Source: Zobellia nedashkovskayae
GTDB lineage: Bacteria; Bacteroidota; Bacteroidia; Flavobacteriales; Flavobacteriaceae
Assembly (NCBI RefSeq): GCF_015330125.1
Contig: NZ_JADDXR010000002.1
Coordinates: 806,001 to 870,000, forward strand
DNA: 64,000 nucleotides
Reading direction: 5' to 3'
Position numbers and translations under genes: made by a program. The notes beneath the pieces are model-generated. The model was given only the letters and a program-made list of their open reading frames with translations, made no database searches and had not been told where the DNA came from. This document shows, piece after piece, positions 1 to 64,000 of the stretch (positions within the stretch are counted from its first letter, which is position 1; the number at the start of each line of letters is the position of its first letter).

Positions 1-25
1 TGCACTCTAAGATATACTGTACCAT
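1..25 (-). CDS. Start of a probable BlaR1-like M56 peptidase (partial)
   Basis: An ATG on the minus strand at 25 opens a frame reading MVQYILEC before the window ends. It starts 16 bases after the stop of the BlaI-type repressor. In Bacteroidota such repressors are normally followed by an M56-family membrane metallopeptidase (BlaR1/MecR1-like), whose first helix often begins in a similar way. Only eight residues are visible, so the identity rests almost entirely on context. Confidence 0.35.
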
Positions 26-41
26 CAGAATAAGGTTTTAA

Positions 42-425
42 TTATTTTTCCTTTTTGCCATCCGGCTCTTCAATTTTTTTAATGTCCTTTAAAATGGATT
101 CCAATTCAGTCAGACTCATATCATTCTTCTTCATAAAGAAGGAAACCATACTTTTAAATGAACCTTGAAAATACCCATCTACCAACTTGTTTATACTCTG
201 ATTACTGTAATCCGATTTCTTTACAAGCGGAAAATATAGGTATCCCTTACCCTCCTTTTCATGGTTCACAAAACCCTTGCTTTCCAAAATTCTAACAATT
301 GTTGAAACCGTGTTGTAAGCGGGTTTTGGTTCTGGCAACTGTTCAATTATTGTTGCCACGTTACACTTTTCCAGCAACCATAATTGCTGCATTACCTCTT
401 CTTCCGCCTTTGTTAATTGCTTCAT
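42..425 (-). CDS. BlaI/MecI/CopY-family transcriptional repressor
   Basis: A 127-residue winged-helix repressor of the BlaI/MecI/CopY family, which binds DNA as a dimer and is released when its partner membrane peptidase cleaves it. The start MKQLTKAEEEVMQQLW and the segment YNTVSTIVRILESKGFV (about 37-53, recognition helix) are typical, followed by the wing EKEGKGYLYFPLV and a C-terminal helical dimerisation part. Length is normal for the family. It is the first gene of a leftward operon that probably continues into an M56 peptidase. Three AACTA-N6-TAGTT dyads lie directly upstream of its start and suggest autoregulation. Which signal or targets it controls (beta-lactam, copper or other) cannot be told from the sequence. 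Confidence 0.87.
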   Translation of the reverse strand: MKQLTKAEEEVMQQLWLLEKCNVATIIEQLPEPKPAYNTVSTIVRILESKGFVNHEKEGKGYLYFPLVKKSDYSNQSINKLVDGYFQGSFKSMVSFFMKKNDMSLTELESILKDIKKIEEPDGKKEK

Positions 426-427
426 TT

Positions 428-495
428 AACTAAATATTTAGTTCATTCTCAAAACAAATATAACTAAAAACATAGTTTAAACTAAATTTTTAGTT
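428..495. promoter_or_regulatory. Triple BlaI-type operator
   Basis: Three dyads of the form AACTA-N6-TAGTT occur at 428-443 (AACTAAATATTTAGTT, a perfect 16-base palindrome), 462-477 and 480-495. They lie immediately upstream of the BlaI-type gene. Spacing between starts is 34 and 18 bases. Dimeric BlaI/MecI repressors bind comparable dyads at their own promoters. Binding by this protein is inferred from position. Confidence 0.62.
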
Positions 496-637
496 CAAAA
501 AAAATAAAATGGATCTACTTTTCTCATCAATGCTCCTAACAATCTAACAGCCAGATTATAATTTAAAAACAACCATATGATGGACATGAAGGGTGTAACA
601 AAATGTACTTATCTTCGTCCAACAGGAAATTGACTAA

Positions 638-1153
638 ATGGATATTGTATTACTTATTTTTGGTTTCATTTTTATGCTCGTCGGGATTTTAGGCAGCTTC
701 TTGCCCATACTCCCCGGACCTCCTATTAGCTGGGTTGGTCTTTTATTATTACACCTCACAAAGGCAGTACCACCAGACAGTTGGTTTTTAGGAATTACTG
801 CTGCCCTGGCTCTAGTGGTTTTTGGACTAGATTATGTAATTCCTGCTATGGGAACAAAGAAATTTGGCGGAACAAAATATGGAGTTATCGGTACCACTTT
901 AGGTCTTTTGGTTGCCCTATTCTTTCCGATTTTAGGCCCGTTTGGTATTATAGTTTGGCCTTTTGCTGGTGCATTGGTAGGTGAATTATTGAATAAAGCC
1001 GATGGAAAAACAGCTACCAAAGCCGCTTTCGGGTCGTTTCTAGGCTTTTTGACCGGTACTTTTATGAAGTTCTTGATTGCAATAATCTATTTAGGTCTTT
1101 TCATTTCTAAGGCTTGGAACTACCGACTTGAATTGTTTCCGTTTTTAAACTAG
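638..1153 (+). CDS. DUF456-family membrane protein
   Basis: A 171-residue, very hydrophobic protein matching the DUF456 family. It has an N-terminal helix pair (about 3-22 and 30-45) split by the conserved proline/glycine turn LPILPGPPISW, a glycine-rich central helix region, and a last helix near 140-158. Glycine-zipper-like stretches (KKFGGTKYGVIGTTLG) are characteristic. The biochemical role of DUF456 proteins is not established. It stands alone between divergent and convergent neighbours and ends 17 bases before a strong bidirectional terminator. Confidence 0.8.
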   Translation: MDIVLLIFGFIFMLVGILGSFLPILPGPPISWVGLLLLHLTKAVPPDSWFLGITAALALVVFGLDYVIPAMGTKKFGGTKYGVIGTTLGLLVALFFPILGPFGIIVWPFAGALVGELLNKADGKTATKAAFGSFLGFLTGTFMKFLIAIIYLGLFISKAWNYRLELFPFLN

Positions 1154-1170
1154 TGCTTATAAAATAGAAT

Positions 1171-1205
1171 AAAAAAAACCTTGCTCTAAGCGCAAGGTTT
1201 TTTTT
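1171..1205. terminator. Bidirectional rho-independent terminator
   Basis: A perfect inverted repeat pairs AAAAAAAACCTTGC (1171-1184) with GCAAGGTTTTTTTT (1192-1205) around a 7-base loop. It has a T-run on either strand. It sits between the convergent DUF456 gene and the nitroreductase gene and can stop transcription from both. Confidence 0.88.
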
Positions 1206-1243
1206 GTTTTCAAGTAAAAAGTTTAATGAATTCTAAGCAATTT

Positions 1244-1798
1244 CTAGTCCATCCAAACTACTTTATCTTCTATTGGAGTTCTTTCCCCTTCGGGGATTTC
1301 TTCATCGGAATACCCCATATAGAAAAAGCCGAAACAGGCTTCACCATCATTCATTTCAAAAAAATCATTCATGTGTTTTACCAATCCCGGTGAGCTCCAG
1401 TAAGAACCGATACCCATTTCTGTACAGCATAACCACATATTCTGAACAGCCATTGCTGTAGCGGCCACTTCTTCCCATTTAGGAATACTTTGTGCAGGGT
1501 CTCTTTGCATACAGATGGCTATAATAGCCGCTGCACGCTTTGGGTTTTCAATTAGTTTTTTGGCTTTGAATTCCTTTGGATTAGGTTCATTTTCCAAATA
1601 CTTCAGAGAAAGAAATAGCCCTAATTTCTTTTGAGACTCGCCTTGTAAAACTTTAAACCGCCAAGGTTCCGTTTTCTTATGTGTAGGAGCCCAATTAGCC
1701 ACCTCTAATATTTTTTCAATATCCGCTTTAGCTATAGGCTTGTCATTATATTGAGCCGGAAAAACCGATCGTCTGTTTTTTATAAGGTCAAAAATCAC
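1244..1798 (-). CDS. Nitroreductase-family FMN oxidoreductase
   Basis: A 184-residue member of the nitroreductase family (FMN-dependent NAD(P)H oxidoreductases, compact YdjA-like subgroup). The FMN phosphate-binding motif NRRS is at 8-11. WAPTHKKTEPWRF (about 36-48) and the GIGSYWSSPG segment (about 129-138) are the other conserved flavin-contact regions. Such proteins reduce nitro compounds, quinones or similar acceptors as homodimers in the cytoplasm. The physiological substrate is unknown. Its start lies 45 bases after the stop of the upstream homogentisate dioxygenase gene on the same strand, so the two may be co-transcribed, though no functional link is obvious. Confidence 0.86.
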   Translation of the reverse strand: MIFDLIKNRRSVFPAQYNDKPIAKADIEKILEVANWAPTHKKTEPWRFKVLQGESQKKLGLFLSLKYLENEPNPKEFKAKKLIENPKRAAAIIAICMQRDPAQSIPKWEEVAATAMAVQNMWLCCTEMGIGSYWSSPGLVKHMNDFFEMNDGEACFGFFYMGYSDEEIPEGERTPIEDKVVWMD

Positions 1799-1842
1799 TT
1801 ATTTTATTTTGTTTAATTTCTAATTCAGTTTCTCTTATAAAT

Positions 1843-3000
1843 CTACTCTAACCAACTTTTGTAATACTTACCATCATCTATATCCATGGCCTGTTGGGTT
1901 AATTTTAATGGCTTAAAAGTATCGATCATTACCGCAAGTTCTTCAGTTTTGGTTTTACCAATACTAGCTTCATAAGTTCCTGGGTGCGGACCATGAGGAA
2001 TACCTGCAGGATGTAAAGAAATACTCCCTTCATCAACACCTTTTCGACTCATAAAATCTCCATCTACATAATAGAGTACTTCATCAGAATCTATGTTAGA
2101 GTGATTATAGGGTGCAGGAATAGCCTGTGGATGATAGTCATACAATCTAGGGCAGAACGAACACACCACAAAGGCACTAGTTTCAAATGTTTGGTGCACT
2201 GGTGGCGGTTGATGAACGCGCCCCGTTATAGGTTCAAAATTATGAATAGAAAAACCATAGGGAAAATTGTATCCGTCCCAACCTACAACATCAAAAGGAT
2301 GCGTGGCATAAGTCATATGATGTAGTTGTCCTTGCTTCTTTACTTTAATTAAAAACTCTCCTTTTTCATCATGAGTCTGTAGATTTTGCGGCAATTTAAA
2401 GTCACGCTCACAAAAAGGTGAATGCTCTAAATGTTGACCAAAATAGTTGCGGTATCGTTTTGGCGTATATATAGGATGATAGCTTTCGGTAATCAATAAA
2501 CGATTGTCTTCCGTATCAAATTCAATCTGATATATTATTCCTCTGGGAATCACCAAATAATCGCCATATTCAAAAGGAATCTCACCTAAGATGGTCTTTA
2601 ACGTACCTGAACCTTTATGAATAAACAAAAGCTCATCGGCATCCGTATTTTTATAAAAATAATTAGTGAGCGATTTTCTTGGTGCAGCAAGACCCACATG
2701 CACATCATTATTGAAAAGCATGGTTTTACGGCTCTCTAAATAATCATCTTCTGGCTTTACTTGAAAACCTTGAAGTAACCTAGATTTTATATTATATTCT
2801 ACAGCAGCCCTAGGTGCTACATCTAAAGTCTTACCCACTTCTTTTACTTGTGTAGGCCTGTACAAATGATACAGCAAAGAAGACATTCCATCAAACCCAA
2901 TAGTACCGAACAATTGCTCATAGTGTAAGGTGCCGTCTTTCTTTTTGAAAGTGGTATGTCTTTTTTGCGGAAACTTCCCCAGCTTATGATATAAAGGCAT
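1843..3000 (-). CDS. hmgA: Homogentisate 1,2-dioxygenase
   Basis: A 385-residue homogentisate 1,2-dioxygenase, the Fe(II) cupin enzyme that opens the ring of homogentisate to maleylacetoacetate in tyrosine and phenylalanine catabolism. The N-terminal MPLYHKLGKFPQKRHTTFKK is typical of the Bacteroidota form. Iron-ligand regions are visible as NHSNIDSDEVLYYVDGDF (about 297-314) and the C-terminal HPAGIPHGPHPGTYEAS, which has the His/Glu ligand arrangement. It is somewhat shorter than the roughly 430-residue proteobacterial enzymes. No other tyrosine-catabolism gene (hppD, fahA) is adjacent. Confidence 0.92.
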   Translation of the reverse strand: MPLYHKLGKFPQKRHTTFKKKDGTLHYEQLFGTIGFDGMSSLLYHLYRPTQVKEVGKTLDVAPRAAVEYNIKSRLLQGFQVKPEDDYLESRKTMLFNNDVHVGLAAPRKSLTNYFYKNTDADELLFIHKGSGTLKTILGEIPFEYGDYLVIPRGIIYQIEFDTEDNRLLITESYHPIYTPKRYRNYFGQHLEHSPFCERDFKLPQNLQTHDEKGEFLIKVKKQGQLHHMTYATHPFDVVGWDGYNFPYGFSIHNFEPITGRVHQPPPVHQTFETSAFVVCSFCPRLYDYHPQAIPAPYNHSNIDSDEVLYYVDGDFMSRKGVDEGSISLHPAGIPHGPHPGTYEASIGKTKTEELAVMIDTFKPLKLTQQAMDIDDGKYYKSWLE

Positions 3001-3279
3001 GTAATATTCTTTAAAAATCTAGTTTAAAATTACGGTTTTTTTATCGATATCGCATATTTGACTCTTTTTATAAATGGATGGAATCATCACAACAATGCAA
3101 ATTTATTAAAATGAAAAAAACGTTATAGTAACACATTTGATCGATGAAAAGAAATCTATTTAATGTAAGTTTGTACCGTCGTTAAGTTTATGAAAATGAG
3201 CGACATAAAACTGGACATGTATAAAACCCCCGTCTGGTTCTAAAGTAGTATTGAAAGTATAAACTTAATACCTTGCATT

Positions 3280-3405
3280 ATGAACAGAACACATCATCAG
3301 GTAAAAGCAGAGAAAGCTAAAAAGGCATGGATGTCAATCCAGGATCGAAGAACATCAAAACACAACAAACCTATTGTGCTTGATCGTCCACTACAAAAAG
3401 TCTAA
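3280..3405 (+). CDS. Possible small basic protein, 41 residues
   Basis: An ATG-initiated frame encodes 41 residues beginning MNRTHHQVKAEKAKKAWM and ending PIVLDRPLQKV. It is strongly basic and soluble, with no membrane segment. A good -7 element (3166-3173) and a 17-residue frame lie upstream, so it could be translated from a short transcript. No family is recognised. Chance frames of this length are common in AT-rich DNA, so this is tentative. Confidence 0.28.
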   Translation: MNRTHHQVKAEKAKKAWMSIQDRRTSKHNKPIVLDRPLQKV

Positions 3406-3528
3406 TTCTTAATTTAATTTTAAGTGAGGTAATTCTTTATGATAAATCGTAAACAAACCTACAATTACCTCTTAACTATTTCATTGTACAGTTCTTTGTT
3501 TGTACAACCCTATTAAATGTATTAGACA

Positions 3529-3557
3529 TAAAAAAAGCCTTCCAACATGGAAAGCCT
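3529..3557 (-). terminator. Terminator after the NADH dehydrogenase gene
   Basis: Read on the minus strand, GCTTTCC-ATGTT-GGAAGGC forms a 7-bp stem with one G-T pair and is followed by a run of seven T. It lies about 95 bases beyond the stop of the type II NADH dehydrogenase gene. Confidence 0.6.
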
Positions 3558-3650
3558 TTCATTGGCCCAAACCTATACAGGTTTTGGGTTACAACACAAC
3601 AGGACAAATATACTAAAGGATTTTAAATAATTGCTAACTCTATGGCTAAA

Positions 3651-4928
3651 CTATGCCTTTGGAGTAAACCTTCTTAAAATAAGGCGAGCGGCTTTATCGT
3701 AATTGATATAATTGTATGCCCAATTAAAAAATACAATGACCTTATTTCTAAACCCTACCAACGCCATTAGGTGAACGAACATCCAAATAAACCAAGCAAA
3801 GAAACCGCCAAACTGTAGTTTTTTAATATCTGCAACAGCTTTGTTTCTTCCTATGGTGGCCATGGTTCCCTTATCTACATAAGTAAAAGGTTTCATTTCT
3901 TTCCCCTGCAATAACTTTTCTAAGTTTTTGGCCAATAACTCTCCTTGTTGAATTGCCGGTTGCGCTACCTGCGGATGCCCTTTAGGGAAGGCCTCAGTTT
4001 CCATATAAGCTATATCTCCAATGGCAAAAACCGAATCATACCCTTCTACTTGATTGAAACGATTTACTTTATAGCGGTTTAAACGTTCTACCAAAATGTG
4101 GGGCGCAAAACCCTCTATGGCCGCACCAGTAACTCCAGCAGTCCAAATAAAATTTTTGGTGCGTATGGTAGTTCCATCTTTTAAAGTTACCTGTTCCCCA
4201 TCATAATTACTGGCAATAGCATTAAGATGAACACGAACACCCAATTCTTTCAAAAACTCCATGGCTTTCTTAGTTGCATGCTCACTCATTGGCGGCAGTA
4301 CTTTAGGGCCACCCTCATATAAGTTAATTTCCATTTCATCTATATTCAGATGTCTGTAATCTTCAGGGAAAACATTATTCTTAAGTTCTGCGAATGCACC
4401 GGCAAGCTCCACACCAGTTGGTCCCGCACCAATAATACAGAAATTAAGTAATGCCTTACGCTCTTCTAAATCTTGGCAATCATCTGCCTTTTCAAAATTT
4501 TGCAACATTAAACTTCTAATGTCCAGTGCTTGCGGCACACTTTTCATAGACATGGCATGTTGTGCAATCTCTTTATTCCCAAAAAAGTTAGTTTTTGTAC
4601 CCGTGGCCAAAACCAAATAATCATATTCCAGGTTTCCGGTGTCCGTTGTAATGACCTTTTGTTCAGGTTCAATCCGTTCAACATTGGCTAGCCTAAAATA
4701 AAAATTTTCCAAATGTCTTAACACCTTTCGTATAGGGTATGCAATGGAGTCCGGTTCTAAACCGCTAGTAGAAACCTGGTAAAGGAGTGGTTGAAAGGTA
4801 TGGTAGTTATGCCTGTCCAGTAATACGACTTGTAAATCTATTTTACTGAGTTTCTTGGCTAGCGATATTCCGGCAAAACCGCCACCAATAATCACTATTC
4901 TTTTCTGACCTGTATTAGGAAGGTTCAT
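3651..4928 (-). CDS. ndh: Type II NADH:quinone oxidoreductase (NDH-2)
   Basis: A 425-residue flavoprotein of the NDH-2 family, which passes electrons from NADH to quinone without pumping protons. The FAD Rossmann motif IVIIGGGFAGISLAKKL is at 11-27 and the NADH Rossmann motif FCIIGAGPTGVELAGAFAEL is at about 163-182. LATGTKTNFFG and FAIGDIAY are the usual FAD contacts. A C-terminal hydrophobic and aromatic segment (GGFFAWFIWMFVHLMALVGF, about 374-393) would anchor it to the inner membrane face. It is monocistronic on the minus strand, next to the microaerobic respiration island. It could feed the quinone pool of these respiratory chains. Confidence 0.87.
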   Translation of the reverse strand: MNLPNTGQKRIVIIGGGFAGISLAKKLSKIDLQVVLLDRHNYHTFQPLLYQVSTSGLEPDSIAYPIRKVLRHLENFYFRLANVERIEPEQKVITTDTGNLEYDYLVLATGTKTNFFGNKEIAQHAMSMKSVPQALDIRSLMLQNFEKADDCQDLEERKALLNFCIIGAGPTGVELAGAFAELKNNVFPEDYRHLNIDEMEINLYEGGPKVLPPMSEHATKKAMEFLKELGVRVHLNAIASNYDGEQVTLKDGTTIRTKNFIWTAGVTGAAIEGFAPHILVERLNRYKVNRFNQVEGYDSVFAIGDIAYMETEAFPKGHPQVAQPAIQQGELLAKNLEKLLQGKEMKPFTYVDKGTMATIGRNKAVADIKKLQFGGFFAWFIWMFVHLMALVGFRNKVIVFFNWAYNYINYDKAARLILRRFTPKA

Positions 4929-5053
4929 AACTTAATTTTCCACAAAATTAAGAAGATTGAGCGCAGTAAATTTTTTATCTTTAGAAATATCACATTTAAT
5001 ATTGCCGTAATAAAAAAACTAGAAAAAACTTTTCCTTTTTAGAAGAACCCGAA

Positions 5054-5956
5054 CTATTCAGAAGCCGAAAGACTCTGCTCTTTTTTACTTTGTGAGGAAC
5101 CACTCATACCCAATTCAGGAATAACCAATAAAGGTATTTGTGTATGAAAAGCTATTCGTTTCACCACTGCCTCACGAGTTAGGTTTTCCATATAACTATG
5201 TTGATAGTGTAACATGGCCAGTAAATGAATATCTAATTCATTACTAAAAATCTCTAAGGTTTTAGAAATAGAATTCAGTTCCGAAACCGTATGAACGTAA
5301 TGCTCTACATCTTTTAAATATTTACGAAGCATACTTAAATTAAACTTCTGAAGCTCGGTTAATGCAGTGATTTTCTGCTGCACATGTACTATTCTTATAA
5401 CCGCATTAAAGGTCTTGGCCATATCTAATAATGGTTTGAGTTCAGACTGCGTATAAAATCTGTTGAAATCTGTGGCAAAAGCTACTTCGTCCGGTGTCTT
5501 AAATTTAAAATTTTGGGGAACGGCAAGCACAGGGCACTTCTTTACCGTTTTTATAATACGCACTGTATTGCTACCCATGAAAACCTCATCTATTGCCGAA
5601 GCTCCCTTTGTTCCCGTGATAACCAGATCTATTGCATACTCCTCTATTACTGCTTTTACCTCATCTACGAGCATAGAAAAGGATGATACAGCAGTAAATT
5701 TATGTTGTGGGTTATTAAATTCTGTGTGCATACGGGAAATGAGATTGGAAAGACCCATTTCCGATTGAGATCGTGCAGCATCCTCCATCATATCACCACT
5801 AACATTTGTAGCCATAAAACGGCTATGCGCAATGTGGGGCGTATAAGTATTCAATACGTAAAAAGTACAGGTTTCGTTCTTGAAAAGTTCTACAGCATAG
5901 CTTGCAGCGTTCCATGCATTCTCAGAAAAGTCGGTAGGTAACAGTATATTTTTCAT
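5054..5956 (-). CDS. Tandem universal stress protein
   Basis: A 300-residue protein made of two UspA-like domains. The first begins MKNILLPTDFSENAWNAASYAVEL and ends with GTKGASAIDEVFMGSNTVRII, containing the G-x2-G-x9-GS/N nucleotide-binding signature. The second half (from about 150) is more diverged and lacks a clean signature, so only the first domain may bind ATP. These cytoplasmic proteins accompany oxygen and redox stress responses. An Fnr-type box with correctly spaced -7 element precedes it, which places it in the low-oxygen regulon along with the second Usp at 30.8 kb. Confidence 0.86.
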   Translation of the reverse strand: MKNILLPTDFSENAWNAASYAVELFKNETCTFYVLNTYTPHIAHSRFMATNVSGDMMEDAARSQSEMGLSNLISRMHTEFNNPQHKFTAVSSFSMLVDEVKAVIEEYAIDLVITGTKGASAIDEVFMGSNTVRIIKTVKKCPVLAVPQNFKFKTPDEVAFATDFNRFYTQSELKPLLDMAKTFNAVIRIVHVQQKITALTELQKFNLSMLRKYLKDVEHYVHTVSELNSISKTLEIFSNELDIHLLAMLHYQHSYMENLTREAVVKRIAFHTQIPLLVIPELGMSGSSQSKKEQSLSASE

Positions 5957-5982
5957 CTACTTTTTTATTGAAATCTTCAATG

Positions 5983-6025
5983 TAAAAGTAGAACCAACAC
6001 TATGTTTAAACTATGATAAATATCA
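5983..6025 (-). promoter_or_regulatory. Fnr-type box and -7 element for usp
   Basis: TGATAAATATCA (6014-6025) is a perfect TGAT-N4-ATCA dyad. On the minus strand the -7 element TACTTTTA (5990-5983) starts 29.5 bases from its centre. The stress-protein start codon follows 27 bases later. The geometry matches the other Fnr-type promoters in this window. Confidence 0.68.
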
Positions 6026-6045
6026 GTTTTTTGAAAAGAAGAAAG

Positions 6046-6735
6046 TCAAAAACCTTCTATTAAATCTAAAAGCTTACGCTCGTCGGCAATACCAATTTTC
6101 TTTCCGGAAGTTTTAATAAATCCTTTTTTCTTGAATTCAGAAATAATCCTAATACAAGATTCAGTAGCGGTACCTACTACGTTGGAGTAATCTTCTCTAG
6201 ATAAAGTAAGCGTTAAGAAACCATCCGTATCCTCACCATAATTCTTTTTAAGGTATAAAAAAGCTTCAGCCATTCTTTGTTTCACCGTCTTTTGGGACAT
6301 GTTCACAATAACGTCATCTGCCTCTCTAAGGTCATGCGCCATATGACGTAAAACTTCAACAGCAAAATTAGGATTCGTATCTAGAGTATTAGAGATAATT
6401 TCTTTTGGTATAAAACAAACCTCCATATCACTTACAGCAATTGCACTTAGGTTAGTAGATTCTTCGGCAATTACGGCACGTTGGCCCATAACCTCTCCTT
6501 TACTGGCCAATCTTACAATTTGATTCTTACCGTTTTCACTAAGTTTAGACAGTTTTGAGACACCATCCCGAACACAAAAAACACCATCCAGCTTTTCACC
6601 TTCTTTAAAGATAGCTTCGCCTTTTTTAAGTGTTTTAGAAATTTTGGAATCGGAGACTTTCTTCAATTCTTCCTTACTCATAGCTCGTAAAGAATTGAAT
6701 TGCCTTATAATGCAATTTTCACATCTGCTGCTCAT
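6046..6735 (-). CDS. Crp/Fnr-family transcriptional regulator (Fnr-like)
   Basis: A 229-residue regulator with an N-terminal cyclic-nucleotide-type beta barrel (about 20-140), a dimerisation helix, and a C-terminal winged helix. The HTH SREDYSNVVGTATESCIRIISEFKKKGFI carries the E and R of the Fnr recognition helix, consistent with TGAY half sites. An N-terminal CENC pair (C5, C8), further cysteines in VFCV and VCFI, and C193 suggest possible Fe-S redox sensing. The spacing is not that of E. coli Fnr, so oxygen or NO sensing is inferred. It is divergent from ccoI and shares one central box with it. It is the best candidate to control the seven matching promoters in the window. Confidence 0.86.
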   Translation of the reverse strand: MSSRCENCIIRQFNSLRAMSKEELKKVSDSKISKTLKKGEAIFKEGEKLDGVFCVRDGVSKLSKLSENGKNQIVRLASKGEVMGQRAVIAEESTNLSAIAVSDMEVCFIPKEIISNTLDTNPNFAVEVLRHMAHDLREADDVIVNMSQKTVKQRMAEAFLYLKKNYGEDTDGFLTLTLSREDYSNVVGTATESCIRIISEFKKKGFIKTSGKKIGIADERKLLDLIEGF

Positions 6736-6760
6736 ATCCTATTTTTTATACCTAACCCTA

Positions 6761-6834
6761 CAAAGGTACCGTTCACAAACTATAATAAACCTGACAATTG
6801 TCATATATTTAAACACTAATATCCAGCATCTTTG
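6761..6834. promoter_or_regulatory. Symmetric divergent Fnr-type promoter (fnr / ccoI)
   Basis: TGACAATTGTCA (6792-6803) is a perfect 12-base palindrome centred between the two start codons. To the left, TACCTTTG on the minus strand (6768-6761) is a consensus -7 element starting 29.5 bases from the box centre. To the right, CATCTTTG (6827-6834) sits at the same distance for ccoI. One box can therefore serve both promoters in class II geometry, giving autoregulation of the regulator. Confidence 0.72.
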
Positions 6835-6857
6835 TGCAAGGTATAGCAAATGATTAA

Positions 6858-9254
6858 ATGGACTCTAACAATTGTTTTCATTGCGGTGACGACTGTGGTA
6901 AAAAAGCCATAGTTCTGGATGACAAAAAATTTTGTTGTAATGGTTGTAAAACCGTTTATGAAATTTTTTCCGGGAATGACCTTGATTACTACTACGACAT
7001 TCAGTCTGCTGCCGGAGCTACTCCAAAAACTCTTGATGGAAGATACGATTTTTTAGATTCAACGCCAATTGCCGAGAAACTAATAGAGTTCAATGACGGG
7101 GACTTACAGATTATAAATCTCTACATACCTCATATTCATTGTAGCTCGTGTATATGGGTACTTGAAAATCTGAACAAGTTAAACCCATCTATAAAGAGTG
7201 GTCAAGTAGATTTTCCAAAGAAAACAGTGCGTATAACCTATAGCAGTGCCACTATTTCTTTAAAAGAAGTGGTTTTGCTACTAGCAAGAATAGGCTATGA
7301 ACCTTATATATCCCTTGATGATTTTGATAATAAAAAGAAAAGTGTAGACCGCAGCCTAATTTACAAACTTGGCGTAGCCGGTTTTGCTTTTGGCAATGTC
7401 ATGTTTCTATCGTTTCCAGATTATTTTGAACTCTCTTCTAGCGATGCATCGGGTGGAGAATTCTGGCTCAACAAATATGAACCCGTTTTTCGTTGGCTCA
7501 TGTTCCTGTTTTCATTACCCGTAATTTTCTATGCTGGTAGAGATTATTTTATATCGGCCTATAAAGGGCTCCGCAGTAAAATATTAAATATTGATGTGCC
7601 TATTGCCCTGGGAATTTTGGTGCTGTTTATACGTAGTACGCTAGAAATAACCTTTGATTGGGGAAGTGGCTTTTTCGATTCCTTAACAGGATTGGTATTC
7701 TTCTTGCTCTTAGGGAAGTTTTTTCAACAAAAAACCTATTCCTTTCTTTCGTTTGAGCGCGATTACAAATCATATTTTCCTATTGCCATAACTAGAATAT
7801 CTAAAGAGGGAAAAGAAGAAACTACCCAAGTACACGATATAAAAAGAGGAGACCGCTTACTCATCAGAAACGAAGAATTGATTCCTGTTGATGGTATACT
7901 TATAAATGGACAAGCCCGTATTGATTATAGTTTTGTTACCGGCGAATCCGAACCTGTAACAAAAGAATCTGGAGAGAAAGTCTTTGCCGGCGGAAAACAA
8001 CTACAGGGCGCCATTGAAATGGAAGCCTTAAAATCGGTTTCACAGAGTTACCTTACCCAATTATGGGGAAACAGTATTTTCCAAGAAGATAAAGCCAGTA
8101 AGTTTCAAACTATAACCGATGGTATTGGCCGGAGATTTACGATTGCCGTGCTTAGCATTGCTTTCTTATCAGCCGTTTTTTGGATCTATTATGACCCTAG
8201 CAAAGTCATGAACGTATTTACAGCAGTATTAATAATTGCCTGCCCCTGCGCCATTGCTTTAGCATCTCCCTTTACTTTAGGTAACATGTTACGCATTTTT
8301 GGGCGAAAGAAGTTTTACTTAAAGGACACGCGCACCATAGAACAGCTTGCGCAAATAGATACCGCTATTTTTGATAAAACAGGTACGATTACCACATCAA
8401 AAAAGAGTACCGCCACCTATGAAGGTATGCCACTTACGGAAGCTGAAGCTTCTTTGCTAAAAAATACACTACGTGGTTCTAACCACCCATTGAGTAGAAC
8501 ACTATATAATCTTCTGTCCGAACAAAACATTATTACGTTAGACGAATACGAAGAACATATTGGCAAAGGTATAGAGGGCTCAAAAGACGACGAACATATA
8601 AAAGCTGGTTCAGCATCATTTGTTGGTAATGAACAAATCTCAGATGCCCTTAACACATCTGTACATATTAGTAGTAACGACTCCTATAAGGGGAAGTATA
8701 TTTTTCATAATGAATACCGAGATGGCGTTTCCGAAGTATTCAAGGAGATGTCCAAAAATTTTGATGTCGCTATTTTATCTGGAGATAATGAAGGAGAGAA
8801 GTCTCGTTTAGAAAAATTGTTACCTAAGCTTACTCCGTTGTACTTCAATCAAAAACCACAACATAAACTAGAATTTATAAAAGCTCTACAAGAACAAGGC
8901 AAGAAGGTTCTTATGGTGGGTGATGGTCTTAACGATGCAGGTGCTTTGGCTCAGGCAGAGGTGGGTATTGCCATATCTGAAAACATTAATGTGTTCTCGC
9001 CTGCAAGTGATGGTATTATGGATGCCTCTAAGTTTCAACAACTGAACAACTATATCTTGGCCTCTAAGAAAGCGATGAAAATTATAAAACTGAGTTTTCT
9101 TTTATCCTTGACCTATAACGTCATAGGCCTCTATTTTGCAATTACCGGGCAACTTGAACCTGTTATTGCTGCAATCCTAATGCCTTTGAGTTCCATAAGC
9201 GTGGTTGCCTTTGCTACCATCTCTACCAACTTCATAGGAAGAAATATTGACTAA
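6858..9254 (+). CDS. ccoI: Cu-transporting P1B-type ATPase CcoI (cbb3 assembly)
   Basis: A 798-residue heavy-metal P-type ATPase of the CcoI/FixI kind, needed to supply copper for cbb3 oxidase assembly. The N-terminal CFHCGDDCGKKAIV...CCNGC is the cysteine-rich domain typical of FixI-type ATPases. An HMA domain follows with HCSSC (about 93-97). The CPC ion-channel motif in IIACPCAIALASPF, the phosphorylation site DKTGT, SGDN and the hinge GDGLNDAGAL are all present, with about eight membrane helices. Length is normal. It is transcribed from the divergent Fnr-type promoter shared with the regulator, just upstream of the cco operon. Confidence 0.93.
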   Translation: MDSNNCFHCGDDCGKKAIVLDDKKFCCNGCKTVYEIFSGNDLDYYYDIQSAAGATPKTLDGRYDFLDSTPIAEKLIEFNDGDLQIINLYIPHIHCSSCIWVLENLNKLNPSIKSGQVDFPKKTVRITYSSATISLKEVVLLLARIGYEPYISLDDFDNKKKSVDRSLIYKLGVAGFAFGNVMFLSFPDYFELSSSDASGGEFWLNKYEPVFRWLMFLFSLPVIFYAGRDYFISAYKGLRSKILNIDVPIALGILVLFIRSTLEITFDWGSGFFDSLTGLVFFLLLGKFFQQKTYSFLSFERDYKSYFPIAITRISKEGKEETTQVHDIKRGDRLLIRNEELIPVDGILINGQARIDYSFVTGESEPVTKESGEKVFAGGKQLQGAIEMEALKSVSQSYLTQLWGNSIFQEDKASKFQTITDGIGRRFTIAVLSIAFLSAVFWIYYDPSKVMNVFTAVLIIACPCAIALASPFTLGNMLRIFGRKKFYLKDTRTIEQLAQIDTAIFDKTGTITTSKKSTATYEGMPLTEAEASLLKNTLRGSNHPLSRTLYNLLSEQNIITLDEYEEHIGKGIEGSKDDEHIKAGSASFVGNEQISDALNTSVHISSNDSYKGKYIFHNEYRDGVSEVFKEMSKNFDVAILSGDNEGEKSRLEKLLPKLTPLYFNQKPQHKLEFIKALQEQGKKVLMVGDGLNDAGALAQAEVGIAISENINVFSPASDGIMDASKFQQLNNYILASKKAMKIIKLSFLLSLTYNVIGLYFAITGQLEPVIAAILMPLSSISVVAFATISTNFIGRNID

Positions 9255-9367
9255 GCTTGTAAGACACTACGTTCAAGACCACAAGTTAATAGTTAAAAAA
9301 CGTATTCAATCCGTTTAAAAAGTTACGTTTGCAAAACCAACAACTCACTAATTACCTCTCAAGTAAA

Positions 9368-9835
9368 ATGCCTGCTTTTAGTCTCTCATCGATTTCAGAA
9401 CATTTCAAAAAAATTTCCTTTTTACAAACCTCAATAGCTATTGTCTATCTCTGGTTTGGCGCACTTAAATTTTTTAATGATGTTAGTCCGGCCGAAGAAT
9501 TGGCAAAAGAAACCATTACCTCACTAACTTTTGGTTTAATTCCTCCCAACGTTTCCATTTTTCTGCTTGCCGTTTTAGAGGTAGGTATTGGTATTTTTCT
9601 TTTATTCGACCTATTTAGAAAACAAACTATTATTGTAACCTTATTGCATATGGTGTGTACCTTTTCTTCCTTACTACTCCTTAAAGAAGCCTCATTTACT
9701 TATAGCCCGTTTGCACCAACCCTTCTAGGTCAATACGTTATAAAAAACTTGATTATAATTGCCGCCTTAATTTCCATTTACCAGAACACGAAAAAAGCAG
9801 AAAAGGCAGCATTTAACAGTTCTACTACAGATTAA
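9368..9835 (+). CDS. DoxX/DUF417-like four-helix membrane protein
   Basis: A small membrane protein with about four hydrophobic segments (around SIAIVYLWFGALKFF, VSIFLLAVLEVGIGIFLLF, TLLHMVCTFSSLLLL and NLIIIAALISIYQ). The pattern YLWFGALKFF near the start is typical of DoxX/DUF417-type proteins, whose role is poorly defined. The frame can be extended to a TTG at 9329, but TACGTTTG (9324-9331) looks like a -7 element overlapping that TTG, so the ATG at 9368 (155 residues) is preferred. It lies between ccoI and ccoS on the same strand. A part in oxidase function or redox balance is only suggested by position. Confidence 0.62.
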   Translation: MPAFSLSSISEHFKKISFLQTSIAIVYLWFGALKFFNDVSPAEELAKETITSLTFGLIPPNVSIFLLAVLEVGIGIFLLFDLFRKQTIIVTLLHMVCTFSSLLLLKEASFTYSPFAPTLLGQYVIKNLIIIAALISIYQNTKKAEKAAFNSSTTD

Positions 9836-9946
9836 AAAGAACACTATTTCTAACTTTTTTCTGCTAAAAATAATAATAGCATATATATTTACATACCAGA
9901 TGGTTGTGATAAAAAATTAAGAAAGTTTAAGATATTTATCAAAACC

Positions 9947-9989
9947 TGACAAAAGTCATATTAAATAGATAGTACGAGCCGTAGTTTTA
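9947..9989 (+). promoter_or_regulatory. Fnr-type promoter of the cco operon
   Basis: TGACAAAAGTCA (9947-9958) is a TGAC-N4-GTCA dyad with the same flanks (CC before, TA after) as the fnr/ccoI box. The -7 element TAGTTTTA (9982-9989) starts 29.5 bases from the box centre. The ccoS start is 20 bases further on. Confidence 0.7.
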
Positions 9990-10008
9990 CGGCATAATTC
10001 AGGTAGGT

Positions 10009-10218
10009 ATGAGTGTCATTTTTGTGTTATTGACCATAAGCATTGTTATTGCGGTCATATTTTTTATCGCTTTCATCGTTTCGGTGAAAAGCGGTCAATA
10101 CGATGATTCGTATACTCCATCTGTACGCATGCTTTTTGACGACGAACTGGTTAAGACTAAAAAAACCAGTGCCAAAAAGTTTGAAAAAGAGAAAATCCAA
10201 CTAAATAAACAAGTATAA
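10009..10218 (+). CDS. ccoS: cbb3 oxidase maturation protein CcoS
   Basis: A 69-residue protein with one N-terminal membrane helix (about 3-25) followed by GQYDDSYTPSVRMLFDD, which matches the CcoS family. CcoS is required for insertion of heme and copper into the cbb3 catalytic subunit. It is the first gene of the cco operon, directly after the Fnr-type promoter, and ends 2 bases before ccoNO. The lysine-rich tail is soluble. Confidence 0.87.
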   Translation: MSVIFVLLTISIVIAVIFFIAFIVSVKSGQYDDSYTPSVRMLFDDELVKTKKTSAKKFEKEKIQLNKQV

Positions 10219-10220
10219 TT

Positions 10221-12419
10221 ATGGAAGTACAGCAGTTTTATTACGATAACAAAATCGTGAAAAATTTCCTCTATGCAACCATGTTCTGGGGTATTGTGGG
10301 TATGTCTGTAGGCTTATTGTTAGCCTTAATGTTCATGTTCCCCAACTTAACCGACGGAATATCATGGTTAAGTTTTGGTCGTTTGCGCCCATTGCATACC
10401 AATGCGGTAATTTTTGCATTTGTGGGTAATGCTATTTTTGCGGGGGTTTATTACTCCACGCAACGTTTGCTAAAAGCGCGTATGTATAGCGATTTTCTAA
10501 GTAAGTTCAACTTTTGGGGCTGGCAGGCAATTATTGTCTCAGCGGCTATTACCCTTCCATTAGGGTATACCAGCACAAAAGAATATGCTGAACTTGAATG
10601 GCCTATAGATATAGCCATTGCCGTAGTTTGGGTTGCTTTTGGCGTCAACCTTATCGGTACCATGATAAAAAGAAGACAGCGTCACCTTTACGTAGCTATC
10701 TGGTTTTATTTGGCAACGTTCGTAACGGTAGCTGTTCTACACATCTTTAACAATATAGAATTACCTGTTAGCGCATTAAAAAGCTACTCGGTTTACGCAG
10801 GTGTTCAAGATGCCTTGGTACAATGGTGGTACGGTCATAATGCGGTGGCATTTTTCTTAACCACTCCGTTCTTGGGTCTTATGTACTACTTTGTACCTAA
10901 AGCGGCAAATAGACCGGTTTACTCTTATAGACTGTCTATAGTTCACTTCTGGTCTTTGATTTTTATTTATATCTGGGCTGGTCCTCACCACTTATTATAC
11001 TCTGCCCTACCTGAATGGGTTCAAAACTTAGGTGTAGCATTTTCAGTTATGCTTTTAGCTCCTTCTTGGGGTGGTATGATTAACGGACTTCTTACACTAC
11101 GTGGTGCATGGGACAAAGTTCGTACGGACCCTGTTTTAAAATTTATGGTTGTTGCTATTACCGGTTACGGTATGGCCACTTTTGAAGGCCCTTTACTTTC
11201 GCTAAAGAACGTAAACGCAATTGCCCACTTTAGTGACTGGATTATTGCTCACGTACACGTGGGTGCTTTGGCCTGGAACGGTTTCTTAACATTTGGTATG
11301 ATTTACTGGTTGGTTCCTAGAATGACCAAGAATAAACTGTTCTCCATAGGCTTGGCAAACTTCCATTTCTGGATCGGTACTTTGGGTATTATTCTGTATA
11401 CGTTACCTATGTATGTAGCTGGATTCACCCAAGCTTTAATGTGGAAAGAATTTAACCCAGACGGCACATTGGTTTATGGTAACTTCTTAGAAACCGTACA
11501 CGAAATCATGCCTATGTACTGGATGCGTGCCATTGGTGGTAGCCTGTATATTGTAGGAGCTTGTGTTATGATTTATAACGTAGTTCGCACTATACGCTCT
11601 GGTAGCACAATAGAAGATGAATTGGCAGAAGCTGCTGCTCTTACCCGTGTTTCAAAACACAGAACAGCTGGCGAAACTTTCCATACTTGGTTAGAGCGTA
11701 AGCCTATTCAATTGACCATTTTAGCTACTGTAGCTATATTAATTGGAGGTCTTATACAGATTGTACCAACAATTTTGGTAAAATCCAATATACCTACCAT
11801 CTCTAGTGTTAAGCCTTATACTCCATTAGAACTAGAAGGTCGTGATCTTTACATTCGTGAGGGTTGTGTAAGCTGTCACTCACAAATGGTTCGTCCGTTT
11901 AGAAGTGAGGTAGAACGTTATGGTGAGTATGCCAAAGCTGGTGAATTTGTATATGATCATCCATTCCTTTGGGGTAGTAAGCGTACCGGACCAGATTTAC
12001 TTAGGGTTGGTGGCAAATATTCTGACAACTGGCACTTAAACCACATGTATGATCCTCAAAGTACGTCATCAGGTTCTATTATGCCTTCCTATTCTTGGAT
12101 GGTTAGAGATAAGCATGACCGTAGCAATATAAGAACAAAAATGGAAGCCATGGTTACCTTAGGTGTACCGTACACTGATGAGGAGATTGCTAATGCCGAT
12201 GCTCTTATGGATGCTCAGGCCGAACAAATCGAGAAGAACTTATATTCAGATCCCGATTTTGCTAAAAATTATGAGGCTGATAAGACCTATGCCGCAGAAA
12301 ATGGTGAAGAATTCGTAGAAATGAGAGACCGAGAAATCGTATCCTTAATTTCATACCTACAACGATTAGGTACGGACATTAAGATAAAAGAGACGGGCGA
12401 AATTATATCTGAAAAATAA
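10221..12419 (+). CDS. ccoNO: Fused cbb3-type cytochrome c oxidase subunits I and II (CcoNO)
   Basis: A 732-residue fusion of the catalytic subunit CcoN with the monoheme subunit CcoO, an arrangement common in Bacteroidota. The CcoN part (about 1-490) has roughly 12 helices. RPLHTNAVIF carries a heme b ligand, WWYGHNAVAFFL the copper-ligand helix, and IAHVHVGALAWNG further histidines. The CcoO part follows one linker helix (about 500-520) and has the heme c motif CVSCH near residue 548, then the conserved TGPDLLRVGGKY and a Met-ligand region IMPSY. The enzyme reduces oxygen with high affinity and pumps protons. It lies between ccoS and ccoQ in one operon. Confidence 0.96.
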   Translation: MEVQQFYYDNKIVKNFLYATMFWGIVGMSVGLLLALMFMFPNLTDGISWLSFGRLRPLHTNAVIFAFVGNAIFAGVYYSTQRLLKARMYSDFLSKFNFWGWQAIIVSAAITLPLGYTSTKEYAELEWPIDIAIAVVWVAFGVNLIGTMIKRRQRHLYVAIWFYLATFVTVAVLHIFNNIELPVSALKSYSVYAGVQDALVQWWYGHNAVAFFLTTPFLGLMYYFVPKAANRPVYSYRLSIVHFWSLIFIYIWAGPHHLLYSALPEWVQNLGVAFSVMLLAPSWGGMINGLLTLRGAWDKVRTDPVLKFMVVAITGYGMATFEGPLLSLKNVNAIAHFSDWIIAHVHVGALAWNGFLTFGMIYWLVPRMTKNKLFSIGLANFHFWIGTLGIILYTLPMYVAGFTQALMWKEFNPDGTLVYGNFLETVHEIMPMYWMRAIGGSLYIVGACVMIYNVVRTIRSGSTIEDELAEAAALTRVSKHRTAGETFHTWLERKPIQLTILATVAILIGGLIQIVPTILVKSNIPTISSVKPYTPLELEGRDLYIREGCVSCHSQMVRPFRSEVERYGEYAKAGEFVYDHPFLWGSKRTGPDLLRVGGKYSDNWHLNHMYDPQSTSSGSIMPSYSWMVRDKHDRSNIRTKMEAMVTLGVPYTDEEIANADALMDAQAEQIEKNLYSDPDFAKNYEADKTYAAENGEEFVEMRDREIVSLISYLQRLGTDIKIKETGEIISEK

Positions 12420-12431
12420 AAACTAAAGATC

Positions 12432-12623
12432 ATGTTCAAATTTGTAAAAGGTTACATGGAAACTATTGATGGCGTAGCAACCTACCCCATGATATCACTA
12501 CTTATCTTCTTTGTGTTTTTCATATTGTTATTCTGGTGGGTTATTACTGCCTCAAAAACATACATAAAAGAAGTGAGCGAATTACCTTTTGAAGACGATA
12601 ACCAACAAAACCTAGAACTATGA
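12432..12623 (+). CDS. ccoQ: CcoQ-like small cbb3 subunit
   Basis: A 63-residue protein with one membrane helix (MISLLIFFVFFILLFWWVITA, about 21-41) and a short acidic tail. Its position between ccoNO and ccoP, overlapping the start of ccoP by 4 bases, identifies it as the CcoQ-type subunit or cbb3 stabilising component. Sequence conservation of this family is low, so the call depends mostly on size, topology and location. Confidence 0.74.
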   Translation: MFKFVKGYMETIDGVATYPMISLLIFFVFFILLFWWVITASKTYIKEVSELPFEDDNQQNLEL

Positions 12624-13573
12624 AAAACACATCAACTTGGTGGTTTAAAATACCACTTGTTTTCTTTTTAATATTCGGCTTAACGGAGTTTGTTGTTGAT
12701 TCGGGAGATTTACCTGCGTTTATAAAATTCCCAATGGTGCAAGTATTTCTTGTATTCGTTCTATTCTTGCTTATTGTCATTGCGATAATTACAAGAGCTA
12801 TAGAAAATGTAATGTACCAAACTCTTTCAAAAGAAGCGCAAGAACGGTATCTAACGGCAAAGAGTGAATCGTTCCATTGGAAATGGGGAGAGGAAGTCTA
12901 CAAAAAGATGCTTGGTTCTAAGCCTATGGAAAAAGAGGGCGAGATTATTCTTGACCATGACTATGACGGTATTCGCGAGCTAGACAATAATCTACCACCA
13001 TGGTGGGTATATTTATTCTATGCCTCTATTGTGTTCGCCGTGGTTTACCTAGTGCGTTTTGAGATATATAATGACTATAACCAAGACCAAGAATATGAGC
13101 AAGAAGTGGCTGCCGCTCAATTAGAGATTGAGGAGTACAAAAAGACCGCCAAAGGTCTTGTTGATGCCAATACGGTAGAACTACTTACAGATGCGGGAGA
13201 CCTTAAAGCCGGCCAGACCATTTTTGAAAGTAACTGTGTTGCCTGTCATATGGCAGATGGTGGTGGTGGTATTGGACCTAATCTTACGGACCAAAACTGG
13301 ATTTTAGGCGGAGGCATCAAAAATGTTTTCCATACTATTTCAGAAGGTGGTCGTGATGGTAAAGGTATGATTGCCTGGAAACAGAGTTTGAAGCCTGCAG
13401 AAATTGCTCAGGTTGCTAGTTATGTCTTGAGTTTTCAAGGTACTACACCAGCCAATCCAAAAGCTCCGGACGGTGACCTTTGGGTAGACCCAGACGCACC
13501 TGCTCAGGCAGTTCCTGCAATAGAATCTAGTACCGAACAAGAAGTAGATTCCACATCGGTTACTATGAACTAA
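12620..13573 (+). CDS. ccoP: Cbb3 oxidase cytochrome c subunit CcoP
   Basis: A 317-residue subunit that passes electrons to the cbb3 catalytic site. Two helices near the N-terminus (about 8-25 and 35-58) precede a soluble part, then the FixP-N signature DGIRELDNNLPPWWVYLF and a third helix (about 125-150). A cytochrome c domain follows with CVACH near residue 205 and a Met ligand in GMIAWKQ. Only one CxxCH is present, whereas proteobacterial CcoP carries two. The first heme domain is thus missing. The gene overlaps ccoQ (ATGA), indicating coupling. Confidence 0.91.
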   Translation: MKNTSTWWFKIPLVFFLIFGLTEFVVDSGDLPAFIKFPMVQVFLVFVLFLLIVIAIITRAIENVMYQTLSKEAQERYLTAKSESFHWKWGEEVYKKMLGSKPMEKEGEIILDHDYDGIRELDNNLPPWWVYLFYASIVFAVVYLVRFEIYNDYNQDQEYEQEVAAAQLEIEEYKKTAKGLVDANTVELLTDAGDLKAGQTIFESNCVACHMADGGGGIGPNLTDQNWILGGGIKNVFHTISEGGRDGKGMIAWKQSLKPAEIAQVASYVLSFQGTTPANPKAPDGDLWVDPDAPAQAVPAIESSTEQEVDSTSVTMN

Positions 13574-13619
13574 ATAAAACGGGACATGTTTGCCCTGTTA
13601 GCTGATAAAGCATAATGAA

Positions 13620-15038
13620 ATGGCACAAGATCAAGAAAATTTTAGGGATTCTATAGGCACCATTAAGGAAGATGGAAAACGGGCATGGGTATACCCAAAA
13701 AAGCCTAGCGGTAAACTTTATGAGTACCGCAAATACGTAAGTTATTTTCTTCTTACCTTCTTGATCGCGTCTCCTTTTATAAAGATCAACGGCAACCAAT
13801 TTTTGATGTTCAATGTCTTAGAAAGACGTTTTAACATCTTTGGTTTTCCGTTTTACCCGCAAGATTTTCACCTTTTCGTTATTTCAATGATTATTGGGGT
13901 GGTCTTTATTGCTCTTTTTACTGTTGCCTTTGGACGTATTTTCTGCGGATGGATGTGTCCTCAAACCATTTTCTTGGAAATGGTTTTTAGAAGAATAGAA
14001 TACTGGATAGATGGTGACCGTGGCGCTCAAATGCGACTGGATAGACAAGCTTGGGATGCTGAAAAGATTCGTAAACGAGTCCTGAAATGGATAATCTTTT
14101 TTATCATATCGTTTATTATAGCCAATGTTTTCTTGGCTTATTTGATTGGCAGCGACCGCTTGATTCAATATGTTACGGATGGTCCTAGCCAACACTTAAG
14201 CACCATGTTATCGCTACTGATATTTACGGGAGTGTTTTACTTTATATTCGCTTGGTTTAGAGAACAGGTGTGTATCATTGCTTGTCCTTACGGACGTATG
14301 CAAGGTGTGCTGTTAGACAATCAATCTATTATTGTTGCTTATGACCATGTAAGAGGTGAAGCCGAAAATGGAAGAAAAAAATGGCGTAAAAATGAAGACC
14401 GAGAGGCATTAGGCAATGGCGATTGTATTGACTGTAACCAATGTGTAAACGTTTGTCCTACGGGAATAGACATTAGAAACGGAACGCAGTTAGAATGTGT
14501 AAACTGTACTGCTTGTATAGATGAATGTGATTCCATCATGGAAAAAGTGGATCTTCCAAAAGGATTGATTCGCTATGCCAGTGAAGATGAGATTACAAAG
14601 AAAGAGAAGTTTAAATTTACTCCTCGTTTAAAAGGATATACTGCGGTATTGGTAATTTTGACCGGTGTACTTGTAGGTATGATGTTCTTGAGAAATGACC
14701 TTGAAGCCAATATTTTGAGGTTACCAGGCCAACTTTACGAGCATAAAGAAGGTAACATTATTAGTAATGTCTTCACTTACAAACTGTTGAACAAAACCAC
14801 TAAGCCTGTAGAGAACGTTCATTTTGAATTGATATCCCCTAAAGGAGAAATTAAACTGGTGCGAACGGATAATTTTGATGTACAACCAGAAGCTTTGGCA
14901 GAAGGAACCTTGTTTATAGAAATCAATGCTTCGGCCTTGAGCGGAGACAAGAACACCTTAAAAATTGGTGTTTACAGTGATGACAAATTAATAGAGACCA
15001 CCACGGCGCGCTTTTTGGCACCGCGTAGTTATAAATAG
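13620..15038 (+). CDS. ccoG: Cytochrome oxidase accessory ferredoxin CcoG
   Basis: A 472-residue membrane protein of the CcoG/RdxA/FixG family, which reduces copper during cbb3 assembly. It has an N-terminal membrane part (about five helices, with FCGWMCPQTIFLEMVFRRIEYW typical), then a polyferredoxin region with CIDCNQCVNVCP and CVNCTACIDEC (about 268-305) that can hold two [4Fe-4S] clusters. One more helix and a C-terminal Ig-like domain facing the periplasm follow. It starts 46 bases after ccoP. Confidence 0.93.
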   Translation: MAQDQENFRDSIGTIKEDGKRAWVYPKKPSGKLYEYRKYVSYFLLTFLIASPFIKINGNQFLMFNVLERRFNIFGFPFYPQDFHLFVISMIIGVVFIALFTVAFGRIFCGWMCPQTIFLEMVFRRIEYWIDGDRGAQMRLDRQAWDAEKIRKRVLKWIIFFIISFIIANVFLAYLIGSDRLIQYVTDGPSQHLSTMLSLLIFTGVFYFIFAWFREQVCIIACPYGRMQGVLLDNQSIIVAYDHVRGEAENGRKKWRKNEDREALGNGDCIDCNQCVNVCPTGIDIRNGTQLECVNCTACIDECDSIMEKVDLPKGLIRYASEDEITKKEKFKFTPRLKGYTAVLVILTGVLVGMMFLRNDLEANILRLPGQLYEHKEGNIISNVFTYKLLNKTTKPVENVHFELISPKGEIKLVRTDNFDVQPEALAEGTLFIEINASALSGDKNTLKIGVYSDDKLIETTTARFLAPRSYK

Positions 15039-15055
15039 TATTTAAGTAAGAAATC

Positions 15056-15502
15056 ATGAAAATAAATTGGGGTGCAGGTATTGTAATTGCTTTTGGAATT
15101 TTCATCAGTTTTATACTGTTCTTCGTGATACGAATGACTACAAGCCATGATGCCAATCATGATTTGGTTACTGAAGAGTATTACAAGGCAGAACTTGGCT
15201 ATCAAAAAGAAATAGATGCGGAGCAAAATGCCATTAACTCCAATGAAAAAGTAGAATTAAAAAAAACACCTGAAGGATTGCTAGTTATCTTTCCTGAAGG
15301 ATATGCAGACACAAATGTATCAGGCATTGTATCCCTATACAGACCGTCCAATAAGCACTTGGATTTTGACTTACCTATAAGTCTATCCGATTCACATTTG
15401 CTCATACCTGACAAACGCTTGTTGGATGGTCGTTGGGATATTAAAATAACTTGGAAACACCAAGGGAAGGATTTCCAACACAGAGAAAGTATAACTCTTT
15501 AA
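15056..15502 (+). CDS. ccoH: FixH/CcoH-family cbb3 assembly protein
   Basis: A 148-residue protein with one N-terminal helix (about 6-27, WGAGIVIAFGIFISFILFFVI) and the FixH signature HDLVTEEYYKAELGYQKEID, followed by a beta-rich periplasmic domain ending in WDIKITWKHQGKDF. FixH/CcoH acts with CcoI, CcoG and CcoS in cbb3 maturation. It lies 17 bases after ccoG and 7 bases before the next gene, so it belongs to the same operon. Confidence 0.84.
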   Translation: MKINWGAGIVIAFGIFISFILFFVIRMTTSHDANHDLVTEEYYKAELGYQKEIDAEQNAINSNEKVELKKTPEGLLVIFPEGYADTNVSGIVSLYRPSNKHLDFDLPISLSDSHLLIPDKRLLDGRWDIKITWKHQGKDFQHRESITL

Positions 15503-15509
15503 AAAGACC

Positions 15510-16214
15510 ATGATTCTATCTGCCGTCATATTAGGCTTAATGGGAAGCTTGCACTGCGTTGGTATGTGCGGCCCTATTGCCTTTATGCTTCCGGTAGACC
15601 ATTCTAACAACGTCAAAAAATTTGGCCAGATATTTATTTATCATTTGGGCCGGTTAATGGCCTATGGTATCATCGGACTCATTTTTGGCTTTCTAGGAAA
15701 AGGATTATCCATTTTTGGTGCACAGCAAAAACTCTCCATAGCTATTGGAGTTTTGATGATTCTAGTTGTACTAATTCCATATAAAACTTTCAGTAAATAC
15801 AACCTGTCAAAACCCATTTATAAAGTCATCTCTAAAGTTAAGAACCAACTAGGCAAAGAATTAAAGAAAAAGTCTCCGGATACCTTTTTAACTATTGGTT
15901 TCCTAAACGGATTTCTACCTTGCGGTTTAGTTTATATGGCACTTTTTGGAGCAGTTGCCATGGGCAATGCTTTACAAGGTAGCCTGTATATGATGTTATT
16001 TGGTTTAGGAACTGTGCCTTTAATGACGGTTGCTATTTATTTTAGTAACTTATTAAAAGGTGGTATACGTCAAAAAGTACAGAAAGCCATTCCTGTTTTT
16101 GTGGTGATAATTGGTCTACTTTTTATCCTTAGAGGTCTTGGATTGGGTATCCCCTACGTATCACCAGCACCTGTTACACAAATAGCTTCAAGCGCTATAG
16201 ATTGCCATAATTAA
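15510..16214 (+). CDS. SafE/DsbD-like membrane protein of the cco cluster
   Basis: A 234-residue protein of the sulfite exporter TauE/SafE group that is regularly encoded in cbb3 clusters. About six helices are visible. The conserved first-helix motif GSLHCVGMCGPIAFMLP and the fourth-helix NGFLPCGLVYMALFGA carry paired cysteines like those of DsbD/CcdA membrane domains and metal carriers. A role in copper or thiol handling for oxidase assembly is likely, but the transported substrate is unknown. It closely follows ccoH. Confidence 0.78.
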   Translation: MILSAVILGLMGSLHCVGMCGPIAFMLPVDHSNNVKKFGQIFIYHLGRLMAYGIIGLIFGFLGKGLSIFGAQQKLSIAIGVLMILVVLIPYKTFSKYNLSKPIYKVISKVKNQLGKELKKKSPDTFLTIGFLNGFLPCGLVYMALFGAVAMGNALQGSLYMMLFGLGTVPLMTVAIYFSNLLKGGIRQKVQKAIPVFVVIIGLLFILRGLGLGIPYVSPAPVTQIASSAIDCHN

Positions 16215-16241
16215 CGGCTGCGGCCACCAAACAATTTTCTT

Positions 16242-16730
16242 ATGAAACCGTTACCTAACGAAATTGTACTTCGCCCAAGGTTTCAATTGGATGTTGCCGG
16301 AACCAGTGACCATATTCTTCAAAAGTTTGAGACTGCCGGTTACCCTCCTTTTTTGGTAAAAAGACTAGATGAACATGTCTTTCTTAAATTCGACGTTAAG
16401 AACAACCATTTCTGGTCGCCTCAACTCCACTTGCAGATAGATAAATTAGATGCTTCCAACTGCCGTGTACATGGTATATTTGGGCCTAACCCTACCCTAT
16501 GGACCTTCTTTATGTTTATCCATTTTGCGGTAGCATGCTTATTCATCATCATAGGAATTTGGGCGTATTCAAGCGCATCTTTAAACAAGCCCTACCACTT
16601 ACAACTAGGGTTAATGGCTATGATAGTAGTGGTATGGTTTGTACTTTATTTTTTTGGACGAAGCGGTAAAAGAAAAGGGAAACCACAAATGGAAGAATTA
16701 TATGGATTTATGATGAAAGTTCTTACGTAA
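16242..16730 (+). CDS. Conserved hypothetical protein with two membrane helices
   Basis: A 162-residue protein of no family recognised here. The first 88 residues form a soluble domain (MKPLPNEIVLRPRFQLDVAG...), followed by two membrane helices at about 91-112 and 121-138 and a basic tail. It starts 27 bases after the SafE-like gene and probably ends the cco operon. Position suggests a link with oxidase or membrane function, but nothing more can be said. Confidence 0.72.
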   Translation: MKPLPNEIVLRPRFQLDVAGTSDHILQKFETAGYPPFLVKRLDEHVFLKFDVKNNHFWSPQLHLQIDKLDASNCRVHGIFGPNPTLWTFFMFIHFAVACLFIIIGIWAYSSASLNKPYHLQLGLMAMIVVVWFVLYFFGRSGKRKGKPQMEELYGFMMKVLT

Positions 16731-16796
16731 GAAATTTTAAAATTTTTAATGTCTTTCCTATATTTGAAAGTTACCAACAATCTAATAACCAATTAC

Positions 16797-18251
16797 ATGA
16801 AACGTATTATAGTACTAACCCTTATGATGGGGTTATTATCTTGCGGCGCATCCTATGCCCAGGAAAAACAAGAAGAACCAAGAGGAATTGACAATGTTGC
16901 CTACAAGTGGGGAAAAATGGCGTTGGATGCCACAGCATCGGACACCGAGCAATTTAAGCCTAGACCCACAATAACCTCACGTTACCTTGGCCTAATTTTT
17001 ATTTCAATTTTTGATGCATGGTCTGTTTATGATGAGACTGCTATACCAGTTTATTTAAAAGGTGTAGACCGTAAGCCTGCCAGTGAACAGAATCTTAAAA
17101 ACAAAGAAATTGCCATCAGCTATGCTGCTTTTGGTGCGATGAAGGAATACTACTATTCCGATACTGAAATGTTCAGAAAATTTATGACGGACTTAGGTCT
17201 GGACCCGGACAATGCATCAACAGACCCGAATACGCCAGAAGGTGTGGGCAACCTAGCTGCTATGGCTACCATAGAAGCTAGAAAAAACGATGGCAGCAAT
17301 CAATATGGTGAGGTTGAAGGTTCTAATGGAGAAGCTTATTTTGATTATACCAACTACAGTCCGGTAAACTCCGCAGATGAAAATACGGACATCAACAGGT
17401 GGCAACCAAAATATTTTTCTGATGGTAAAGGTGGCCAATATGCTCCCGGTTGTCTTACCCCTTACTGGCAAAAAGTAGCACCTATTACATTAACCGCGGC
17501 AGACCAATTTAGACCAGGGCCACCACCGTTGGTAGGTTCAGAGCAATTAAAAAAAGAAGTTCAAGAGGTAGTTGATTTGCAGGCTAACCTTTCCGGTGAA
17601 GAAATAGCTTTGGTAGAATTCATGCGAGACGGACCACAATCTGTACAGCAAGCTGGCCACTGGTTAAAGTTCGCACAAGACGTTTCACGTAGAGACAACC
17701 ATACGTTAGATGAAGATGTAAAAATGTATTTCTTAACGGAAATAACTGCCATGGATGCTTTTATTGCTTCATGGGATTCTAAGATGTTCTATGATTACGC
17801 ACGTCCTTATGCGCTGGTTCACGAATACTACAAAGACAAAACTATAAAGGCCTGGGGCGGACCTGGAAAAGGTATTATTAAAATGAAAGGCCAAGAATGG
17901 CGTCCTTACTCCCCAGATATTTTTCTATGCCCTCCATTCCCAAGTTACACTTCTGGACACAGCACCATTAGCGGGGCTTGTGCAGAGGCGCTGCGCCTTT
18001 TTACAGGTGAGGAGTACTTTGGCGAATCCATAGAACTTATACCAGGTTCACTTACAGAGTTTGATACCATTCATTTTGGAAAACCGGTAACTATAAACTT
18101 TCCTACTTTTACTGAAACCGCAAATATGGCGGGTATGTCTAGGGTAATGGGCGGTTACCACATACAAGCCGATAATATAGCAGGTCTGCAATTAGGTAGA
18201 GATGTGGCTTCCCAAGCTTGGCAATTTTACAACGACCATTTAGGAAAATAG
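16797..18251 (+). CDS. Vanadium haloperoxidase-like PAP2-family secreted enzyme
   Basis: A 484-residue exported protein of the PAP2/vanadium-dependent haloperoxidase superfamily. The three anion-binding motifs are in order: YDYARPYALVHEY, PSYTSGHSTISGA and SRVMGGYHIQADN, with Arg, Ser-Gly-His, Arg and the axial His in place. The frame extends to 16749, but the ATG at 16797 gives a clean signal peptide (MKRIIVLTLMMGLLSCGASYAQ). LLSC could also be a lipobox. These enzymes either oxidise halides with peroxide or remove phosphate. Which applies here cannot be decided from motifs, and vanadium enzymes are common in marine algal bacteria. A strong terminator follows. Confidence 0.82.
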   Translation: MKRIIVLTLMMGLLSCGASYAQEKQEEPRGIDNVAYKWGKMALDATASDTEQFKPRPTITSRYLGLIFISIFDAWSVYDETAIPVYLKGVDRKPASEQNLKNKEIAISYAAFGAMKEYYYSDTEMFRKFMTDLGLDPDNASTDPNTPEGVGNLAAMATIEARKNDGSNQYGEVEGSNGEAYFDYTNYSPVNSADENTDINRWQPKYFSDGKGGQYAPGCLTPYWQKVAPITLTAADQFRPGPPPLVGSEQLKKEVQEVVDLQANLSGEEIALVEFMRDGPQSVQQAGHWLKFAQDVSRRDNHTLDEDVKMYFLTEITAMDAFIASWDSKMFYDYARPYALVHEYYKDKTIKAWGGPGKGIIKMKGQEWRPYSPDIFLCPPFPSYTSGHSTISGACAEALRLFTGEEYFGESIELIPGSLTEFDTIHFGKPVTINFPTFTETANMAGMSRVMGGYHIQADNIAGLQLGRDVASQAWQFYNDHLGK

Positions 18252-18269
18252 AAAATTAAAATGTATTGC

Positions 18270-18313
18270 AAAAGTGGAAAGAAAATCTAGCATAATTCTC
18301 TTTCCACTTTTTT
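18270..18313 (+). terminator. Rho-independent terminator after the haloperoxidase-like gene
   Basis: AAAAGTGGAAAGA (18270-18282) pairs with TCTTTCCACTTTT (18299-18311) and is followed by further T residues. It closes the transcription unit ending at 18251. Confidence 0.84.
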
Positions 18314-18334
18314 ATACCTATAGTTTGTTAAACA

Positions 18335-18377
18335 TGATATTGTTCATATTCTAAAGCTCCTCTATTGCAGATATTTG
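18335..18377 (+). promoter_or_regulatory. Fnr-like box upstream of the globin gene
   Basis: TGATATTGTTCA (18335-18346) keeps one perfect TGAT half and a weaker TTCA half. GATATTTG (18370-18377) places TTTG at exactly the same offset (33.5 bases from the box centre) as in the other Fnr-type promoters. The globin start is 38 bases further on. Weaker than the others. Confidence 0.5.
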
Positions 18378-18414
18378 CATCTAAAAGTAATGTCAATAGT
18401 GTATTTTTGATACG

Positions 18415-18810
18415 ATGGGAAAAAAAGAAATTGAAACTCGAGATGACGTACAGCTACTTGTTGAAACTTTCTATGGAAAAATAAGAGAGGATAAAATTCT
18501 TGGTCCTATTTTTAATGGAATTATTACCGACTGGGAAGTACATCTTAAATTATTAACCGATTTTTGGGAGACCCAACTTTTTCTGAAACGAAAATATCAA
18601 GGCAACCCAGTAACGGCCCATCAAGAAGTAGAAGACAAAACCAACGGAACAATAACCTCCGAGCATTTTGGTCTTTGGCTTAATCATTGGTTTGCAACCA
18701 TAGACGAACTTTTTGAAGGTGATAAAGCTTGGATTACCAAAAACAGGGCACAAAAAATGAGTACGATGCTATTTATGCAGATGTTTCAACATAGAAGTAG
18801 AACTTCATAA
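18415..18810 (+). CDS. Group III truncated hemoglobin
   Basis: A 131-residue truncated globin. The N-terminal RDDVQLLVETFYGKIREDKILGPIF, the proximal region HLKLLTDFWETQLF and the helix around HFGLWLNHWFATIDELFEG match group III. These small heme proteins bind O2 or NO and are frequently found with NO defence genes. It precedes the Rrf2 regulator and ric on the same strand, with a weak Fnr-type box upstream. Together they look like a nitrosative-stress module next to the nos cluster. Confidence 0.84.
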   Translation: MGKKEIETRDDVQLLVETFYGKIREDKILGPIFNGIITDWEVHLKLLTDFWETQLFLKRKYQGNPVTAHQEVEDKTNGTITSEHFGLWLNHWFATIDELFEGDKAWITKNRAQKMSTMLFMQMFQHRSRTS

Positions 18811-18830
18811 TACAAATAGAAAAATTTAAC

Positions 18831-18870
18831 TCGGATATATTTGTCCTATTAAAGAAAGGATATATCTTTG
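18831..18870 (+). promoter_or_regulatory. rrf2 promoter with overlapping inverted-repeat operator
   Basis: TTTG (18840-18843), 19 bases, then TATCTTTG (18863-18870) is an exact Bacteroidota -33/-7 promoter. The -33 lies inside CGGATATATTTGTCCT (18832-18847), a GGA-N8-TCC repeat that matches 13 of 16 bases of the repeats upstream of ric and the nos operon. Repression by the Rrf2 protein itself is inferred. Confidence 0.66.
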
Positions 18871-18889
18871 TAACGTAAAACAAAACTGA

Positions 18890-19324
18890 ATGTTTTCAAA
18901 AGCATGTGAATACGGAATAAGAGCATCAACCTACATAGCATTAAAATCGCTTGAAGGTACTCGGGTGAGTTTAAAAGAAATTGCTGAGAAGATAGATTCT
19001 CCCGTTGCTTTTACCGCTAAAGTTTTGCAACAGTTATCTAAAAATCATATTGTAGAATCCGTAAAAGGTGCCTCTGGCGGCTTTCAGATTTCAAAAGTTA
19101 ACATGAATGAGATAAAGCTTGCCCAAATAGTATTTGCCATAGACGGCAACAACGTCTATGAGGGTTGTGGACTTGGTTTAAAAAAATGTAATGCTAATGA
19201 ACCCTGCCCTGTTCACGATAAATTTGTCCAAATACGGAGCGATTTGAAAACCATGTTAGAAAATACTAGTCTTTATGATATGACCATTGGTTTAGAAGAA
19301 GGGCTTACAGCTTTAAGAAGGTAA
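18890..19324 (+). CDS. Rrf2-family regulator (NsrR-like)
   Basis: A 144-residue Rrf2 winged-helix protein. The start MFSKACEYGIRASTYIALKS and the HTH VSLKEIAEKIDSPVAFTAKVLQQLSKNHIV are typical. Three cysteines, C93, C100 and C106 (EGCGLGLKKC, NEPC), could bind an Fe-S cluster as in NsrR and IscR. Its immediate neighbour is the nitrosative repair gene ric, which favours an NsrR-like NO sensor over an IscR-type function. Its own promoter carries a GGA-N8-TCC repeat. The same repeat precedes ric and the nos operon. Confidence 0.87.
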   Translation: MFSKACEYGIRASTYIALKSLEGTRVSLKEIAEKIDSPVAFTAKVLQQLSKNHIVESVKGASGGFQISKVNMNEIKLAQIVFAIDGNNVYEGCGLGLKKCNANEPCPVHDKFVQIRSDLKTMLENTSLYDMTIGLEEGLTALRR

Positions 19325-19329
19325 AAAAA

Positions 19330-19362
19330 TTTGAATATAAATAGGACAATTTTATCCTATTT
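19330..19362 (+). promoter_or_regulatory. Inverted-repeat operator upstream of ric
   Basis: AAATAGGA-N8-TCCTATTT (19339-19362) is a perfect 8-base inverted repeat between rrf2 and ric. Its core AGGACAATTTTATCCT (19343-19358) is the exact reverse complement of the repeat at 29290-29305 upstream of the nos operon. A TTTG (19330-19333) 19 bases before TATCCTAT may be the promoter it covers. Confidence 0.66.
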
Positions 19363-19390
19363 AATGAAGTAATTATAAAAAAAAGAAATT

Positions 19391-20125
19391 ATGACACAAA
19401 CAGTAGGCGAAATTGTAGCTAAAGATTACCGAACCGCACAAGTTTTTAAAAACCATAAAATTGACTTTTGTTGCCGAGGAAACCGATCACTTGAAGAGGT
19501 TGCTCTTAAGAATAATTTAAATGTTGATGTACTTTCTGCAGAACTAAAAGCAGTAACAGAACAAAATAGTGAAGATAACATTGATTTTAAATCTTGGCCA
19601 TTGGACTTGCTTGTTGATTACATTGAAAAAAAACACCATAGATACGTTGAAAAGCAAAGTACGGTATTGAAACAATACCTTGATAAACTATGCCGTGTAC
19701 ATGGTGAAAAACATCCTGAACTTTTTGAAATCAAAGAACTTTTTAATGCATCTGCCGGCGAACTGGCCTCGCACATGAAAAAAGAAGAATTGATACTCTT
19801 CCCTTTTGTTAGAAAGATGGTTGAAGCAAAACAATCAGGACAGGATTTGAGTATTCCTGGTTTTGGCTCTGTAGCAAACCCAATTAGTACTATGATGGAT
19901 GAGCATGATAACGAAGGGGTTCGTTTTAGAACCATTGCAAAACTGAGCAATGATTATACACCACCTGCTGACGCCTGTTCTACTTACAAGGTTACGTACG
20001 CGTTATTACAAGAATTTGAAGACGACTTGCACCGTCATATTCACTTAGAGAACAATATTCTCTTTACCAAGGCCAGTGCGTTAGAAAAAGAATTCACCGC
20101 AGTGGCAAAGAGCATGATTTCGTAG
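19391..20125 (+). CDS. ric: Di-iron iron-sulfur cluster repair protein (Ric/ScdA/YtfE)
   Basis: A 244-residue repair protein of the Ric family, which restores Fe-S clusters damaged by NO or oxidants. It has the ScdA_N domain at 1-60 (VGEIVAKDYRTAQVFKNHKIDFCCRGNRSLEE) and a hemerythrin-like di-iron domain with HHRYVEKQ, HGEKHPEL, HMKKEELILFPF, DEHDNEG and HRHIHLENNILF supplying His and Glu ligands. Length is normal. It follows the Rrf2 regulator by 66 bases, with a strong operator-like repeat between them. Confidence 0.92.
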   Translation: MTQTVGEIVAKDYRTAQVFKNHKIDFCCRGNRSLEEVALKNNLNVDVLSAELKAVTEQNSEDNIDFKSWPLDLLVDYIEKKHHRYVEKQSTVLKQYLDKLCRVHGEKHPELFEIKELFNASAGELASHMKKEELILFPFVRKMVEAKQSGQDLSIPGFGSVANPISTMMDEHDNEGVRFRTIAKLSNDYTPPADACSTYKVTYALLQEFEDDLHRHIHLENNILFTKASALEKEFTAVAKSMIS

Positions 20126-20177
20126 AGATCAGGTTAGCTTATAAAAGTTTAATTACAAATTTCTAAAATTGATTATC

Positions 20178-20525
20178 ATGAGAACATCATCATCATTACC
20201 CATAAGTTATTCTGAAAAACAACAGAGAAGTACTGGTATAGCCAAAATATACAACAATCTACTTGGTGAATTTATAAGACAACAGACCGGTTATTCCACT
20301 ATTGCTATTATCGCACAAAGCTGTATAGGTTCTGCTGCTGCAATGGTGTTATTGATGAGTAACTTACATGACTTGTCAAAAATGGTATTGCTCTTTTTTG
20401 TAACCATCTTATGTATGGGATACAATGCTGCAGTACTTGCACAACTGAAATCTAAAACCACCTTTAATATGCTATTAGTAAGTTTGCTATTTAGTTGTTC
20501 TATTATTATTGCGAACCTTCTTTAG
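20178..20525 (+). CDS. Hypothetical small membrane protein
   Basis: A 115-residue protein with a polar N-terminal 35 residues and three predicted membrane helices (about 42-63, 67-86 and 95-114). The frame begins at a TTG (20169), but the ATG at 20178 is preferred. No family is recognised. It lies 52 bases after ric on the same strand and just before the ferredoxin gene, so it may belong to the same transcript. Confidence 0.55.
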   Translation: MRTSSSLPISYSEKQQRSTGIAKIYNNLLGEFIRQQTGYSTIAIIAQSCIGSAAAMVLLMSNLHDLSKMVLLFFVTILCMGYNAAVLAQLKSKTTFNMLLVSLLFSCSIIIANLL

Positions 20526-20557
20526 CATTCATCCATTATAAAACCTCAACTATACCT

Positions 20558-20884
20558 GTGGAGAACCTAAGCCTTACTTACATTGACGAGTATGGCGAAA
20601 AATGCCATGCTAACTTTGTGACGAATCAATACCATAGCCTTATGGAGCTACTGTTCGATAAGTACATGCAAGATTGGGGCGATTGTCAAGGCAGAGCCTG
20701 GTGCGCGACCTGCCATATAAAAATCCATAGCGAATGTAGTTTGGATAAAATGGATATAACAGAAAGGAATACGCTTTCTACTATTCTTAATGCTGATAAA
20801 ACAAGCCGTTTGGCTTGTCAAATTCCCCTAAATTCAAATTTAAACGGTGTTGTTTTTAGTATACTAAAAGACGATGCCGTTTAA
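20558..20884 (+). CDS. [2Fe-2S] ferredoxin, adrenodoxin type
   Basis: A ferredoxin with the four cluster cysteines in the adrenodoxin-type pattern: CQGRAWC-AT-C (C-x5-C-x2-C), then a fourth cysteine in RLACQIPL about 40 residues later. The frame is open from a TTG at 20495 that overlaps the preceding gene. The GTG at 20558 (VENLSLTYIDEYGE) gives 108 residues and a beta-strand start normal for the fold, so it is chosen. It may donate electrons to respiratory or NO-detoxifying partners nearby, which is inference. It converges with the oxidase-like gene at 20890, with 5 bases between the stops. Confidence 0.76.
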   Translation: MENLSLTYIDEYGEKCHANFVTNQYHSLMELLFDKYMQDWGDCQGRAWCATCHIKIHSECSLDKMDITERNTLSTILNADKTSRLACQIPLNSNLNGVVFSILKDDAV

Positions 20885-20889
20885 ATTTT

Positions 20890-22113
20890 TTAAGACTGAG
20901 ACACATTCTTCTCTCTAGATAGTAACAGTCCTAAAAGTGCCAATAACACTAATAAACTTGCCACCGCCAAAATAAGATAGTAAGCAGAAAATAATGTGGT
21001 TGATTGCCATGCTACAATTGCCTTATAAAAAATTAAGGCTTCCGTAAGTGCAAAACCTAGTATATATAGTGAGAAGGATTTCTTGCCAAGCTGTAGTAAC
21101 TTAAAGTAGTCCAGGAACAGGAATAGGCTCATAGTCACCACTCCCAAAAACGTCCAGTGTAAATAGCCAATGGTAAAATCTAAATAGGTCACGGCTAAAT
21201 CTGCAAAATAAGGCATTGCGCTAAGTGTTTGCAATATCATTTTAAAACCCCACAACACACCTATTGTCTTCAATATATTCTGATGAAACGTTGAAAATAA
21301 TCTCTCTAATTTTAACTTAACATCTAATAAAAATATCCATAAAACATAAAACGCATACAACTGCAAAACGGCCCCTACTCCACCAAATACATAGTAAACT
21401 ACGGATGGATGCGAAAATAACGTAGACAGAAAAAAAGAAAAGATAATCCCAAGGTTCAATCCCCAAAATAACCTTTTAAAATTACTTTGCGTCCAAACAA
21501 TCTGCTGCTTCTCCAAAATATATAGAAATACAGCTAAGAGTGCCATTATCATCCATCCGTTGTAGAAGAAATGGAGATAGAAATAAATAGCCAAACGATA
21601 CCAAATAGAGTCTCCACCAAGGGTATTCATTATTGCTCCTAATGCCCACGGGCCAACACTTGAAATCAGCAAATATACTATAGCAGCTTTGGCACACTGC
21701 AATGATTGAGTCATCTTATACTCAACAGGGACGTTCTTAAAAAAGAACCAAGAGAACCAATAGGATGCGATTAGGAACAGAGTGGAAAAAATAATTGAAA
21801 ACACAGCATACCCTTGAAATGGAAAAGTCAACAACATACCAATTAAAGTAAGCTGCGTGAACCAAAATATGTTATTGTATTTCTTATGAACCTCCGACTT
21901 GCTTAAATAAAGTTTGTACAGCAAACTAGTGAGAGCTAAGTACACCCAACCCAATAAGGCTATATGTGAATGGGCATGAACAATATACTTGTAGGTTATA
22001 GGAATGTCCAGTACCCTAAAAAACCGCAGTACACAACCTAAAAGAGCTGCCAAGACAAAATACACCAAAGCTATTTTCGTATGCTTTTTAAGATTTATCA
22101 TTTGTCTTGCCAT
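20890..22113 (-). CDS. Polytopic membrane protein, heme-copper oxidase subunit I-like
   Basis: A 407-residue protein with about 12 membrane helices, last gene of the nos operon. The second helix YIVHAHSHIALLGWVYLALTS resembles the heme-ligand helix of cbb3 CcoN, and YLHFFYNGWMIMALL recalls the helix that in true oxidases carries copper ligands. YLHWTFLGVVT adds a further histidine. The HH pair of oxidases is not seen, so oxygen reduction is unlikely. It may be a heme- or copper-binding relative (NnrS/NorB-like superfamily). Its start is 15 bases after the nosY stop. Function unknown. Confidence 0.68.
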   Translation of the reverse strand: MARQMINLKKHTKIALVYFVLAALLGCVLRFFRVLDIPITYKYIVHAHSHIALLGWVYLALTSLLYKLYLSKSEVHKKYNNIFWFTQLTLIGMLLTFPFQGYAVFSIIFSTLFLIASYWFSWFFFKNVPVEYKMTQSLQCAKAAIVYLLISSVGPWALGAIMNTLGGDSIWYRLAIYFYLHFFYNGWMIMALLAVFLYILEKQQIVWTQSNFKRLFWGLNLGIIFSFFLSTLFSHPSVVYYVFGGVGAVLQLYAFYVLWIFLLDVKLKLERLFSTFHQNILKTIGVLWGFKMILQTLSAMPYFADLAVTYLDFTIGYLHWTFLGVVTMSLFLFLDYFKLLQLGKKSFSLYILGFALTEALIFYKAIVAWQSTTLFSAYYLILAVASLLVLLALLGLLLSREKNVSQS

Positions 22114-22128
22114 TTCATTGGCCCTAAA

Positions 22129-22911
22129 TTAAAAATCTTTTTTCTTGGATACGTATACCAATCGCCAAATAGGTAGAACAGTCCATAAAATAAGCATCAG
22201 CATAGAAACAAATAGACCTTGGTCCGTTCCAAAGAACTTTTTGAATACAGCACCAGTATAACCCAAAAGAGCAGAAATATCCAACTTTAAAAGAATTAAG
22301 GTCCGTGACAAATCTATAGGATTAAACATGGTAGCGCTAAGGGAAAAAGCATCTAAAGGATACTCCTTAAAAATAATTAGAGACATCAGAAACAATCCAT
22401 CATAAATAACCGCCATAAACAACCACAACAATACTGCATACCCAAAACCTTTAATCTTGTTTTCATTGGACAGCGCAATATTAAAAGCCAGTACGGTAAA
22501 GATTAATGTTAGAAAAGCACCTGTAACCAAGAGTAATGAAAAGTCAAAAATAGCATCACTTTTAAGTAGACCATAGAGTACAAAAGGAATACCAAGACCT
22601 AACACTAGACTCAAGGTTAAAGAACCCGCTACACCCAAATATTGACCTAAGAATATTGAAGAACGTTTAATAGGTTGCGCCAATAAAAGTTCCGTAAACT
22701 CTTTTGAGTTGTAGAAATACATTATTCCAAAAATAGTACTGATCAAGGGTACTAGAATAATTATAACATTCATGAGAGTTATAATGGCCTTTGAAACATC
22801 ATTGTTCAAAAACAATAATACAAAACCTAACAAGAGGTAAAATAGAAAGTATACGTAGCTCCAGCGGCTACGGATTAGGTCGTAAAAACTATATTTTAGT
22901 ATCTTAAGCAT
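22129..22911 (-). CDS. nosY: ABC transporter permease NosY
   Basis: A 260-residue permease with about six helices, of the ABC-2 type found in nos clusters. It has the start MLKILKYSFYDLIRSRWSYVYFL and the conserved loop FGIMYFYNSKEFTELLLAQPIKRS. NosDFY is thought to deliver a sulfur species and copper for the tetranuclear CuZ site of nitrous oxide reductase. It overlaps nosF by 8 bases, indicating translational coupling. Confidence 0.9.
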   Translation of the reverse strand: MLKILKYSFYDLIRSRWSYVYFLFYLLLGFVLLFLNNDVSKAIITLMNVIIILVPLISTIFGIMYFYNSKEFTELLLAQPIKRSSIFLGQYLGVAGSLTLSLVLGLGIPFVLYGLLKSDAIFDFSLLLVTGAFLTLIFTVLAFNIALSNENKIKGFGYAVLLWLFMAVIYDGLFLMSLIIFKEYPLDAFSLSATMFNPIDLSRTLILLKLDISALLGYTGAVFKKFFGTDQGLFVSMLMLILWTVLPIWRLVYVSKKKDF

Positions 22912-23614
22912 GAGTGGGTGCTGTTGCTATGGCCGCAATGGCGTGTTCTAAATCCGTTTGTCCTGTCTTGGTTTTCAGTTCTTCTATACTGCCCTTAAAG
23001 TAAATGTTACCTTCTAGCAAATAAACGATTACATCAGAAATTTCGGCAACGAACTGCATTATGTGAGATGTGATCAACACCGTTTTTTTTAGGTCTCTTT
23101 GTTCCCGTATAAGATTTTTTAAATGAATTAAAGATGCTGGATCAAGACCTGTTGTAGGTTCATCTAAAATTAGTAGTGGACTATCGAACATGAAGGCCAA
23201 AACGATGTTCACCTTTTGTTTGGTACCTCCTGAAAGGGTAGAAAGTTTCTTATCTAAAAAAGGTTCTAGTTTAAAAAGCTCAATCAATCTTTCTTCGTCA
23301 CTAGGGCTTTGCCTAAGGTCCTTTATCATCCGTATAAGCTCGTAAACCTTTAAGTTTCCGGGAAAGTTAGCTATCTGAGGTAGGTAGTCTATTTCTTTAC
23401 GGTACTTCCAATTCTTTTTAATGGGTTCTCCCATCACAGAAATACTTCCCTTATCCGGCACAACCATACCCAAAATACTCTTGATCAAGGTAGTTTTTCC
23501 AGAACCATTAGGTCCTAAGATGGCAAAAACACCACCTTTCTCTATGGTTAGGTTCAAGCCCGAGAGTACTTCGTTCTTTCCGAATTTCTTTTGCAAGCCT
23601 TCTATTTGAATCAT
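22904..23614 (-). CDS. nosF: ABC transporter ATPase NosF
   Basis: A 236-residue ABC ATPase with Walker A GPNGSGKTT (34-42), signature LSGGTKQK, Walker B LLILDEPTTGLD and switch histidine in ITSH. It sits between nosD (4-base overlap) and nosY (8-base overlap), which fixes its role as the NosF subunit driving maturation of the CuZ centre. Length is at the short end for NosF but complete. Confidence 0.93.
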   Translation of the reverse strand: MIQIEGLQKKFGKNEVLSGLNLTIEKGGVFAILGPNGSGKTTLIKSILGMVVPDKGSISVMGEPIKKNWKYRKEIDYLPQIANFPGNLKVYELIRMIKDLRQSPSDEERLIELFKLEPFLDKKLSTLSGGTKQKVNIVLAFMFDSPLLILDEPTTGLDPASLIHLKNLIREQRDLKKTVLITSHIMQFVAEISDVIVYLLEGNIYFKGSIEELKTKTGQTDLEHAIAAIATAPTHA

Positions 23615-24852
23615 TGTACTTTGGTCATTAGGGGATTAATATCCAATAAATTGTCTGGTGTAAATACGGGAGATACTTTTTCGGAAAAATCAATGATATC
23701 CATAAAAAGACTTCGCAGTAAAACAATAGCCTCCGGTGTTTTGTTTACGATATAGGAAAACAATTTTACAGGGCGGTAAGGCACATCGCCAATACCGTTC
23801 TTATCTAAATCATACCCAGTATAATCACTCCAGTAATTACCATCAAACACATTATCGTTCAACTTACTGTCATACGATATATCAAAACTGTTGTAAAGGA
23901 AATTATTACCCGTAAAAGAATTGGCGTAACAAGCCCCAAGGACTTTAATGCCCCACCCGTTATTTATAAAGTTGTTCCCTTTATAATTAATTCGGTTAGA
24001 ACCTTCTATATGAATACCAATGGTATTTTCCTCAAACGTATTATTACTTATTTCAGCATCATTAATCTCTTTTAACAAAACACCAAATGAAGCTGTACCC
24101 CAATTTTTCCTAAAAGTATTCCCCTTCATTATAATCCCTTTAGAAAACATAACTGCAACTCCGGCGCCGTTATTCTCAAAAAGGTTGTTTGAGTAAACAT
24201 CATCATCAGAAAACATAAAATGGAGACCGTATCTTAAATTACCCGTGCTTTTGTTATTGTCTATTATAATGTTATCCGAGAACTCCAAGTAAATACCATC
24301 TCTAGCTCCTTGAACAATATTATTGCTTACCTCAACATGGTGAGAATACCAAAGTTGAATTCCATTTCCGGAATTATACTCGTCTTTGGCATCACCTATA
24401 ATTTTATTATGATATACTTTTCCGTAGTTTGATTTTTCCAGATAAATACCGAAAAACAATTTTTCCAAGACTACATTCTGAATTAGAAAATTTTCGCTTT
24501 TTACTACTCGGATTGCAGCATAATCTGTGGTATAGCTAGTACCCACATTTATGATAAAAAAGCCATCTATCGTTACATCATCGGATACAACTCGTATGAT
24601 TTCACCTTTCTTTTCTCCATCTATTATTGGGTAACCTTCTCCAATTAAGGTTAGTGGTTTATCAACAAGAATATTGTATTCCTTATAGGTGCCTTTTTTT
24701 ACTATAAGTGTATCAAAATCTATAGCCCTTTCAATTCCCTCAGAAATAGATTTTACTTCGCAACTCTCACAGACAACAATAGGTTTTGCCCATAGATGCG
24801 CTGTAACAAAAAGTAAAAAAGTAAAATTTAATAAGCTTTGGTATCGCATCAT
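23611..24852 (-). CDS. nosD: Periplasmic copper-site maturation protein NosD
   Basis: A 413-residue exported right-handed beta-helix protein of the NosD/CASH family. It has a signal peptide at 1-22 (FLLFVTAHLWA), a CESC pair just after it, and then repeating Asn-rich turns such as VSNNIVQGARDGIYLEFSDN and GNNFINNGWGIKVLG typical of parallel beta helices. The C-terminal GNYWSDYTGYDLDKNGIGDVPYRP is the NosD end signature. It works with NosFY in CuZ assembly. A 147-base gap with no gene separates it from the upstream flavin protein. Confidence 0.92.
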   Translation of the reverse strand: MMRYQSLLNFTFLLFVTAHLWAKPIVVCESCEVKSISEGIERAIDFDTLIVKKGTYKEYNILVDKPLTLIGEGYPIIDGEKKGEIIRVVSDDVTIDGFFIINVGTSYTTDYAAIRVVKSENFLIQNVVLEKLFFGIYLEKSNYGKVYHNKIIGDAKDEYNSGNGIQLWYSHHVEVSNNIVQGARDGIYLEFSDNIIIDNNKSTGNLRYGLHFMFSDDDVYSNNLFENNGAGVAVMFSKGIIMKGNTFRKNWGTASFGVLLKEINDAEISNNTFEENTIGIHIEGSNRINYKGNNFINNGWGIKVLGACYANSFTGNNFLYNSFDISYDSKLNDNVFDGNYWSDYTGYDLDKNGIGDVPYRPVKLFSYIVNKTPEAIVLLRSLFMDIIDFSEKVSPVFTPDNLLDINPLMTKVQ

Positions 24853-24999
24853 CTTAATTTGAGAAATTTAGAATTCTCGTTTGTTCTTTTCCTAAATCTG
24901 TTTCTCCACAACAAAACCGCCAAGGGTTTCTCTTGGATAAATGCGGCTTGTCTTGCACCGCTTTTCAAAAATATTCTTTGATTTAAAACCCTAGGTTAT

Positions 25000-25452
25000 T
25001 CAGTCTCTATACTTCCCTATGATATCAGAAATGTGAATACGATAAACAATAGGACTTGCTTCCTTTTCCATTTTACTGGAAAAATCTTTTATAAATTCAA
25101 GCCTCTTCCCTTTCGTTCTAAAAATGGTTTCCTTAACTCCTTTTGTAAAAGTATGCAGGCATTTTTTTGCTGTACTACCCTTTAGTTCTTCAAAAGTGCC
25201 ATTAATCAATACGGAACGCCATGTAAACATAGAAACTATGTCCTCTACTTGTAAGGAAACATGCTTATATGTTCTCATAGATAGTATTTTATGACCTGGA
25301 GCAGAATAACTGATTATACTTTTATTCTCTGCATCAAAGAAGTATGTTACCGGCACAATAAATGGGCTTCTGCCCCCTATATATGCTAAATGACCCACAT
25401 AATTGTCACTTAAAAGCGACATACATTCCGAAATTTCCAAGTCTTTTACCAT
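25000..25452 (-). CDS. Pyridoxamine 5'-phosphate oxidase-like flavin-binding protein
   Basis: A 150-residue split-barrel protein of the pyridoxamine phosphate oxidase-like group. Typical segments are MSLLSDNYVGHLAYIGGRSPFIVPVTYFF (about 11-39), SAPGHKILSMRTYKHVSLQVEDI and the W-x-S-V-L-I-N-G-T-F-E-E strand. Members bind FMN, F420 or heme. It lies inside the nos operon, 13 bases after nosL and before nosD. A flavin or heme role in the N2O pathway or in NO handling is possible but inferred from position only. Confidence 0.82.
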   Translation of the reverse strand: MVKDLEISECMSLLSDNYVGHLAYIGGRSPFIVPVTYFFDAENKSIISYSAPGHKILSMRTYKHVSLQVEDIVSMFTWRSVLINGTFEELKGSTAKKCLHTFTKGVKETIFRTKGKRLEFIKDFSSKMEKEASPIVYRIHISDIIGKYRD

Positions 25453-25465
25453 AGTTCCTACAGAT

Positions 25466-25912
25466 TTAAAAAGGATTATCTTTTTCGAATTTATCCTTTA
25501 ATTCGGTCCAAGTATATAATGTTCCTGAATTGCTCAACTGTGCCCTACTTGCTTCGTCTTCATTTGCAAAAGCAGTTAAAAACGCTCCCATTGGACTAGG
25601 TATGTTCTCGCTGATTAAATAGGTTGCTTTGGTTGCATCAACAAAAACCCCTGGATCGGTATAATTATTTACACGGTATATAGCAACCGTTTCCGGTTCT
25701 ACATCGCGTAGGTAATTTAACATACATTCCGTTGCATCAAAAGCATAACTTCTACCTTTTTTGGTCATATATTGTGCGGCATGTTGCTTATCTACAATGG
25801 TCATACTGCAAAATTGACATCCTTCCGAACCATATTCTATAGGTTTTGGCTCACTGTTACATGAAGACAATACCAAAAGACATATTACCCATAATACCGT
25901 TAGATTCTTCAT
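25466..25912 (-). CDS. nosL: Copper chaperone lipoprotein NosL
   Basis: A 148-residue lipoprotein with lipobox VLSSC (C at 18) and the NosL Cu(I)-binding motif in YGSEGCQFCSMTIVDKQHAAQ, where Cys and Met are the expected ligands. KKGRSYAFDATECMLNYL is the second conserved block. NosL delivers copper to the CuZ site of NosZ. Its start overlaps the stop of the upstream membrane-protein gene by 4 bases (ATGA). Confidence 0.91.
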   Translation of the reverse strand: MKNLTVLWVICLLVLSSCNSEPKPIEYGSEGCQFCSMTIVDKQHAAQYMTKKGRSYAFDATECMLNYLRDVEPETVAIYRVNNYTDPGVFVDATKATYLISENIPSPMGAFLTAFANEDEASRAQLSNSGTLYTWTELKDKFEKDNPF

Positions 25913-26553
25913 GATGTTGCTAATTTATGATTTTGATGAGATGAATGAGAACCGGTACTTTTCCAGCCTACTAAAAACGCAACTACGGTAAGTGCCATTC
26001 CTACGAACATTAACCATGCACCTGTAGCTGGTATTGAACTTACATCAAAATTCAATAATTTTTTATAGCCAAAAAGCGGTGGTTTATAGGTCATTGGTGT
26101 TCCATCTTCATTAATCACCTTAATTATGGCATGTGGATCTAGGTTAGAACCGTAGTCCGTTAACCAGAGATTAAAATCATACATACCCATAATACCTAAG
26201 ATAGACATTAGTAAGAACCATCCCAAGAAATATCGGTAATCAATTTTACCTAAATACCCTAAAATACCCAATAGCACTCCTAAGAGTACCATACCGATGA
26301 TTACGATAGGAAAGACATTAAACTCCCACATCTCATCAGCTTTAGGAATGGTCTTCATACCTATGTAGTGGTTAAGACCGTCTATATTCTGTAAATCGAA
26401 TTCAGAAACGCCTTGTATACCCGTAATATGAATATTCATACCCAATGGATCCGGGTATTGCGGAGCTCCTAGCATTATATTCCAAAGCGGAAATGCAAAC
26501 AACCCTAATAAACATAAAGCACCGACTATCATTATTATACTTGCCCTTTTCAT
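25909..26553 (-). CDS. nos-associated integral membrane protein
   Basis: A 214-residue membrane protein with four hydrophobic segments (about 5-27, 82-104, 109-128 and 178-196) and a conserved-looking periplasmic loop GMKTIPKADEMWEFNVFPI. The C-terminus is His-rich (HSSHQNHK) and could bind metal. It sits between nosZ and nosL, overlapping nosL, a place where clade II nos clusters often carry an uncharacterised membrane protein. No name is assigned because its relation to NosB is uncertain. Confidence 0.75.
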   Translation of the reverse strand: MKRASIIMIVGALCLLGLFAFPLWNIMLGAPQYPDPLGMNIHITGIQGVSEFDLQNIDGLNHYIGMKTIPKADEMWEFNVFPIVIIGMVLLGVLLGILGYLGKIDYRYFLGWFLLMSILGIMGMYDFNLWLTDYGSNLDPHAIIKVINEDGTPMTYKPPLFGYKKLLNFDVSSIPATGAWLMFVGMALTVVAFLVGWKSTGSHSSHQNHKLATS

Positions 26554-26605
26554 CTTACATCATCTTAAAAAATTAAATCCATCAATCATCTTGGCTTTCA
26601 AATAA

Positions 26606-26640
26606 AAAAGCAGGTCGGTCTTGGTACGCGACCTGCTTTT
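26606..26640 (-). terminator. Terminator or attenuator directly after nosZ
   Basis: AAAAGCAGGTCG (26606-26617) and CGACCTGCTTTT (26629-26640) form a perfect 12-bp stem with an 11-base loop. On the minus strand it is followed by more T. It lies 33 bases after the nosZ stop and before the rest of the nos operon, so it probably allows partial read-through. Confidence 0.85.
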
Positions 26641-26672
26641 CGTTTGAATAATTAATCTACTTTCTCCTGAAC

Positions 26673-28634
26673 CTACTCACCCAAAGACCAAGAAAGGTCA
26701 ATATTGGACTTAGCAGGAGAAACTCTTACATAACCTTGCATCTCTTGGTGCAAAGCAGAACAGAAATCCGTACAGTAAAATGGCCATACGCCTTCTTGCT
26801 TGGGTTCCCAAACCGATGTTTTGGTTTGCCCTGGCATTATTAGTAAACCAGAATTCTTTTGTCCGATCATCATAAAGCCGTGTGGTACATCAAAATCTTG
26901 TTCATGGTTTGTAATATGGAAATATACTTTATCACCAACTTTAATACCCTCTATATTATCTGGAGTAAAGTGACTACGTATCATTGCCATATAGACATGT
27001 ACTTCATTACCATCATGAACAATTCTTGCATCTGAAACATTCTTTGTAGCAAATGGATGTTCGTTTTCTGCCAGTTTATAAATTTTCTGCGATTTGGGCG
27101 CTAATATCGACGCTGGAATAGCTGCTGCGTAATGTGGCTCACCATGTGTTGGAAAATCATAAATAAGCTCCATTTTATCTCCAGAAATATCATACAACTG
27201 TGCAGAGTGTTCTAACTCAGGGCCAGTTGGCAGGTATCTATCTTTGGTAATCTTGTTCATAGACACCAAATATTTACCAAAAGGTTTTCTAGAGTTTCCA
27301 CCAGGAATCATACAGTGGCCAACAGAATAAAATGTTGGTTTTCTATCAATAACCTCCCATGTACCTACTTTCCACTTCACAACTTCCGAAGAAATAAAGA
27401 ACGTGGTATACGCATTACCTTGACCATCAAACTCAGTATGTAATGGACCTAATCCTCCACTTTTTACCTGACCAGCCAACACGTCTTCGAATTTTAAAAT
27501 AGGAAGACCATAAGCTTCACCATCAAATTTTTTACCGTCAATTGCAGCAATCATTTTATCAAACGAGAATACCGTAAGATCTGCAGAAAGCTTTCCGTTT
27601 CCAACAATATAATCTCCTGTTGGATTTACATCTACCCCGTGTGGAGATTTTGGTGTTGGCATAAAGAATATAGCACCAGGTACTTTTGTAGGATCTACAG
27701 TAAGCACTTCTTTTTTCATGGTTGAAGTAGCACTATGTGTCTCATCGCTATACACATTATGTGTATAATTTGCAGGTACCATTGTACCTCCTCCATTTTC
27801 TACATACTCCTCAATTTTCTTCCAGTTTACAGCTGCAATAAAATCTTTATCATTTTGAGAAGCATTAACCTCTAATAGCGAATTAGCTTCTTCTGTGTTA
27901 TACGTAGTAAAGAAAAACCATCCGTGGGATTTTCCTCTTCCTGGATGCGATAAATCATAGTTAAAACCTGGCATTATCAATTGGAATTTTATATCCATGC
28001 TGCCAGTCTCAGGTTCTACACTAATAAAAGACAAGGCACCTTTAAAGTTTCCTTTATAATCTTTTATAGGCATATCTCTTTGTGGAATAGGAACTGAAAA
28101 ACGTGTTCCGGCCACTACATATTCTGAATTCTCTGTGATGTATGATGAACTGTGGTTACCTGCACTATTAGGAACTTCTATAATCTCCGCAGTTTCAAAC
28201 GTTTTTAGGTCAATTCTTGCTATACGCGGCGTGTTGTTACCATTTATAAATAACCATCTACCATCTAATTCTCCATTAGTCTGAGAAATATCCGGGTGGT
28301 GAGAATCGTCTGCAGGTATAAAACCGAAAGAAGTTTCTAACATAGGTTTTGTCTCTTCCGAATACCCATATCCATTGGTTGGAAATTGAGAAAAAACAGG
28401 AATTTCTTTGAACATACGTCCGGAAGGGAGACCATAAACGGCTACATTACCGCTATATCCACCAGACATAAAGGCGTAAAACTCATCGTGTTCGCCTGGG
28501 GCTACATATACTTTCTCCGCATTATTGGAAGCAAGCGCTCCATTTGATGAAGCTTTGCCGTTTTGATCGCCGCAACCTGAAAGAAACAGGACCGACCCTA
28601 GTATAGCTACCAGGTATAATGAATACTTTTTCAT
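26673..28634 (-). CDS. nosZ: Nitrous oxide reductase, clade II (Sec/lipoprotein type)
   Basis: A 653-residue nitrous oxide reductase converting N2O to N2. The leader MKKYSLYLVAILGSVLFLSGC has no twin-arginine motif and ends in a lipobox, as in clade II Sec-type enzymes. CuZ histidine motifs appear in order: DDSHHPDIS, DLSHPGRGKSHGW, SPHGVDVNPTGDY, LHTEFDGQGNAY and GEPHYAAA. The C-terminal CuA domain carries CTDFCSALHQEM. Length is normal for clade II. It follows the cytochrome c lipoprotein gene by 54 bases and is followed by a strong hairpin. No nir or nor gene is in the window. Confidence 0.96.
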   Translation of the reverse strand: MKKYSLYLVAILGSVLFLSGCGDQNGKASSNGALASNNAEKVYVAPGEHDEFYAFMSGGYSGNVAVYGLPSGRMFKEIPVFSQFPTNGYGYSEETKPMLETSFGFIPADDSHHPDISQTNGELDGRWLFINGNNTPRIARIDLKTFETAEIIEVPNSAGNHSSSYITENSEYVVAGTRFSVPIPQRDMPIKDYKGNFKGALSFISVEPETGSMDIKFQLIMPGFNYDLSHPGRGKSHGWFFFTTYNTEEANSLLEVNASQNDKDFIAAVNWKKIEEYVENGGGTMVPANYTHNVYSDETHSATSTMKKEVLTVDPTKVPGAIFFMPTPKSPHGVDVNPTGDYIVGNGKLSADLTVFSFDKMIAAIDGKKFDGEAYGLPILKFEDVLAGQVKSGGLGPLHTEFDGQGNAYTTFFISSEVVKWKVGTWEVIDRKPTFYSVGHCMIPGGNSRKPFGKYLVSMNKITKDRYLPTGPELEHSAQLYDISGDKMELIYDFPTHGEPHYAAAIPASILAPKSQKIYKLAENEHPFATKNVSDARIVHDGNEVHVYMAMIRSHFTPDNIEGIKVGDKVYFHITNHEQDFDVPHGFMMIGQKNSGLLIMPGQTKTSVWEPKQEGVWPFYCTDFCSALHQEMQGYVRVSPAKSNIDLSWSLGE

Positions 28635-28688
28635 CTGATATGTATTTGTGGTTATTTTATTAAAGCCTATAAGAGCTTTGAATGTTTA

Positions 28689-29201
28689 CTATTCTAATGT
28701 TCTAAAATATTCGAGTATGCTACGAGCTTGATCTTCGGTCAACCCTTGGTTGGCCATTGGCGCACCATTAAATTCTGCCATAAGCTCTTTTGCCAAAGGA
28801 TCTTCTTTAACCATAACTTCAGGATTAAGAATCATGTTCATTACCCATTCTGGGCTACGTCTTTTTAAAACACCTGTTGGAGCCGGACCAATGAATTTTT
28901 TATCTATTCTATGACAAGCCATACACATTTGGCTGTAAGTTTCTTCACCTTTTTTAGCCAATGCCATGTCAATATCTGGGGACAAAGTCACCGATTTTAT
29001 AGGACCTACTCCTTTGTTTTCTAGATAAACACGTTCAGATGGTGAAACCGTACTAGTAGCCGCAACAGCTTCTGCTGGTTTCTCTGTTTTAGTTTTTTCA
29101 CGGTCTACGCTAAATCCTTCTTTCTTTTTTTCTTCTTTACCCCCACAGGCCATAAGTAAGAGTGAAAAAAATATCACGGTACTTCTTATTACAATCTTCA
29201 T
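28689..29201 (-). CDS. c-type cytochrome lipoprotein, likely NosZ electron donor
   Basis: A 170-residue monoheme cytochrome c. The frame is open to 29372, but the ATG at 29201 (MKIVIRSTVIFFSLLLMAC) gives a lipoprotein signal with lipobox LLMAC and keeps the promoter elements upstream. A charged linker rich in Lys, Glu and Ala (about 20-55) precedes a cytochrome domain with CMACH and IGPAPTGVLKRR, and a Met ligand in GAPMANQGL. It is the first gene of the nos operon. Donating electrons to NosZ is inferred from adjacency. Confidence 0.87.
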   Translation of the reverse strand: MKIVIRSTVIFFSLLLMACGGKEEKKKEGFSVDREKTKTEKPAEAVAATSTVSPSERVYLENKGVGPIKSVTLSPDIDMALAKKGEETYSQMCMACHRIDKKFIGPAPTGVLKRRSPEWVMNMILNPEVMVKEDPLAKELMAEFNGAPMANQGLTEDQARSILEYFRTLE

Positions 29202-29231
29202 TTTAAGTAGTTTATAGATTAATATATTGGG

Positions 29232-29307
29232 TAAATGTATGAGGAATGAATAGGCAAAAACATGATATAAATCAGTATTGGGCATAAAAAGGATAAAATT
29301 GTCCTTT
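29232..29307 (-). promoter_or_regulatory. nos operon promoter: Fnr-type box plus Rrf2-type operator
   Basis: TGATATAAATCA (29263-29274) is a perfect TGAT-N4-ATCA box. On the minus strand TACATTTA (29239-29232) starts 29.5 bases from its centre. Upstream lies AGGATAAAATTGTCCT (29290-29305), identical to the repeat before ric, inside AAAGGA-N8-TCCTTT. Its centre is 29 bases from the Fnr-box centre, so both proteins could bind together. Regulation by oxygen and NO is inferred. Confidence 0.72.
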
Positions 29308-29388
29308 ATTTTTAATTTATTACTGAAACTGGGTTTCCAAGAAAATTGTAAATTCATGAATTGACCGAACAAAACCCTAATTTATTAC

Positions 29389-30780
29389 ATGAAACAAGAC
29401 AACTCACGAAGGTATTTTCTAAAAAAAGCAGCTCTAGGTTCAGCAGCAATGACCTCCGCCCCCTTTATTTTATCCGCATCAAAAAATGAAAGCATCCTTA
29501 TGCAACGAGAATACGAAACCAACGTATTCTCTTCTAATGACCATATAAACCTAGCGCTGATTGGAACCGGCATTCAAGGTATTTTTGACACCCAGGCCGC
29601 ACTAACCGTTTCAGGCATACAATTAGTTGCCGCCTGTGACCTTTATACAGGAAGATTGGATAGGGCCAAGGAACTATGGGGCGATGCTATTTTCACCACT
29701 CGCGACTATAGAGAAATTCTAAATAGAAAAGATATTGATGCCGTTATCATTGCTACTCCCGATCATTGGCATAAGAAAATAGTTATAGATGCCCTTAAGG
29801 CAGGCAAACATGTATATTGCGAAAAACCTATGGTGCAACATTGGGAAGATGGCCAAGCCATTATTTCTGCGCAGACAGCTTCTGGGAAAATATGTCAGGT
29901 AGGTAGCCAAGGCATGTCTTCTTTAGGAAACGACAAGGCCAAACAATTATATTTAGATGGCGCCATTGGTGATATTGTAATGCTAGATTTTTACAACGAC
30001 CGTTACTCCGCTGAAGGTGCTTGGCAATACCCAATTCCACCAGATGCAAGCAAAGAAACAGTTGATTTTGACACTTTTTTAGGGAAAGCCCCAAAGGTTC
30101 CTTTTGAGTCCGAACGTTTTTTTAGATGGAGAAATTATAAAGATTACGGTACTGGTGTTGCCGGAGACCTTTTTGTTCACGCATTCTCTACACTAAACCA
30201 TGTAATTGATTCCCACGGACCCAACCGAGCTATGGCTACCGGTGGACTACGCTATTGGAAAGATGGTAGAGATGTTCCCGATGTTAGCATTACCCTTTAT
30301 GACTACCCAAAAACAGAAACCCAAGCAGCATTTAACGCTGCTTTTCGTATAAATTTCATTGCCGGAAGTGGCGGTGGTAGTGGCTTTAAATTAGTGGGTA
30401 CCGAGGGTGAAATGGAAATTGGACAAAATTCTGTTTCCCTTACGCGTTCAAAACTTAGCTTGGTACCAAGTGGGTATTCTATGATCTCTTTTCCTGAAGC
30501 CATGCAAGAAAAGATTAAGAACGGGTATGCCCAGCAAAATCTGGAAACACGAGCATCTGCTTTAAAAACGGGAACTAGTAAGTGGGAAGCACCAAAGGAT
30601 TATAAAGGTGGACATCATGACCATTTTTACAATTTCTTCAAAGCCATACGTGAGAACGGAAAAGTAATTCAGAACCCTACATTTGGACTTAGAGCTGCCG
30701 GAGCCGCACTATTGGCCAATGAAAGCTACTACAAAAAAGAGCCTGTAAATTGGGATCCTACAGAAATGAAAATGGTATAA
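29389..30780 (+). CDS. Gfo/Idh/MocA-family oxidoreductase, exported
   Basis: A 463-residue NAD(P)-dependent oxidoreductase of the Gfo/Idh/MocA family. The leader contains a twin-arginine motif (SRRYFLKKAALG) and a hydrophobic stretch, indicating Tat export with bound cofactor. The Rossmann motif LIGTGIQG (about 57-64) and the catalytic-lysine block HVYCEKPMVQHWEDG (about 143-157) are present. Such exported members often act on glycosides or sugars in marine Bacteroidota. The substrate here is unknown. It is divergent from the nos operon and monocistronic. Confidence 0.86.
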   Translation: MKQDNSRRYFLKKAALGSAAMTSAPFILSASKNESILMQREYETNVFSSNDHINLALIGTGIQGIFDTQAALTVSGIQLVAACDLYTGRLDRAKELWGDAIFTTRDYREILNRKDIDAVIIATPDHWHKKIVIDALKAGKHVYCEKPMVQHWEDGQAIISAQTASGKICQVGSQGMSSLGNDKAKQLYLDGAIGDIVMLDFYNDRYSAEGAWQYPIPPDASKETVDFDTFLGKAPKVPFESERFFRWRNYKDYGTGVAGDLFVHAFSTLNHVIDSHGPNRAMATGGLRYWKDGRDVPDVSITLYDYPKTETQAAFNAAFRINFIAGSGGGSGFKLVGTEGEMEIGQNSVSLTRSKLSLVPSGYSMISFPEAMQEKIKNGYAQQNLETRASALKTGTSKWEAPKDYKGGHHDHFYNFFKAIRENGKVIQNPTFGLRAAGAALLANESYYKKEPVNWDPTEMKMV

Positions 30781-30781
30781 C

Positions 30782-30815
30782 AAAAAAGGGCGGCCCGTGT
30801 AAAACGTACCGCCCT
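30782..30815 (-). terminator. Terminator of the hemN-usp unit
   Basis: On the minus strand AGGGCGG (30815-30809) pairs with CCGCCCT (30793-30787), followed by a run of six T. It ends the leftward hemN-usp transcript. There is no T-run for the plus-strand gene that converges here. Confidence 0.8.
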
Positions 30816-30839
30816 AATAGTTGCGTAGTTTAAGTGCAT

Positions 30840-31661
30840 CTATATTTTAAAGGTCACCACTGGTATTTTAGAATGATTGACCACATCTTCACCAATACTG
30901 CCCATAAAGAAATGAGATAAGCCTTTACGACCATGGGTAGAGATACCTATGGCATCGGCACTATTATTTTCACTATAGTTTAGAACACCTCGTTCTACAC
31001 TATAATCATTATATATTTCAACCTGTAAAGCTTCATTTACCTTACCAATAAAATTATTTATACGTGTATAAATATCACCTGAACTTAAGAAATCATCTCC
31101 TGGTGTGTTGATATAAACCAAATCCAAATTAGCCTTTAACATCTCTGCAAATGCTTTTGCTTTTTGAAAAGCAAGAACACTCTCTTCTCTAAAGTCGGAT
31201 GCAAATACAAAACGGTCAATTTTAAAATCAGGTATTTCATTTTTGATGACCAATACAGGTATCTCTGCATTACGCACTACTTTCTCCGCATTAGAACCTA
31301 TAAAGATTTCCTCAAGACCATCAGACCCATGAGAGCCCATTACAATAAGCTCAGCATTATGCTCAGCAGCAATTTCATTCACCTCGCTAAACACTTTATA
31401 ATGCTTAATGATCGGCGTAACCTTTACCCCTTGTAAGTAAGGTTTTTTCAAAAATTCATTAAATCTTTTTTCCGCTAGCTTAATTAGAAAAACAGTTTGT
31501 TCAGGATGAAAACCTTCTGAAGAAGTTATCATAGCCTGATTCAGTTCTAACATATGTAATGCCAGTATTTCCGAACCATGCTTTTCAGCTAATGATACAG
31601 CAACTTTAAGGGCATTTTCAGATTGTTCGGAAAAATCTAGAGGTACTATAATTTTTTTCAT
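30840..31661 (-). CDS. Universal stress protein, two domains
   Basis: A 273-residue tandem Usp protein. Both halves are well kept: the first ends GSHGSDGLEEIFIGSNAEKVVR and the second ends ISTHGRKGLSHFFMGSIGEDVV, each with the G-x2-G-x9-GS ATP-binding signature. It starts 31 bases after the hemN stop and has no promoter of its own visible, so it is likely co-transcribed with hemN under the Fnr-type box. It is a paralogue of the Usp at 5.1 kb, whose second domain is more degenerate. Confidence 0.87.
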   Translation of the reverse strand: MKKIIVPLDFSEQSENALKVAVSLAEKHGSEILALHMLELNQAMITSSEGFHPEQTVFLIKLAEKRFNEFLKKPYLQGVKVTPIIKHYKVFSEVNEIAAEHNAELIVMGSHGSDGLEEIFIGSNAEKVVRNAEIPVLVIKNEIPDFKIDRFVFASDFREESVLAFQKAKAFAEMLKANLDLVYINTPGDDFLSSGDIYTRINNFIGKVNEALQVEIYNDYSVERGVLNYSENNSADAIGISTHGRKGLSHFFMGSIGEDVVNHSKIPVVTFKI

Positions 31662-31692
31662 GATATTTCTATTTTATAAGATTAGGGATATA

Positions 31693-33054
31693 TTAAACTG
31701 TCATTGAAAATAGTCTTTTTTCTGGTTCTTTCTTATGTAAAAGCACATCAAAAGCCATACAAATATTCCGAATGAACGGACGGCCTTTTTCCGTTACCGC
31801 CACACCATCTTCTTTTATAGTAAGTAAATTATCTTGTTCCATTTCCTGCAACCTATCGGTTACTTCCTCTGTTCTCTCAAAACGAAGGTTCTCATTGGCC
31901 CATGACGTTTCAAAACCACACATTAAATTTAAGATATGCTTTCTTATCATTCGGTCTTCATTAGTTAAGATATGACCTCTATAAACAGGAATAACGTCGT
32001 TTTCTACCAAATGTTGGTATTCTTCAATACCCTTTACATTTTGGGCAAAACCATACCAGCTATCACTTATGCTCGATGCACCCAAACCAATCATAGCTTG
32101 TGTTTTTGATGCGGTATATCCCATAAAATTACGATGTAAACTACCTGTCTCCATAGATTCATAAAGTGAATCTGATGAAAGCGCAAAATGGTCCATACCA
32201 ATTTCATGATAACCTACTTCTGCCAACAAGGCCTTACCAGTTTCGTATTGTTGTCTTTTTTCATCTGCAGTAGGTAAATCCGCATCTTTATAACCTCTTT
32301 GTCCATTTCCTTTTAGCCAAGGCACATGGGCATAGCTGTAAAACGCCAACCTATCTGGTCGCAACTCTTTGGTTCGCAAAATAGTTTCGCGAACATGCTC
32401 TTCTTTTTGAAAAGGAAGACCAAAAATAATATCATGACCTATTGAAGTATAGCCAATTTCCCTTGCCCATTCCGTAACGTTTTTTACGTTCGCAAAAGGT
32501 TGGATACGGTGTATAGCTTGCTGTACTTTTACATTATAATCCTGCACACCAAAACTAACGCGTCTAAAACCTACATCGTATAAAGCTTGTAAATGTTCTT
32601 TGGTAGTGTTATTGGGATGACCTTCAAAGCTGAATTCATAATTTTCAGCTCTTTTTGCCATACTAAAAATACCTTTGATAAGGTTTTCTAAATTCTGAGG
32701 CGTGAAAAAGGTGGGTGTACCACCTCCCAAATGCAGTTCTTTTATAATTGGTCTTTCAGAAAATAAATCACAATACAGCTTCCATTCTTTTAATACGGAC
32801 CGTATGTACGGCTCTTCTACTTCATGCCTTTGAGTAATACGTTTATGACAACCACAAAATGTGCACATACTCTCGCAAAAAGGTAGATGTATATAAAGGC
32901 TTATACCTTCTGTTGCATTGCTTTCATCAAAACTTTGAATTAAGCTGGATTGCCATTTTTTACTAGAAAAAGTATCCATATTCCAATATGGAACAGTAGG
33001 ATAACTAGTATACCTTGGGCCTGCAACATTATATTTCTGAACTAAACTGCACAT
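31693..33054 (-). CDS. hemN: Oxygen-independent coproporphyrinogen III oxidase
   Basis: A 453-residue radical SAM enzyme that makes protoporphyrinogen without oxygen, supplying heme for cbb3 oxidase and cytochromes at low oxygen. The Fe-S/SAM motif CESMCTFCGC is followed by ELHLGGGTPTFF. YNVAGPRYTSYPTVPYW and FSFEGHPNNTTKEHL are HemN signatures. The frame extends to an ATG at 33078, but that codon lies inside the predicted -7 element TAGATTTG (33083-33076). The ATG at 33054 (MCSLVQKYN) is therefore chosen. Confidence 0.93.
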   Translation of the reverse strand: MCSLVQKYNVAGPRYTSYPTVPYWNMDTFSSKKWQSSLIQSFDESNATEGISLYIHLPFCESMCTFCGCHKRITQRHEVEEPYIRSVLKEWKLYCDLFSERPIIKELHLGGGTPTFFTPQNLENLIKGIFSMAKRAENYEFSFEGHPNNTTKEHLQALYDVGFRRVSFGVQDYNVKVQQAIHRIQPFANVKNVTEWAREIGYTSIGHDIIFGLPFQKEEHVRETILRTKELRPDRLAFYSYAHVPWLKGNGQRGYKDADLPTADEKRQQYETGKALLAEVGYHEIGMDHFALSSDSLYESMETGSLHRNFMGYTASKTQAMIGLGASSISDSWYGFAQNVKGIEEYQHLVENDVIPVYRGHILTNEDRMIRKHILNLMCGFETSWANENLRFERTEEVTDRLQEMEQDNLLTIKEDGVAVTEKGRPFIRNICMAFDVLLHKKEPEKRLFSMTV

Positions 33055-33075
33055 AGATCGTATCTTGATTTGATA

Positions 33076-33118
33076 CAAATCTAGCCTTGTTCACCTTTCT
33101 AAAATATGATAATTGTCA
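33076..33118 (-). promoter_or_regulatory. Fnr-type promoter of hemN
   Basis: TGATAATTGTCA (33107-33118) is an Fnr-type dyad. On the minus strand a perfect -7 element TAGATTTG (33083-33076) starts 29.5 bases from its centre. The element overlaps the first possible hemN ATG and so supports the internal start at 33054. Confidence 0.72.
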
Positions 33119-33150
33119 GGTATAGGGAATTAGCGCATTCATTCAACAAG

Positions 33151-33360
33151 CTAAAGCTCTTCGCAAACGAACCCTTGTTTTTGTAAGAGTGAAGTTACAA
33201 TAGAGGAACATTTACGGGTTTCGACCCGGAGGATTTTATCACAATCCTCCAAGTCAAAATTCCATTTTCCTTCTGGCTCTACTACCCGATTCAATAACGG
33301 TTTCAATCTTTTTATATGTTTATTTTTTAAGACCGATGTTTTAAAAACCAATACTACCAT
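33151..33360 (-). CDS. Small conserved protein of the DinB operon
   Basis: A 69-residue soluble protein starting MVVLVFKTSVLKNKHIKRLKP and containing WNFDLEDCDKILRVE. Its alternating strand and helix pattern recalls a small ferredoxin-like (HMA-size) fold but lacks the CxxC metal motif. The longer frame to 33540 overlaps the DinB gene and is rejected. It begins 10 bases after the DinB stop, so the two form an operon. Function unknown. A DNA- or protein-binding regulator partner is only a guess. Confidence 0.66.
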   Translation of the reverse strand: MVVLVFKTSVLKNKHIKRLKPLLNRVVEPEGKWNFDLEDCDKILRVETRKCSSIVTSLLQKQGFVCEEL

Positions 33361-33370
33361 CTTCTGTAGA

Positions 33371-33877
33371 TTAAAGTTCGTTCCTGTCCCAAAACATAGG
33401 CGGCTCAATACCCAATGACCGCAAGTATACATACCCCTGACCACGATGGTGTATTTCGTTATCAATAAAATATAAAATGGAAGATTGAACAGTACCTTCA
33501 TACTGCCCAAAAAGCTTGATGATTTCATGGAAGTTCTCAACCCCTATTTTAGTCCAATTGGTATTGATTTCTTCTGTGGCTTCATCCCAAAGTTCCAATA
33601 CTTTGCTTTTGCTGTTTCCATGAGCCACCTCTTCCGTAAAGGCAGCCTGCTTACCTGTAACTATTTCTTGAATTCCAGGCCCAGCTATACTCAATAGTTC
33701 ATCTACCATTTTTGAAAAGGGGCGCATACCACCAATGGAATATTCAAAGAAATCTTTCTCCGGAAATGCTTCAATTACCTTTCTGGTTAAAGTTCTATGC
33801 CCTTGCCAATGGGCCAATAGTTCGGCAGGAAGAATTACTTGGGTTACTTTTTCTGTGGATGAGACTGCTGTGTTCAT
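33371..33877 (-). CDS. DinB-family (YfiT-like) protein
   Basis: A 168-residue four-helix-bundle protein of the DinB/YfiT superfamily. Recognisable segments are ELLAHWQGHRTLTRKVIEAFPEKDFFEYSIGGMRPFSKMVDELL and the C-terminal DNEIHHRGQGYVYLRSLGIEPPMFWD, where histidines supply the usual metal site. Family members act as metal-dependent thiol transferases or are uncharacterised stress proteins. The promoter carries an operator nearly identical to that of the WYL regulator at 42.5 kb, so it is likely part of that regulon. Confidence 0.84.
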   Translation of the reverse strand: MNTAVSSTEKVTQVILPAELLAHWQGHRTLTRKVIEAFPEKDFFEYSIGGMRPFSKMVDELLSIAGPGIQEIVTGKQAAFTEEVAHGNSKSKVLELWDEATEEINTNWTKIGVENFHEIIKLFGQYEGTVQSSILYFIDNEIHHRGQGYVYLRSLGIEPPMFWDRNEL

Positions 33878-33913
33878 AATTTACATTTTTTAGATTCGTA
33901 CTATTTATAAGAA

Positions 33914-33948
33914 CAAATGTAAAAGTGACTAGTGACAGCAGTTTGTCA
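33914..33948 (-). promoter_or_regulatory. WYL-type operator and promoter of the DinB operon
   Basis: TGACAGCAGTTTGTCAG (33933-33949) is an inverted repeat with TGACA/TGTCA arms. On the minus strand a consensus -7 element TACATTTG (33921-33914) starts 19.5 bases from the repeat centre, so the repeat covers the -33 region. The same repeat and spacing occur upstream of the WYL regulator. Confidence 0.66.
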
Positions 33949-34034
33949 GTAGTAAAATTATAAAGTATTTTTTTTAAAATCAATTTACCTCAACTCCTTT
34001 TTGTAATTTGATTTCAAGGCGATTAAACAAAAAA

Positions 34035-35159
34035 CTATTGTATTAACTTGGCGAAATTATAACTGGCATTTACCAGATTCGTATAACTGGAAGCCATTGC
34101 TTCTGGCAAAGTAGAAATACCCCTTACTATTGAATTCACATAAGCCAGTCCAAATTTTTCTTGTTGTTCTATGGATATAGAAACCGAACCACATAAGGCT
34201 GCAACTGGTATTTTATGCTTCTGAGCAGAAGTAACTACCCCATTTATAGTTTTCCCAGAAAGCGTTTGTTCATCTAACTGACCTTCGCCAGTAATAATCC
34301 AATCGGCATCTGCAATTGCCTCATCAAAATGAGCTAGTTCTTTTACCAAATCTATACCAGACGTAAGTTCTCCTCTTAGAAATATGATGGCTCCACCGCC
34401 TATTCCACCAGCGGCACCAGAACCTTTTAGTTTTTGAAGGTTAATATTGTAGGTATCCAAAGCTACTTTTGCAAAGTTCTTTAAACCTTTATCCAGAATT
34501 TCTATTTCTTCTTCTGATGCTCCCTTTTGTGCAGCATAAATCTTTGCCGCCCCATTAGTACCGTAAAACGGATTGGAAACATCACAAGCAATTTTAAACT
34601 GTGCATCTGCCAATAACGGATGAACGTTTGAAGCATCTATACTTCTAACCTTACCCAAATTACTTCCTATAGGTTCTAAATCTAAACTATAATCTGCCTT
34701 GAATATATACCCTAAAGCATTGGCCATACCCATACCACCATCGTTTGTTGCGCTTCCTCCTATGCCAAGGATTATTTCTTGAGCACCTCTTTCAAGAGCA
34801 TCAGCAATAAGTTCACCTGTACCAAAGGTGGTGGTGTTCATACAGTTCCTATCCGCATCCTCTAATAATTTAAGTCCGGATGCCTCGGCCATTTCTATAT
34901 AAGCAATATGAGTTTCAGTGGCATATAAATAGGAAGCGTTTATTGGCCTGAATAACGGATCGTTTACGGTAATTGTAATTTTATCGCCATGTATGTAATG
35001 TTTTACCACATCTATGGTTCCGTCGCCGCCATCCGCTAAAGGCATTTTTACGATTTCGGCATTATTAAAGACATGCTTTAAGCCTTCCTCTACAGCATCA
35101 CAGAACTCAAATCCAGAGAGGGAACCTTTAAATTTATCTGGAGCGATTACAATTTTCAT
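34035..35159 (-). CDS. Glycerate kinase (GlxK/GarK family)
   Basis: A 374-residue glycerate kinase of the GlxK/GarK family, phosphorylating D-glycerate (usually to 2-phosphoglycerate). The start MKIVIAPDKFKGSLSGFEFCDAVE, the PLADGGDGTIDVV block, GIGGSATNDGGMG and GSGAAGGIGGGA are diagnostic. No glyoxylate carboligase or tartronate semialdehyde reductase gene is nearby. Instead it follows a symporter and a glycosylglycerate-type hydrolase, so it probably handles glycerate released from a glycoside. It starts 10 bases after the symporter stop. Confidence 0.92.
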   Translation of the reverse strand: MKIVIAPDKFKGSLSGFEFCDAVEEGLKHVFNNAEIVKMPLADGGDGTIDVVKHYIHGDKITITVNDPLFRPINASYLYATETHIAYIEMAEASGLKLLEDADRNCMNTTTFGTGELIADALERGAQEIILGIGGSATNDGGMGMANALGYIFKADYSLDLEPIGSNLGKVRSIDASNVHPLLADAQFKIACDVSNPFYGTNGAAKIYAAQKGASEEEIEILDKGLKNFAKVALDTYNINLQKLKGSGAAGGIGGGAIIFLRGELTSGIDLVKELAHFDEAIADADWIITGEGQLDEQTLSGKTINGVVTSAQKHKIPVAALCGSVSISIEQQEKFGLAYVNSIVRGISTLPEAMASSYTNLVNASYNFAKLIQ

Positions 35160-35169
35160 AGCGCTTATT

Positions 35170-36774
35170 TTAGTTCAAAATATTAGGCAAAGAAATACTA
35201 AACAATACTATGGCAACAAAATAGGCCAGTAAGATGGCAACCTCTTTTTTACCTGAATAGTATACAACCTCTAAGCCTTCGTTAACTTCTCTTTTAACAG
35301 TATAACTAACCGCAAGAGCTACCACAATAGTAACTAAACAACCCAAAGCGTTCCACCAGAACCAAAAGATTTGCGGTACATATAACCATAGGTAAATATT
35401 AAACAATACCCCAACTACGATTCCAATATTAGCACCAAGCGCATGTGTTCTCTTAGTAAGAATTGCCAGAATAAATGCAGCCAAAATTGGGCCGTAGAAA
35501 ACAGAGCTTATTTTATTGATAACTTCTATAACCGTACCTTCTATATTTCCAGCAAAAAAAGCAAAGAATAAACATACAAGACCCCAAAAGATAGATAATA
35601 ATTTTGAGTACGTCATGTACTTCTTATCCGGCATATTAGGATGAAATCGCTTTACGAAGTCCTCCATAGTAACTGCAGAAAGTGAGTTCACCGTTGAACT
35701 TAGGGTGGACATAGCTGCAGACATAATTGCAACAATCAATATACCTATAACGCCATTTGGCAAATATTTGATTATGAAAACTGGCACCATTAAATCAGCC
35801 TTTTTTCCCTCTAAAGAAGAAATATTGGCTTGATACACTAAATCCATCTGCTCTTGAAAACTAGCATCCTGAACTAGGAGTGTACCCAAAACAAGCCCCA
35901 TAATACAATACGTTAGAGTAAAGGGGAACCTAAGTAGGCCGTTGGCCATCATTAATTTTTTAAGATTGGGCATGCTGCTAGAAGATAACAATCGTTGTGA
36001 TTGCGTCTGGTCTGTTCCATAATAAGAAGCATATAAAAAAAAGCCCCCTATGACCATTGGCCAAAAACCAAATTCATCATTACCATCTGCATTATTAAAA
36101 CCCCATTTACTAAAATCTACAGCCGTAATCCTGTCTCTGTCTACATGGGTAAGAAAATTGTCTATACCGCCCAATTCACTAAAACCGTAAAAAAGACAAA
36201 TGATAATACCGATAAAAAGAATACTCATTTGAATTACATCGCCCCAAATAACGGCTTTCATTCCTCCTTGGTAAGAATAGACCATGGTTATAAGGCCAAT
36301 GATTAAAATGGATATCCAAAAATCCATCTGAATAGTAGCCTGAAGAATCAATGCCATGGTATACACCATTACACCGGTAGCTACCGATCTACTTATTTGA
36401 AAAACGAAACTGATCAGCAGTCTGGATGAAGCATCAAAACGTGTTTCTAAATATTCATAAACACTGACAATTCCTGATTTGTATAGGGTAGGCAGTACAG
36501 CAATCAACAAAAAAGCCATTGCCAAGGGCACACCTAACTCATAGGTAAGCCATTGCATACCTCCTCCGGCCTTAAGCCCTACAAAGGCTGGTGCCGAAAT
36601 AAAACTGATAGCAGAAAGTTGCGTTGCCATAGCCGAAAGGCTCAAAGGCAACCATGACGTTTGCCTTCCTCCTAGGAAATAATCTCCTCCGGAATTATTG
36701 TCTTTAAACAAAAAACCCAATCCCAAGAAACCGACTAAGTAAACGACGATTATGATATAATCTATATAATTCAT
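35170..36774 (-). CDS. Sodium:solute symporter (SSS family)
   Basis: A 534-residue symporter with about 14 helices and the SSS pattern GGDYFLGGRQTSWLPLSLSAMATQLSAISFISAPAF near the start. MSAAMSTLSSTVNSLSAVTMEDF (about 355-377) is the conserved helix 8-9 region with sodium-site serines. SSS members move sugars, acids or glycosides across the inner membrane. Its location between the GH63-type hydrolase and glycerate kinase suggests a glycosylglycerate, glycerate or hexose substrate. Confidence 0.89.
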   Translation of the reverse strand: MNYIDYIIIVVYLVGFLGLGFLFKDNNSGGDYFLGGRQTSWLPLSLSAMATQLSAISFISAPAFVGLKAGGGMQWLTYELGVPLAMAFLLIAVLPTLYKSGIVSVYEYLETRFDASSRLLISFVFQISRSVATGVMVYTMALILQATIQMDFWISILIIGLITMVYSYQGGMKAVIWGDVIQMSILFIGIIICLFYGFSELGGIDNFLTHVDRDRITAVDFSKWGFNNADGNDEFGFWPMVIGGFFLYASYYGTDQTQSQRLLSSSSMPNLKKLMMANGLLRFPFTLTYCIMGLVLGTLLVQDASFQEQMDLVYQANISSLEGKKADLMVPVFIIKYLPNGVIGILIVAIMSAAMSTLSSTVNSLSAVTMEDFVKRFHPNMPDKKYMTYSKLLSIFWGLVCLFFAFFAGNIEGTVIEVINKISSVFYGPILAAFILAILTKRTHALGANIGIVVGVLFNIYLWLYVPQIFWFWWNALGCLVTIVVALAVSYTVKREVNEGLEVVYYSGKKEVAILLAYFVAIVLFSISLPNILN

Positions 36775-37076
36775 GAGTAATTTTTCAATTGGTTTGGTCT
36801 CCTATTTTATTCTTTGTTCTATGAACAGAATATGGTAGACGCCTGCTGCGCAATTGCTTTTAAGAACTAAAATACAGCAGAAATATCTTACATTTCATTA
36901 AAATAGACTCTCCACGGCGGAAATTGAACAACACATTACAATTTACCGCCATTTTGAGTCAAAAATGAGAACAACAATAGCTCAACAACTAGCAACTAAT
37001 TAACGCGAACCAAACATGTTGGCTGCACGAACACTTAGACTTTCTTGTCCTCAAAAAAAAACTAAACATTTACCTC
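36775..37076. other. 302-base gap upstream of the symporter
   Basis: No coding frame is convincing. It presumably holds a promoter for the symporter-kinase unit. One hairpin is visible: GGCGGAAATTG (36916-36926) against CAATTTACCGCC (36939-36950), with one bulged base and no T-run. No copy of the LacI-type operator was found here. Confidence 0.4.
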
Positions 37077-38387
37077 TTAACCTTTAAGAAGGTCTATTAT
37101 CAATGCGGCGGTCCATGAGAAATTATCGCCACCGTAACCTTTTCTAATTTCTTCACCAGTATCTTTTCTACAGTCAAAATATTCAAAAAAGCCATCGCGT
37201 TCAACAAGTTCAATTGAATCATTTTGAACACGCGCTGCAATTTCCTTATATCCGTACTCTTTCAATCCACGGTATAGCATCCAATTCATATTGATCCAAA
37301 CGGGACCTCTCCAATATTTTCTAGGATTGAAACGATTATCTGTAGGATCAAACGATGCACATAAATACTTATCATCACCTCCAAAGCGGTCCATCATAGT
37401 ATTTACTAGTACCTCAGCTCTTTCTTTACTTGGAATACCGGCAAATAAAGGGGAAAATGAGGAAGAAGAAACATGGCGTATAGGCTTATCATTTCGCATA
37501 TCATAATGAACATATGCACCCAATTCATTATCCCATAGTTTCTGGTTGAAAGCAGCAATACTTCTTTCTTGATTCTTTCTTAAATATGCTATTTTATCTT
37601 CATTGCCACCAAACAATTCATATAGCTCCATTAAAGCCTTATTAGATTTAATGAGCATGGCATTGAATAACGGGTCTTGTACTAAGAAAGGAGAAAGCTC
37701 GGCTATTTTAGCATCATCGTAGTTATTTTGCTTTGCAATATCTATGATGTACAAATAGTGGTCATACTCCCTTTTTGATGGACGTTGAGAAGCATCTACA
37801 TGCGTTGTGTCTTTTCGTTCAAAAGTATATTCCGGTGGGTTCATGGTGTCCCAGATATCATCCCATACAGGAGAATTATCTGTACCAGATTCCCAGTTGT
37901 GATAAATGTATACTAAACCTTCATTTTGTGGATCACGATTTTCGTAAAAATACACATGGTTGTCATACACCTTATCTATCTGCCCTTTTATAAAATTGAG
38001 CATATCTTCCTTATCATCTACAATATTTAGCATATCTTGGAGAACAAAGGCAGTAACAGGGGGTTGGGTCATTCCTGTAGACTTATATTTTTTTGATGAA
38101 AGCGGATGTAAGTCTGACCTGTGAAAATCATGACCTGGAAAATAAGAATCGTCATCTGTATGAAAAACAATGTGTGGTATAAAACCATTATCCCATTGCG
38201 CATTTAACAAAGTCTCTATTTCTTTTTTTGCGTGATCTATATTGTAATGGGCTAGGCCTACTGCAATAAAACCGCTATCCCATTTCCATTGAAACGGATA
38301 AAGTCCTTTACTAGGTATAGTAAAACCACCTTTTTGAAAATTGGCGTCTAAAACGTTAATTGCCCTATTTATTATATTTTCTTTCAT
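37077..38387 (-). CDS. GH63-type glycosylglycerate hydrolase (mannosyl-/glucosylglycerate hydrolase-like)
   Basis: A 436-residue cytoplasmic (alpha/alpha)6-barrel hydrolase of the short GH63 type that splits 2-O-alpha-mannosyl- or glucosylglycerate into sugar and glycerate. Visible features are PFQWKWDSGFIAVGL, the acid-containing NWESGTDNSPVWDDIW (Asp at about 170), YWRGPVWINMNWMLYRGL, FFEYFD (candidate base Glu at about 402) and GGDNFSWTAALIIDLL. The frame reaches 38417, but the ATG at 38387 (MKENIINRAINVLDANF) is preferred because the longer version runs into a hairpin. No signal peptide. A trehalase-like or other glucosidase role is the alternative. The adjacent glycerate kinase favours a glycerate glycoside. 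Confidence 0.82.
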   Translation of the reverse strand: MKENIINRAINVLDANFQKGGFTIPSKGLYPFQWKWDSGFIAVGLAHYNIDHAKKEIETLLNAQWDNGFIPHIVFHTDDDSYFPGHDFHRSDLHPLSSKKYKSTGMTQPPVTAFVLQDMLNIVDDKEDMLNFIKGQIDKVYDNHVYFYENRDPQNEGLVYIYHNWESGTDNSPVWDDIWDTMNPPEYTFERKDTTHVDASQRPSKREYDHYLYIIDIAKQNNYDDAKIAELSPFLVQDPLFNAMLIKSNKALMELYELFGGNEDKIAYLRKNQERSIAAFNQKLWDNELGAYVHYDMRNDKPIRHVSSSSFSPLFAGIPSKERAEVLVNTMMDRFGGDDKYLCASFDPTDNRFNPRKYWRGPVWINMNWMLYRGLKEYGYKEIAARVQNDSIELVERDGFFEYFDCRKDTGEEIRKGYGGDNFSWTAALIIDLLKG

Positions 38388-38405
38388 AACGTACATAAGG
38401 ATAAA

Positions 38406-38436
38406 ACACATTGGCAATAAGCCACCACCAATGTGT
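38406..38436 (-). terminator. Hairpin between the TonB receptor and hydrolase genes
   Basis: ACACATTGG (38406-38414) and CCAATGTGT (38428-38436) form a 9-bp stem with a 13-base loop. On the minus strand TTTTAT follows. It lies between the receptor stop and the hydrolase start and may be an attenuator or processing site that sets unequal expression. Confidence 0.6.
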
Positions 38437-38481
38437 CTTTGATTTAAAAACTAACTAAACTCGCACTAATTCAAATCATTT

Positions 38482-41160
38482 TTAGAAATTGAAAGTCGCT
38501 GTCAAGAAGAATCTTCTTGGTAGAATAGGACGACCAACAAAGAACTCGGATTCACTCTGTCCTGCAGCACCCGCTCTTGGGTTACCTTCCGTAATACCAT
38601 CACTATCAAAAAGATTGAAGATGGAGAAACCAAGACGAACGCTCTGGTTTTCTTCTGGCGTACCAAAAGTGTAACCTGCACCCAATCTACCGATTGGAAT
38701 AGCGTCTAATTCTATATCATTTACATCAGAAGAGAATTTACTACCCGTGTAATTAAAACCAAAATTAGCATCGAACTTTCTGTTATCGTAGTAAGCACCT
38801 AGCGAACCTAAAAAGTTAGGCTGTCTTGCCAATTCATTGCCCACGTTAGCCTCGGAAGAAGTCCCGTTTACCAAATCAAAATCTGTGTTTTTAGTAATTT
38901 CGTGACCCTGGTAAGTTACCGTACCACGAAGATTAAAATTGCTAGCTACACGATAGTCACCAGTAGCTTCCAAACCTATAGTTCTAGTGTCCTGTTCAGA
39001 ACGGGTTTCATCTATTAACTGACCACCCACTATAGCTTGCTGTATTTTAATTCTATCTTTCAAAGCCACATAATAAGCAGCAACCGATCCAGAGAATTTA
39101 GAAGAACCAAATTTAGCACCAGCTTCAAATTGAATAATATTTTCAGGATCATAAGCATTTTCAGAAATACCTGCTACCGGAGCAAAACCTCTTATTTGTG
39201 GAAAGAAATATCCTTTAGAAAAGTTAGCATATAAATTGGTTACATCGCTCAATTCATAAAGACCTGCAAAAGAAACTGCCCATCCAGAAGCTTGAATAGA
39301 TGATCTTATGAAACTACCATCGGCAGTTTGTACATCACTCAATTCCGTAATTAACTCTGGGTTATCATAAACTGTTGCACTTGTTATTCCGCCTTTGGCG
39401 TTTTCACCATCTGTATGCTCATATCTAAAACCAACGTCAAAACGCCATCTGTCAAAAATCATCTCATCGGTTAAATAGAAAGCCAATCTGTTCTGAGATA
39501 AGAAATTATTTGAGGTTTGACCTATACGGTTGTATAAACCACCTTCTGAGTATACTACATTACCTCCAGCTGCATCGGCATAATTCAAATTCACCAATCT
39601 AGGAGCGTTATTGAATTCAGATAGAACACGGTATTGATAGTTTACATCTTCTGCCTCAGTACGTGCTATAAAAGTACCTAAAGTTACGTTGTGACTTCCA
39701 CCATTTAAAGTCTCTAAAGTCTTCGTTAAAGAAGCCTCTCCCGAATAATCAGTCATTGGTCTTAAACGATCTACATGAAGGTTATCAATTACCAAATCCG
39801 AACCATTTATTTGTGAATTAGGATTTCCGCTCTGATAGCGAGCTGTGTACCCTTGGTTGTCAGGAGCTATACTAGCTACATAGTTATCTAATGTAATTGG
39901 GTTTCCGTTGTCTCCGTTTCCTCCAACATACAAAGCAAAGTTGTGCTTGTAGTTAGCATATTTTACTTTGGACTTGAATCTTAAATCATCTTGAAATCTG
40001 TAATCAAAATCAGCTAAAAGATATCCGCCAGTTGTAGAAACACCATCAGCAATTGGGCTATTATATGTGCCACCTGGAGTAATAAAAGAAGTGTTAGCCA
40101 ATTCCCCTGTCAATAACTGCTCTACAGCTTCTCCGTCATTTCCTGCCAAACGCTCTCTACTTCCACCTGATAAAGGTATTGGAAGGTAGAACTGTGCTTT
40201 ATCATTTATAAACTGGCCATGTACGGTAAACGAACCTTTGTCAAATTTCTTCTTGATATTAGCCCTGAACTGCACCCCTTTTGTTGGCAAACCAGTATCT
40301 ATAGGTCCACGGTCATGTCTTACAAATCCCGTAAAAGCATAGTATGTATTAGAATCTTCACCACCCAATTGGCCACCACTGTAGAAATCGGTTTTTAACC
40401 GTCCCATATTAGCAACTTCTAGGTTTACGATGTTACCAGGATTGGTATCACCCGTTTTACTTGTATAGTTAATGATACCTGCAACAGAACCCGCACCATA
40501 TAAGATAGCAGAACCACCACGTACAAATTCAACACCTTTAAAACCAATATCTGGTCTGGCATATACATCATGCGCGGAAGAGTTTAAACCAAATGTGCTC
40601 ATTAAAGGCATACCATCATATTGTAATGGGTTAAACACATATTGACCACCAGAAGGCAGACCTCTAACGAATACGTTAGTTGCTGTTTCACCACCACCAC
40701 CTTCAGCAGTAATACCAGGTACACTTCTTAAAATATCTGCCTGACTATTGGCCGATAGTTTGGTGATCTCTGCCATTTTTACAGAACTAATAGACAACGG
40801 AGCCTGCTTTTGAGACCTGAACGTACTAGAAGCAGTCAAAACAACCTCGTCCAATTGTTGGCCACCTTCTTGTAGTTCAAAATTTACCGTTACATCTGCT
40901 CCGGTTAACTCTACTGGCTTATCTAAGGTAGTAAATCCTAAATATGAAGTTCTTAATACTTGGCTGCCTTCTAGGTCTGTTGAGAATGTGTAGTTACCGT
41001 CAAAGTCAGATGTTGTACCAGAAGTACTACCTGCTATTATAATATTCGCTCCCGGGATTGGATCCCCGGCACTGTCCGTAATGGTACCGGAAATTCCAGT
41101 CTGGGCAAATGCTCCAGTACCTAGAAGAAGACCGATTACCGCAAAAAAAACTTTCTTCAT
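38482..41160 (-). CDS. TonB-dependent outer membrane receptor
   Basis: An 892-residue receptor with a signal peptide (1-19, ending AFA), an N-terminal carboxypeptidase-regulatory-like domain (about 22-100), a plug domain (about 115-235, with VFVRGLPSGGQ and GVEFVRGGSAILYGAG) and a C-terminal beta barrel ending in FFLTATFNF. No SusD partner is adjacent, so it resembles the stand-alone CirA/FecA-like type. It heads the leftward operon with the GH63-type hydrolase and faces a LacI regulator, so it probably imports the small glycoside over the outer membrane. A siderophore role is less likely from context. Confidence 0.9.
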   Translation of the reverse strand: MKKVFFAVIGLLLGTGAFAQTGISGTITDSAGDPIPGANIIIAGSTSGTTSDFDGNYTFSTDLEGSQVLRTSYLGFTTLDKPVELTGADVTVNFELQEGGQQLDEVVLTASSTFRSQKQAPLSISSVKMAEITKLSANSQADILRSVPGITAEGGGGETATNVFVRGLPSGGQYVFNPLQYDGMPLMSTFGLNSSAHDVYARPDIGFKGVEFVRGGSAILYGAGSVAGIINYTSKTGDTNPGNIVNLEVANMGRLKTDFYSGGQLGGEDSNTYYAFTGFVRHDRGPIDTGLPTKGVQFRANIKKKFDKGSFTVHGQFINDKAQFYLPIPLSGGSRERLAGNDGEAVEQLLTGELANTSFITPGGTYNSPIADGVSTTGGYLLADFDYRFQDDLRFKSKVKYANYKHNFALYVGGNGDNGNPITLDNYVASIAPDNQGYTARYQSGNPNSQINGSDLVIDNLHVDRLRPMTDYSGEASLTKTLETLNGGSHNVTLGTFIARTEAEDVNYQYRVLSEFNNAPRLVNLNYADAAGGNVVYSEGGLYNRIGQTSNNFLSQNRLAFYLTDEMIFDRWRFDVGFRYEHTDGENAKGGITSATVYDNPELITELSDVQTADGSFIRSSIQASGWAVSFAGLYELSDVTNLYANFSKGYFFPQIRGFAPVAGISENAYDPENIIQFEAGAKFGSSKFSGSVAAYYVALKDRIKIQQAIVGGQLIDETRSEQDTRTIGLEATGDYRVASNFNLRGTVTYQGHEITKNTDFDLVNGTSSEANVGNELARQPNFLGSLGAYYDNRKFDANFGFNYTGSKFSSDVNDIELDAIPIGRLGAGYTFGTPEENQSVRLGFSIFNLFDSDGITEGNPRAGAAGQSESEFFVGRPILPRRFFLTATFNF

Positions 41161-41218
41161 AATTGTAGTTTTAAAAGTTGAGTGAACTTGAGTTATTATT
41201 AATTTGTTAATACAGGAC

Positions 41219-41295
41219 CAAAACTATTTGAATATCATATTATTTCGACAAAAAAATTGCAAATTTGTTATGCAAACGTTTTCGCAAACGTTTGC
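41219..41295. promoter_or_regulatory. Divergent receptor/lacI control region with double LacI-type operator
   Basis: GCAAACGTTTGC (41284-41295) is a perfect palindrome with the LacI-family core AAACGTTT. It overlaps a second near-palindrome TGCAAACGTTTTCGCA (41271-41286). A -7 element TAGTTTTG for the receptor lies at 41226-41219 on the minus strand. For lacI, a TTTG inside the palindrome (41291-41294) precedes TTTATTTG (41317-41324) by 22 bases. Binding by the adjacent LacI protein is inferred. Confidence 0.7.
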
Positions 41296-41356
41296 AATTC
41301 ATAATTTTTTCCTAAATTTATTTGCATTAGGTTGAAAATCAACATCTTTTTACATT

Positions 41357-42382
41357 ATGGGCAAAAGACATAACACCACTTTAAAAGATTTATCCAAAGA
41401 ATTAAACCTTTCTATATCAACAGTTTCTCGCGCGCTTAACAACCATCCAGATATTAATGAAAACACAAAGCAGAATGTTAAAGACCTAGCGCGTAGAATG
41501 AATTATTCGCCTAATTTATTCGCCAGAAGTTTTCGGTCTCAAAAGACAAATATCATAGGAGTAGTTGTTCCTAACATCACACATTATTTTACCTCTACCA
41601 TTTTAAAAGGCATTTTGGAAGAGGCAGAAATACAAGGATATCGTGTTATTATTTCCGAATCCAACAACAGCGAAGCCAAGCAGACCGAAATGCTAAATAC
41701 CATGACCCAATTTGGCGTTGATGGCATTTTGATGTCCCTCACTAGAAAAATAGAAAAAATAGAAGACCTACTTCAAACATTGAACCGCGTACCTATAGTA
41801 TTATTTGATAAAGTATCCCAAAAAATACCATGCACCCAGATTGTTATTGATGAGGAACAAGCTGCCTTTAATGCCGTGGAGCACCTTATTGAATTAGGGA
41901 AAGAGCGGATAGCCATTATTAAAGAAACCGAGAATTCATACAATTCCGAAAAGCGCTATGCGGGCTATCTTCGTGCTTTGGAGCACCACGGGATCAAAAT
42001 TCGAGAAAAGATTATTTTAAGTACAGAAGATATATCACTCATTCATGGAAGGCGCCTCACCAATATTCTTTTAAGTATGAAAAAACGGCCCGATGCTATT
42101 TTTGCCATTACGGATAATGCCGCCATTGGTGCTATAAAGGCACTCAATAAATTCAAGGTTAAAATACCCGAGGAAATAGCGGTGGTTGGTTTTAGCAATT
42201 CGGCAAACTCAAAAATTATTCAACCTGAACTAACTACCGTAGACCAGCCTGGCGACAAAATTGGTCGTACCTCCGTAAAATATCTCATAGAAGAAATTGA
42301 AAATCCATCAAACGATGTCATCACTAAAACCGTTGAAATAAAAACCACATTAGTGGTCAGGGATTCCTCTTTAAGGGCTTAG
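41357..42382 (+). CDS. LacI-family transcriptional regulator
   Basis: A 341-residue LacI/GalR regulator with HTH TLKDLSKELNLSISTVSRALNNHPDIN (about 8-34), hinge helix NLFARSFRSQKTN and a periplasmic-binding-protein-like sensor domain (about 60-338). It is divergent from the TonB receptor and separated from it by a double palindromic operator. It probably responds to the glycoside or a product such as glycerate or hexose. Repression of its own promoter is likely since the -33 element lies in the operator. Confidence 0.92.
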   Translation: MGKRHNTTLKDLSKELNLSISTVSRALNNHPDINENTKQNVKDLARRMNYSPNLFARSFRSQKTNIIGVVVPNITHYFTSTILKGILEEAEIQGYRVIISESNNSEAKQTEMLNTMTQFGVDGILMSLTRKIEKIEDLLQTLNRVPIVLFDKVSQKIPCTQIVIDEEQAAFNAVEHLIELGKERIAIIKETENSYNSEKRYAGYLRALEHHGIKIREKIILSTEDISLIHGRRLTNILLSMKKRPDAIFAITDNAAIGAIKALNKFKVKIPEEIAVVGFSNSANSKIIQPELTTVDQPGDKIGRTSVKYLIEEIENPSNDVITKTVEIKTTLVVRDSSLRA

Positions 42383-42407
42383 CTCCAAAATTTTATTAAA
42401 GTAATGC

Positions 42408-42442
42408 TGACAAGCTGTTGTCACCTTTCGTCTTTTTCTTTG
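42408..42442 (+). promoter_or_regulatory. WYL-type operator and promoter
   Basis: TGACAAGCTGTTGTCA (42408-42423) has TGACAA/TTGTCA arms. Its reverse complement matches the DinB-operon repeat at all but four transitions over 21 bases. TTTCTTTG (42435-42442), a -7-like element, starts 19.5 bases from the centre, the same as at the DinB promoter. It precedes the WYL regulator gene. Confidence 0.66.
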
Positions 42443-42551
42443 TTTTCGCAAAGTGTACATAAGTTACGTTAACAGCTAAAAAAAAATGAAATTCCGATAT
42501 TTTTCAGGTCAGTCTCTGAAGTTTTATCTTTGGAATATATACCGCACTCTT

Positions 42552-43514
42552 ATGGGCTTGGACACCATTAACAGATTTGACCGCATAGTTGCTATATTAA
42601 TTCAATTGCAATCAAAACGCATAGTAAAAGCACAAGAATTGGCTGATCGTTTTGAGGTTAGTCTGCGTACGATTTATAGAGACATTCGCTCATTGGAAGC
42701 ATCGGGCGTGCCAATTATCAGTGAGGCCGGCGTGGGGTATTCCATTATGGAAGGGTACCGTTTACCTCCTGTTATGTTTACCAAGGAGGAAGCCTGTAGC
42801 TTTGTTGCCGCAGAAAAGTTGATGGAAAAATTTACCGATACTTCTTTAGGTTCTCACCACAAATCTGCTATGTATAAGGTAAAGTCGGTTTTAAGGGGAA
42901 AGGAAAAGGATTGGATTTCAACTTTGGAAGCTCAGGTTTTAATAGACCCATCTCAAACACCTTTTGATGAAAATATACCCAACGCACTGGAGATTCTATT
43001 TGAAAGTATAGCGGATAAAAAACAAGTGTTCCTAAAATATCACTCCCTAAATTCGGAAAAACCGTCTGACCGCTTTATTGAACCTGTGGGACTTTTTCAT
43101 GAGAATAACTTTTGGTATGTACTGGGCTATTGTCATGTCAGGAATGATTACAGACAATTTAGAACGGATAGAATGTTAAGGATTTCCAGAAGCGACGAAC
43201 CTTTTACTCTTGAGCATGGTTTATTAGACGAGCATCTGAATAAACAACCGGAGAGAGAAAAGACCAAAATTATAATTTCTGTTGATAAAAGTATTGCCCG
43301 TTACATCTCTATAGGAAGAAAACAATATGGGTTTGTTTCCGAAGAAATCAAAGAAGATAAGGTTCTCATGACCTTTATGACTTCGGATATGGAGAATGGC
43401 TTTCCTAGATGGTATGTAATGTTTGGTGATTATGCAGAAATTATAGAACCTAAAAGCCTAAAGGCACGTGTAATTGAAATCCTTAAGGAAGCTCAAAACC
43501 GACTTGCAAATTGA
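42552..43514 (+). CDS. YafY-type HTH-WYL transcriptional regulator
   Basis: A 320-residue regulator with an N-terminal HTH_11 domain (NRFDRIVAILIQLQSKRIVKAQELADRFEVSLRTIYRDIRSLEASG) and a C-terminal WYL domain (KQVFLKYHSL..., with WYVLGYCHVRNDYRQFRTDRM). The frame continues up to an ATG at 42486, but family members begin near NRFDRI, so the ATG at 42552 is preferred. WYL domains bind ligands or nucleic acid and often respond to DNA damage or stress. Shared operators link it with itself and the DinB operon. Confidence 0.86.
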   Translation: MGLDTINRFDRIVAILIQLQSKRIVKAQELADRFEVSLRTIYRDIRSLEASGVPIISEAGVGYSIMEGYRLPPVMFTKEEACSFVAAEKLMEKFTDTSLGSHHKSAMYKVKSVLRGKEKDWISTLEAQVLIDPSQTPFDENIPNALEILFESIADKKQVFLKYHSLNSEKPSDRFIEPVGLFHENNFWYVLGYCHVRNDYRQFRTDRMLRISRSDEPFTLEHGLLDEHLNKQPEREKTKIIISVDKSIARYISIGRKQYGFVSEEIKEDKVLMTFMTSDMENGFPRWYVMFGDYAEIIEPKSLKARVIEILKEAQNRLAN

Positions 43515-43766
43515 TTCCAATATATCCAGCAACCAACTTCGTAGCTAGAGTTATTTTAGATTGTTGCTCTACTCAATTGATAATATTTAAACCTTCCACA
43601 TCGCATTCCACCTTAGTTTTTATACAAAATCTAACATTTCTTATCTGTAGATATAAGTGTAGCTCGCAATCAACAACATGTCAAAAAATTGTTATGTAAA
43701 TAGAAATGACCTACAAGTTTTCATGTGAAAACCTTATTTTAGCGGCACTCTAAAAAACTTAAAGAC

Positions 43767-44657
43767 ATGACCTTATTATTAATGGCCGCTGGTAGCGGTA
43801 GCAGATACGGAAAACTGAAACAATTTGACGATTTAGGCCCTAACGGCGAATTCTTAATGGAGTTCGGTATTTACGATGCCCTGAAAAATGGTTTTGACCA
43901 TATTGTTCTTATTACTAAAAAGGAAAATGTTTCTTTGGCGGAAGACCATTTGAGACCAAGAATACCAGCCAACATCAAGCTAGATGTTTTGGCTCAAGAA
44001 ATTACGGATTTACCGGAAGGATGTTCTTTTTCAGGTGATCGTAAAAAACCTTGGGGTACTGCACATGCAGTCTGGACAGCTAGAAACGTAATTAATGGTC
44101 CTTTTGCCGTATTGAATGCTGATGATTTTTACGGACAATCTGCCTACGCAAACGCAGCTGATTTTGCACGTGAGCATAATAACGATGATACTTTTGCCCT
44201 TGTTGGGTACACTTTAAAAAACACTTTGTCAGAACATGGTTCTGTATCTAGAGGGGTTTGCCAAGTAAGTGGTGACGATTTGGTTTCTGTTGATGAACGC
44301 CTAAAACTTGAACCAAAAGACGGTAAAGTACTTGATCTTGATTCTGGTAATGAATACACAGGCGAAGAGCAGGTAAGCATGAACTTCTGGGTATGCCAAC
44401 CTTCTATTTTTGATAAAATTGAAAGTGAGTTCAGAAAATTTTTAGCTGACGATAATTTAGCCGTAACCAGTGAACTTTATATTCCTAAAATGGTTCAAGA
44501 GATGTTACAGGCTAAAGAAATAAAAGTAAAAGTTGTACCATCAGGTGGTGATTGGTTTGGTGTAACATATGCTAGCGATAGAGAAAAGGCCGTAGCTGAC
44601 TTGCAAGAAAAAACCGATGCGGGTAAATACCCTTCTCCTCTTTGGCCAAAACAATAA
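43767..44657 (+). CDS. Sugar nucleotidyltransferase-like protein
   Basis: A 296-residue protein of the nucleotidyltransferase (GT-A-like) superfamily. The start LLLMAAGSGSRYGKLKQFDDLGPNGEFLMEF carries the G-x-G-x-R signature, followed by KPWGTAHAVWTA and the metal-binding VLNADDFYG. It would join a sugar-1-phosphate to a nucleotide. Its stop overlaps the start of the NahK-like kinase (TAATG), so both are made together. Substrate specificity is not evident. Confidence 0.85.
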   Translation: MTLLLMAAGSGSRYGKLKQFDDLGPNGEFLMEFGIYDALKNGFDHIVLITKKENVSLAEDHLRPRIPANIKLDVLAQEITDLPEGCSFSGDRKKPWGTAHAVWTARNVINGPFAVLNADDFYGQSAYANAADFAREHNNDDTFALVGYTLKNTLSEHGSVSRGVCQVSGDDLVSVDERLKLEPKDGKVLDLDSGNEYTGEEQVSMNFWVCQPSIFDKIESEFRKFLADDNLAVTSELYIPKMVQEMLQAKEIKVKVVPSGGDWFGVTYASDREKAVADLQEKTDAGKYPSPLWPKQ

Positions 44658-45721
44658 TGAGTAAGTATTCTAACGAACAACTTAACGAACTGTTAGGGCA
44701 ATTTTCTATGCCCCAAATAAAGTACTTGATCAAACCGTTAACGGACGGTTTGATCAATGATACTTTTTTGATATATGACGGTTCTACTCCACTATACATA
44801 TTACAACGTGTAAATCACCTTGTCTTTACAGATGTAGAAGGGTTGATGAACAACATACAACAAGCCTTTAAATATTTAGAGGATAACGATTACAGTAAAA
44901 TAACCTTAGTATCTCCAAAAACGGGACAGAGCCACTATATTTCTCCTACTGGGGACCATTGGCGACTTATGACGTTTATTGATGGTAGCACGGCATACAA
45001 TACCACTGAGAACACCAAGATTGCTTTTGAAGCGGGAAGAATCATCTCCAAGTTCAATTCGCTTTTACAAGAAGCTAATCTAGACGATTACGTAGATACT
45101 ATTCCTCGTTTTCATGATATAACCTTGCGTCAAGAACAATTTAAATCCGCCCTTAAAACTGCTGCTCCGGAGAAATTGGAAGTTGCAAAAAAGGCCATTG
45201 TTTTTACTAATGAAATTTTAGAAAAGCTTAACGCTTTAAATTTAAAAGAATTACCCATTAGAGTTTGCCATAACGATACTAAATTAAATAACATTCTCTT
45301 CTCAAAAGAGACCAATAAGGCACTATGTCTAATTGATTTGGACACACTTATGAAAGGCTATTTTCTTTACGATTTTGGCGATGCGGTACGTACTATAGCA
45401 AATACAGCTGCAGAAGACGAACAAGACCACAGTAAAATTATTTTTGACAAGGATTTATTTGAAGGCTTTATAGATGGCCTTGCCGTTAACAGCTCTTTCT
45501 TAACCAAGTCTGAAATTGAAACGTTGTCTTGGGGTGCCGTTCTCATGCCCTTCTTACACGGTATACGAGCTTTAACAGATTATCTAAATAATAATGTCTA
45601 TTATAAAGTTGCTTATGAAAACCAAAATTTAGATCGTAGCCTCAGCCTTTATAATTTTACTCAAAAAGCATTGAATCATATGGATTATATGGAGAATGTG
45701 CTAAAGGAGAAACTGTCCTAA
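44657..45721 (+). CDS. NahK-like anomeric sugar kinase (APH fold)
   Basis: A 354-residue kinase with an aminoglycoside-phosphotransferase fold that resembles N-acetylhexosamine 1-kinase. YILQRVNHLVFTDVEGLMNNI, WRLMTFIDGSTAYNTTEN, the catalytic loop RVCHNDTKLNNILF and the metal-binding IDLDTLMKGYFLYDFGDAVR match that family closely. It would make hexosamine- or hexose-1-phosphate. The frame opens at a TTG at 44642, but the ATG at 44657, overlapping the upstream stop, is chosen. The pair could convert free sugar directly to NDP-sugar. AmgK/MurU-type cell-wall recycling is an alternative. Confidence 0.84.
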   Translation: MSKYSNEQLNELLGQFSMPQIKYLIKPLTDGLINDTFLIYDGSTPLYILQRVNHLVFTDVEGLMNNIQQAFKYLEDNDYSKITLVSPKTGQSHYISPTGDHWRLMTFIDGSTAYNTTENTKIAFEAGRIISKFNSLLQEANLDDYVDTIPRFHDITLRQEQFKSALKTAAPEKLEVAKKAIVFTNEILEKLNALNLKELPIRVCHNDTKLNNILFSKETNKALCLIDLDTLMKGYFLYDFGDAVRTIANTAAEDEQDHSKIIFDKDLFEGFIDGLAVNSSFLTKSEIETLSWGAVLMPFLHGIRALTDYLNNNVYYKVAYENQNLDRSLSLYNFTQKALNHMDYMENVLKEKLS

Positions 45722-45929
45722 ACTTAAAAGACACCTTATTTAAGTAGCTCTGGAAAATGAAAATCAAACTTAAAGTAGGTTTTCAAAAAAAGATCTATAT
45801 ACTTGCACTTATGAGTTTAGCTCAAACAAACCAGGAATAAAGAGCTGGCTAAATATCAACTACAGTATTTTTACTACATTGAAATCTTATTTCAAATATT
45901 CCATAGATACTAAATCGGTTTCTGGTTTT

Positions 45930-48900
45930 ATGTCCAAAAAAGTTTACGCCATACTTGCATGCCTACTCTTCTTTCTGTGCCTTTCCGCACAAGAAAGCGA
46001 TCTTGAGTTCTCACAAAACTATACGATTTCCAATGGTTTAGCGCATAATGGGGTAACCTCCATTCTTGAAGATTCAAGAGGTTACATTTGGGTAGGTACT
46101 TTTGAAGGTCTGAACCGTTATGATGGATATGAATTTAAAACCTTCAAAAACACCCTAAAGGATGATGTTTTTGTGAGTAATCGTATTAGGTCACTTAAAG
46201 AAGATTCCAACGGAAATATCTGGATCGGTACTGATGAGGGGATATCTATATACGACTACAACTTAGAAAAATTCACGAACATCTATTCTAATCAACTCGC
46301 CAAAAAAGGAGTTAAAGGACCTGTTGTTAGAGATATCATCATCAATAAAAAGGAAGAAATAATTTTCTGTGCCACGGAAAAATATGGCATTTTAGTTTTC
46401 AACGAAGATTATACTTTAAAGGAAGAATATTCACCCACCGCATTTTATAGAAATGGGGCCGTTGAATTCTACAAATCATTATTCATAGATGACAGTACCT
46501 ATCTGTATGCTACTTCCGTTGGTCTACTTTCATTTAATTTAAAAGATCTGCAATTCACTAAAATACTTTCTAACGAAATAAACAATTGCCTGTCGGTAAT
46601 GCGTGTTGATACTACTACTTTTCTGATTACCTTAGAAAAAGGGATTACTATCCTATCTTATTCTAAAATGGATGAAGGTTATGATTATCAGATAATTAAA
46701 AGAAATCTTCTACCCTCGAAAAATTTCAATAGTTCGGGATTTGACCACCATAATAATCTTTGGTTAGGAACATTGAATAACGGTGCAGTCCGCATTAATG
46801 ATATTAAAAGTCTTTACAGCGATTCAGACATTGATTATTCGGTATTTAAATTTGGTAGCAAACAACTTCGTATCAGCTGTTTTCACAGGACATCAAATAA
46901 TAGATTTTGGATTGGCTCATATGATAAAGGCCTTTTTAGATTTGATCTTAAAAAAAATCCATTTAAAGAATTTAGAGGAAAGAGTCCTTTTGAATTTGGA
47001 GTAAGTGATAGGCATCTTATTCAAATATCGGCTTTAGATGACCAGAACGTATACCTGACAAAAAATCAAGGAGGTCTTGCACTTTTTAATACAAACGAAG
47101 GTAGATTTGAACCTCTACCCTTTACATTTGACGAAAAATATGAGTCTCAAATTTCTTCCGTTTACGTAGATTCTAAAAAAAGAACATGGATGAAAGTAGC
47201 CAAAGTGGGTTACTTTAGATTAAATCCTGATGAAGACAAGCCGCAATTCATTGATACTAGTTCTTTGCCTGAATTTTCACAAGTAGAGTCTTACAAAATA
47301 ACAGAAGACAAAAAGGGAAACATTTGGTTAAGCACAAAAGTAGGGGTCTATAAATTATCTGTAGATAAAGAAGGCTTGGTCACCAGTATAGAAGCCCTGA
47401 ACGACAACCCTTATTTTAAAAATTTTAAAATAACTCTGGCCCGTTATATATATGCAGACCCAGAGCATGATTTTATTTGGGTAGGTACAGCAGAAGATGG
47501 TCTCTTTAGAGTAAACATTAAAGACGAGCCCTTACTGAAAAACGCAAAAGTCAAGCATCTCCGGATGGACAAGAAAAAGGGTGGTCTACCCAATAATTTT
47601 GTTTCGGCCATAATCAGAACACCAGATGGGAATTTATGGATAGGAACAGAAGGCGCCGGAATCTGTAAAGTTGAAAATAGTGAGAATGAACCTCTATTCA
47701 TTCCATATTCCGAAAAGGACGGGCTATCCAATAATGTTGTAAAGAGCATAAATATTGACAACGCAGGTAACCTTTGGATTGCCACCAATATTGGCTTGAA
47801 TAAATTTTATCCTAAAGAGAAAAAGTTCAGGAAATTCGGAATAGAAGACGGTTTACCTTTTGAAGATTTCTGGTATGCTTCGAGCTACCTGAATAATGGC
47901 AATTTGGTATTGGCCGGTCTTGAAGGCTTCTCTTTTTTTAAGCCCCACTCTATAAAAGATGCAGAAGCCTTACCTGTTTTGCACTTTGGTGACTTTAAGA
48001 TTTTCAATAAAACAGTGCTCCCTCAAGATACAATCAACAAAAGGGTTTTATTTTCTAAACGACTTCATAACGGTCAAACCTTAAACTTAAAATATAACGA
48101 GAACGTTTTTACGGTAGAAGCATTATCGCTACACTTTGCATCACCTGAAAATCATTTTTTAAAATACAGGCTATTGCCAATAGATCAAAATTGGTTGCAG
48201 ACTACGTCTGACCAACGAATGATAAACTATAATGGTCTACAACCAGGAAAGTATTCGCTTGAAGTGGCCGCATCAAACTCTATTGGTGAGTGGACGAAAC
48301 CCAAAACATTAAGTATTGTTATTTCCCCTCCGTTTTGGAAAACCCCTTTAGCATATGTGATTTATGCTCTACTAACAATTTTAATATTAGGTACCATTCT
48401 GTTTTATATTATAAAGAACCAGTCTTTACGCTATAATATTCAATTAGAGCAAATAGAAAAAGATAAAGTTAAAGAAGTTAATGCTGCCAAACTTCGCTTT
48501 TTTGCCAACATTTCCCATGAATTAAAAACACCGGTCAACCTTATATCCAGTCCGATAAAGCTTTTATCGGAACGTTATAAAGACAATATTGATTCACAAG
48601 AAAAACTGAACATTGTTGCTAGGCAGTCTAAAAAAATAGGCCGACTTATAGATCAGATTCATGATTTTGAACGTGTGGATGCCAATTTAATGGAGATGGA
48701 TTATTCCAGATTCTATTTTAATGAATTTATAGAAACTATTGTACCTGATTTTCATTACTTAGCCTATAATAGTCATAAGAGATTACAGGTCATTTCTGAC
48801 GACTCCAACATTGTTGTATCTGCAGATCGCGATAAGCTGGAAAAAATATTCAACAACTTATTAAGTAATGCGTTTAAATATACCGGCGCCAATGATATTA

Positions 48901-50063
48901 TTACTATAAAGTTTATTAGTGAGGATAAAGACCTTCTGGTTTCCGTTACGGATACAGGAAGAGGAATTGATGATGATGACCTACCGCATATTTTTGAAAG
49001 ATTTTACCAGTCCCGAAAAAGGGAAAGTGTACATTCTACAGGCTCTGGCATAGGTCTTGCTTTTTCAAAAAAATTGGTAGAAATGCATTATGGCTATTTA
49101 GAAGCTTTTAGCGAGATAGGTGTTGGCACCACAATAACCGTACGCTTACCTGTGGTCAAAAAAGAATCTACAGATGACCAGGCTAAAAAAGAGAAAGCCA
49201 TCATATCTGCCGAAAATGAAGTTGCTAGCGCAGAAACAACCATAGCAAAAACAGAAATTTCTAAAATACAGACGAGTGGCGATTACTCGGACAATCTTAT
49301 TTTCTATGTGGAAGATGTACTGGATATGCGGCTTTATGTCTCAAAAGTACTTACAAAATTCTTTAAGGTAAAAATATTTTCTAATGGCAGGGAGTGTCTA
49401 GACGCCATGGAAGACCAGTGGCCAGATTTAATTATCAGCGATATTCAAATGCCCGTTATGAACGGACTTGAACTTTGCAAACGTATTAAAGCCGATATAA
49501 AAACAAGCCATATTCCAGTAATTTTACTTACCGCACTAAACGATATAGAAAATCAGATTCAAGGTATTAAAGATGGAGCTGATGCCTACATTAAAAAACC
49601 GTTTGACGCACGCCAACTGGTAGCCCGTACCGAAGCTTTATTGGATAACAAAAAACGCTTACGGGAACGTTTTAAAATTGGTACTCCACTTACAAAGGAC
49701 AATAACCTCAACATTAGAAATGACAACGCATTTCTTGAAAAGCTATATCATCTAATGGCTCAAAATCTAGATAATCAAAACCTAGATATGGACCAATTTG
49801 CACGTCAACTTTATCTTAATCGTACCCATTTCTATCAAAAAGTAAAAGCATTAACAGACAATACCCCGTTTGAAATGCTAAAAATGTACCGTCTAAAGAA
49901 GGCAGCAGAACTGTTGGTAGAACAACCGGAATTATCGGTCAACGAAGTGTATACTATGACCGGTTTTAAAAGCCGAACTCATTTTAGCAAACTCTTTAAA
50001 GAAATGTATCATACTACTCCAGGTAAGTATACAGCTCAGAGTAAAGACAGTAATTCTTTTTAA
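45930..50063 (+). CDS. Hybrid two-component system sensor/regulator (HTCS)
   Basis: A 1377-residue one-protein two-component system typical of Bacteroidota carbohydrate loci. It has a signal peptide (MSKKVYAILACLLFFLCLSA), about 14 two-bladed-propeller repeats (motifs like GYIWVGTFEGLNRYD, GNIWIGTDEGISIYD), a Y_Y_Y domain, one membrane helix (LAYVIYALLTILILGTILFY), HisKA (NISHELKTP), HATPase (NNLLSNAFKYTG, GSGIGLAFSKKLV), a receiver domain (LIISDIQMPVMNG) and a C-terminal AraC-type HTH. The frame extends upstream to a TTG at 45879. The ATG at 45930 starts the signal peptide. It likely senses an oligosaccharide in the periplasm and controls the downstream locus. Confidence 0.94.
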   Translation: MSKKVYAILACLLFFLCLSAQESDLEFSQNYTISNGLAHNGVTSILEDSRGYIWVGTFEGLNRYDGYEFKTFKNTLKDDVFVSNRIRSLKEDSNGNIWIGTDEGISIYDYNLEKFTNIYSNQLAKKGVKGPVVRDIIINKKEEIIFCATEKYGILVFNEDYTLKEEYSPTAFYRNGAVEFYKSLFIDDSTYLYATSVGLLSFNLKDLQFTKILSNEINNCLSVMRVDTTTFLITLEKGITILSYSKMDEGYDYQIIKRNLLPSKNFNSSGFDHHNNLWLGTLNNGAVRINDIKSLYSDSDIDYSVFKFGSKQLRISCFHRTSNNRFWIGSYDKGLFRFDLKKNPFKEFRGKSPFEFGVSDRHLIQISALDDQNVYLTKNQGGLALFNTNEGRFEPLPFTFDEKYESQISSVYVDSKKRTWMKVAKVGYFRLNPDEDKPQFIDTSSLPEFSQVESYKITEDKKGNIWLSTKVGVYKLSVDKEGLVTSIEALNDNPYFKNFKITLARYIYADPEHDFIWVGTAEDGLFRVNIKDEPLLKNAKVKHLRMDKKKGGLPNNFVSAIIRTPDGNLWIGTEGAGICKVENSENEPLFIPYSEKDGLSNNVVKSINIDNAGNLWIATNIGLNKFYPKEKKFRKFGIEDGLPFEDFWYASSYLNNGNLVLAGLEGFSFFKPHSIKDAEALPVLHFGDFKIFNKTVLPQDTINKRVLFSKRLHNGQTLNLKYNENVFTVEALSLHFASPENHFLKYRLLPIDQNWLQTTSDQRMINYNGLQPGKYSLEVAASNSIGEWTKPKTLSIVISPPFWKTPLAYVIYALLTILILGTILFYIIKNQSLRYNIQLEQIEKDKVKEVNAAKLRFFANISHELKTPVNLISSPIKLLSERYKDNIDSQEKLNIVARQSKKIGRLIDQIHDFERVDANLMEMDYSRFYFNEFIETIVPDFHYLAYNSHKRLQVISDDSNIVVSADRDKLEKIFNNLLSNAFKYTGANDIITIKFISEDKDLLVSVTDTGRGIDDDDLPHIFERFYQSRKRESVHSTGSGIGLAFSKKLVEMHYGYLEAFSEIGVGTTITVRLPVVKKESTDDQAKKEKAIISAENEVASAETTIAKTEISKIQTSGDYSDNLIFYVEDVLDMRLYVSKVLTKFFKVKIFSNGRECLDAMEDQWPDLIISDIQMPVMNGLELCKRIKADIKTSHIPVILLTALNDIENQIQGIKDGADAYIKKPFDARQLVARTEALLDNKKRLRERFKIGTPLTKDNNLNIRNDNAFLEKLYHLMAQNLDNQNLDMDQFARQLYLNRTHFYQKVKALTDNTPFEMLKMYRLKKAAELLVEQPELSVNEVYTMTGFKSRTHFSKLFKEMYHTTPGKYTAQSKDSNSF

Positions 50064-50099
50064 AAGAACCTTTTATTAGTTCTTAGCATATTCGACAAT

Positions 50100-50135
50100 A
50101 TGTATTTAAGTTCACTTGTGAATTGAAGAATACAT
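50100..50135. promoter_or_regulatory. Nested inverted repeat upstream of the sulfatase
   Basis: ATGTATT (50100-50106) pairs with AATACAT (50129-50135). Inside lies TTCACTTGTGAA (50111-50122), a perfect 12-base palindrome offset by one base. It lies in the 204-base gap between the HTCS and sulfatase genes and could be the target of the HTCS AraC-type domain. No second copy was found. Confidence 0.4.
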
Positions 50136-50267
50136 ATTTTGTACGTATAGATACATCATTCTCCTCCTGAAAAATACCTTTGAACTTAGTGACAAAAGGC
50201 ATAACTTATTTTTTACAAAGAGTTATAATCAAAAAAATCAAATCACTAGTATCAAAAAATCAGGATT

Positions 50268-51824
50268 ATGATCACATATGCTTTTCAAATTTTTCAATCC
50301 ATTCTGAAATTCGGTCTCGTTGGGATGCTGACTCTTTTGACAAATCTAACTGATAAGAAACCTATTGCAGAAGCAGAGCGTCCAAATATTCTGTTCTGTA
50401 TTGCAGATGACGCCTCTATGAAAAGTTTTGATGCCTATGGTGATACATTTATCAACACATCGGCAATAGACAATTTGGCTAAAGAAGGCGTCGTGTTTCA
50501 AAATGCATACAATGGCAATCCTAAATGCTCTCCTGCACGTGCCTGTATTTTAACGGGCAAGTATAGTTGGCAGCTTAAGGAAGCCGCAGACCATAATGGT
50601 CGCTTTCCGCTAGAATTCAAAACCTATCCGCAGTTATTGGCCCAAAAGGGCTATCGCGTAGGGTATACCGGCAAAGGTTGGGGACCCGGGGTTTATGATA
50701 CCAAAGACAACCCTGCAGGCCCAGAACACAATGAAATTAGGCTTGAGCCACCATACAAAGGTATTTCCGATATTGATTATGCTGCAAATTTTGAGGTTTT
50801 TCTGAACGATAATCCTAAAGACACTCCGTTTTGTTTTTGGTTAGGCGCAAAAGAACCGCATCGTTTTTACGAATTGGATTCATGGAAAAAAGCAGGACGA
50901 AAGCTAGAGGAAGCAGATGTACCGCCTTTCTATCCTGACAATGAAATTGTACGTGGCGATTTATTAGATTATGCGAACGAAATAGAATGGTTTGATACCC
51001 ATGTTGGCAAAGCAATTAAAGCCCTCGATAAAAAAGGATTATTAAAGAACACCTTGGTAATTATAACTTCCGATCACGGTATGCCTTTCCCAAGGGTAAA
51101 AGGGCAGATTTATGAAGAAGGCTTTCATATACCCCTTATTGCGTATTGGAAAGGAAAGATTATTTCTGGTCGAACCGTGAACGATTTCGTTAGCTTTTCT
51201 GATTTTGCACCCACGTTTATGGAAGTAGCTGGAGAAACTCCTCATCAACAAATGACCGGAAGCAGTATCACAAAACAACTTTTTACTTCCGAATCAGGTA
51301 GAATTGATACAGCCCGAAACCATGTCCTTTTGGGTAAAGAGCGTCATGATGTAGGACGTGCAAATGAAGATGGTATTGACCTTGCTTATCCCGTTCGGGC
51401 CATTAGAAATGATTCCCTGCTATATGTGCATAACATTCAACCTGAACGGTGGCCAGTTGGCAATCCTGAATATGGTTTTATGAATACAGATGGTTCACCT
51501 ACAAAAAGCTATATCACCGCCATACAACCAGATGATGAAGAATATCATTTCTTTGAGATGAATTTTGATAAAAAACCGGAAATCGAACTGTATAACATTC
51601 AAAAGGACCCTCATTGCATCAATAATTTGGCTACTAAACCTGAGTACAGTAATATCATTGCAAAGCTTCGCACTCAAATGGAAACCGAACTAATAGCACA
51701 GGGCGACCCTAGAACTCTAGGCAAAGGAGAGGTTTTTGATAATTATATCTATTATGGAAAACGACTAGATTACAAAACAGGCAAACGTATAGCACCTCTT
51801 AAGTACACAAAAAAAACAGAATAA
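50268..51824 (+). CDS. S1-type sulfatase (N-sulfoglucosamine sulfohydrolase-like)
   Basis: A 518-residue formylglycine sulfatase. RPNILFCIADDASMKSFDAYG (about 40-60) gives the metal-binding Asp pair. NPKCSPARACILTGKYSWQL carries C-S-P-A-R, the site where Cys becomes formylglycine. ITSDHGMPFPRVKGQIYEEG supplies further ligands. The pattern fits the heparan N-sulfatase-like S1_8 group. An N-terminal hydrophobic segment (about 8-26) suggests export. It is the only intact one of at least three sulfatase sequences in this stretch. An anaerobic maturase or FGE gene is not in the window. Confidence 0.9.
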   Translation: MITYAFQIFQSILKFGLVGMLTLLTNLTDKKPIAEAERPNILFCIADDASMKSFDAYGDTFINTSAIDNLAKEGVVFQNAYNGNPKCSPARACILTGKYSWQLKEAADHNGRFPLEFKTYPQLLAQKGYRVGYTGKGWGPGVYDTKDNPAGPEHNEIRLEPPYKGISDIDYAANFEVFLNDNPKDTPFCFWLGAKEPHRFYELDSWKKAGRKLEEADVPPFYPDNEIVRGDLLDYANEIEWFDTHVGKAIKALDKKGLLKNTLVIITSDHGMPFPRVKGQIYEEGFHIPLIAYWKGKIISGRTVNDFVSFSDFAPTFMEVAGETPHQQMTGSSITKQLFTSESGRIDTARNHVLLGKERHDVGRANEDGIDLAYPVRAIRNDSLLYVHNIQPERWPVGNPEYGFMNTDGSPTKSYITAIQPDDEEYHFFEMNFDKKPEIELYNIQKDPHCINNLATKPEYSNIIAKLRTQMETELIAQGDPRTLGKGEVFDNYIYYGKRLDYKTGKRIAPLKYTKKTE

Positions 51825-51873
51825 ATGCTAGGTACAAAATTTCAAAAAAACATCCTGTATACTTTCTTGCTTT

Positions 51874-51921
51874 TTTGTCCTTGTAGACGACCTCGGTTAC
51901 ACCGATGTTGGTTTTAACGGT
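51874..51921 (+). pseudogene. Relic of a second sulfatase (N-terminal fragment)
   Basis: Bases 51874-51921 read FVLVDDLGYTDVGFNG, the classic sulfatase N-terminal metal-binding block (VDDLGYTDVGFNG). There is no usable start in this frame and no catalytic CxPxR block follows. The region is only 152 bases between the intact sulfatase and the SGNH hydrolase. It is best read as the remnant of a deleted sulfatase gene. Confidence 0.7.
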
Positions 51922-51976
51922 AAAAAAACGGTATTGGCCCGATACAAAAGAAAGTCTAAATCCAAATTGAAATATC

Positions 51977-52726
51977 ATGCTTAAAAAAATCAAAATCAGT
52001 TATACCGTACTCCTTTTACTCACCTGTTTACTGGTATCATGCTCTAGCGCAAAACTTAGCTCACCAAAGGAAAACCTAGCAGCCCAATCCGTTCAACTAG
52101 AAGGTGAATGGTGGAACAAACGGCACGAGACTATTATAAGTCGACTTAAATCTAACCCCGAAGTAATTTTAGTGGGTAACTCCATTTTTCACACTTTGGA
52201 AGAGGAAGACCGAAAAGAGGTTTGGACCAAATACCTAGACAAATACCAGACCGTAGATATGGGCATTAGCGGTGACCGTACCGAGAATGTCATATGGCGT
52301 ATTGAAAATGGCACCTTAGAAGGTATTAATCCTAAAGTGGCCATTGTCTTAATTGGCACAAACAATACGGACGGAAACCATTATTTAAACATAAGTACCC
52401 CAGAAGAACTGGCGGCTGGTATTTTCAAAATATGTAGTCTACTGACCCAAAAACTACCGAATACCGAAATTCTACTCATGGGTATTCTTCCTTATGGTTA
52501 TAAACCCAATCACAGAGATAACCTAAACAAAGCAACGAACGAACTGATTTCTTCCTTCCCAGAAAAAAATTCGAAAATCCACTATATTAATATCAGCTCT
52601 GAATATCTTGATGAGAATGGAAAGGTCAACAAGGAACTTATGCCTGATTATCTACACCCCAATGCAGAGGGGCACTTACTAATGTTCAAAGCACTTGATA
52701 CCGATATTCAAAAATTGATGAAATAA
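51977..52726 (+). CDS. SGNH/GDSL hydrolase, lipoprotein
   Basis: A 249-residue exported esterase-like protein with lipobox LLVSC (C at 22). The four SGNH blocks are present: EVILVGNSIFHTL (Ser nucleophile in G-N-S), MGISGDRTENVIWRI (Gly), IGTNNTDGNHY (Asn) and PDYLHPNAEGHLL (Asp-x-x-His). It is similar to PAF-acetylhydrolase-like members found in Bacteroidota carbohydrate loci, where they remove acetyl or other esters from polysaccharides. It stands between two sulfatase relics. Confidence 0.88.
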   Translation: MLKKIKISYTVLLLLTCLLVSCSSAKLSSPKENLAAQSVQLEGEWWNKRHETIISRLKSNPEVILVGNSIFHTLEEEDRKEVWTKYLDKYQTVDMGISGDRTENVIWRIENGTLEGINPKVAIVLIGTNNTDGNHYLNISTPEELAAGIFKICSLLTQKLPNTEILLMGILPYGYKPNHRDNLNKATNELISSFPEKNSKIHYINISSEYLDENGKVNKELMPDYLHPNAEGHLLMFKALDTDIQKLMK

Positions 52727-52741
52727 TAGCACCTATTATAA

Positions 52742-52897
52742 TTGCAATTTAGTCACCTTCTCCTTGCCTTAGTAATTCTCGATCTTTCATCAATTCAGGC
52801 ACAACAAAACACGCAGCAGGAAAATAAAAAAAGAAAGCCTGCGAAATGGCAGTTAAAAGAGAACTCCCCACAGAATGGAACATCCTTATTTAGGTGA
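52742..52897 (+). pseudogene. N-terminal fragment of an exported protein
   Basis: A frame beginning at a TTG encodes 51 residues. It has a good signal-peptide-like start (LQFSHLLLALVILDLSSIQAQ), then a basic stretch NKKRKPAKWQLKENSPQ before a stop. There is no ATG. The leader and abrupt end suggest the start of a lost secreted enzyme in this decayed region. The family cannot be named. Confidence 0.4.
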
Positions 52898-53031
52898 ACG
52901 TTTCACGAACCGTTTTTACTCATTCTTGAATGGGCTCCTAATTTACAGAGAGAGACATTGCATAAACAGACACATACATGAATTAACTGAATTTAGGTTT
53001 TATTTGATATCAGATTTAATATACAACCTTT

Positions 53032-53451
53032 ATGATTCAGTCGGTTAAAAAGCTTGGTCTCCCCTTTTTATGCATCTGCTCCTTTATGCTTTCCTCCTAT
53101 GCACATAGTTCTATAAAAGAAAAAGCACAGACAGTTATTACCCATCCGAATATCCCATGGATTGCAACTGAAGATTGGAGTCCAGATTTATCCTGCTATG
53201 GCACAAAGGGAATCTATACACCTTACGTGGGCCAACTAACCGAAATGAGTGTCCTATATCTTAAAGAAAAACTTATTCCTGAACAAGCCGCATTTTTTGC
53301 TCCCATAAAACTCGAAATTGGGCTATATGACCTACAAAATGACACATATGAGGTATTCAATGTAGCCGATAATCCCGAATATGCTTCTGTAAAAAAAGTG
53401 TTTCTGGCCGAACTCCACAACTGGCGTTCCAATACCATCAAAAAAAAATAA
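53032..53451 (+). pseudogene. Sulfatase with large internal deletion
   Basis: A 139-residue frame. After a signal peptide, HPNIPWIATEDWSPDLSCYG and KGIYTPYVGQL match a sulfatase N-terminus. From about residue 75 the frame jumps to AFFAPIKLEIGLYDLQNDTYEVFNVADNPEY, which is the family C-terminus (ELYDLxNDPxExxNLA). The middle, some 300 residues with the CxPxR catalytic site, is gone, and the fusion is still in frame. No activity is expected. A new short secreted protein is conceivable. Confidence 0.78.
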
Positions 53452-53579
53452 TATCTGTAGAATTCATAAGCGGTAAAAACAGTATGAAGTGGAAACAAAC
53501 TGGCAAAGGACTTACCATCTTCTTTAACGGCACAAAACTTTGCAAGGCCGCTTATGTCTTACACATCCAATTCGAATAA
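53451..53579 (+). pseudogene. Probable C-terminal relic of an alpha-L-fucosidase (GH29)
   Basis: Bases 53451-53579 in one frame read 42 residues ending MKWKQTGKGLTIFFNGTKL and CKAAYVLHIQFE, then a stop. The pattern W-K-Q-T-x-x-G-L-x-I ... C-x-x-A-Y-V-L-x-I is typical of the C-terminal beta domain of GH29 fucosidases. No start codon or upstream catalytic domain exists. It points to an earlier fucose-containing sulfated glycan system at this site. Moderate confidence in the family. Confidence 0.5.
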
Positions 53580-53613
53580 AAAAACAATCAAACCTATTTT
53601 CAAAATATAAAAA

Positions 53614-55326
53614 ATGAGCAAATTTTATTTTAATGATGAGCAAAGTTCCTATGATGCCATTGTCGTAGGTACAGGGGTCAGCGGAGGCTGGGCTGCCAAA
53701 GAATTGTGTGAAAACGGATTAAAAACCCTAATGCTCGAAAGGGGACGAATGGTGGAGCACATTAAAGATTACACTACCGCCCATATGGATGATTGGGACT
53801 TTAAGCATGGTATGGAGCTTTCTATTGAAGAAAAAGCCAAAAGACCTAAACAAAGTAGAACGAATAAGGGAAAAAGCGCAGATTCCTATAAGTGGTTCGT
53901 GAACGATATAGAACACCCCTATAATGAAACCAAACCCTTTAACTGGATGCGTGGTTACCATGTTGGCGGACGTTCAATAACTTGGGGGCGCCATAGTTAC
54001 CGTTGGAGTGAAATTGATTTTGAAGCAAATAATATTGATGGCCATGGTGTTGATTGGCCTGTTCGCTACAAGGATATTGCTCCTTGGTATGATAAGGTAG
54101 AGACCTATATTGGGGTTTCAGGTGAAAAAATGGGACTGAGCCAATTACCAGATGGACAGTTTTTACCCATGATGGATTTGAATTGTGTAGAACAACATTT
54201 TAGAGACCAGGTTTACGAAAATTTAGATGGAAGAGTAGTTACTTCTGGCAGGATAGCCCACATAACAGGCGACAAAGAATTTGAAGGACGTACCAAATGT
54301 CAGTTTAGGAATCGTTGTTCAAGAGGTTGCCCGTTTGGAGGTTACTTCAGTAGTAACTCATCTACGCTACCTGCCGCAGAACGCACAGGAAATCTTACCC
54401 TGAGACCCGATTCTATTGTAACTGAGGTTATTTATGACCCTACTACCAAAAAAGCAACAGGCGTAAAGGTTATTGACCATTTAACGAAAGAAGAATTTGT
54501 ATTTAAAGCAAAGGTGATTTTCTTATGTGCATCCGCCATTGCATCGGCTTCCATTCTTATGCAATCAAAATCTGACCGTTTTCCTAACGGAATGGGTAAT
54601 GATTCTGACCAACTGGGGAGAAACATAATGGACCACCATTTAGGCGCTGGGGCCAATGGCAAGTTTGATGGTTTTGATGATAAATATTATAAAGGTCGAA
54701 GACCTGGTGGCGTTTATATTCCCCGTTTTAAGAATATTGACATCAAATCAAAAAGTAAAGACTATTTACGAGGCTTTGGATACCAAGGAGGTGCAAGCCG
54801 TAAAAATTGGAAAGATTCTGTTGCAGAACTTGCCATGGGAGCCGAGCTTAAAGAAGCTATTCTAAAACCTGGTGGCTGGACCATGGGTGTTGGTGGTTTT
54901 GGTGAAATTCTACCGTATCAAGATAATCGTATGACATTAGACTATGACAATTTAGATGGTTGGGGATTACCAACAGTAACTTTTGATGCCGAAATACGTG
55001 ACAATGAATTTAAAATGCGTGAAGACATCGTGGTTCAAGCAGCAGAAATGTTGAAAAAAGCAGGAGCAAGAGATATCAAAACCAACAACAGCTCTTATAA
55101 TATTGGGCATGGTATTCACGAAATGGGAACTGCCCGTATGGGTAGAGACCCAAAAACTTCGGTCTTGAACGGTCATAATCAAGTTCATGAAGTACCTAAT
55201 GTTTATGTCACCGACGGTGCCTTTATGGCTTCATCAAGTTGTGTAAACCCATCATTGACCTACATGGCCTTTTCAGCAAGAGCCGCCAATCACGCAGTAG
55301 AAGAACTTAAAAAAGGAAATATATAA
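53614..55326 (+). CDS. GMC-family FAD-dependent oxidoreductase
   Basis: A 570-residue flavoenzyme of the glucose-methanol-choline family. DAIVVGTGVSGGWAAKELCENG (about 12-33) is the FAD Rossmann motif. VGGRSITWGRHSYRW is the GMC signature. Catalytic His and Asn are in GIHEMGTARMG and NPSLTYMAFSARAA. CQFRNRCSRGCPFGG supplies cysteines seen in the gluconate-dehydrogenase-like subgroup. It is paired with a subunit-3 protein 2 bases downstream and probably oxidises a sugar or glycoside, perhaps at C3, passing electrons to the respiratory chain. It precedes the SusCD pair. Confidence 0.9.
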   Translation: MSKFYFNDEQSSYDAIVVGTGVSGGWAAKELCENGLKTLMLERGRMVEHIKDYTTAHMDDWDFKHGMELSIEEKAKRPKQSRTNKGKSADSYKWFVNDIEHPYNETKPFNWMRGYHVGGRSITWGRHSYRWSEIDFEANNIDGHGVDWPVRYKDIAPWYDKVETYIGVSGEKMGLSQLPDGQFLPMMDLNCVEQHFRDQVYENLDGRVVTSGRIAHITGDKEFEGRTKCQFRNRCSRGCPFGGYFSSNSSTLPAAERTGNLTLRPDSIVTEVIYDPTTKKATGVKVIDHLTKEEFVFKAKVIFLCASAIASASILMQSKSDRFPNGMGNDSDQLGRNIMDHHLGAGANGKFDGFDDKYYKGRRPGGVYIPRFKNIDIKSKSKDYLRGFGYQGGASRKNWKDSVAELAMGAELKEAILKPGGWTMGVGGFGEILPYQDNRMTLDYDNLDGWGLPTVTFDAEIRDNEFKMREDIVVQAAEMLKKAGARDIKTNNSSYNIGHGIHEMGTARMGRDPKTSVLNGHNQVHEVPNVYVTDGAFMASSSCVNPSLTYMAFSARAANHAVEELKKGNI

Positions 55327-55328
55327 TC

Positions 55329-55892
55329 ATGGATAGAAGAAAAGCATTGATGCAAATAGGAATGTCAATGGGTTACGTAGTAGCCGTACCGACATTCATG
55401 AGTGTTTTACAAAGTTGTAACAATAGTAAAACCACCACATGGATACCCCAATTTTTAACTCCGGACGAAGGTGTTATACTAATCGGCACTGTAGATAGTA
55501 TACTTCCAAAAACAGATACACTCTCGGCTTCGGAAGTTAACGTTCATGTTTTTCTGGACAGTTTTGCGAACGAGGTGATGCCACCCAATCAGCAAGATCA
55601 ATTCAAGGCTACCCTGAACCAGTTGGCTGTAAACGCTCTAGAAAGTTCAAAAAAAGAAAATATTAGCGACCTGACCGTAGAAGACATTGCTCCTGAAATG
55701 CTGAAGGCCTTAACCGACAAAAAGGCTAAAGGGGTTCCTTTTGCTAAAAAAATCCGCGACCTGACCATTTGGGGTTATAAATGCACAGAATATGTTGGTG
55801 AGCAAGTGCTTGCTTACGATTCCATTCCTGGGCAATACATCGCCTGTGGTGATTTAGATGAATTATCAGGGGGGAAAGCTTGGTCTATCTAA
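55329..55892 (+). CDS. Gluconate 2-dehydrogenase subunit 3-like protein
   Basis: A 187-residue protein of the gluconate 2-dehydrogenase subunit 3 family. The leader starts MDRRKALMQIG (twin arginine) and continues to a cysteine in VLQSCNN that could be lipidated. FLTPDEGVILIGTVDSILPKTDTLSASEVNVHVFLD is the family core. This small subunit commonly carries its GMC partner through the Tat pathway. Only 2 bases separate the two genes. Confidence 0.87.
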   Translation: MDRRKALMQIGMSMGYVVAVPTFMSVLQSCNNSKTTTWIPQFLTPDEGVILIGTVDSILPKTDTLSASEVNVHVFLDSFANEVMPPNQQDQFKATLNQLAVNALESSKKENISDLTVEDIAPEMLKALTDKKAKGVPFAKKIRDLTIWGYKCTEYVGEQVLAYDSIPGQYIACGDLDELSGGKAWSI

Positions 55893-56244
55893 TTAGAGAG
55901 GCTAAAAGCATACTTTATTAAAATAAGACTTTTTTATTGCAATTGTAGTCTAAAACACACGGATGCTTAATAGCGACCTATAAAAACACATCCCAAAATT
56001 AGCGGTTGATGGACGCAGAGATACATTCCATTTACTCAGAACTACATGTAGTATTTGCAAGCATATATCTTTGCTTACTTCTCCATAATATTATTTTCAA
56101 AAAACTAGCTAAGCAAGTGAAAAATACAGGCACAAGAGATTTTCAACAAAATCATATGTTACCTATTTGAAACCATTTGTTGTACACCTTAAACAGCTCT
56201 AAAACTATATTCGCTTTATTAACTCAAAACTCTCAAATGAACTT
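55893..56244. other. 352-base intergenic region before susC
   Basis: No convincing gene or relic is seen in any frame. It is AT-rich and presumably carries the susC promoter. The last 90 bases contain TTTG and TATATTCG elements, but their spacing does not fit the consensus well. No clear terminator follows the upstream gene. Confidence 0.4.
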
Positions 56245-59200
56245 ATGAAACACAAAAAACAATCAATCAAAAAACCCTTATTGCTACGGCTTGGACTTTC
56301 CTTTTTAGGACTCCTGCTTGCTACAGTGCAACTACATGCTCAAGATGACGTAGTTAATGGTACTGTTTCTGACGATACAGGAATGCCCCTACCCGGTGCT
56401 AACGTACTTGTAAAAGGCACCACAACTGGAACACAAACAGATTTTGACGGAAACTATTCCATCTCGGCTTCTAGCGATGCCACTTTGGTATTTAGTTACA
56501 TTGGCTTTTCTACTCAAGAAATTCCTGTGAACGGACAGTCAACAATTTCTGTTTCCCTTGCCGAAGATGCAAGTAAACTAGAAGAAGTGGTTGTAGTAGG
56601 ATATGGCCAACAAAAAAGAGTAAATCTGACCGGTTCAGTAACCGCCGTAGACGAAGAAGCTCTAGAAGATAGAAACGTTCAAAATGCCTTTCAAGCGCTT
56701 CAAGGTCAAGCAGCTGGTCTTCAAATCTCACAGAACAGCGGTGCTCCGGGCAATGAAGGATTGAACATCAAGATACGCGGTCTTAACTCTTTTGGCAGTA
56801 ACAACTCTCCTTTAGTATTAATAGATGGTGTAGAAGGTAACCTTCAGGATTTAGATCCATCTGTTATTAGTTCTATATCCGTTCTAAAAGATGCTTCCTC
56901 TGCAGCCATTTATGGTTCTAGAGCAGCAAATGGAGTAATACTAGTTACTACTAAAACTGGTGGCAATAACAGTTTTCAAATTCAATATAACGGTAGCGTA
57001 TCAACAGAAACCTTTACTAAGGTTCCACAGATGATATCTAATTCTGCAGATTATATGACCTTAATGAACCAAGCGTTGATAAATACGCCAGGTGCTTCTG
57101 CAAATCCATATCCGCAAAATTTGATTGATGCTTATAGAAATAATCAAGGCAATCCTGCATTTCCTAATACCAATTGGTTTGACGAAGCTTCTAGAACACC
57201 AATTGTACAACGCCATGTTGTAACAGCTAGTGGCGCTATTGATGCTACCAGCTATAACATTTCTATGGGAAACTGGGATCAACCTGGAATCATTCGTTCT
57301 TCAGGATTTAAGAAGAATAACTTCTTTATGAGCGTTAAATCGGATATAGGAGAAAAACTTACCGTAGGTGGTACCGTATCTGGTGTTGCCTCTAAAACTA
57401 GTGGTCCTCAACAAGCTGGTACAGAATCTGGTTTATTCAATTTATTTAGAGTTAGACCAACTTGGGGTGTATATACGTTAGATGGTACAGGACACTATTC
57501 TGGGAAAGCTTTTTCTGGAACAGACCCAGAGTTCCCAGGTTTTGATGAGGGGTTTACCAGAAACAACCCTATTGCAGAACTTGAAGTTCAAGACGGTGAA
57601 GTTTTAAATCAATATAACTTTAATGGCAACTTGTTTTTTGATGTTAAGCTTTCAGACGATTTAGTTTGGAGCACGAAGGGAGCTTATAAGTTTGATTATG
57701 ACTACTACAAAAATCAACGTATTCAATATGACGAGTATAACTATAGAACAGGCGAATACCTTAGAACTACTCGTGACCAATCTCAATTAACTATTGACAA
57801 TACATGGAGCAAGCAAACTACGTTGTTCTCAACACTTACGTATTCAAAATTAATTGGCGATCATGACTTTAAAGTTTTAGGTGGGTATAGTCAAGAAGGT
57901 TTTGACCGTAACTTCACAAGGTCGCAGAGAACAGGTATTCCAAACAGACAAATCACTGATTTAGAAGGTGTGAATTCTGAAAACCAATTTACAACAGGTT
58001 TTTCTGAAAGCTGGGCTATTCAGAGTTTCTTTGGTAGAGCCAATTATAACTATAAAGAGAAATATCTTATTGAGGCTAACGTAAGAGGCGATATTAGCTC
58101 TCGTTTTGCCAAAGGTAACAGACTGGGTGTTTTCCCTTCGGTATCTGCTGGGTGGAGATTGGATAAAGAAAATTTCTTTCAAGATATTGAAGCGGTAAGT
58201 GAATTAAAACTTAGAGGTTCTTGGGGTCAATTAGGTAACCAAAACATTGGTATAGACGTACAGGATGATGAATTAAACTCAGGTATATATCCTTACCAAT
58301 CTACTTTATCTTTTGATCAGTTCGGATATCCTTTTGGAAGCAGCGTTCTTGCCGGAGTTGGTCTAAGAAGTTTGGTTGACTCAGATATTACCTGGGAAAC
58401 TACAACCGTTACTGACTTTGGAGTAGATTTTAATCTTTTCAACAGAAAACTATATGGTTCTGCTGATTACTACGTAAAAGAAACTGTAGATATTTTAAGA
58501 CAATTACAAGTTGATGAAAGTAGTGGATTAGATGCTCCCGTAGTTAACCAAGGTGCCATGACCAATAAAGGTTGGGACATTGTAATAGGCCATGACAATA
58601 GTATAAACGAAGACTTACGTTACAGTGTAAACGGAAACGTATCTTGGTTTAAAAACAGCTTAAAAACTTTTGGAGACCAAGAGATACAGGACAGAAACAT
58701 TAACCAAGAAGGTTTTGCCTTTGAAGATTGGTACATGTGGGAGTCTGATGGGTATTTCCAAGATGAAGCAGAAATAGCAAGTTCAGCTGTACAACCGCAA
58801 CCAGGTAAGGTAGGTTTCATTAAATTGAAAGATCAAAACGATGATGGCGTCATTGATGGAGATGACCGTATTCATATAGATGGTAGATATCCTGCTTTTG
58901 TATACGGACTTAATCTTTCGGTAAACTACAAAAATCTAGACTTTAGAATGTTCTGGGAAGGTGTAGAAGGAACTAAAAACTATATTGCCCGTGACCCGTT
59001 TAGACAAGATGGTGGTACGGACAAAGCATGGTTAACCGAAGCATGGACACCTGAAAACAGAAACTCTAGATTGCCTGCTGTATATTATGAAACTGCTGAA
59101 ACACGCAGATCTACAGTATACAACAACTCTTTCTGGTTATGGGATACATCTTACCTTAGATTAAGAAATGTTACTTTGGGGTATTCACTGCCTACAGATG

Positions 59201-59364
59201 TATTGGACAAAACACCGTTCAACAAGTTAAGGTTCTATTTTGCAGCAGAAAACTACCTTACTTTTCAAAAAGACTACCCTATTGATGTAGATCCGGAAGC
59301 TAATGGTGTAGATGCCTACCCGTTCAGAAAAACATTAACCCTAGGTGTAAACATGACATTTTAG
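56245..59364 (+). CDS. SusC-like TonB-dependent transporter
   Basis: A 1039-residue SusC-family outer membrane transporter. It has a signal peptide (to about 34, LHAQ), a carboxypeptidase-regulatory-like domain (VNGTVSDDTGMPLPGANVLVKG, about 37-110), a TonB-box region ending EEVVVVGYGQQKR, then a plug (IKIRGLNSFGSNNSPLVLIDG, SAAIYGSRAANGVILVTTK) and a barrel ending FRKTLTLGVNMTF. It imports oligosaccharides with the SusD-like lipoprotein encoded 21 bases downstream. Target glycan is unknown. The nearby sulfatase and GMC oxidoreductase suggest an algal or modified glycan. Confidence 0.95.
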   Translation: MKHKKQSIKKPLLLRLGLSFLGLLLATVQLHAQDDVVNGTVSDDTGMPLPGANVLVKGTTTGTQTDFDGNYSISASSDATLVFSYIGFSTQEIPVNGQSTISVSLAEDASKLEEVVVVGYGQQKRVNLTGSVTAVDEEALEDRNVQNAFQALQGQAAGLQISQNSGAPGNEGLNIKIRGLNSFGSNNSPLVLIDGVEGNLQDLDPSVISSISVLKDASSAAIYGSRAANGVILVTTKTGGNNSFQIQYNGSVSTETFTKVPQMISNSADYMTLMNQALINTPGASANPYPQNLIDAYRNNQGNPAFPNTNWFDEASRTPIVQRHVVTASGAIDATSYNISMGNWDQPGIIRSSGFKKNNFFMSVKSDIGEKLTVGGTVSGVASKTSGPQQAGTESGLFNLFRVRPTWGVYTLDGTGHYSGKAFSGTDPEFPGFDEGFTRNNPIAELEVQDGEVLNQYNFNGNLFFDVKLSDDLVWSTKGAYKFDYDYYKNQRIQYDEYNYRTGEYLRTTRDQSQLTIDNTWSKQTTLFSTLTYSKLIGDHDFKVLGGYSQEGFDRNFTRSQRTGIPNRQITDLEGVNSENQFTTGFSESWAIQSFFGRANYNYKEKYLIEANVRGDISSRFAKGNRLGVFPSVSAGWRLDKENFFQDIEAVSELKLRGSWGQLGNQNIGIDVQDDELNSGIYPYQSTLSFDQFGYPFGSSVLAGVGLRSLVDSDITWETTTVTDFGVDFNLFNRKLYGSADYYVKETVDILRQLQVDESSGLDAPVVNQGAMTNKGWDIVIGHDNSINEDLRYSVNGNVSWFKNSLKTFGDQEIQDRNINQEGFAFEDWYMWESDGYFQDEAEIASSAVQPQPGKVGFIKLKDQNDDGVIDGDDRIHIDGRYPAFVYGLNLSVNYKNLDFRMFWEGVEGTKNYIARDPFRQDGGTDKAWLTEAWTPENRNSRLPAVYYETAETRRSTVYNNSFWLWDTSYLRLRNVTLGYSLPTDVLDKTPFNKLRFYFAAENYLTFQKDYPIDVDPEANGVDAYPFRKTLTLGVNMTF

Positions 59365-59385
59365 TCAATCAAAAAATAATATATA

Positions 59386-60924
59386 ATGAAAAAGACAATC
59401 ATATTATTCGCACTATCCTTTCTGGGGATTACGATAAGTTCGTGCGAGGACGACTTTTTAGACAAGCAGCCTTCTTCTCAATTACCTTCTGACACTTTTT
59501 GGAAGACTGAGCAGGATGCACAACTGGCATTGACCGGAGTATATAGTAACTTACAACAAAATATGTTGGCTATTCGTGCCGATGGTGGATGGCCTCCAAC
59601 CATCAAACCAAACTGGGATGCTCTTACAGATGACTGTTACCAAACATTCAACTATGGCTTTAGAGAGCTTATTGATGGTACAGCTTCAGCTACCTCTGGC
59701 GGAAACAATGGTGCAATTGCTCAACTTTACAATGTATGTTATAAAGGAATTCAAACATGTAATTTCTTTTTAGCCAACATAGATCAAGTTGAGAACATTG
59801 AAGCAGACAAACTAAACGACTGGAAAGCTCAGGCAAGTACTTTACGTGCTTTTTTCTACTACAATTTGGTTACTACTTATGGAGAGGTTCCTCTTAGAAT
59901 AGAACCAACTACTTTGGAGAATCAGGATTTACCTAAAAACTCTGAAGCAGAAATTTTTGCCCAAATTGAAACAGACCTCATATTTGCAACAGCAAATTTA
60001 TCAGAAGCTCCATACAATGACGGTTATGTAGTAAAAGGTTCTGCAAGTGCCTTATTGGCAAGAACATACTTGTACCAAGGTAAATATGCCGAAGCGGCTT
60101 TAGCGGCAAAAGCAGTAATGGATGGTGGTAGTTTTTCCCTCTCCACTAATTATGAAGACCTTTTTATTGACGCTGGACAGGCTGATAATCCAGAAATTAT
60201 ATTTTCTACCAAATACTCGAGCGCTCCTGGAGAATTCCAAGACAGAGGTAGTGAAATCATGATTGGCTTTTGGGGAACCCTTAAACCCACTGAAGATTTT
60301 GTAAATTCTTTTGAAGCTACTGATGGTTTGCCAATAGATGAGTCTCCACTGTATGACGCAAGTACCCCTTTAGAAAATCGTGACCCTAGACTAAGTAAAA
60401 TAGTACTGGAAGGCGAATGGAACCCTGAAATTGAGCAAAAAACATTATCTGGTTTTGGATTGTTAAAATGGATATCTCCTCAAACTAGAGCTTCATTCGT
60501 ACAAAATTTTACTGAAGGAACAGATTACATTCACATTCGTTACGCAGATGTTCTTTTAATGTATGCCGAAGGTAAAATAGAATCCGGTAGTATTGATACT
60601 TCCGTACTAGATGCTATTAACGAAGTAAGAGCAAGAGCTTACGGTGTAGCAGTAGGCGATACCGGCTCCTATCCTGCAATTACTACTACAGACCAAGGTG
60701 AACTTCGCGAAGTTGTTCGTAATGAGCGTAGATATGAATTCGGTTTTGAAGGTTTACGCTATTTTGACCTTAAACGTTGGGGCATAGCAGAAGAAGTACT
60801 TAATGGTTTTTACGATTCTCACGTAGATGCTAATAGGATATTTCTACCTAAGCATTACAAATGGCCATTGCCACAAAGTGCAATAGACAAGAATGAAGCA
60901 CTAGAGCAAAATCCAGATTATTAA
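59386..60924 (+). CDS. SusD/RagB-like surface glycan-binding lipoprotein
   Basis: A 512-residue SusD-family lipoprotein. It has lipobox ISSC (C at 20) with an acidic EDDFLD sequence just after it, which fits the Bacteroidota surface-export signal. LPSDTFWKTEQDAQLALTGVYSNL and the TPR-like helices (WKAQASTLRAFFYYNLVTTYGEVPL) follow. The C-terminus VRNERRYEFGFEGLRYFDLKRWG is the SusD signature. It forms the lid of the SusC transporter. A clear terminator follows 66 bases downstream. Confidence 0.94.
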   Translation: MKKTIILFALSFLGITISSCEDDFLDKQPSSQLPSDTFWKTEQDAQLALTGVYSNLQQNMLAIRADGGWPPTIKPNWDALTDDCYQTFNYGFRELIDGTASATSGGNNGAIAQLYNVCYKGIQTCNFFLANIDQVENIEADKLNDWKAQASTLRAFFYYNLVTTYGEVPLRIEPTTLENQDLPKNSEAEIFAQIETDLIFATANLSEAPYNDGYVVKGSASALLARTYLYQGKYAEAALAAKAVMDGGSFSLSTNYEDLFIDAGQADNPEIIFSTKYSSAPGEFQDRGSEIMIGFWGTLKPTEDFVNSFEATDGLPIDESPLYDASTPLENRDPRLSKIVLEGEWNPEIEQKTLSGFGLLKWISPQTRASFVQNFTEGTDYIHIRYADVLLMYAEGKIESGSIDTSVLDAINEVRARAYGVAVGDTGSYPAITTTDQGELREVVRNERRYEFGFEGLRYFDLKRWGIAEEVLNGFYDSHVDANRIFLPKHYKWPLPQSAIDKNEALEQNPDY

Positions 60925-60989
60925 TCGTTTTGAAAATATGAAAACATTTGCATATTTGTTTTTTTAAAATGTTGAGTTAGTTTTTTTTC

Positions 60990-61027
60990 AAAAAAGCCAG
61001 TTGACCTTGTTGTCTTCTGGCTTTTTT
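60990..61027 (+). terminator. Rho-independent terminator after susD
   Basis: AAAAAAGCCAG (60990-61000) pairs with CTGGCTTTTTT (61017-61027), an 11-bp stem with a T-run. It separates the SusCD unit from the following FG-GAP gene, which must have its own promoter. Confidence 0.86.
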
Positions 61028-61162
61028 AAATCTTTACCATAAATTAATAGTATTTTCAACCTTTATTTTTACTATCAGTATATGATGCCAAACCTATTAG
61101 AAACCTATCGTGAACAAAGATATTCCGTAAAACGATAAAACACGTTTACTTAAACCAAACAT

Positions 61163-64000
61163 ATGCCCGCACTTTCTTTTGGACATAATTTTTCTTTTTT
61201 AGCAATACAATCAAAGGTATTGGTCTTGTTAGGAGTGCTCTTTGTATCCTGTCAAGAAAAAACAGAACCAGTAACTCAACTTGATGAAAACACGCTTTTT
61301 CAAGAGATTTCTTATAAAACTACAGGCGTAAGCTTTGCCAATACTGTAGAAGCCACTAAAAAGCTAAACCTCTTCTCTTACATGTATTTTTATAATGGCG
61401 GAGGTGTGGCTGCAGGAGATTTAAATGGGGATGGTCTTGATGACCTTTATTTTACGGGAAACCAAGTACAGAGTAAACTCTACCTTAACAAAGGTAATTT
61501 TGAGTTCACAGATATAACAGAGCAGTCAAAAACAGGTGGTGATACAAATGCATGGTATACCGGAGTTACTTTTGCAGATGTTAATGGAGATGGCAAGTTA
61601 GATATTTATGTGAGCCAGATTGGGGAAATTTTAGAGAACAACGGCCACAACCTTCTTTTCATCAATCTAGGAAATGAAGCTGACGGCACTCCAAAATTTA
61701 AGGAAAGTTCTAACCAAATGGGGCTTACCGTAAAAGGCGCAACCACTCAAACGGCATTTTTTGATTATGATTTAGATGGTGACCTTGATGCCTACATCAT
61801 GACACATTCTAATTTTAACGATGGGGTACTTCCTAATGCGGAAAAACGCTTTATTTCTAGTCCATATGGAGATAAACTGTTCCGAAACGATGAAGATAAA
61901 TTTACCGATGTCACCAAAGAATCTGGCATTTATAGTAGCCCATTAGGTTTTGGACTAGGCATAAGCACAGCCGATATCAACAAAGATGGTTACCCAGATA
62001 TTTACATCGGGAATGATTTCTATGAAGATGACTATCTATACGTCAACAATGGAGATGGCACCTTCACCGAAGACCTCGCATCTTACATAAAACATACCAG
62101 TCGGTTTTCTATGGGCAATGATATTGCCGACATGAACAATGATGCCCTGCCAGATATTTTGTCTTTGGATATGCAGGCCTATGAACCTGAAATTTTAAAA
62201 GCCTCTCATGGTGAAGACTCGTATGCTATTTTTAACTATAAACTGTCTTTTGGGTACCAACACCAATACGCCCATAATACCTTTCAACTGAATAGGGACG
62301 GAAAGCACTTTAGTGAAATAGCAAGGTTAGCTGGTATTGAAGCTACCGATTGGAGCTGGTCCGTTTTGGCTAATGATTATGATTTAGATGGCAATAAAGA
62401 CTTATTCATTTCCAACGGCATTTTCAGAAGGAGCAATGATATGGACTATATGCAGTTCCTTTCGGGTGATGAAGTTCAAAATCAACTGCGCTCTGGCAAT
62501 TACGACTTCAGCGCAGCTTTAACGGATAAAATGCCGAGCTATCCGTTGCAGAATTTTTTCTTTAAGAATAATAATGGCCTCAGCTTTAAGAACACATCTA
62601 CGGAATGGGGCGGCACAAAAAAAGGGTTTTCCAATGGAGCCACATATACAGATTTAGATAACGATGGTGATTTAGACTTGGTCGTCAATAACTTGAACGC
62701 CAAAGCATCCATCTTAAAAAACACCACCGTAGAGAACGATAGTCTAAACAAAGGCTACCTAAGAATAAAATTAAAAGGCAAATCCGGTAACAGCTTCGGT
62801 ATTGGGGGCAAAGTCACTATAAAAAATAAAGGCAAACAGCAGTACCAAGAGCTATTGAATGTTAGGGGTTACCTATCCTCTCCTCCTCCATATCTAAATT
62901 TTGCCGTTACCAAGAATACCACTATTGATACCCTTTTGGTGCAGTGGCCCAATAAAGAAGAAACGGTTTTAACGGATGTCAACTCAAATCAAGAATTAGT
63001 TATAATACAAGAGAATTCGCCAGACTTTGAACTTCAAACCAAAGAAGCTCCTAAATCACTTTTCACCTCAATACAAAGCAGCGCACTGGGTGTTAATTAC
63101 AAACATCAGGAAAATCGATTTTATGAGTTCAACAGAGAACATTTAATTCCACATATGAATTCTACTTGGGGGCCACCAATTTCGGTAGGAGACCTCAACA
63201 ATGATGGTTTAGACGATTTTTTTGTTGGCGGAGCCCTAAACCAAGCATCTGAAATTTATCTACAGCGATCCAATGGTAAATTCACCAAATCAACCGCACT
63301 TCAAACCGATGCGCCTTCAGAAGATACCGCTTCAGAACTAGTGGACTTTAACGGTGATGGATATTTGGACCTTCTTGTTGGTAGCGGCAGTAACCAAGAA
63401 ATTAAGCCAGACCCTAAAAGCCTAACTCGCCTTTACATAAACAACGGAAAAGGCAACTTTACAAAACAAGGTAATTTCCCAAAAATCTATACCACCGTTT
63501 CTGATTTAGCCATTGCTGATTTTGATAAAGATGGAGATAGTGATATTTTTATATCCTCACGCTCCGTTCCCGGAAAATATGGCTCATCACCTGACTCTTA
63601 TTTACTTAAAAATGATGGGAAAGGAAATTTTTCGGTAGATGTTGAGTCGAAAAAGTATTTTGATAAATGCGGAATGGTCACTTCTGCCAAATGGGTAGAT
63701 TTAGATGGTAATGGTTGGGAAGACCTCGTTCTAGTAGGAGAATGGATACCCATTAAAATATATTATAACTCAAACGGAAGTCTCAGCCAAGCTGACCCAG
63801 AGGCGAATTCCTTACAGCTTTCAAATGGTTGGTGGAATACAGTAGAATACGGAGATTTTGATAATGATGGTGATATTGATTTGGTAGCCGGCAACCTTGG
63901 ACTAAACTCAAAATTAAGGGCAACCGAAAATCAACCCGTGCAGATGTACTATGCCGATTTTGATAAAAACGGTTGGCCAGAAGGGGTGACGACTCACTTT
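61163..64000 (+). CDS. FG-GAP/VCBS repeat protein with UnbV domain, lipoprotein (partial)
   Basis: A frame with no stop for 946 codons that runs off the window. The ATG at 61163 leads into a hydrophobic segment and lipobox LFVSC (C at about 33). Many calcium-binding FG-GAP/VCBS repeats follow (AAGDLNGDGLDDLYFTGN, FADVNGDGKLDIYVSQ, YTDLDNDGDLDLVVNN and others). An ASPIC/UnbV segment lies near VRGYLSSPPPYLNFAV. A second propeller block starts at about residue 670. Such large beta-propeller lipoproteins are often encoded beside SusCD pairs in marine Bacteroidota and may bind glycans or cell surfaces. Function uncertain. Confidence 0.88.
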   Translation, partial: MPALSFGHNFSFLAIQSKVLVLLGVLFVSCQEKTEPVTQLDENTLFQEISYKTTGVSFANTVEATKKLNLFSYMYFYNGGGVAAGDLNGDGLDDLYFTGNQVQSKLYLNKGNFEFTDITEQSKTGGDTNAWYTGVTFADVNGDGKLDIYVSQIGEILENNGHNLLFINLGNEADGTPKFKESSNQMGLTVKGATTQTAFFDYDLDGDLDAYIMTHSNFNDGVLPNAEKRFISSPYGDKLFRNDEDKFTDVTKESGIYSSPLGFGLGISTADINKDGYPDIYIGNDFYEDDYLYVNNGDGTFTEDLASYIKHTSRFSMGNDIADMNNDALPDILSLDMQAYEPEILKASHGEDSYAIFNYKLSFGYQHQYAHNTFQLNRDGKHFSEIARLAGIEATDWSWSVLANDYDLDGNKDLFISNGIFRRSNDMDYMQFLSGDEVQNQLRSGNYDFSAALTDKMPSYPLQNFFFKNNNGLSFKNTSTEWGGTKKGFSNGATYTDLDNDGDLDLVVNNLNAKASILKNTTVENDSLNKGYLRIKLKGKSGNSFGIGGKVTIKNKGKQQYQELLNVRGYLSSPPPYLNFAVTKNTTIDTLLVQWPNKEETVLTDVNSNQELVIIQENSPDFELQTKEAPKSLFTSIQSSALGVNYKHQENRFYEFNREHLIPHMNSTWGPPISVGDLNNDGLDDFFVGGALNQASEIYLQRSNGKFTKSTALQTDAPSEDTASELVDFNGDGYLDLLVGSGSNQEIKPDPKSLTRLYINNGKGNFTKQGNFPKIYTTVSDLAIADFDKDGDSDIFISSRSVPGKYGSSPDSYLLKNDGKGNFSVDVESKKYFDKCGMVTSAKWVDLDGNGWEDLVLVGEWIPIKIYYNSNGSLSQADPEANSLQLSNGWWNTVEYGDFDNDGDIDLVAGNLGLNSKLRATENQPVQMYYADFDKNGWPEGVTTHF

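Follow-up and report, generated by a model that had tools for sequence, protein, structure and literature searches.

A conserved operon of Zobellia nedashkovskayae probably dedicated to the catabolism of an exogenous glycosylglycerate, most likely digeneaside

The window analysed here is a 64,000-nt stretch of the Zobellia nedashkovskayae genome (GCF_015330125.1, contig NZ_JADDXR010000002.1, positions 806,001–870,000). Between positions 34035 and 42382 it carries a five-gene locus encoding a TonB receptor, a short GH63-type hydrolase, an SSS symporter, a class-I glycerate kinase and a divergent LacI regulator. An earlier note on this DNA had claimed the clustering of these five genes; the open reading frames lie where it placed them, and the Pfam assignments agree. 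The features are as follows.

34035..35159, minus strand: class-I glycerate kinase, GarK/GlxK type (PF02595, 455 bits; TIGR00045, 428 bits; PDB 3cwc/1to6)
35170..36774, minus strand: SSS-family sodium:solute symporter (PF00474, 150 bits; TIGR00813, 245 bits)
36775..37076, minus strand: 302-base gap between the hydrolase and symporter genes, without detectable GNAT remnant
37077..38387, minus strand: MGH1-like GH63 hydrolase, 436 aa from the likely ATG (listed ORF extends to a TTG at 38417; PF22422)
38482..41160, minus strand: TonB-dependent outer-membrane receptor (PF07715, PF13715, PF00593)
41219..41226, minus strand: TAGTTTTG, an element resembling the flavobacterial -7 promoter consensus
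41272..41295, no strand assigned: putative tandem LacI-type operator, two copies of GCAAACGTTTGC 12 bases apart, the second with one mismatch
41357..42382, plus strand: divergent LacI-family regulator (PF00356, PF13377)

The kinase scored 427.9 bits against the class-I glycerate kinase model TIGR00045 (cut-off 168.45), which places it in this family, whose product is 2-phosphoglycerate. Two E. coli-type kinase equivalog models with cut-offs of 625 and 686 were not reached (335 and 320 bits). The symporter exceeded the TIGR00813 cut-off of 184 with 245 bits, and its nearest solved relatives are mostly anion carriers (NIS, SMVT, SMCT1); it is a candidate for inner-membrane uptake of an intact anionic glycoside. 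The receptor contains Plug and CarbopepD_reg_2 domains and scored 93 bits against the SusC/RagA model TIGR04056, far under the cut-off of 368. None of the ORFs from 34035 to 42382 encodes a SusD partner.

The listed hydrolase ORF opens at a TTG. Most relatives start close to its 11th residue or exactly there, and the nearest public cluster (P0001) measures 436 aa; the ATG at 38387 is therefore the probable start codon. Inspection by eye revealed no signal peptide, and the enzyme is probably cytoplasmic. Its match to the MGH1-like_GH domain (PF22422) reached 317 bits against a cut-off of 27, covering residues 40–436 and profile positions 1–356 of 356; the full-length match and the short form of ~440 aa place the protein in this group. 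Trehalase (PF01204, 72 bits) and Glyco_hydro_63 (PF03200, 36 bits) matched more weakly. The nearest solved enzyme was the Thermus thermophilus mannosylglycerate hydrolase MgH (TTHA0978; 308 bits, E 1e-90, 41% identity), followed by the glucosylglycerate hydrolase of Mycolicibacterium hassiacum (MhGgH; 35% identity). This was the comparison with characterised enzymes that the earlier note had called for, and trehalases stood far lower: the best trehalase and the processing alpha-glucosidase scored 29 bits each, and YgjK 45 bits. By score, the hydrolase stands apart from both trehalases and oligosaccharide glucosidases.

The active site was compared at 22 positions of MhGgH, comprising substrate contacts, catalytic residues and their partners, using the residue list of PMC6608630. 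Twenty of these are identical in the window hydrolase, among them the catalytic Asp and Glu and the glycerate-subsite residues Tyr36, Trp40, Tyr88, Arg216, Tyr222 and Tyr375 (MhGgH numbering). By homology, Asp180 would act as the acid and Glu412 as the base of an inverting mechanism. The two differing positions are Tyr191, an open-state partner, which is Trp in the window, and Gln434, which is Phe. Thermus MgH and all 20 aligned flavobacterial sequences likewise have Phe at the Gln434 position; the 20 are the window, a second Zobellia copy found by genus search (L060) and 18 of the 19 remaining family hits, with the G007 copy excluded. The predicted activity is cleavage of mannosylglycerate or glucosylglycerate.

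Public sources name relatives of the hydrolase trehalase, amylo-alpha-1,6-glucosidase or glycogen debranching enzyme. These many annotations, together with the 72-bit Trehalase match, would suit a trehalase or oligosaccharide glucosidase that lies beside the kinase by accident. We regard such an enzyme as extremely improbable, given the score of 308 bits to Thermus MgH versus 29 to the best trehalase, the retention of the glycerate-binding residues, and the strong linkage with glycerate kinase in relatives.

This linkage was assessed in 149 genomes of the family, 20 of which carry the hydrolase. The glycerate kinase was present in 20/20 hydrolase-bearing genomes and in 42/129 without the hydrolase (Fisher's test, p = 3e-9), and the two genes shared one gene cluster in 18 of the 20. 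The earlier note would have given way had kinase and hydrolase not been conserved together; they are. Another Zobellia genome (L060) has the same five genes. A genome contig scan provided a further set, the best 80 of at least 586 related loci; it overlaps the family-genome sample, several contigs being the same (e.g., L067, L112), and its counts describe close relatives because they come from the best 80 of at least 586. Among these 80 loci, the SSS symporter was found in 76, the kinase in 72, the LacI regulator in 61, a gene that points away from the operon's first gene in 61 of the 80, and the receptor in 58. Since the gene set recurs in most of these best 80 of at least 586 relatives, it is no chance neighbourhood. 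A GNAT acetyltransferase gene lies directly 3′ of the hydrolase gene in 16 of the same 80 loci; a tblastn search found no GNAT remnant in the 302-base gap of the window (best E 0.16).

The kinase might instead serve a separate route for free glycerate, with the hydrolase acting on another small alpha-glycoside acid. Neighbourhoods lacking the hydrolase were inspected in 19 genomes (L040–L058), picked from the 42 by kinase similarity rather than at random, and in 6 of these 19 the kinase adjoins a GntP permease. One hydrolase locus (L158) carries GntP where the kinase would be. However, most hydrolase-bearing genomes have the kinase and symporter genes in a single operon with the hydrolase gene (by a strict rule, the kinase is in the operon with the hydrolase in 69 of the best 80 of at least 586 loci), and the subsite +1 residues of the hydrolase match those that hold glycerate. 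A separate kinase route is very unlikely.

The earlier note had also held that no glyoxylate pathway explains the kinase. A profile search of the genome for glyoxylate carboligase returned three related enzymes with 337, 163 and 150 bits, all below the cut-off of 711. The glyoxylate route was dropped as a reason for the kinase because no carboligase came near this cut-off, in a search that covered the carboligase among the enzymes of that route. The operon's copy is the sole PF02595 kinase in the genome. The claim is partly supported, for the carboligase and the single kinase that the search covered.

The divergent promoter was compared across relatives. Receptor and regulator were both present at 59 loci, including the window; three (L101, L127, L128) were dropped because their intergenic stretch fell outside 40–500 bases. 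The palindromic putative operator CGCAAACGTTTGCG was found in 46 of the 56 remaining intergenic regions, that of the window included (loci from the best 80 of at least 586), with a log-likelihood of 633 versus 19, 22 and 16 in three base-shuffled sets. In the 4.94-Mb genome the exact 12-mer has a single occurrence. Allowing up to one mismatch raises the number to 10 places, two of them at this locus; the other sites are at chance level because a reversed control pattern gave 9 places. Two off-locus sites were inspected, one ~3 kb before the housekeeping manA and the other at C2:594354, and both lie inside long ORFs. A wider LacI regulon was rejected on these grounds, and only the exact match here and its tandem partner were retained. 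Within the window, a scan allowing two mismatches found 5 sites where chance predicts 2.75 on average, which is not unusual, and it is position and conservation that argue for an operator. The element TAGTTTTG sits 45 bases downstream of it and resembles the consensus of the flavobacterial -7 promoter element.

The identity of the sugar was approached through neighbouring genes. In 8 of the best 80 of at least 586 loci, the gene 3′ of the kinase, no more than 14 bases away, encodes a phosphomannose isomerase. These isomerases are of two unrelated kinds, type I in 6 loci (NCBIfam manA above its cut-off in L146, the one scanned) and a type-II-like cupin in 2 (PF01050 in L096, the one scanned). 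A next gene on the same strand within 40 bases was present in 10 loci of that set, and the 8 isomerases are among these 10. Their position beside the kinase points to mannose. An isomerase can, however, accompany the kinase where the hydrolase is absent: the hydrolase-less genome L048 also has a type-I isomerase beside its kinase. Neither a mannokinase nor an isomerase was found in the operon of the window.

Glucosylglycerate, a solute of cyanobacteria and other bacteria, could alternatively be the main natural substrate, yielding glucose and glycerate, with mannosylglycerate cleaved as a side activity. The best-scoring named model for the hydrolase was the NCBIfam glucosylglycerate hydrolase equivalog NF047898 (335.3 bits), although its cut-off of 550 was not reached. 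A sucrose-phosphorylase-like (GH13_18-type) enzyme is encoded in the operon of 3 of the best 80 of at least 586 loci. This family includes glucosylglycerate phosphorylases, and one metagenome relative (P0149) is so named by its source, several others being named sucrose or sugar phosphorylase; glucosylglycerate may thus be indicated at those three loci. The operon also occurs in Flavobacterium species of Antarctic or inland waters away from seaweed; digeneaside would be no obvious food there, which counts against it. On the other side, Gln434, a hexose contact in the glucosylglycerate enzyme, is Phe here, and phosphomannose isomerases of two kinds stand beside the kinase in relatives. Membership of this family is not enough to identify the sugar, because the Thermus and Selaginella MgH enzymes cut glucosyl- and mannosylglycerate with similar efficiency, according to PMC6608630. 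Overall, we consider glucosylglycerate as the main substrate unlikely, and mannosylglycerate is preferred.

The substrate probably comes from outside the cell, because mannosyl-3-phosphoglycerate synthase was not found in the genome and no glucosyl-3-phosphoglycerate synthase scored over the cut-off. Taken together, hydrolase scores, the retained active site and kinase linkage in relatives support the glycosylglycerate-utilisation function proposed in the earlier note well. The locus is probably a dedicated catabolic operon for an exogenous glycosylglycerate, most likely 2-O-alpha-D-mannosyl-D-glycerate (digeneaside). The gene set, active site, conservation and operator can be read in the sequences; the substrate, the transport steps and the direction of regulation are inferred. 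The solute would pass the outer membrane via the TonB receptor and enter the cytoplasm intact via the SSS symporter. The MGH1-like GH63 enzyme would then hydrolyse unphosphorylated mannosylglycerate to mannose and D-glycerate by an inverting mechanism, and the kinase would direct D-glycerate into lower glycolysis. Mannose would be phosphorylated and then handled by a mannose-6-phosphate isomerase, whose gene lies elsewhere in this genome but next to the kinase gene in several relatives. The LacI-type protein would control the operon via the tandem palindromic operator, which immediately precedes the receptor promoter.

The proposed system differs from characterised ones. Thermus MgH (TTHA0978; PDB 2z07, 4wva-c) shares catalytic and substrate-contact residues and the Phe at the Gln434 position with the window enzyme. 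Thermus synthesises mannosylglycerate itself, whereas the window operon has outer- and inner-membrane importers and its genome lacks the MPG synthase. MhGgH (PDB 5ohc and others) has the same catalytic pair and glycerate subsite but Gln434 in place of Phe, and its proposed role (PMC6608630) is in recovering from nitrogen starvation rather than in the uptake of an outside solute. In E. coli, mannosylglycerate is likewise a carbon source, as proposed here; its pathway combines the MngA PTS with the GH38 enzyme MngB (PMC2815779). In contrast to that PTS uptake with phosphorylation, a TonB receptor, an SSS symporter and a GH63 enzyme would handle unphosphorylated substrate in Zobellia; the operon holds SSS and MGH1-like proteins instead of a PTS permease and GH38. 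With SusCD-type PULs it shares a TonB receptor, a glycoside hydrolase and a regulator in one unit; unlike them, it lacks SusD, its receptor falls below the SusC cut-off, the hydrolase is probably cytoplasmic and the substrate would be a small molecule.

The earlier note had presented a dedicated digeneaside route as new, a claim that is not supported. In PMC8072126, citing Barbeyron 2016, digeneaside-degradation genes are credited to Zobellia galactanivorans, of the same genus and with the same proposed substrate, with homologues in Maribacter; digeneaside is also among the possible PUL substrates in PMC6298971. The present comparison of relatives makes the published Zobellia idea much firmer. 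No bench test of bacterial digeneaside breakdown by this route was found in the literature searched; PMC5613140 has no mention of digeneaside, GH63, glycerate or mannosylglyc-, and PMC9296495 none of glycerate, GH63 or digeneaside. That digeneaside is a major red-algal solute, as the earlier note stated, applies mainly to Ceramiales, most of which accumulate it, and its osmotic role is only minor (PMC8523428).

More broadly, and tentatively, since we hold it slightly less probable than its opposite, mannosylglycerate may be a widespread carbon currency of flavobacteria. It would be accessed through a self-contained, single-regulator import–hydrolysis–kinase operon present in ~1 in 8 of the family genera sampled (19/148), often under the name trehalase. 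Resident glycerate kinases would have acquired this operon as a neighbour time and again, and unrelated phosphomannose isomerases or a glycosylglycerate phosphorylase would have been added to suit the solute available locally. Its carriers would include freshwater and polar species with little exposure to red algae. The findings question the database habit of naming such hydrolases trehalases. For digeneaside use by marine bacteria, the conserved operon, together with its operator and the variants that carry an isomerase, provides a directly testable gene set, and the combination of MGH1-like hydrolase, symporter and glycerate kinase offers a marker for glycosylglycerate users in genomes and metagenomes.

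All five genes of the glycosylglycerate cassette proposed from the sequence alone were recovered as open reading frames with Pfam and NCBIfam profiles. The genome assembly (4.94 Mb) consists of two contigs. The features, in window coordinates, are as follows.

Features of the operon and its flanks
38482-41160, minus strand, TonB-dependent receptor, first in transcription order
37077 to about 38387, minus strand, MGH1-like hydrolase, second
35170-36774, minus strand, SSS symporter, third
34035-35159, minus strand, glycerate kinase, fourth
41357-42382, plus strand, LacI-type regulator, divergent from the other four
41272-41295, tandem operator (motif scan)
33371-33877, strand not given, DinB-like gene, outer neighbour
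from 42486, strand not given, WYL regulator gene, outer neighbour

Among the loci examined, the DinB-like and WYL genes were shared only with other Zobellia, and the operon boundary was therefore placed there. Adjoining the operon, in Zobellia loci only, are genes for the WYL regulator, a nucleotidyltransferase-like protein and an APH-type kinase-like protein (42486-45721), possibly a separate sugar-1-phosphate salvage unit. The stretch 45879-60924 (hybrid two-component sensor, sulfatase, GDSL esterase, GMC oxidoreductase, TonB receptor, SusD) looks like an ordinary polysaccharide utilisation locus with a sulfated glycan as target. A nitrous oxide reductase-like protein with PF18764 propeller repeats is encoded at 26673-28634.

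The window hydrolase and its counterpart in Z. barbeyronii KMM 6746 share 98% identity. Among solved structures, the window enzyme came closest to T. thermophilus TTHA0978 (PDB 2z07, 4wva-c; E 1e-90), called a mannosylglycerate hydrolase in PMC6608630. The match scored 308 bits versus 29 bits for the best trehalase and an alpha-glucosidase, in agreement with the enzyme class suggested earlier from motifs; the M. hassiacum glucosylglycerate hydrolase (MhGgH) ranked second (212-220 bits) and YgjK scored ~45 bits. Identity over the aligned stretches was 41% (167/408) with the Thermus enzyme and 35% (143/413) with MhGgH. Of 22 MhGgH positions taken from PMC6608630, 20 are the same in the window and Thermus enzymes (Tyr36, Trp40, Trp42, Asp43, His78, Tyr88, Phe89, Gln115, Trp177, Gly180, Asp182, Arg216, Tyr222, Tyr225, Tyr375, Trp376, Trp381, Glu419, Ser435 and Trp436). 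Tyr191, which partners the acid in the open state, is exchanged for Trp in the window hydrolase and for Leu in the Thermus enzyme. Gln434, reported to hydrogen-bond glucose and to make a water contact with mannosylglycerate, is replaced by Phe in both. When 20 flavobacterial sequences (the window and 19 others, 50-91% identical to it) were aligned, Phe433 and most compared residues proved invariant, His82 and Phe93 not quite so. Because the Thermus and Selaginella enzymes use glucosyl- and mannosylglycerate about equally, while the mycobacterial enzyme has an almost tenfold preference for glucosylglycerate (PMC6608630), this placement favours mannosylglycerate as the substrate without proving it.

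Kinase and hydrolase occurred together in the family sample. In a sample of 149 genomes, our own included, the hydrolase (E 1e-30 or better) was found in 20 and the kinase in 62; the kinase was present in 20 of 20 hydrolase genomes versus 42 of 129 others (Fisher's test, p = 3e-9, uncorrected for genome relatedness). The two genes clustered in 18 of the 20, with the kinase ~1.6-2.4 kb downstream on the same strand and the symporter in between. In genomes G072 and G102 (88% and 83% complete), they lie on separate contigs and the symporter adjoins the hydrolase. All nine Zobellia genomes searched carried the hydrolase, one copy (locus L010, genome G008, 1501-2838; 85% identity) with an in-frame TGA, a possible pseudogene or sequencing error. 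The complete five-gene set was present in all four Zobellia neighbourhoods read (window, L060, L061, L082).

Genome contigs searched with the 20-member flavobacterial alignment yielded at least 586 related loci, of which the best 80 were kept. Their genera include Zobellia, Maribacter, Arenibacter, Cellulophaga, Algibacter, Winogradskyella, Aquimarina, Tenacibaculum, Lutibacter and Flavobacterium, the last with the Antarctic species F. gillisiae and F. degerlachei, among others. By clustering of open reading frames, these 80 carried the symporter in 76, the kinase in 72, the regulator in 61 and the receptor in 58; under a strict rule (gaps under 300 bases, one strand) the symporter remained in 74 and the kinase in 69, L083 and L086 failing under this rule only. 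Five of the eight kinase-less loci end at a contig edge near the hydrolase (L102, L103, L130, L148, L155); no kinase was found within the available stretches of L145, L150 and L158, and in L158 a GntP permease stands in its place. An alternative layout lacks the receptor and LacI genes (L075-L079 and others). In 16 of the 80, a GNAT acetyltransferase gene directly follows the hydrolase gene inside the operon (L090, L091, L094, L095, L101, L103, L107, L108, L114, L118-L121, L124, L140, L153); the protein matched PF13302 in both relatives scanned (L070, L091).

Genes beside the kinase gave clues to the sugar. Among the best 80 loci, a same-strand gene began within 40 bases past the kinase in ten, and eight of these encode phosphomannose isomerases. 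Six are type I (L106, L112, L114, L117, L118, L146; gaps -20 to +11 bases), the one scanned, L146, passing the manA cut-off. Two are stand-alone type-II-like cupins (L096, L098); the one scanned, L096, matched PF01050 at 40 bits and missed the GMP_PMI equivalog (33 versus a cut-off of 373). That enzymes of two unrelated folds, both serving a single reaction, occupy this position argues for the production of mannose 6-phosphate. Family-sample cassettes L067 (same contig as L112) and L070 likewise end in a type-I isomerase. As counter-evidence, the same isomerase adjoins the kinase of the hydrolase-less genome L048, so the association may be partly with the kinase site. The window's genome encodes manA elsewhere (C2:2680867, over cut-off) and two ROK-family proteins, so a mannokinase among these is possible. 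Counting against a mannose-only account, L143, L159 and L161 of the 80 carry a 564-566-aa alpha-amylase-family protein. Against a cut-off of 334 bits for the sucrose phosphorylase model, the two scanned reached only 205 and 194, and the nearest solved structures to the one compared were sucrose and glucosylglycerol phosphorylases; subfamily GH13_18 includes glucosylglycerate phosphorylases as well (PMC11009771, PMC8950772). Together, the isomerase and phosphorylase-like clues fit glycosylglycerates as the substrate class.

No signal peptide was apparent by eye on the hydrolase, so the glycoside must cross into the cell intact. The operon provides no SusD partner for the receptor. Among solved structures, the symporter most resembled carriers of iodide, multivitamins and monocarboxylates and the sialic-acid carrier 5nv9, ahead of glucose carriers; this would weakly suggest an anionic glycoside. 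Judged by two synthase families, recycling of a self-made solute is unlikely, since the mannosyl-3-phosphoglycerate synthase family was not found in the genome and no glucosyl-3-phosphoglycerate synthase exceeded the cut-off there (12 weak matches, best 61 versus 262 bits).

Among 19 hydrolase-less genomes, chosen by kinase similarity, the kinase lay between uppP/BacA-like and ftsX-like genes in 12 and adjoined a GntP permease in six. The full cassette occupies the same uppP/ftsX-like position in L066, L068, L069, L070, L106, L107, L115, L122 and others. The kinase thus has its own home, beside which the import-hydrolysis module was gained or from which it was lost.

A palindromic-motif search covered 56 receptor/LacI intergenic regions, including the window's, three others being dropped for length. 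The palindrome CGCAAACGTTTGCG occurred in 46 of 56 (score over 6), with a log-likelihood of 633 (25 starts) versus 19, 22 and 16 in three base-shuffled sets (8 starts each). With at most one mismatch, GCAAACGTTTGC was found in 42 regions, and 13 had a second copy exactly 12 bases away. The exact operator 12-mer occurs at a single place in the genome, the window locus. An exact TAnnTTTG lies downstream in only 11 of the 42 operator-bearing regions, starting 45-46 bases after the operator in nine and 57 in two. When the regions are aligned, blocks rich in T stand out ~20 and ~50 bases past the operator, which thus seems to sit just upstream of the core promoter. This geometry would resemble an activator site more than a blocking site.

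The earlier note's claim of a new catabolic system was not supported for digeneaside, since the idea is in print: PMC8072126 (citing Barbeyron et al. 2016) reports Maribacter homologues of Zobellia galactanivorans mannitol and digeneaside degradation genes, and PMC6298971 names digeneaside among possible PUL substrates. In the literature searched, judged partly by titles and abstracts, only these two bear on bacterial digeneaside breakdown, and no enzyme or growth test of the route was found there, subscription papers lying mostly outside its reach. Among the 120 public matches listed (P0001-P0120), 18 of 36 informative names were trehalase, amylo-alpha-1,6-glucosidase or debranching enzyme and 12 were MGH1-like; the gene context contradicts the former. 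What is added here is the operon-wide conservation, the operator, the isomerase and phosphorylase variants and the Gln434/Phe difference, together with the finding that databases often label these hydrolases as trehalases or debranching enzymes.
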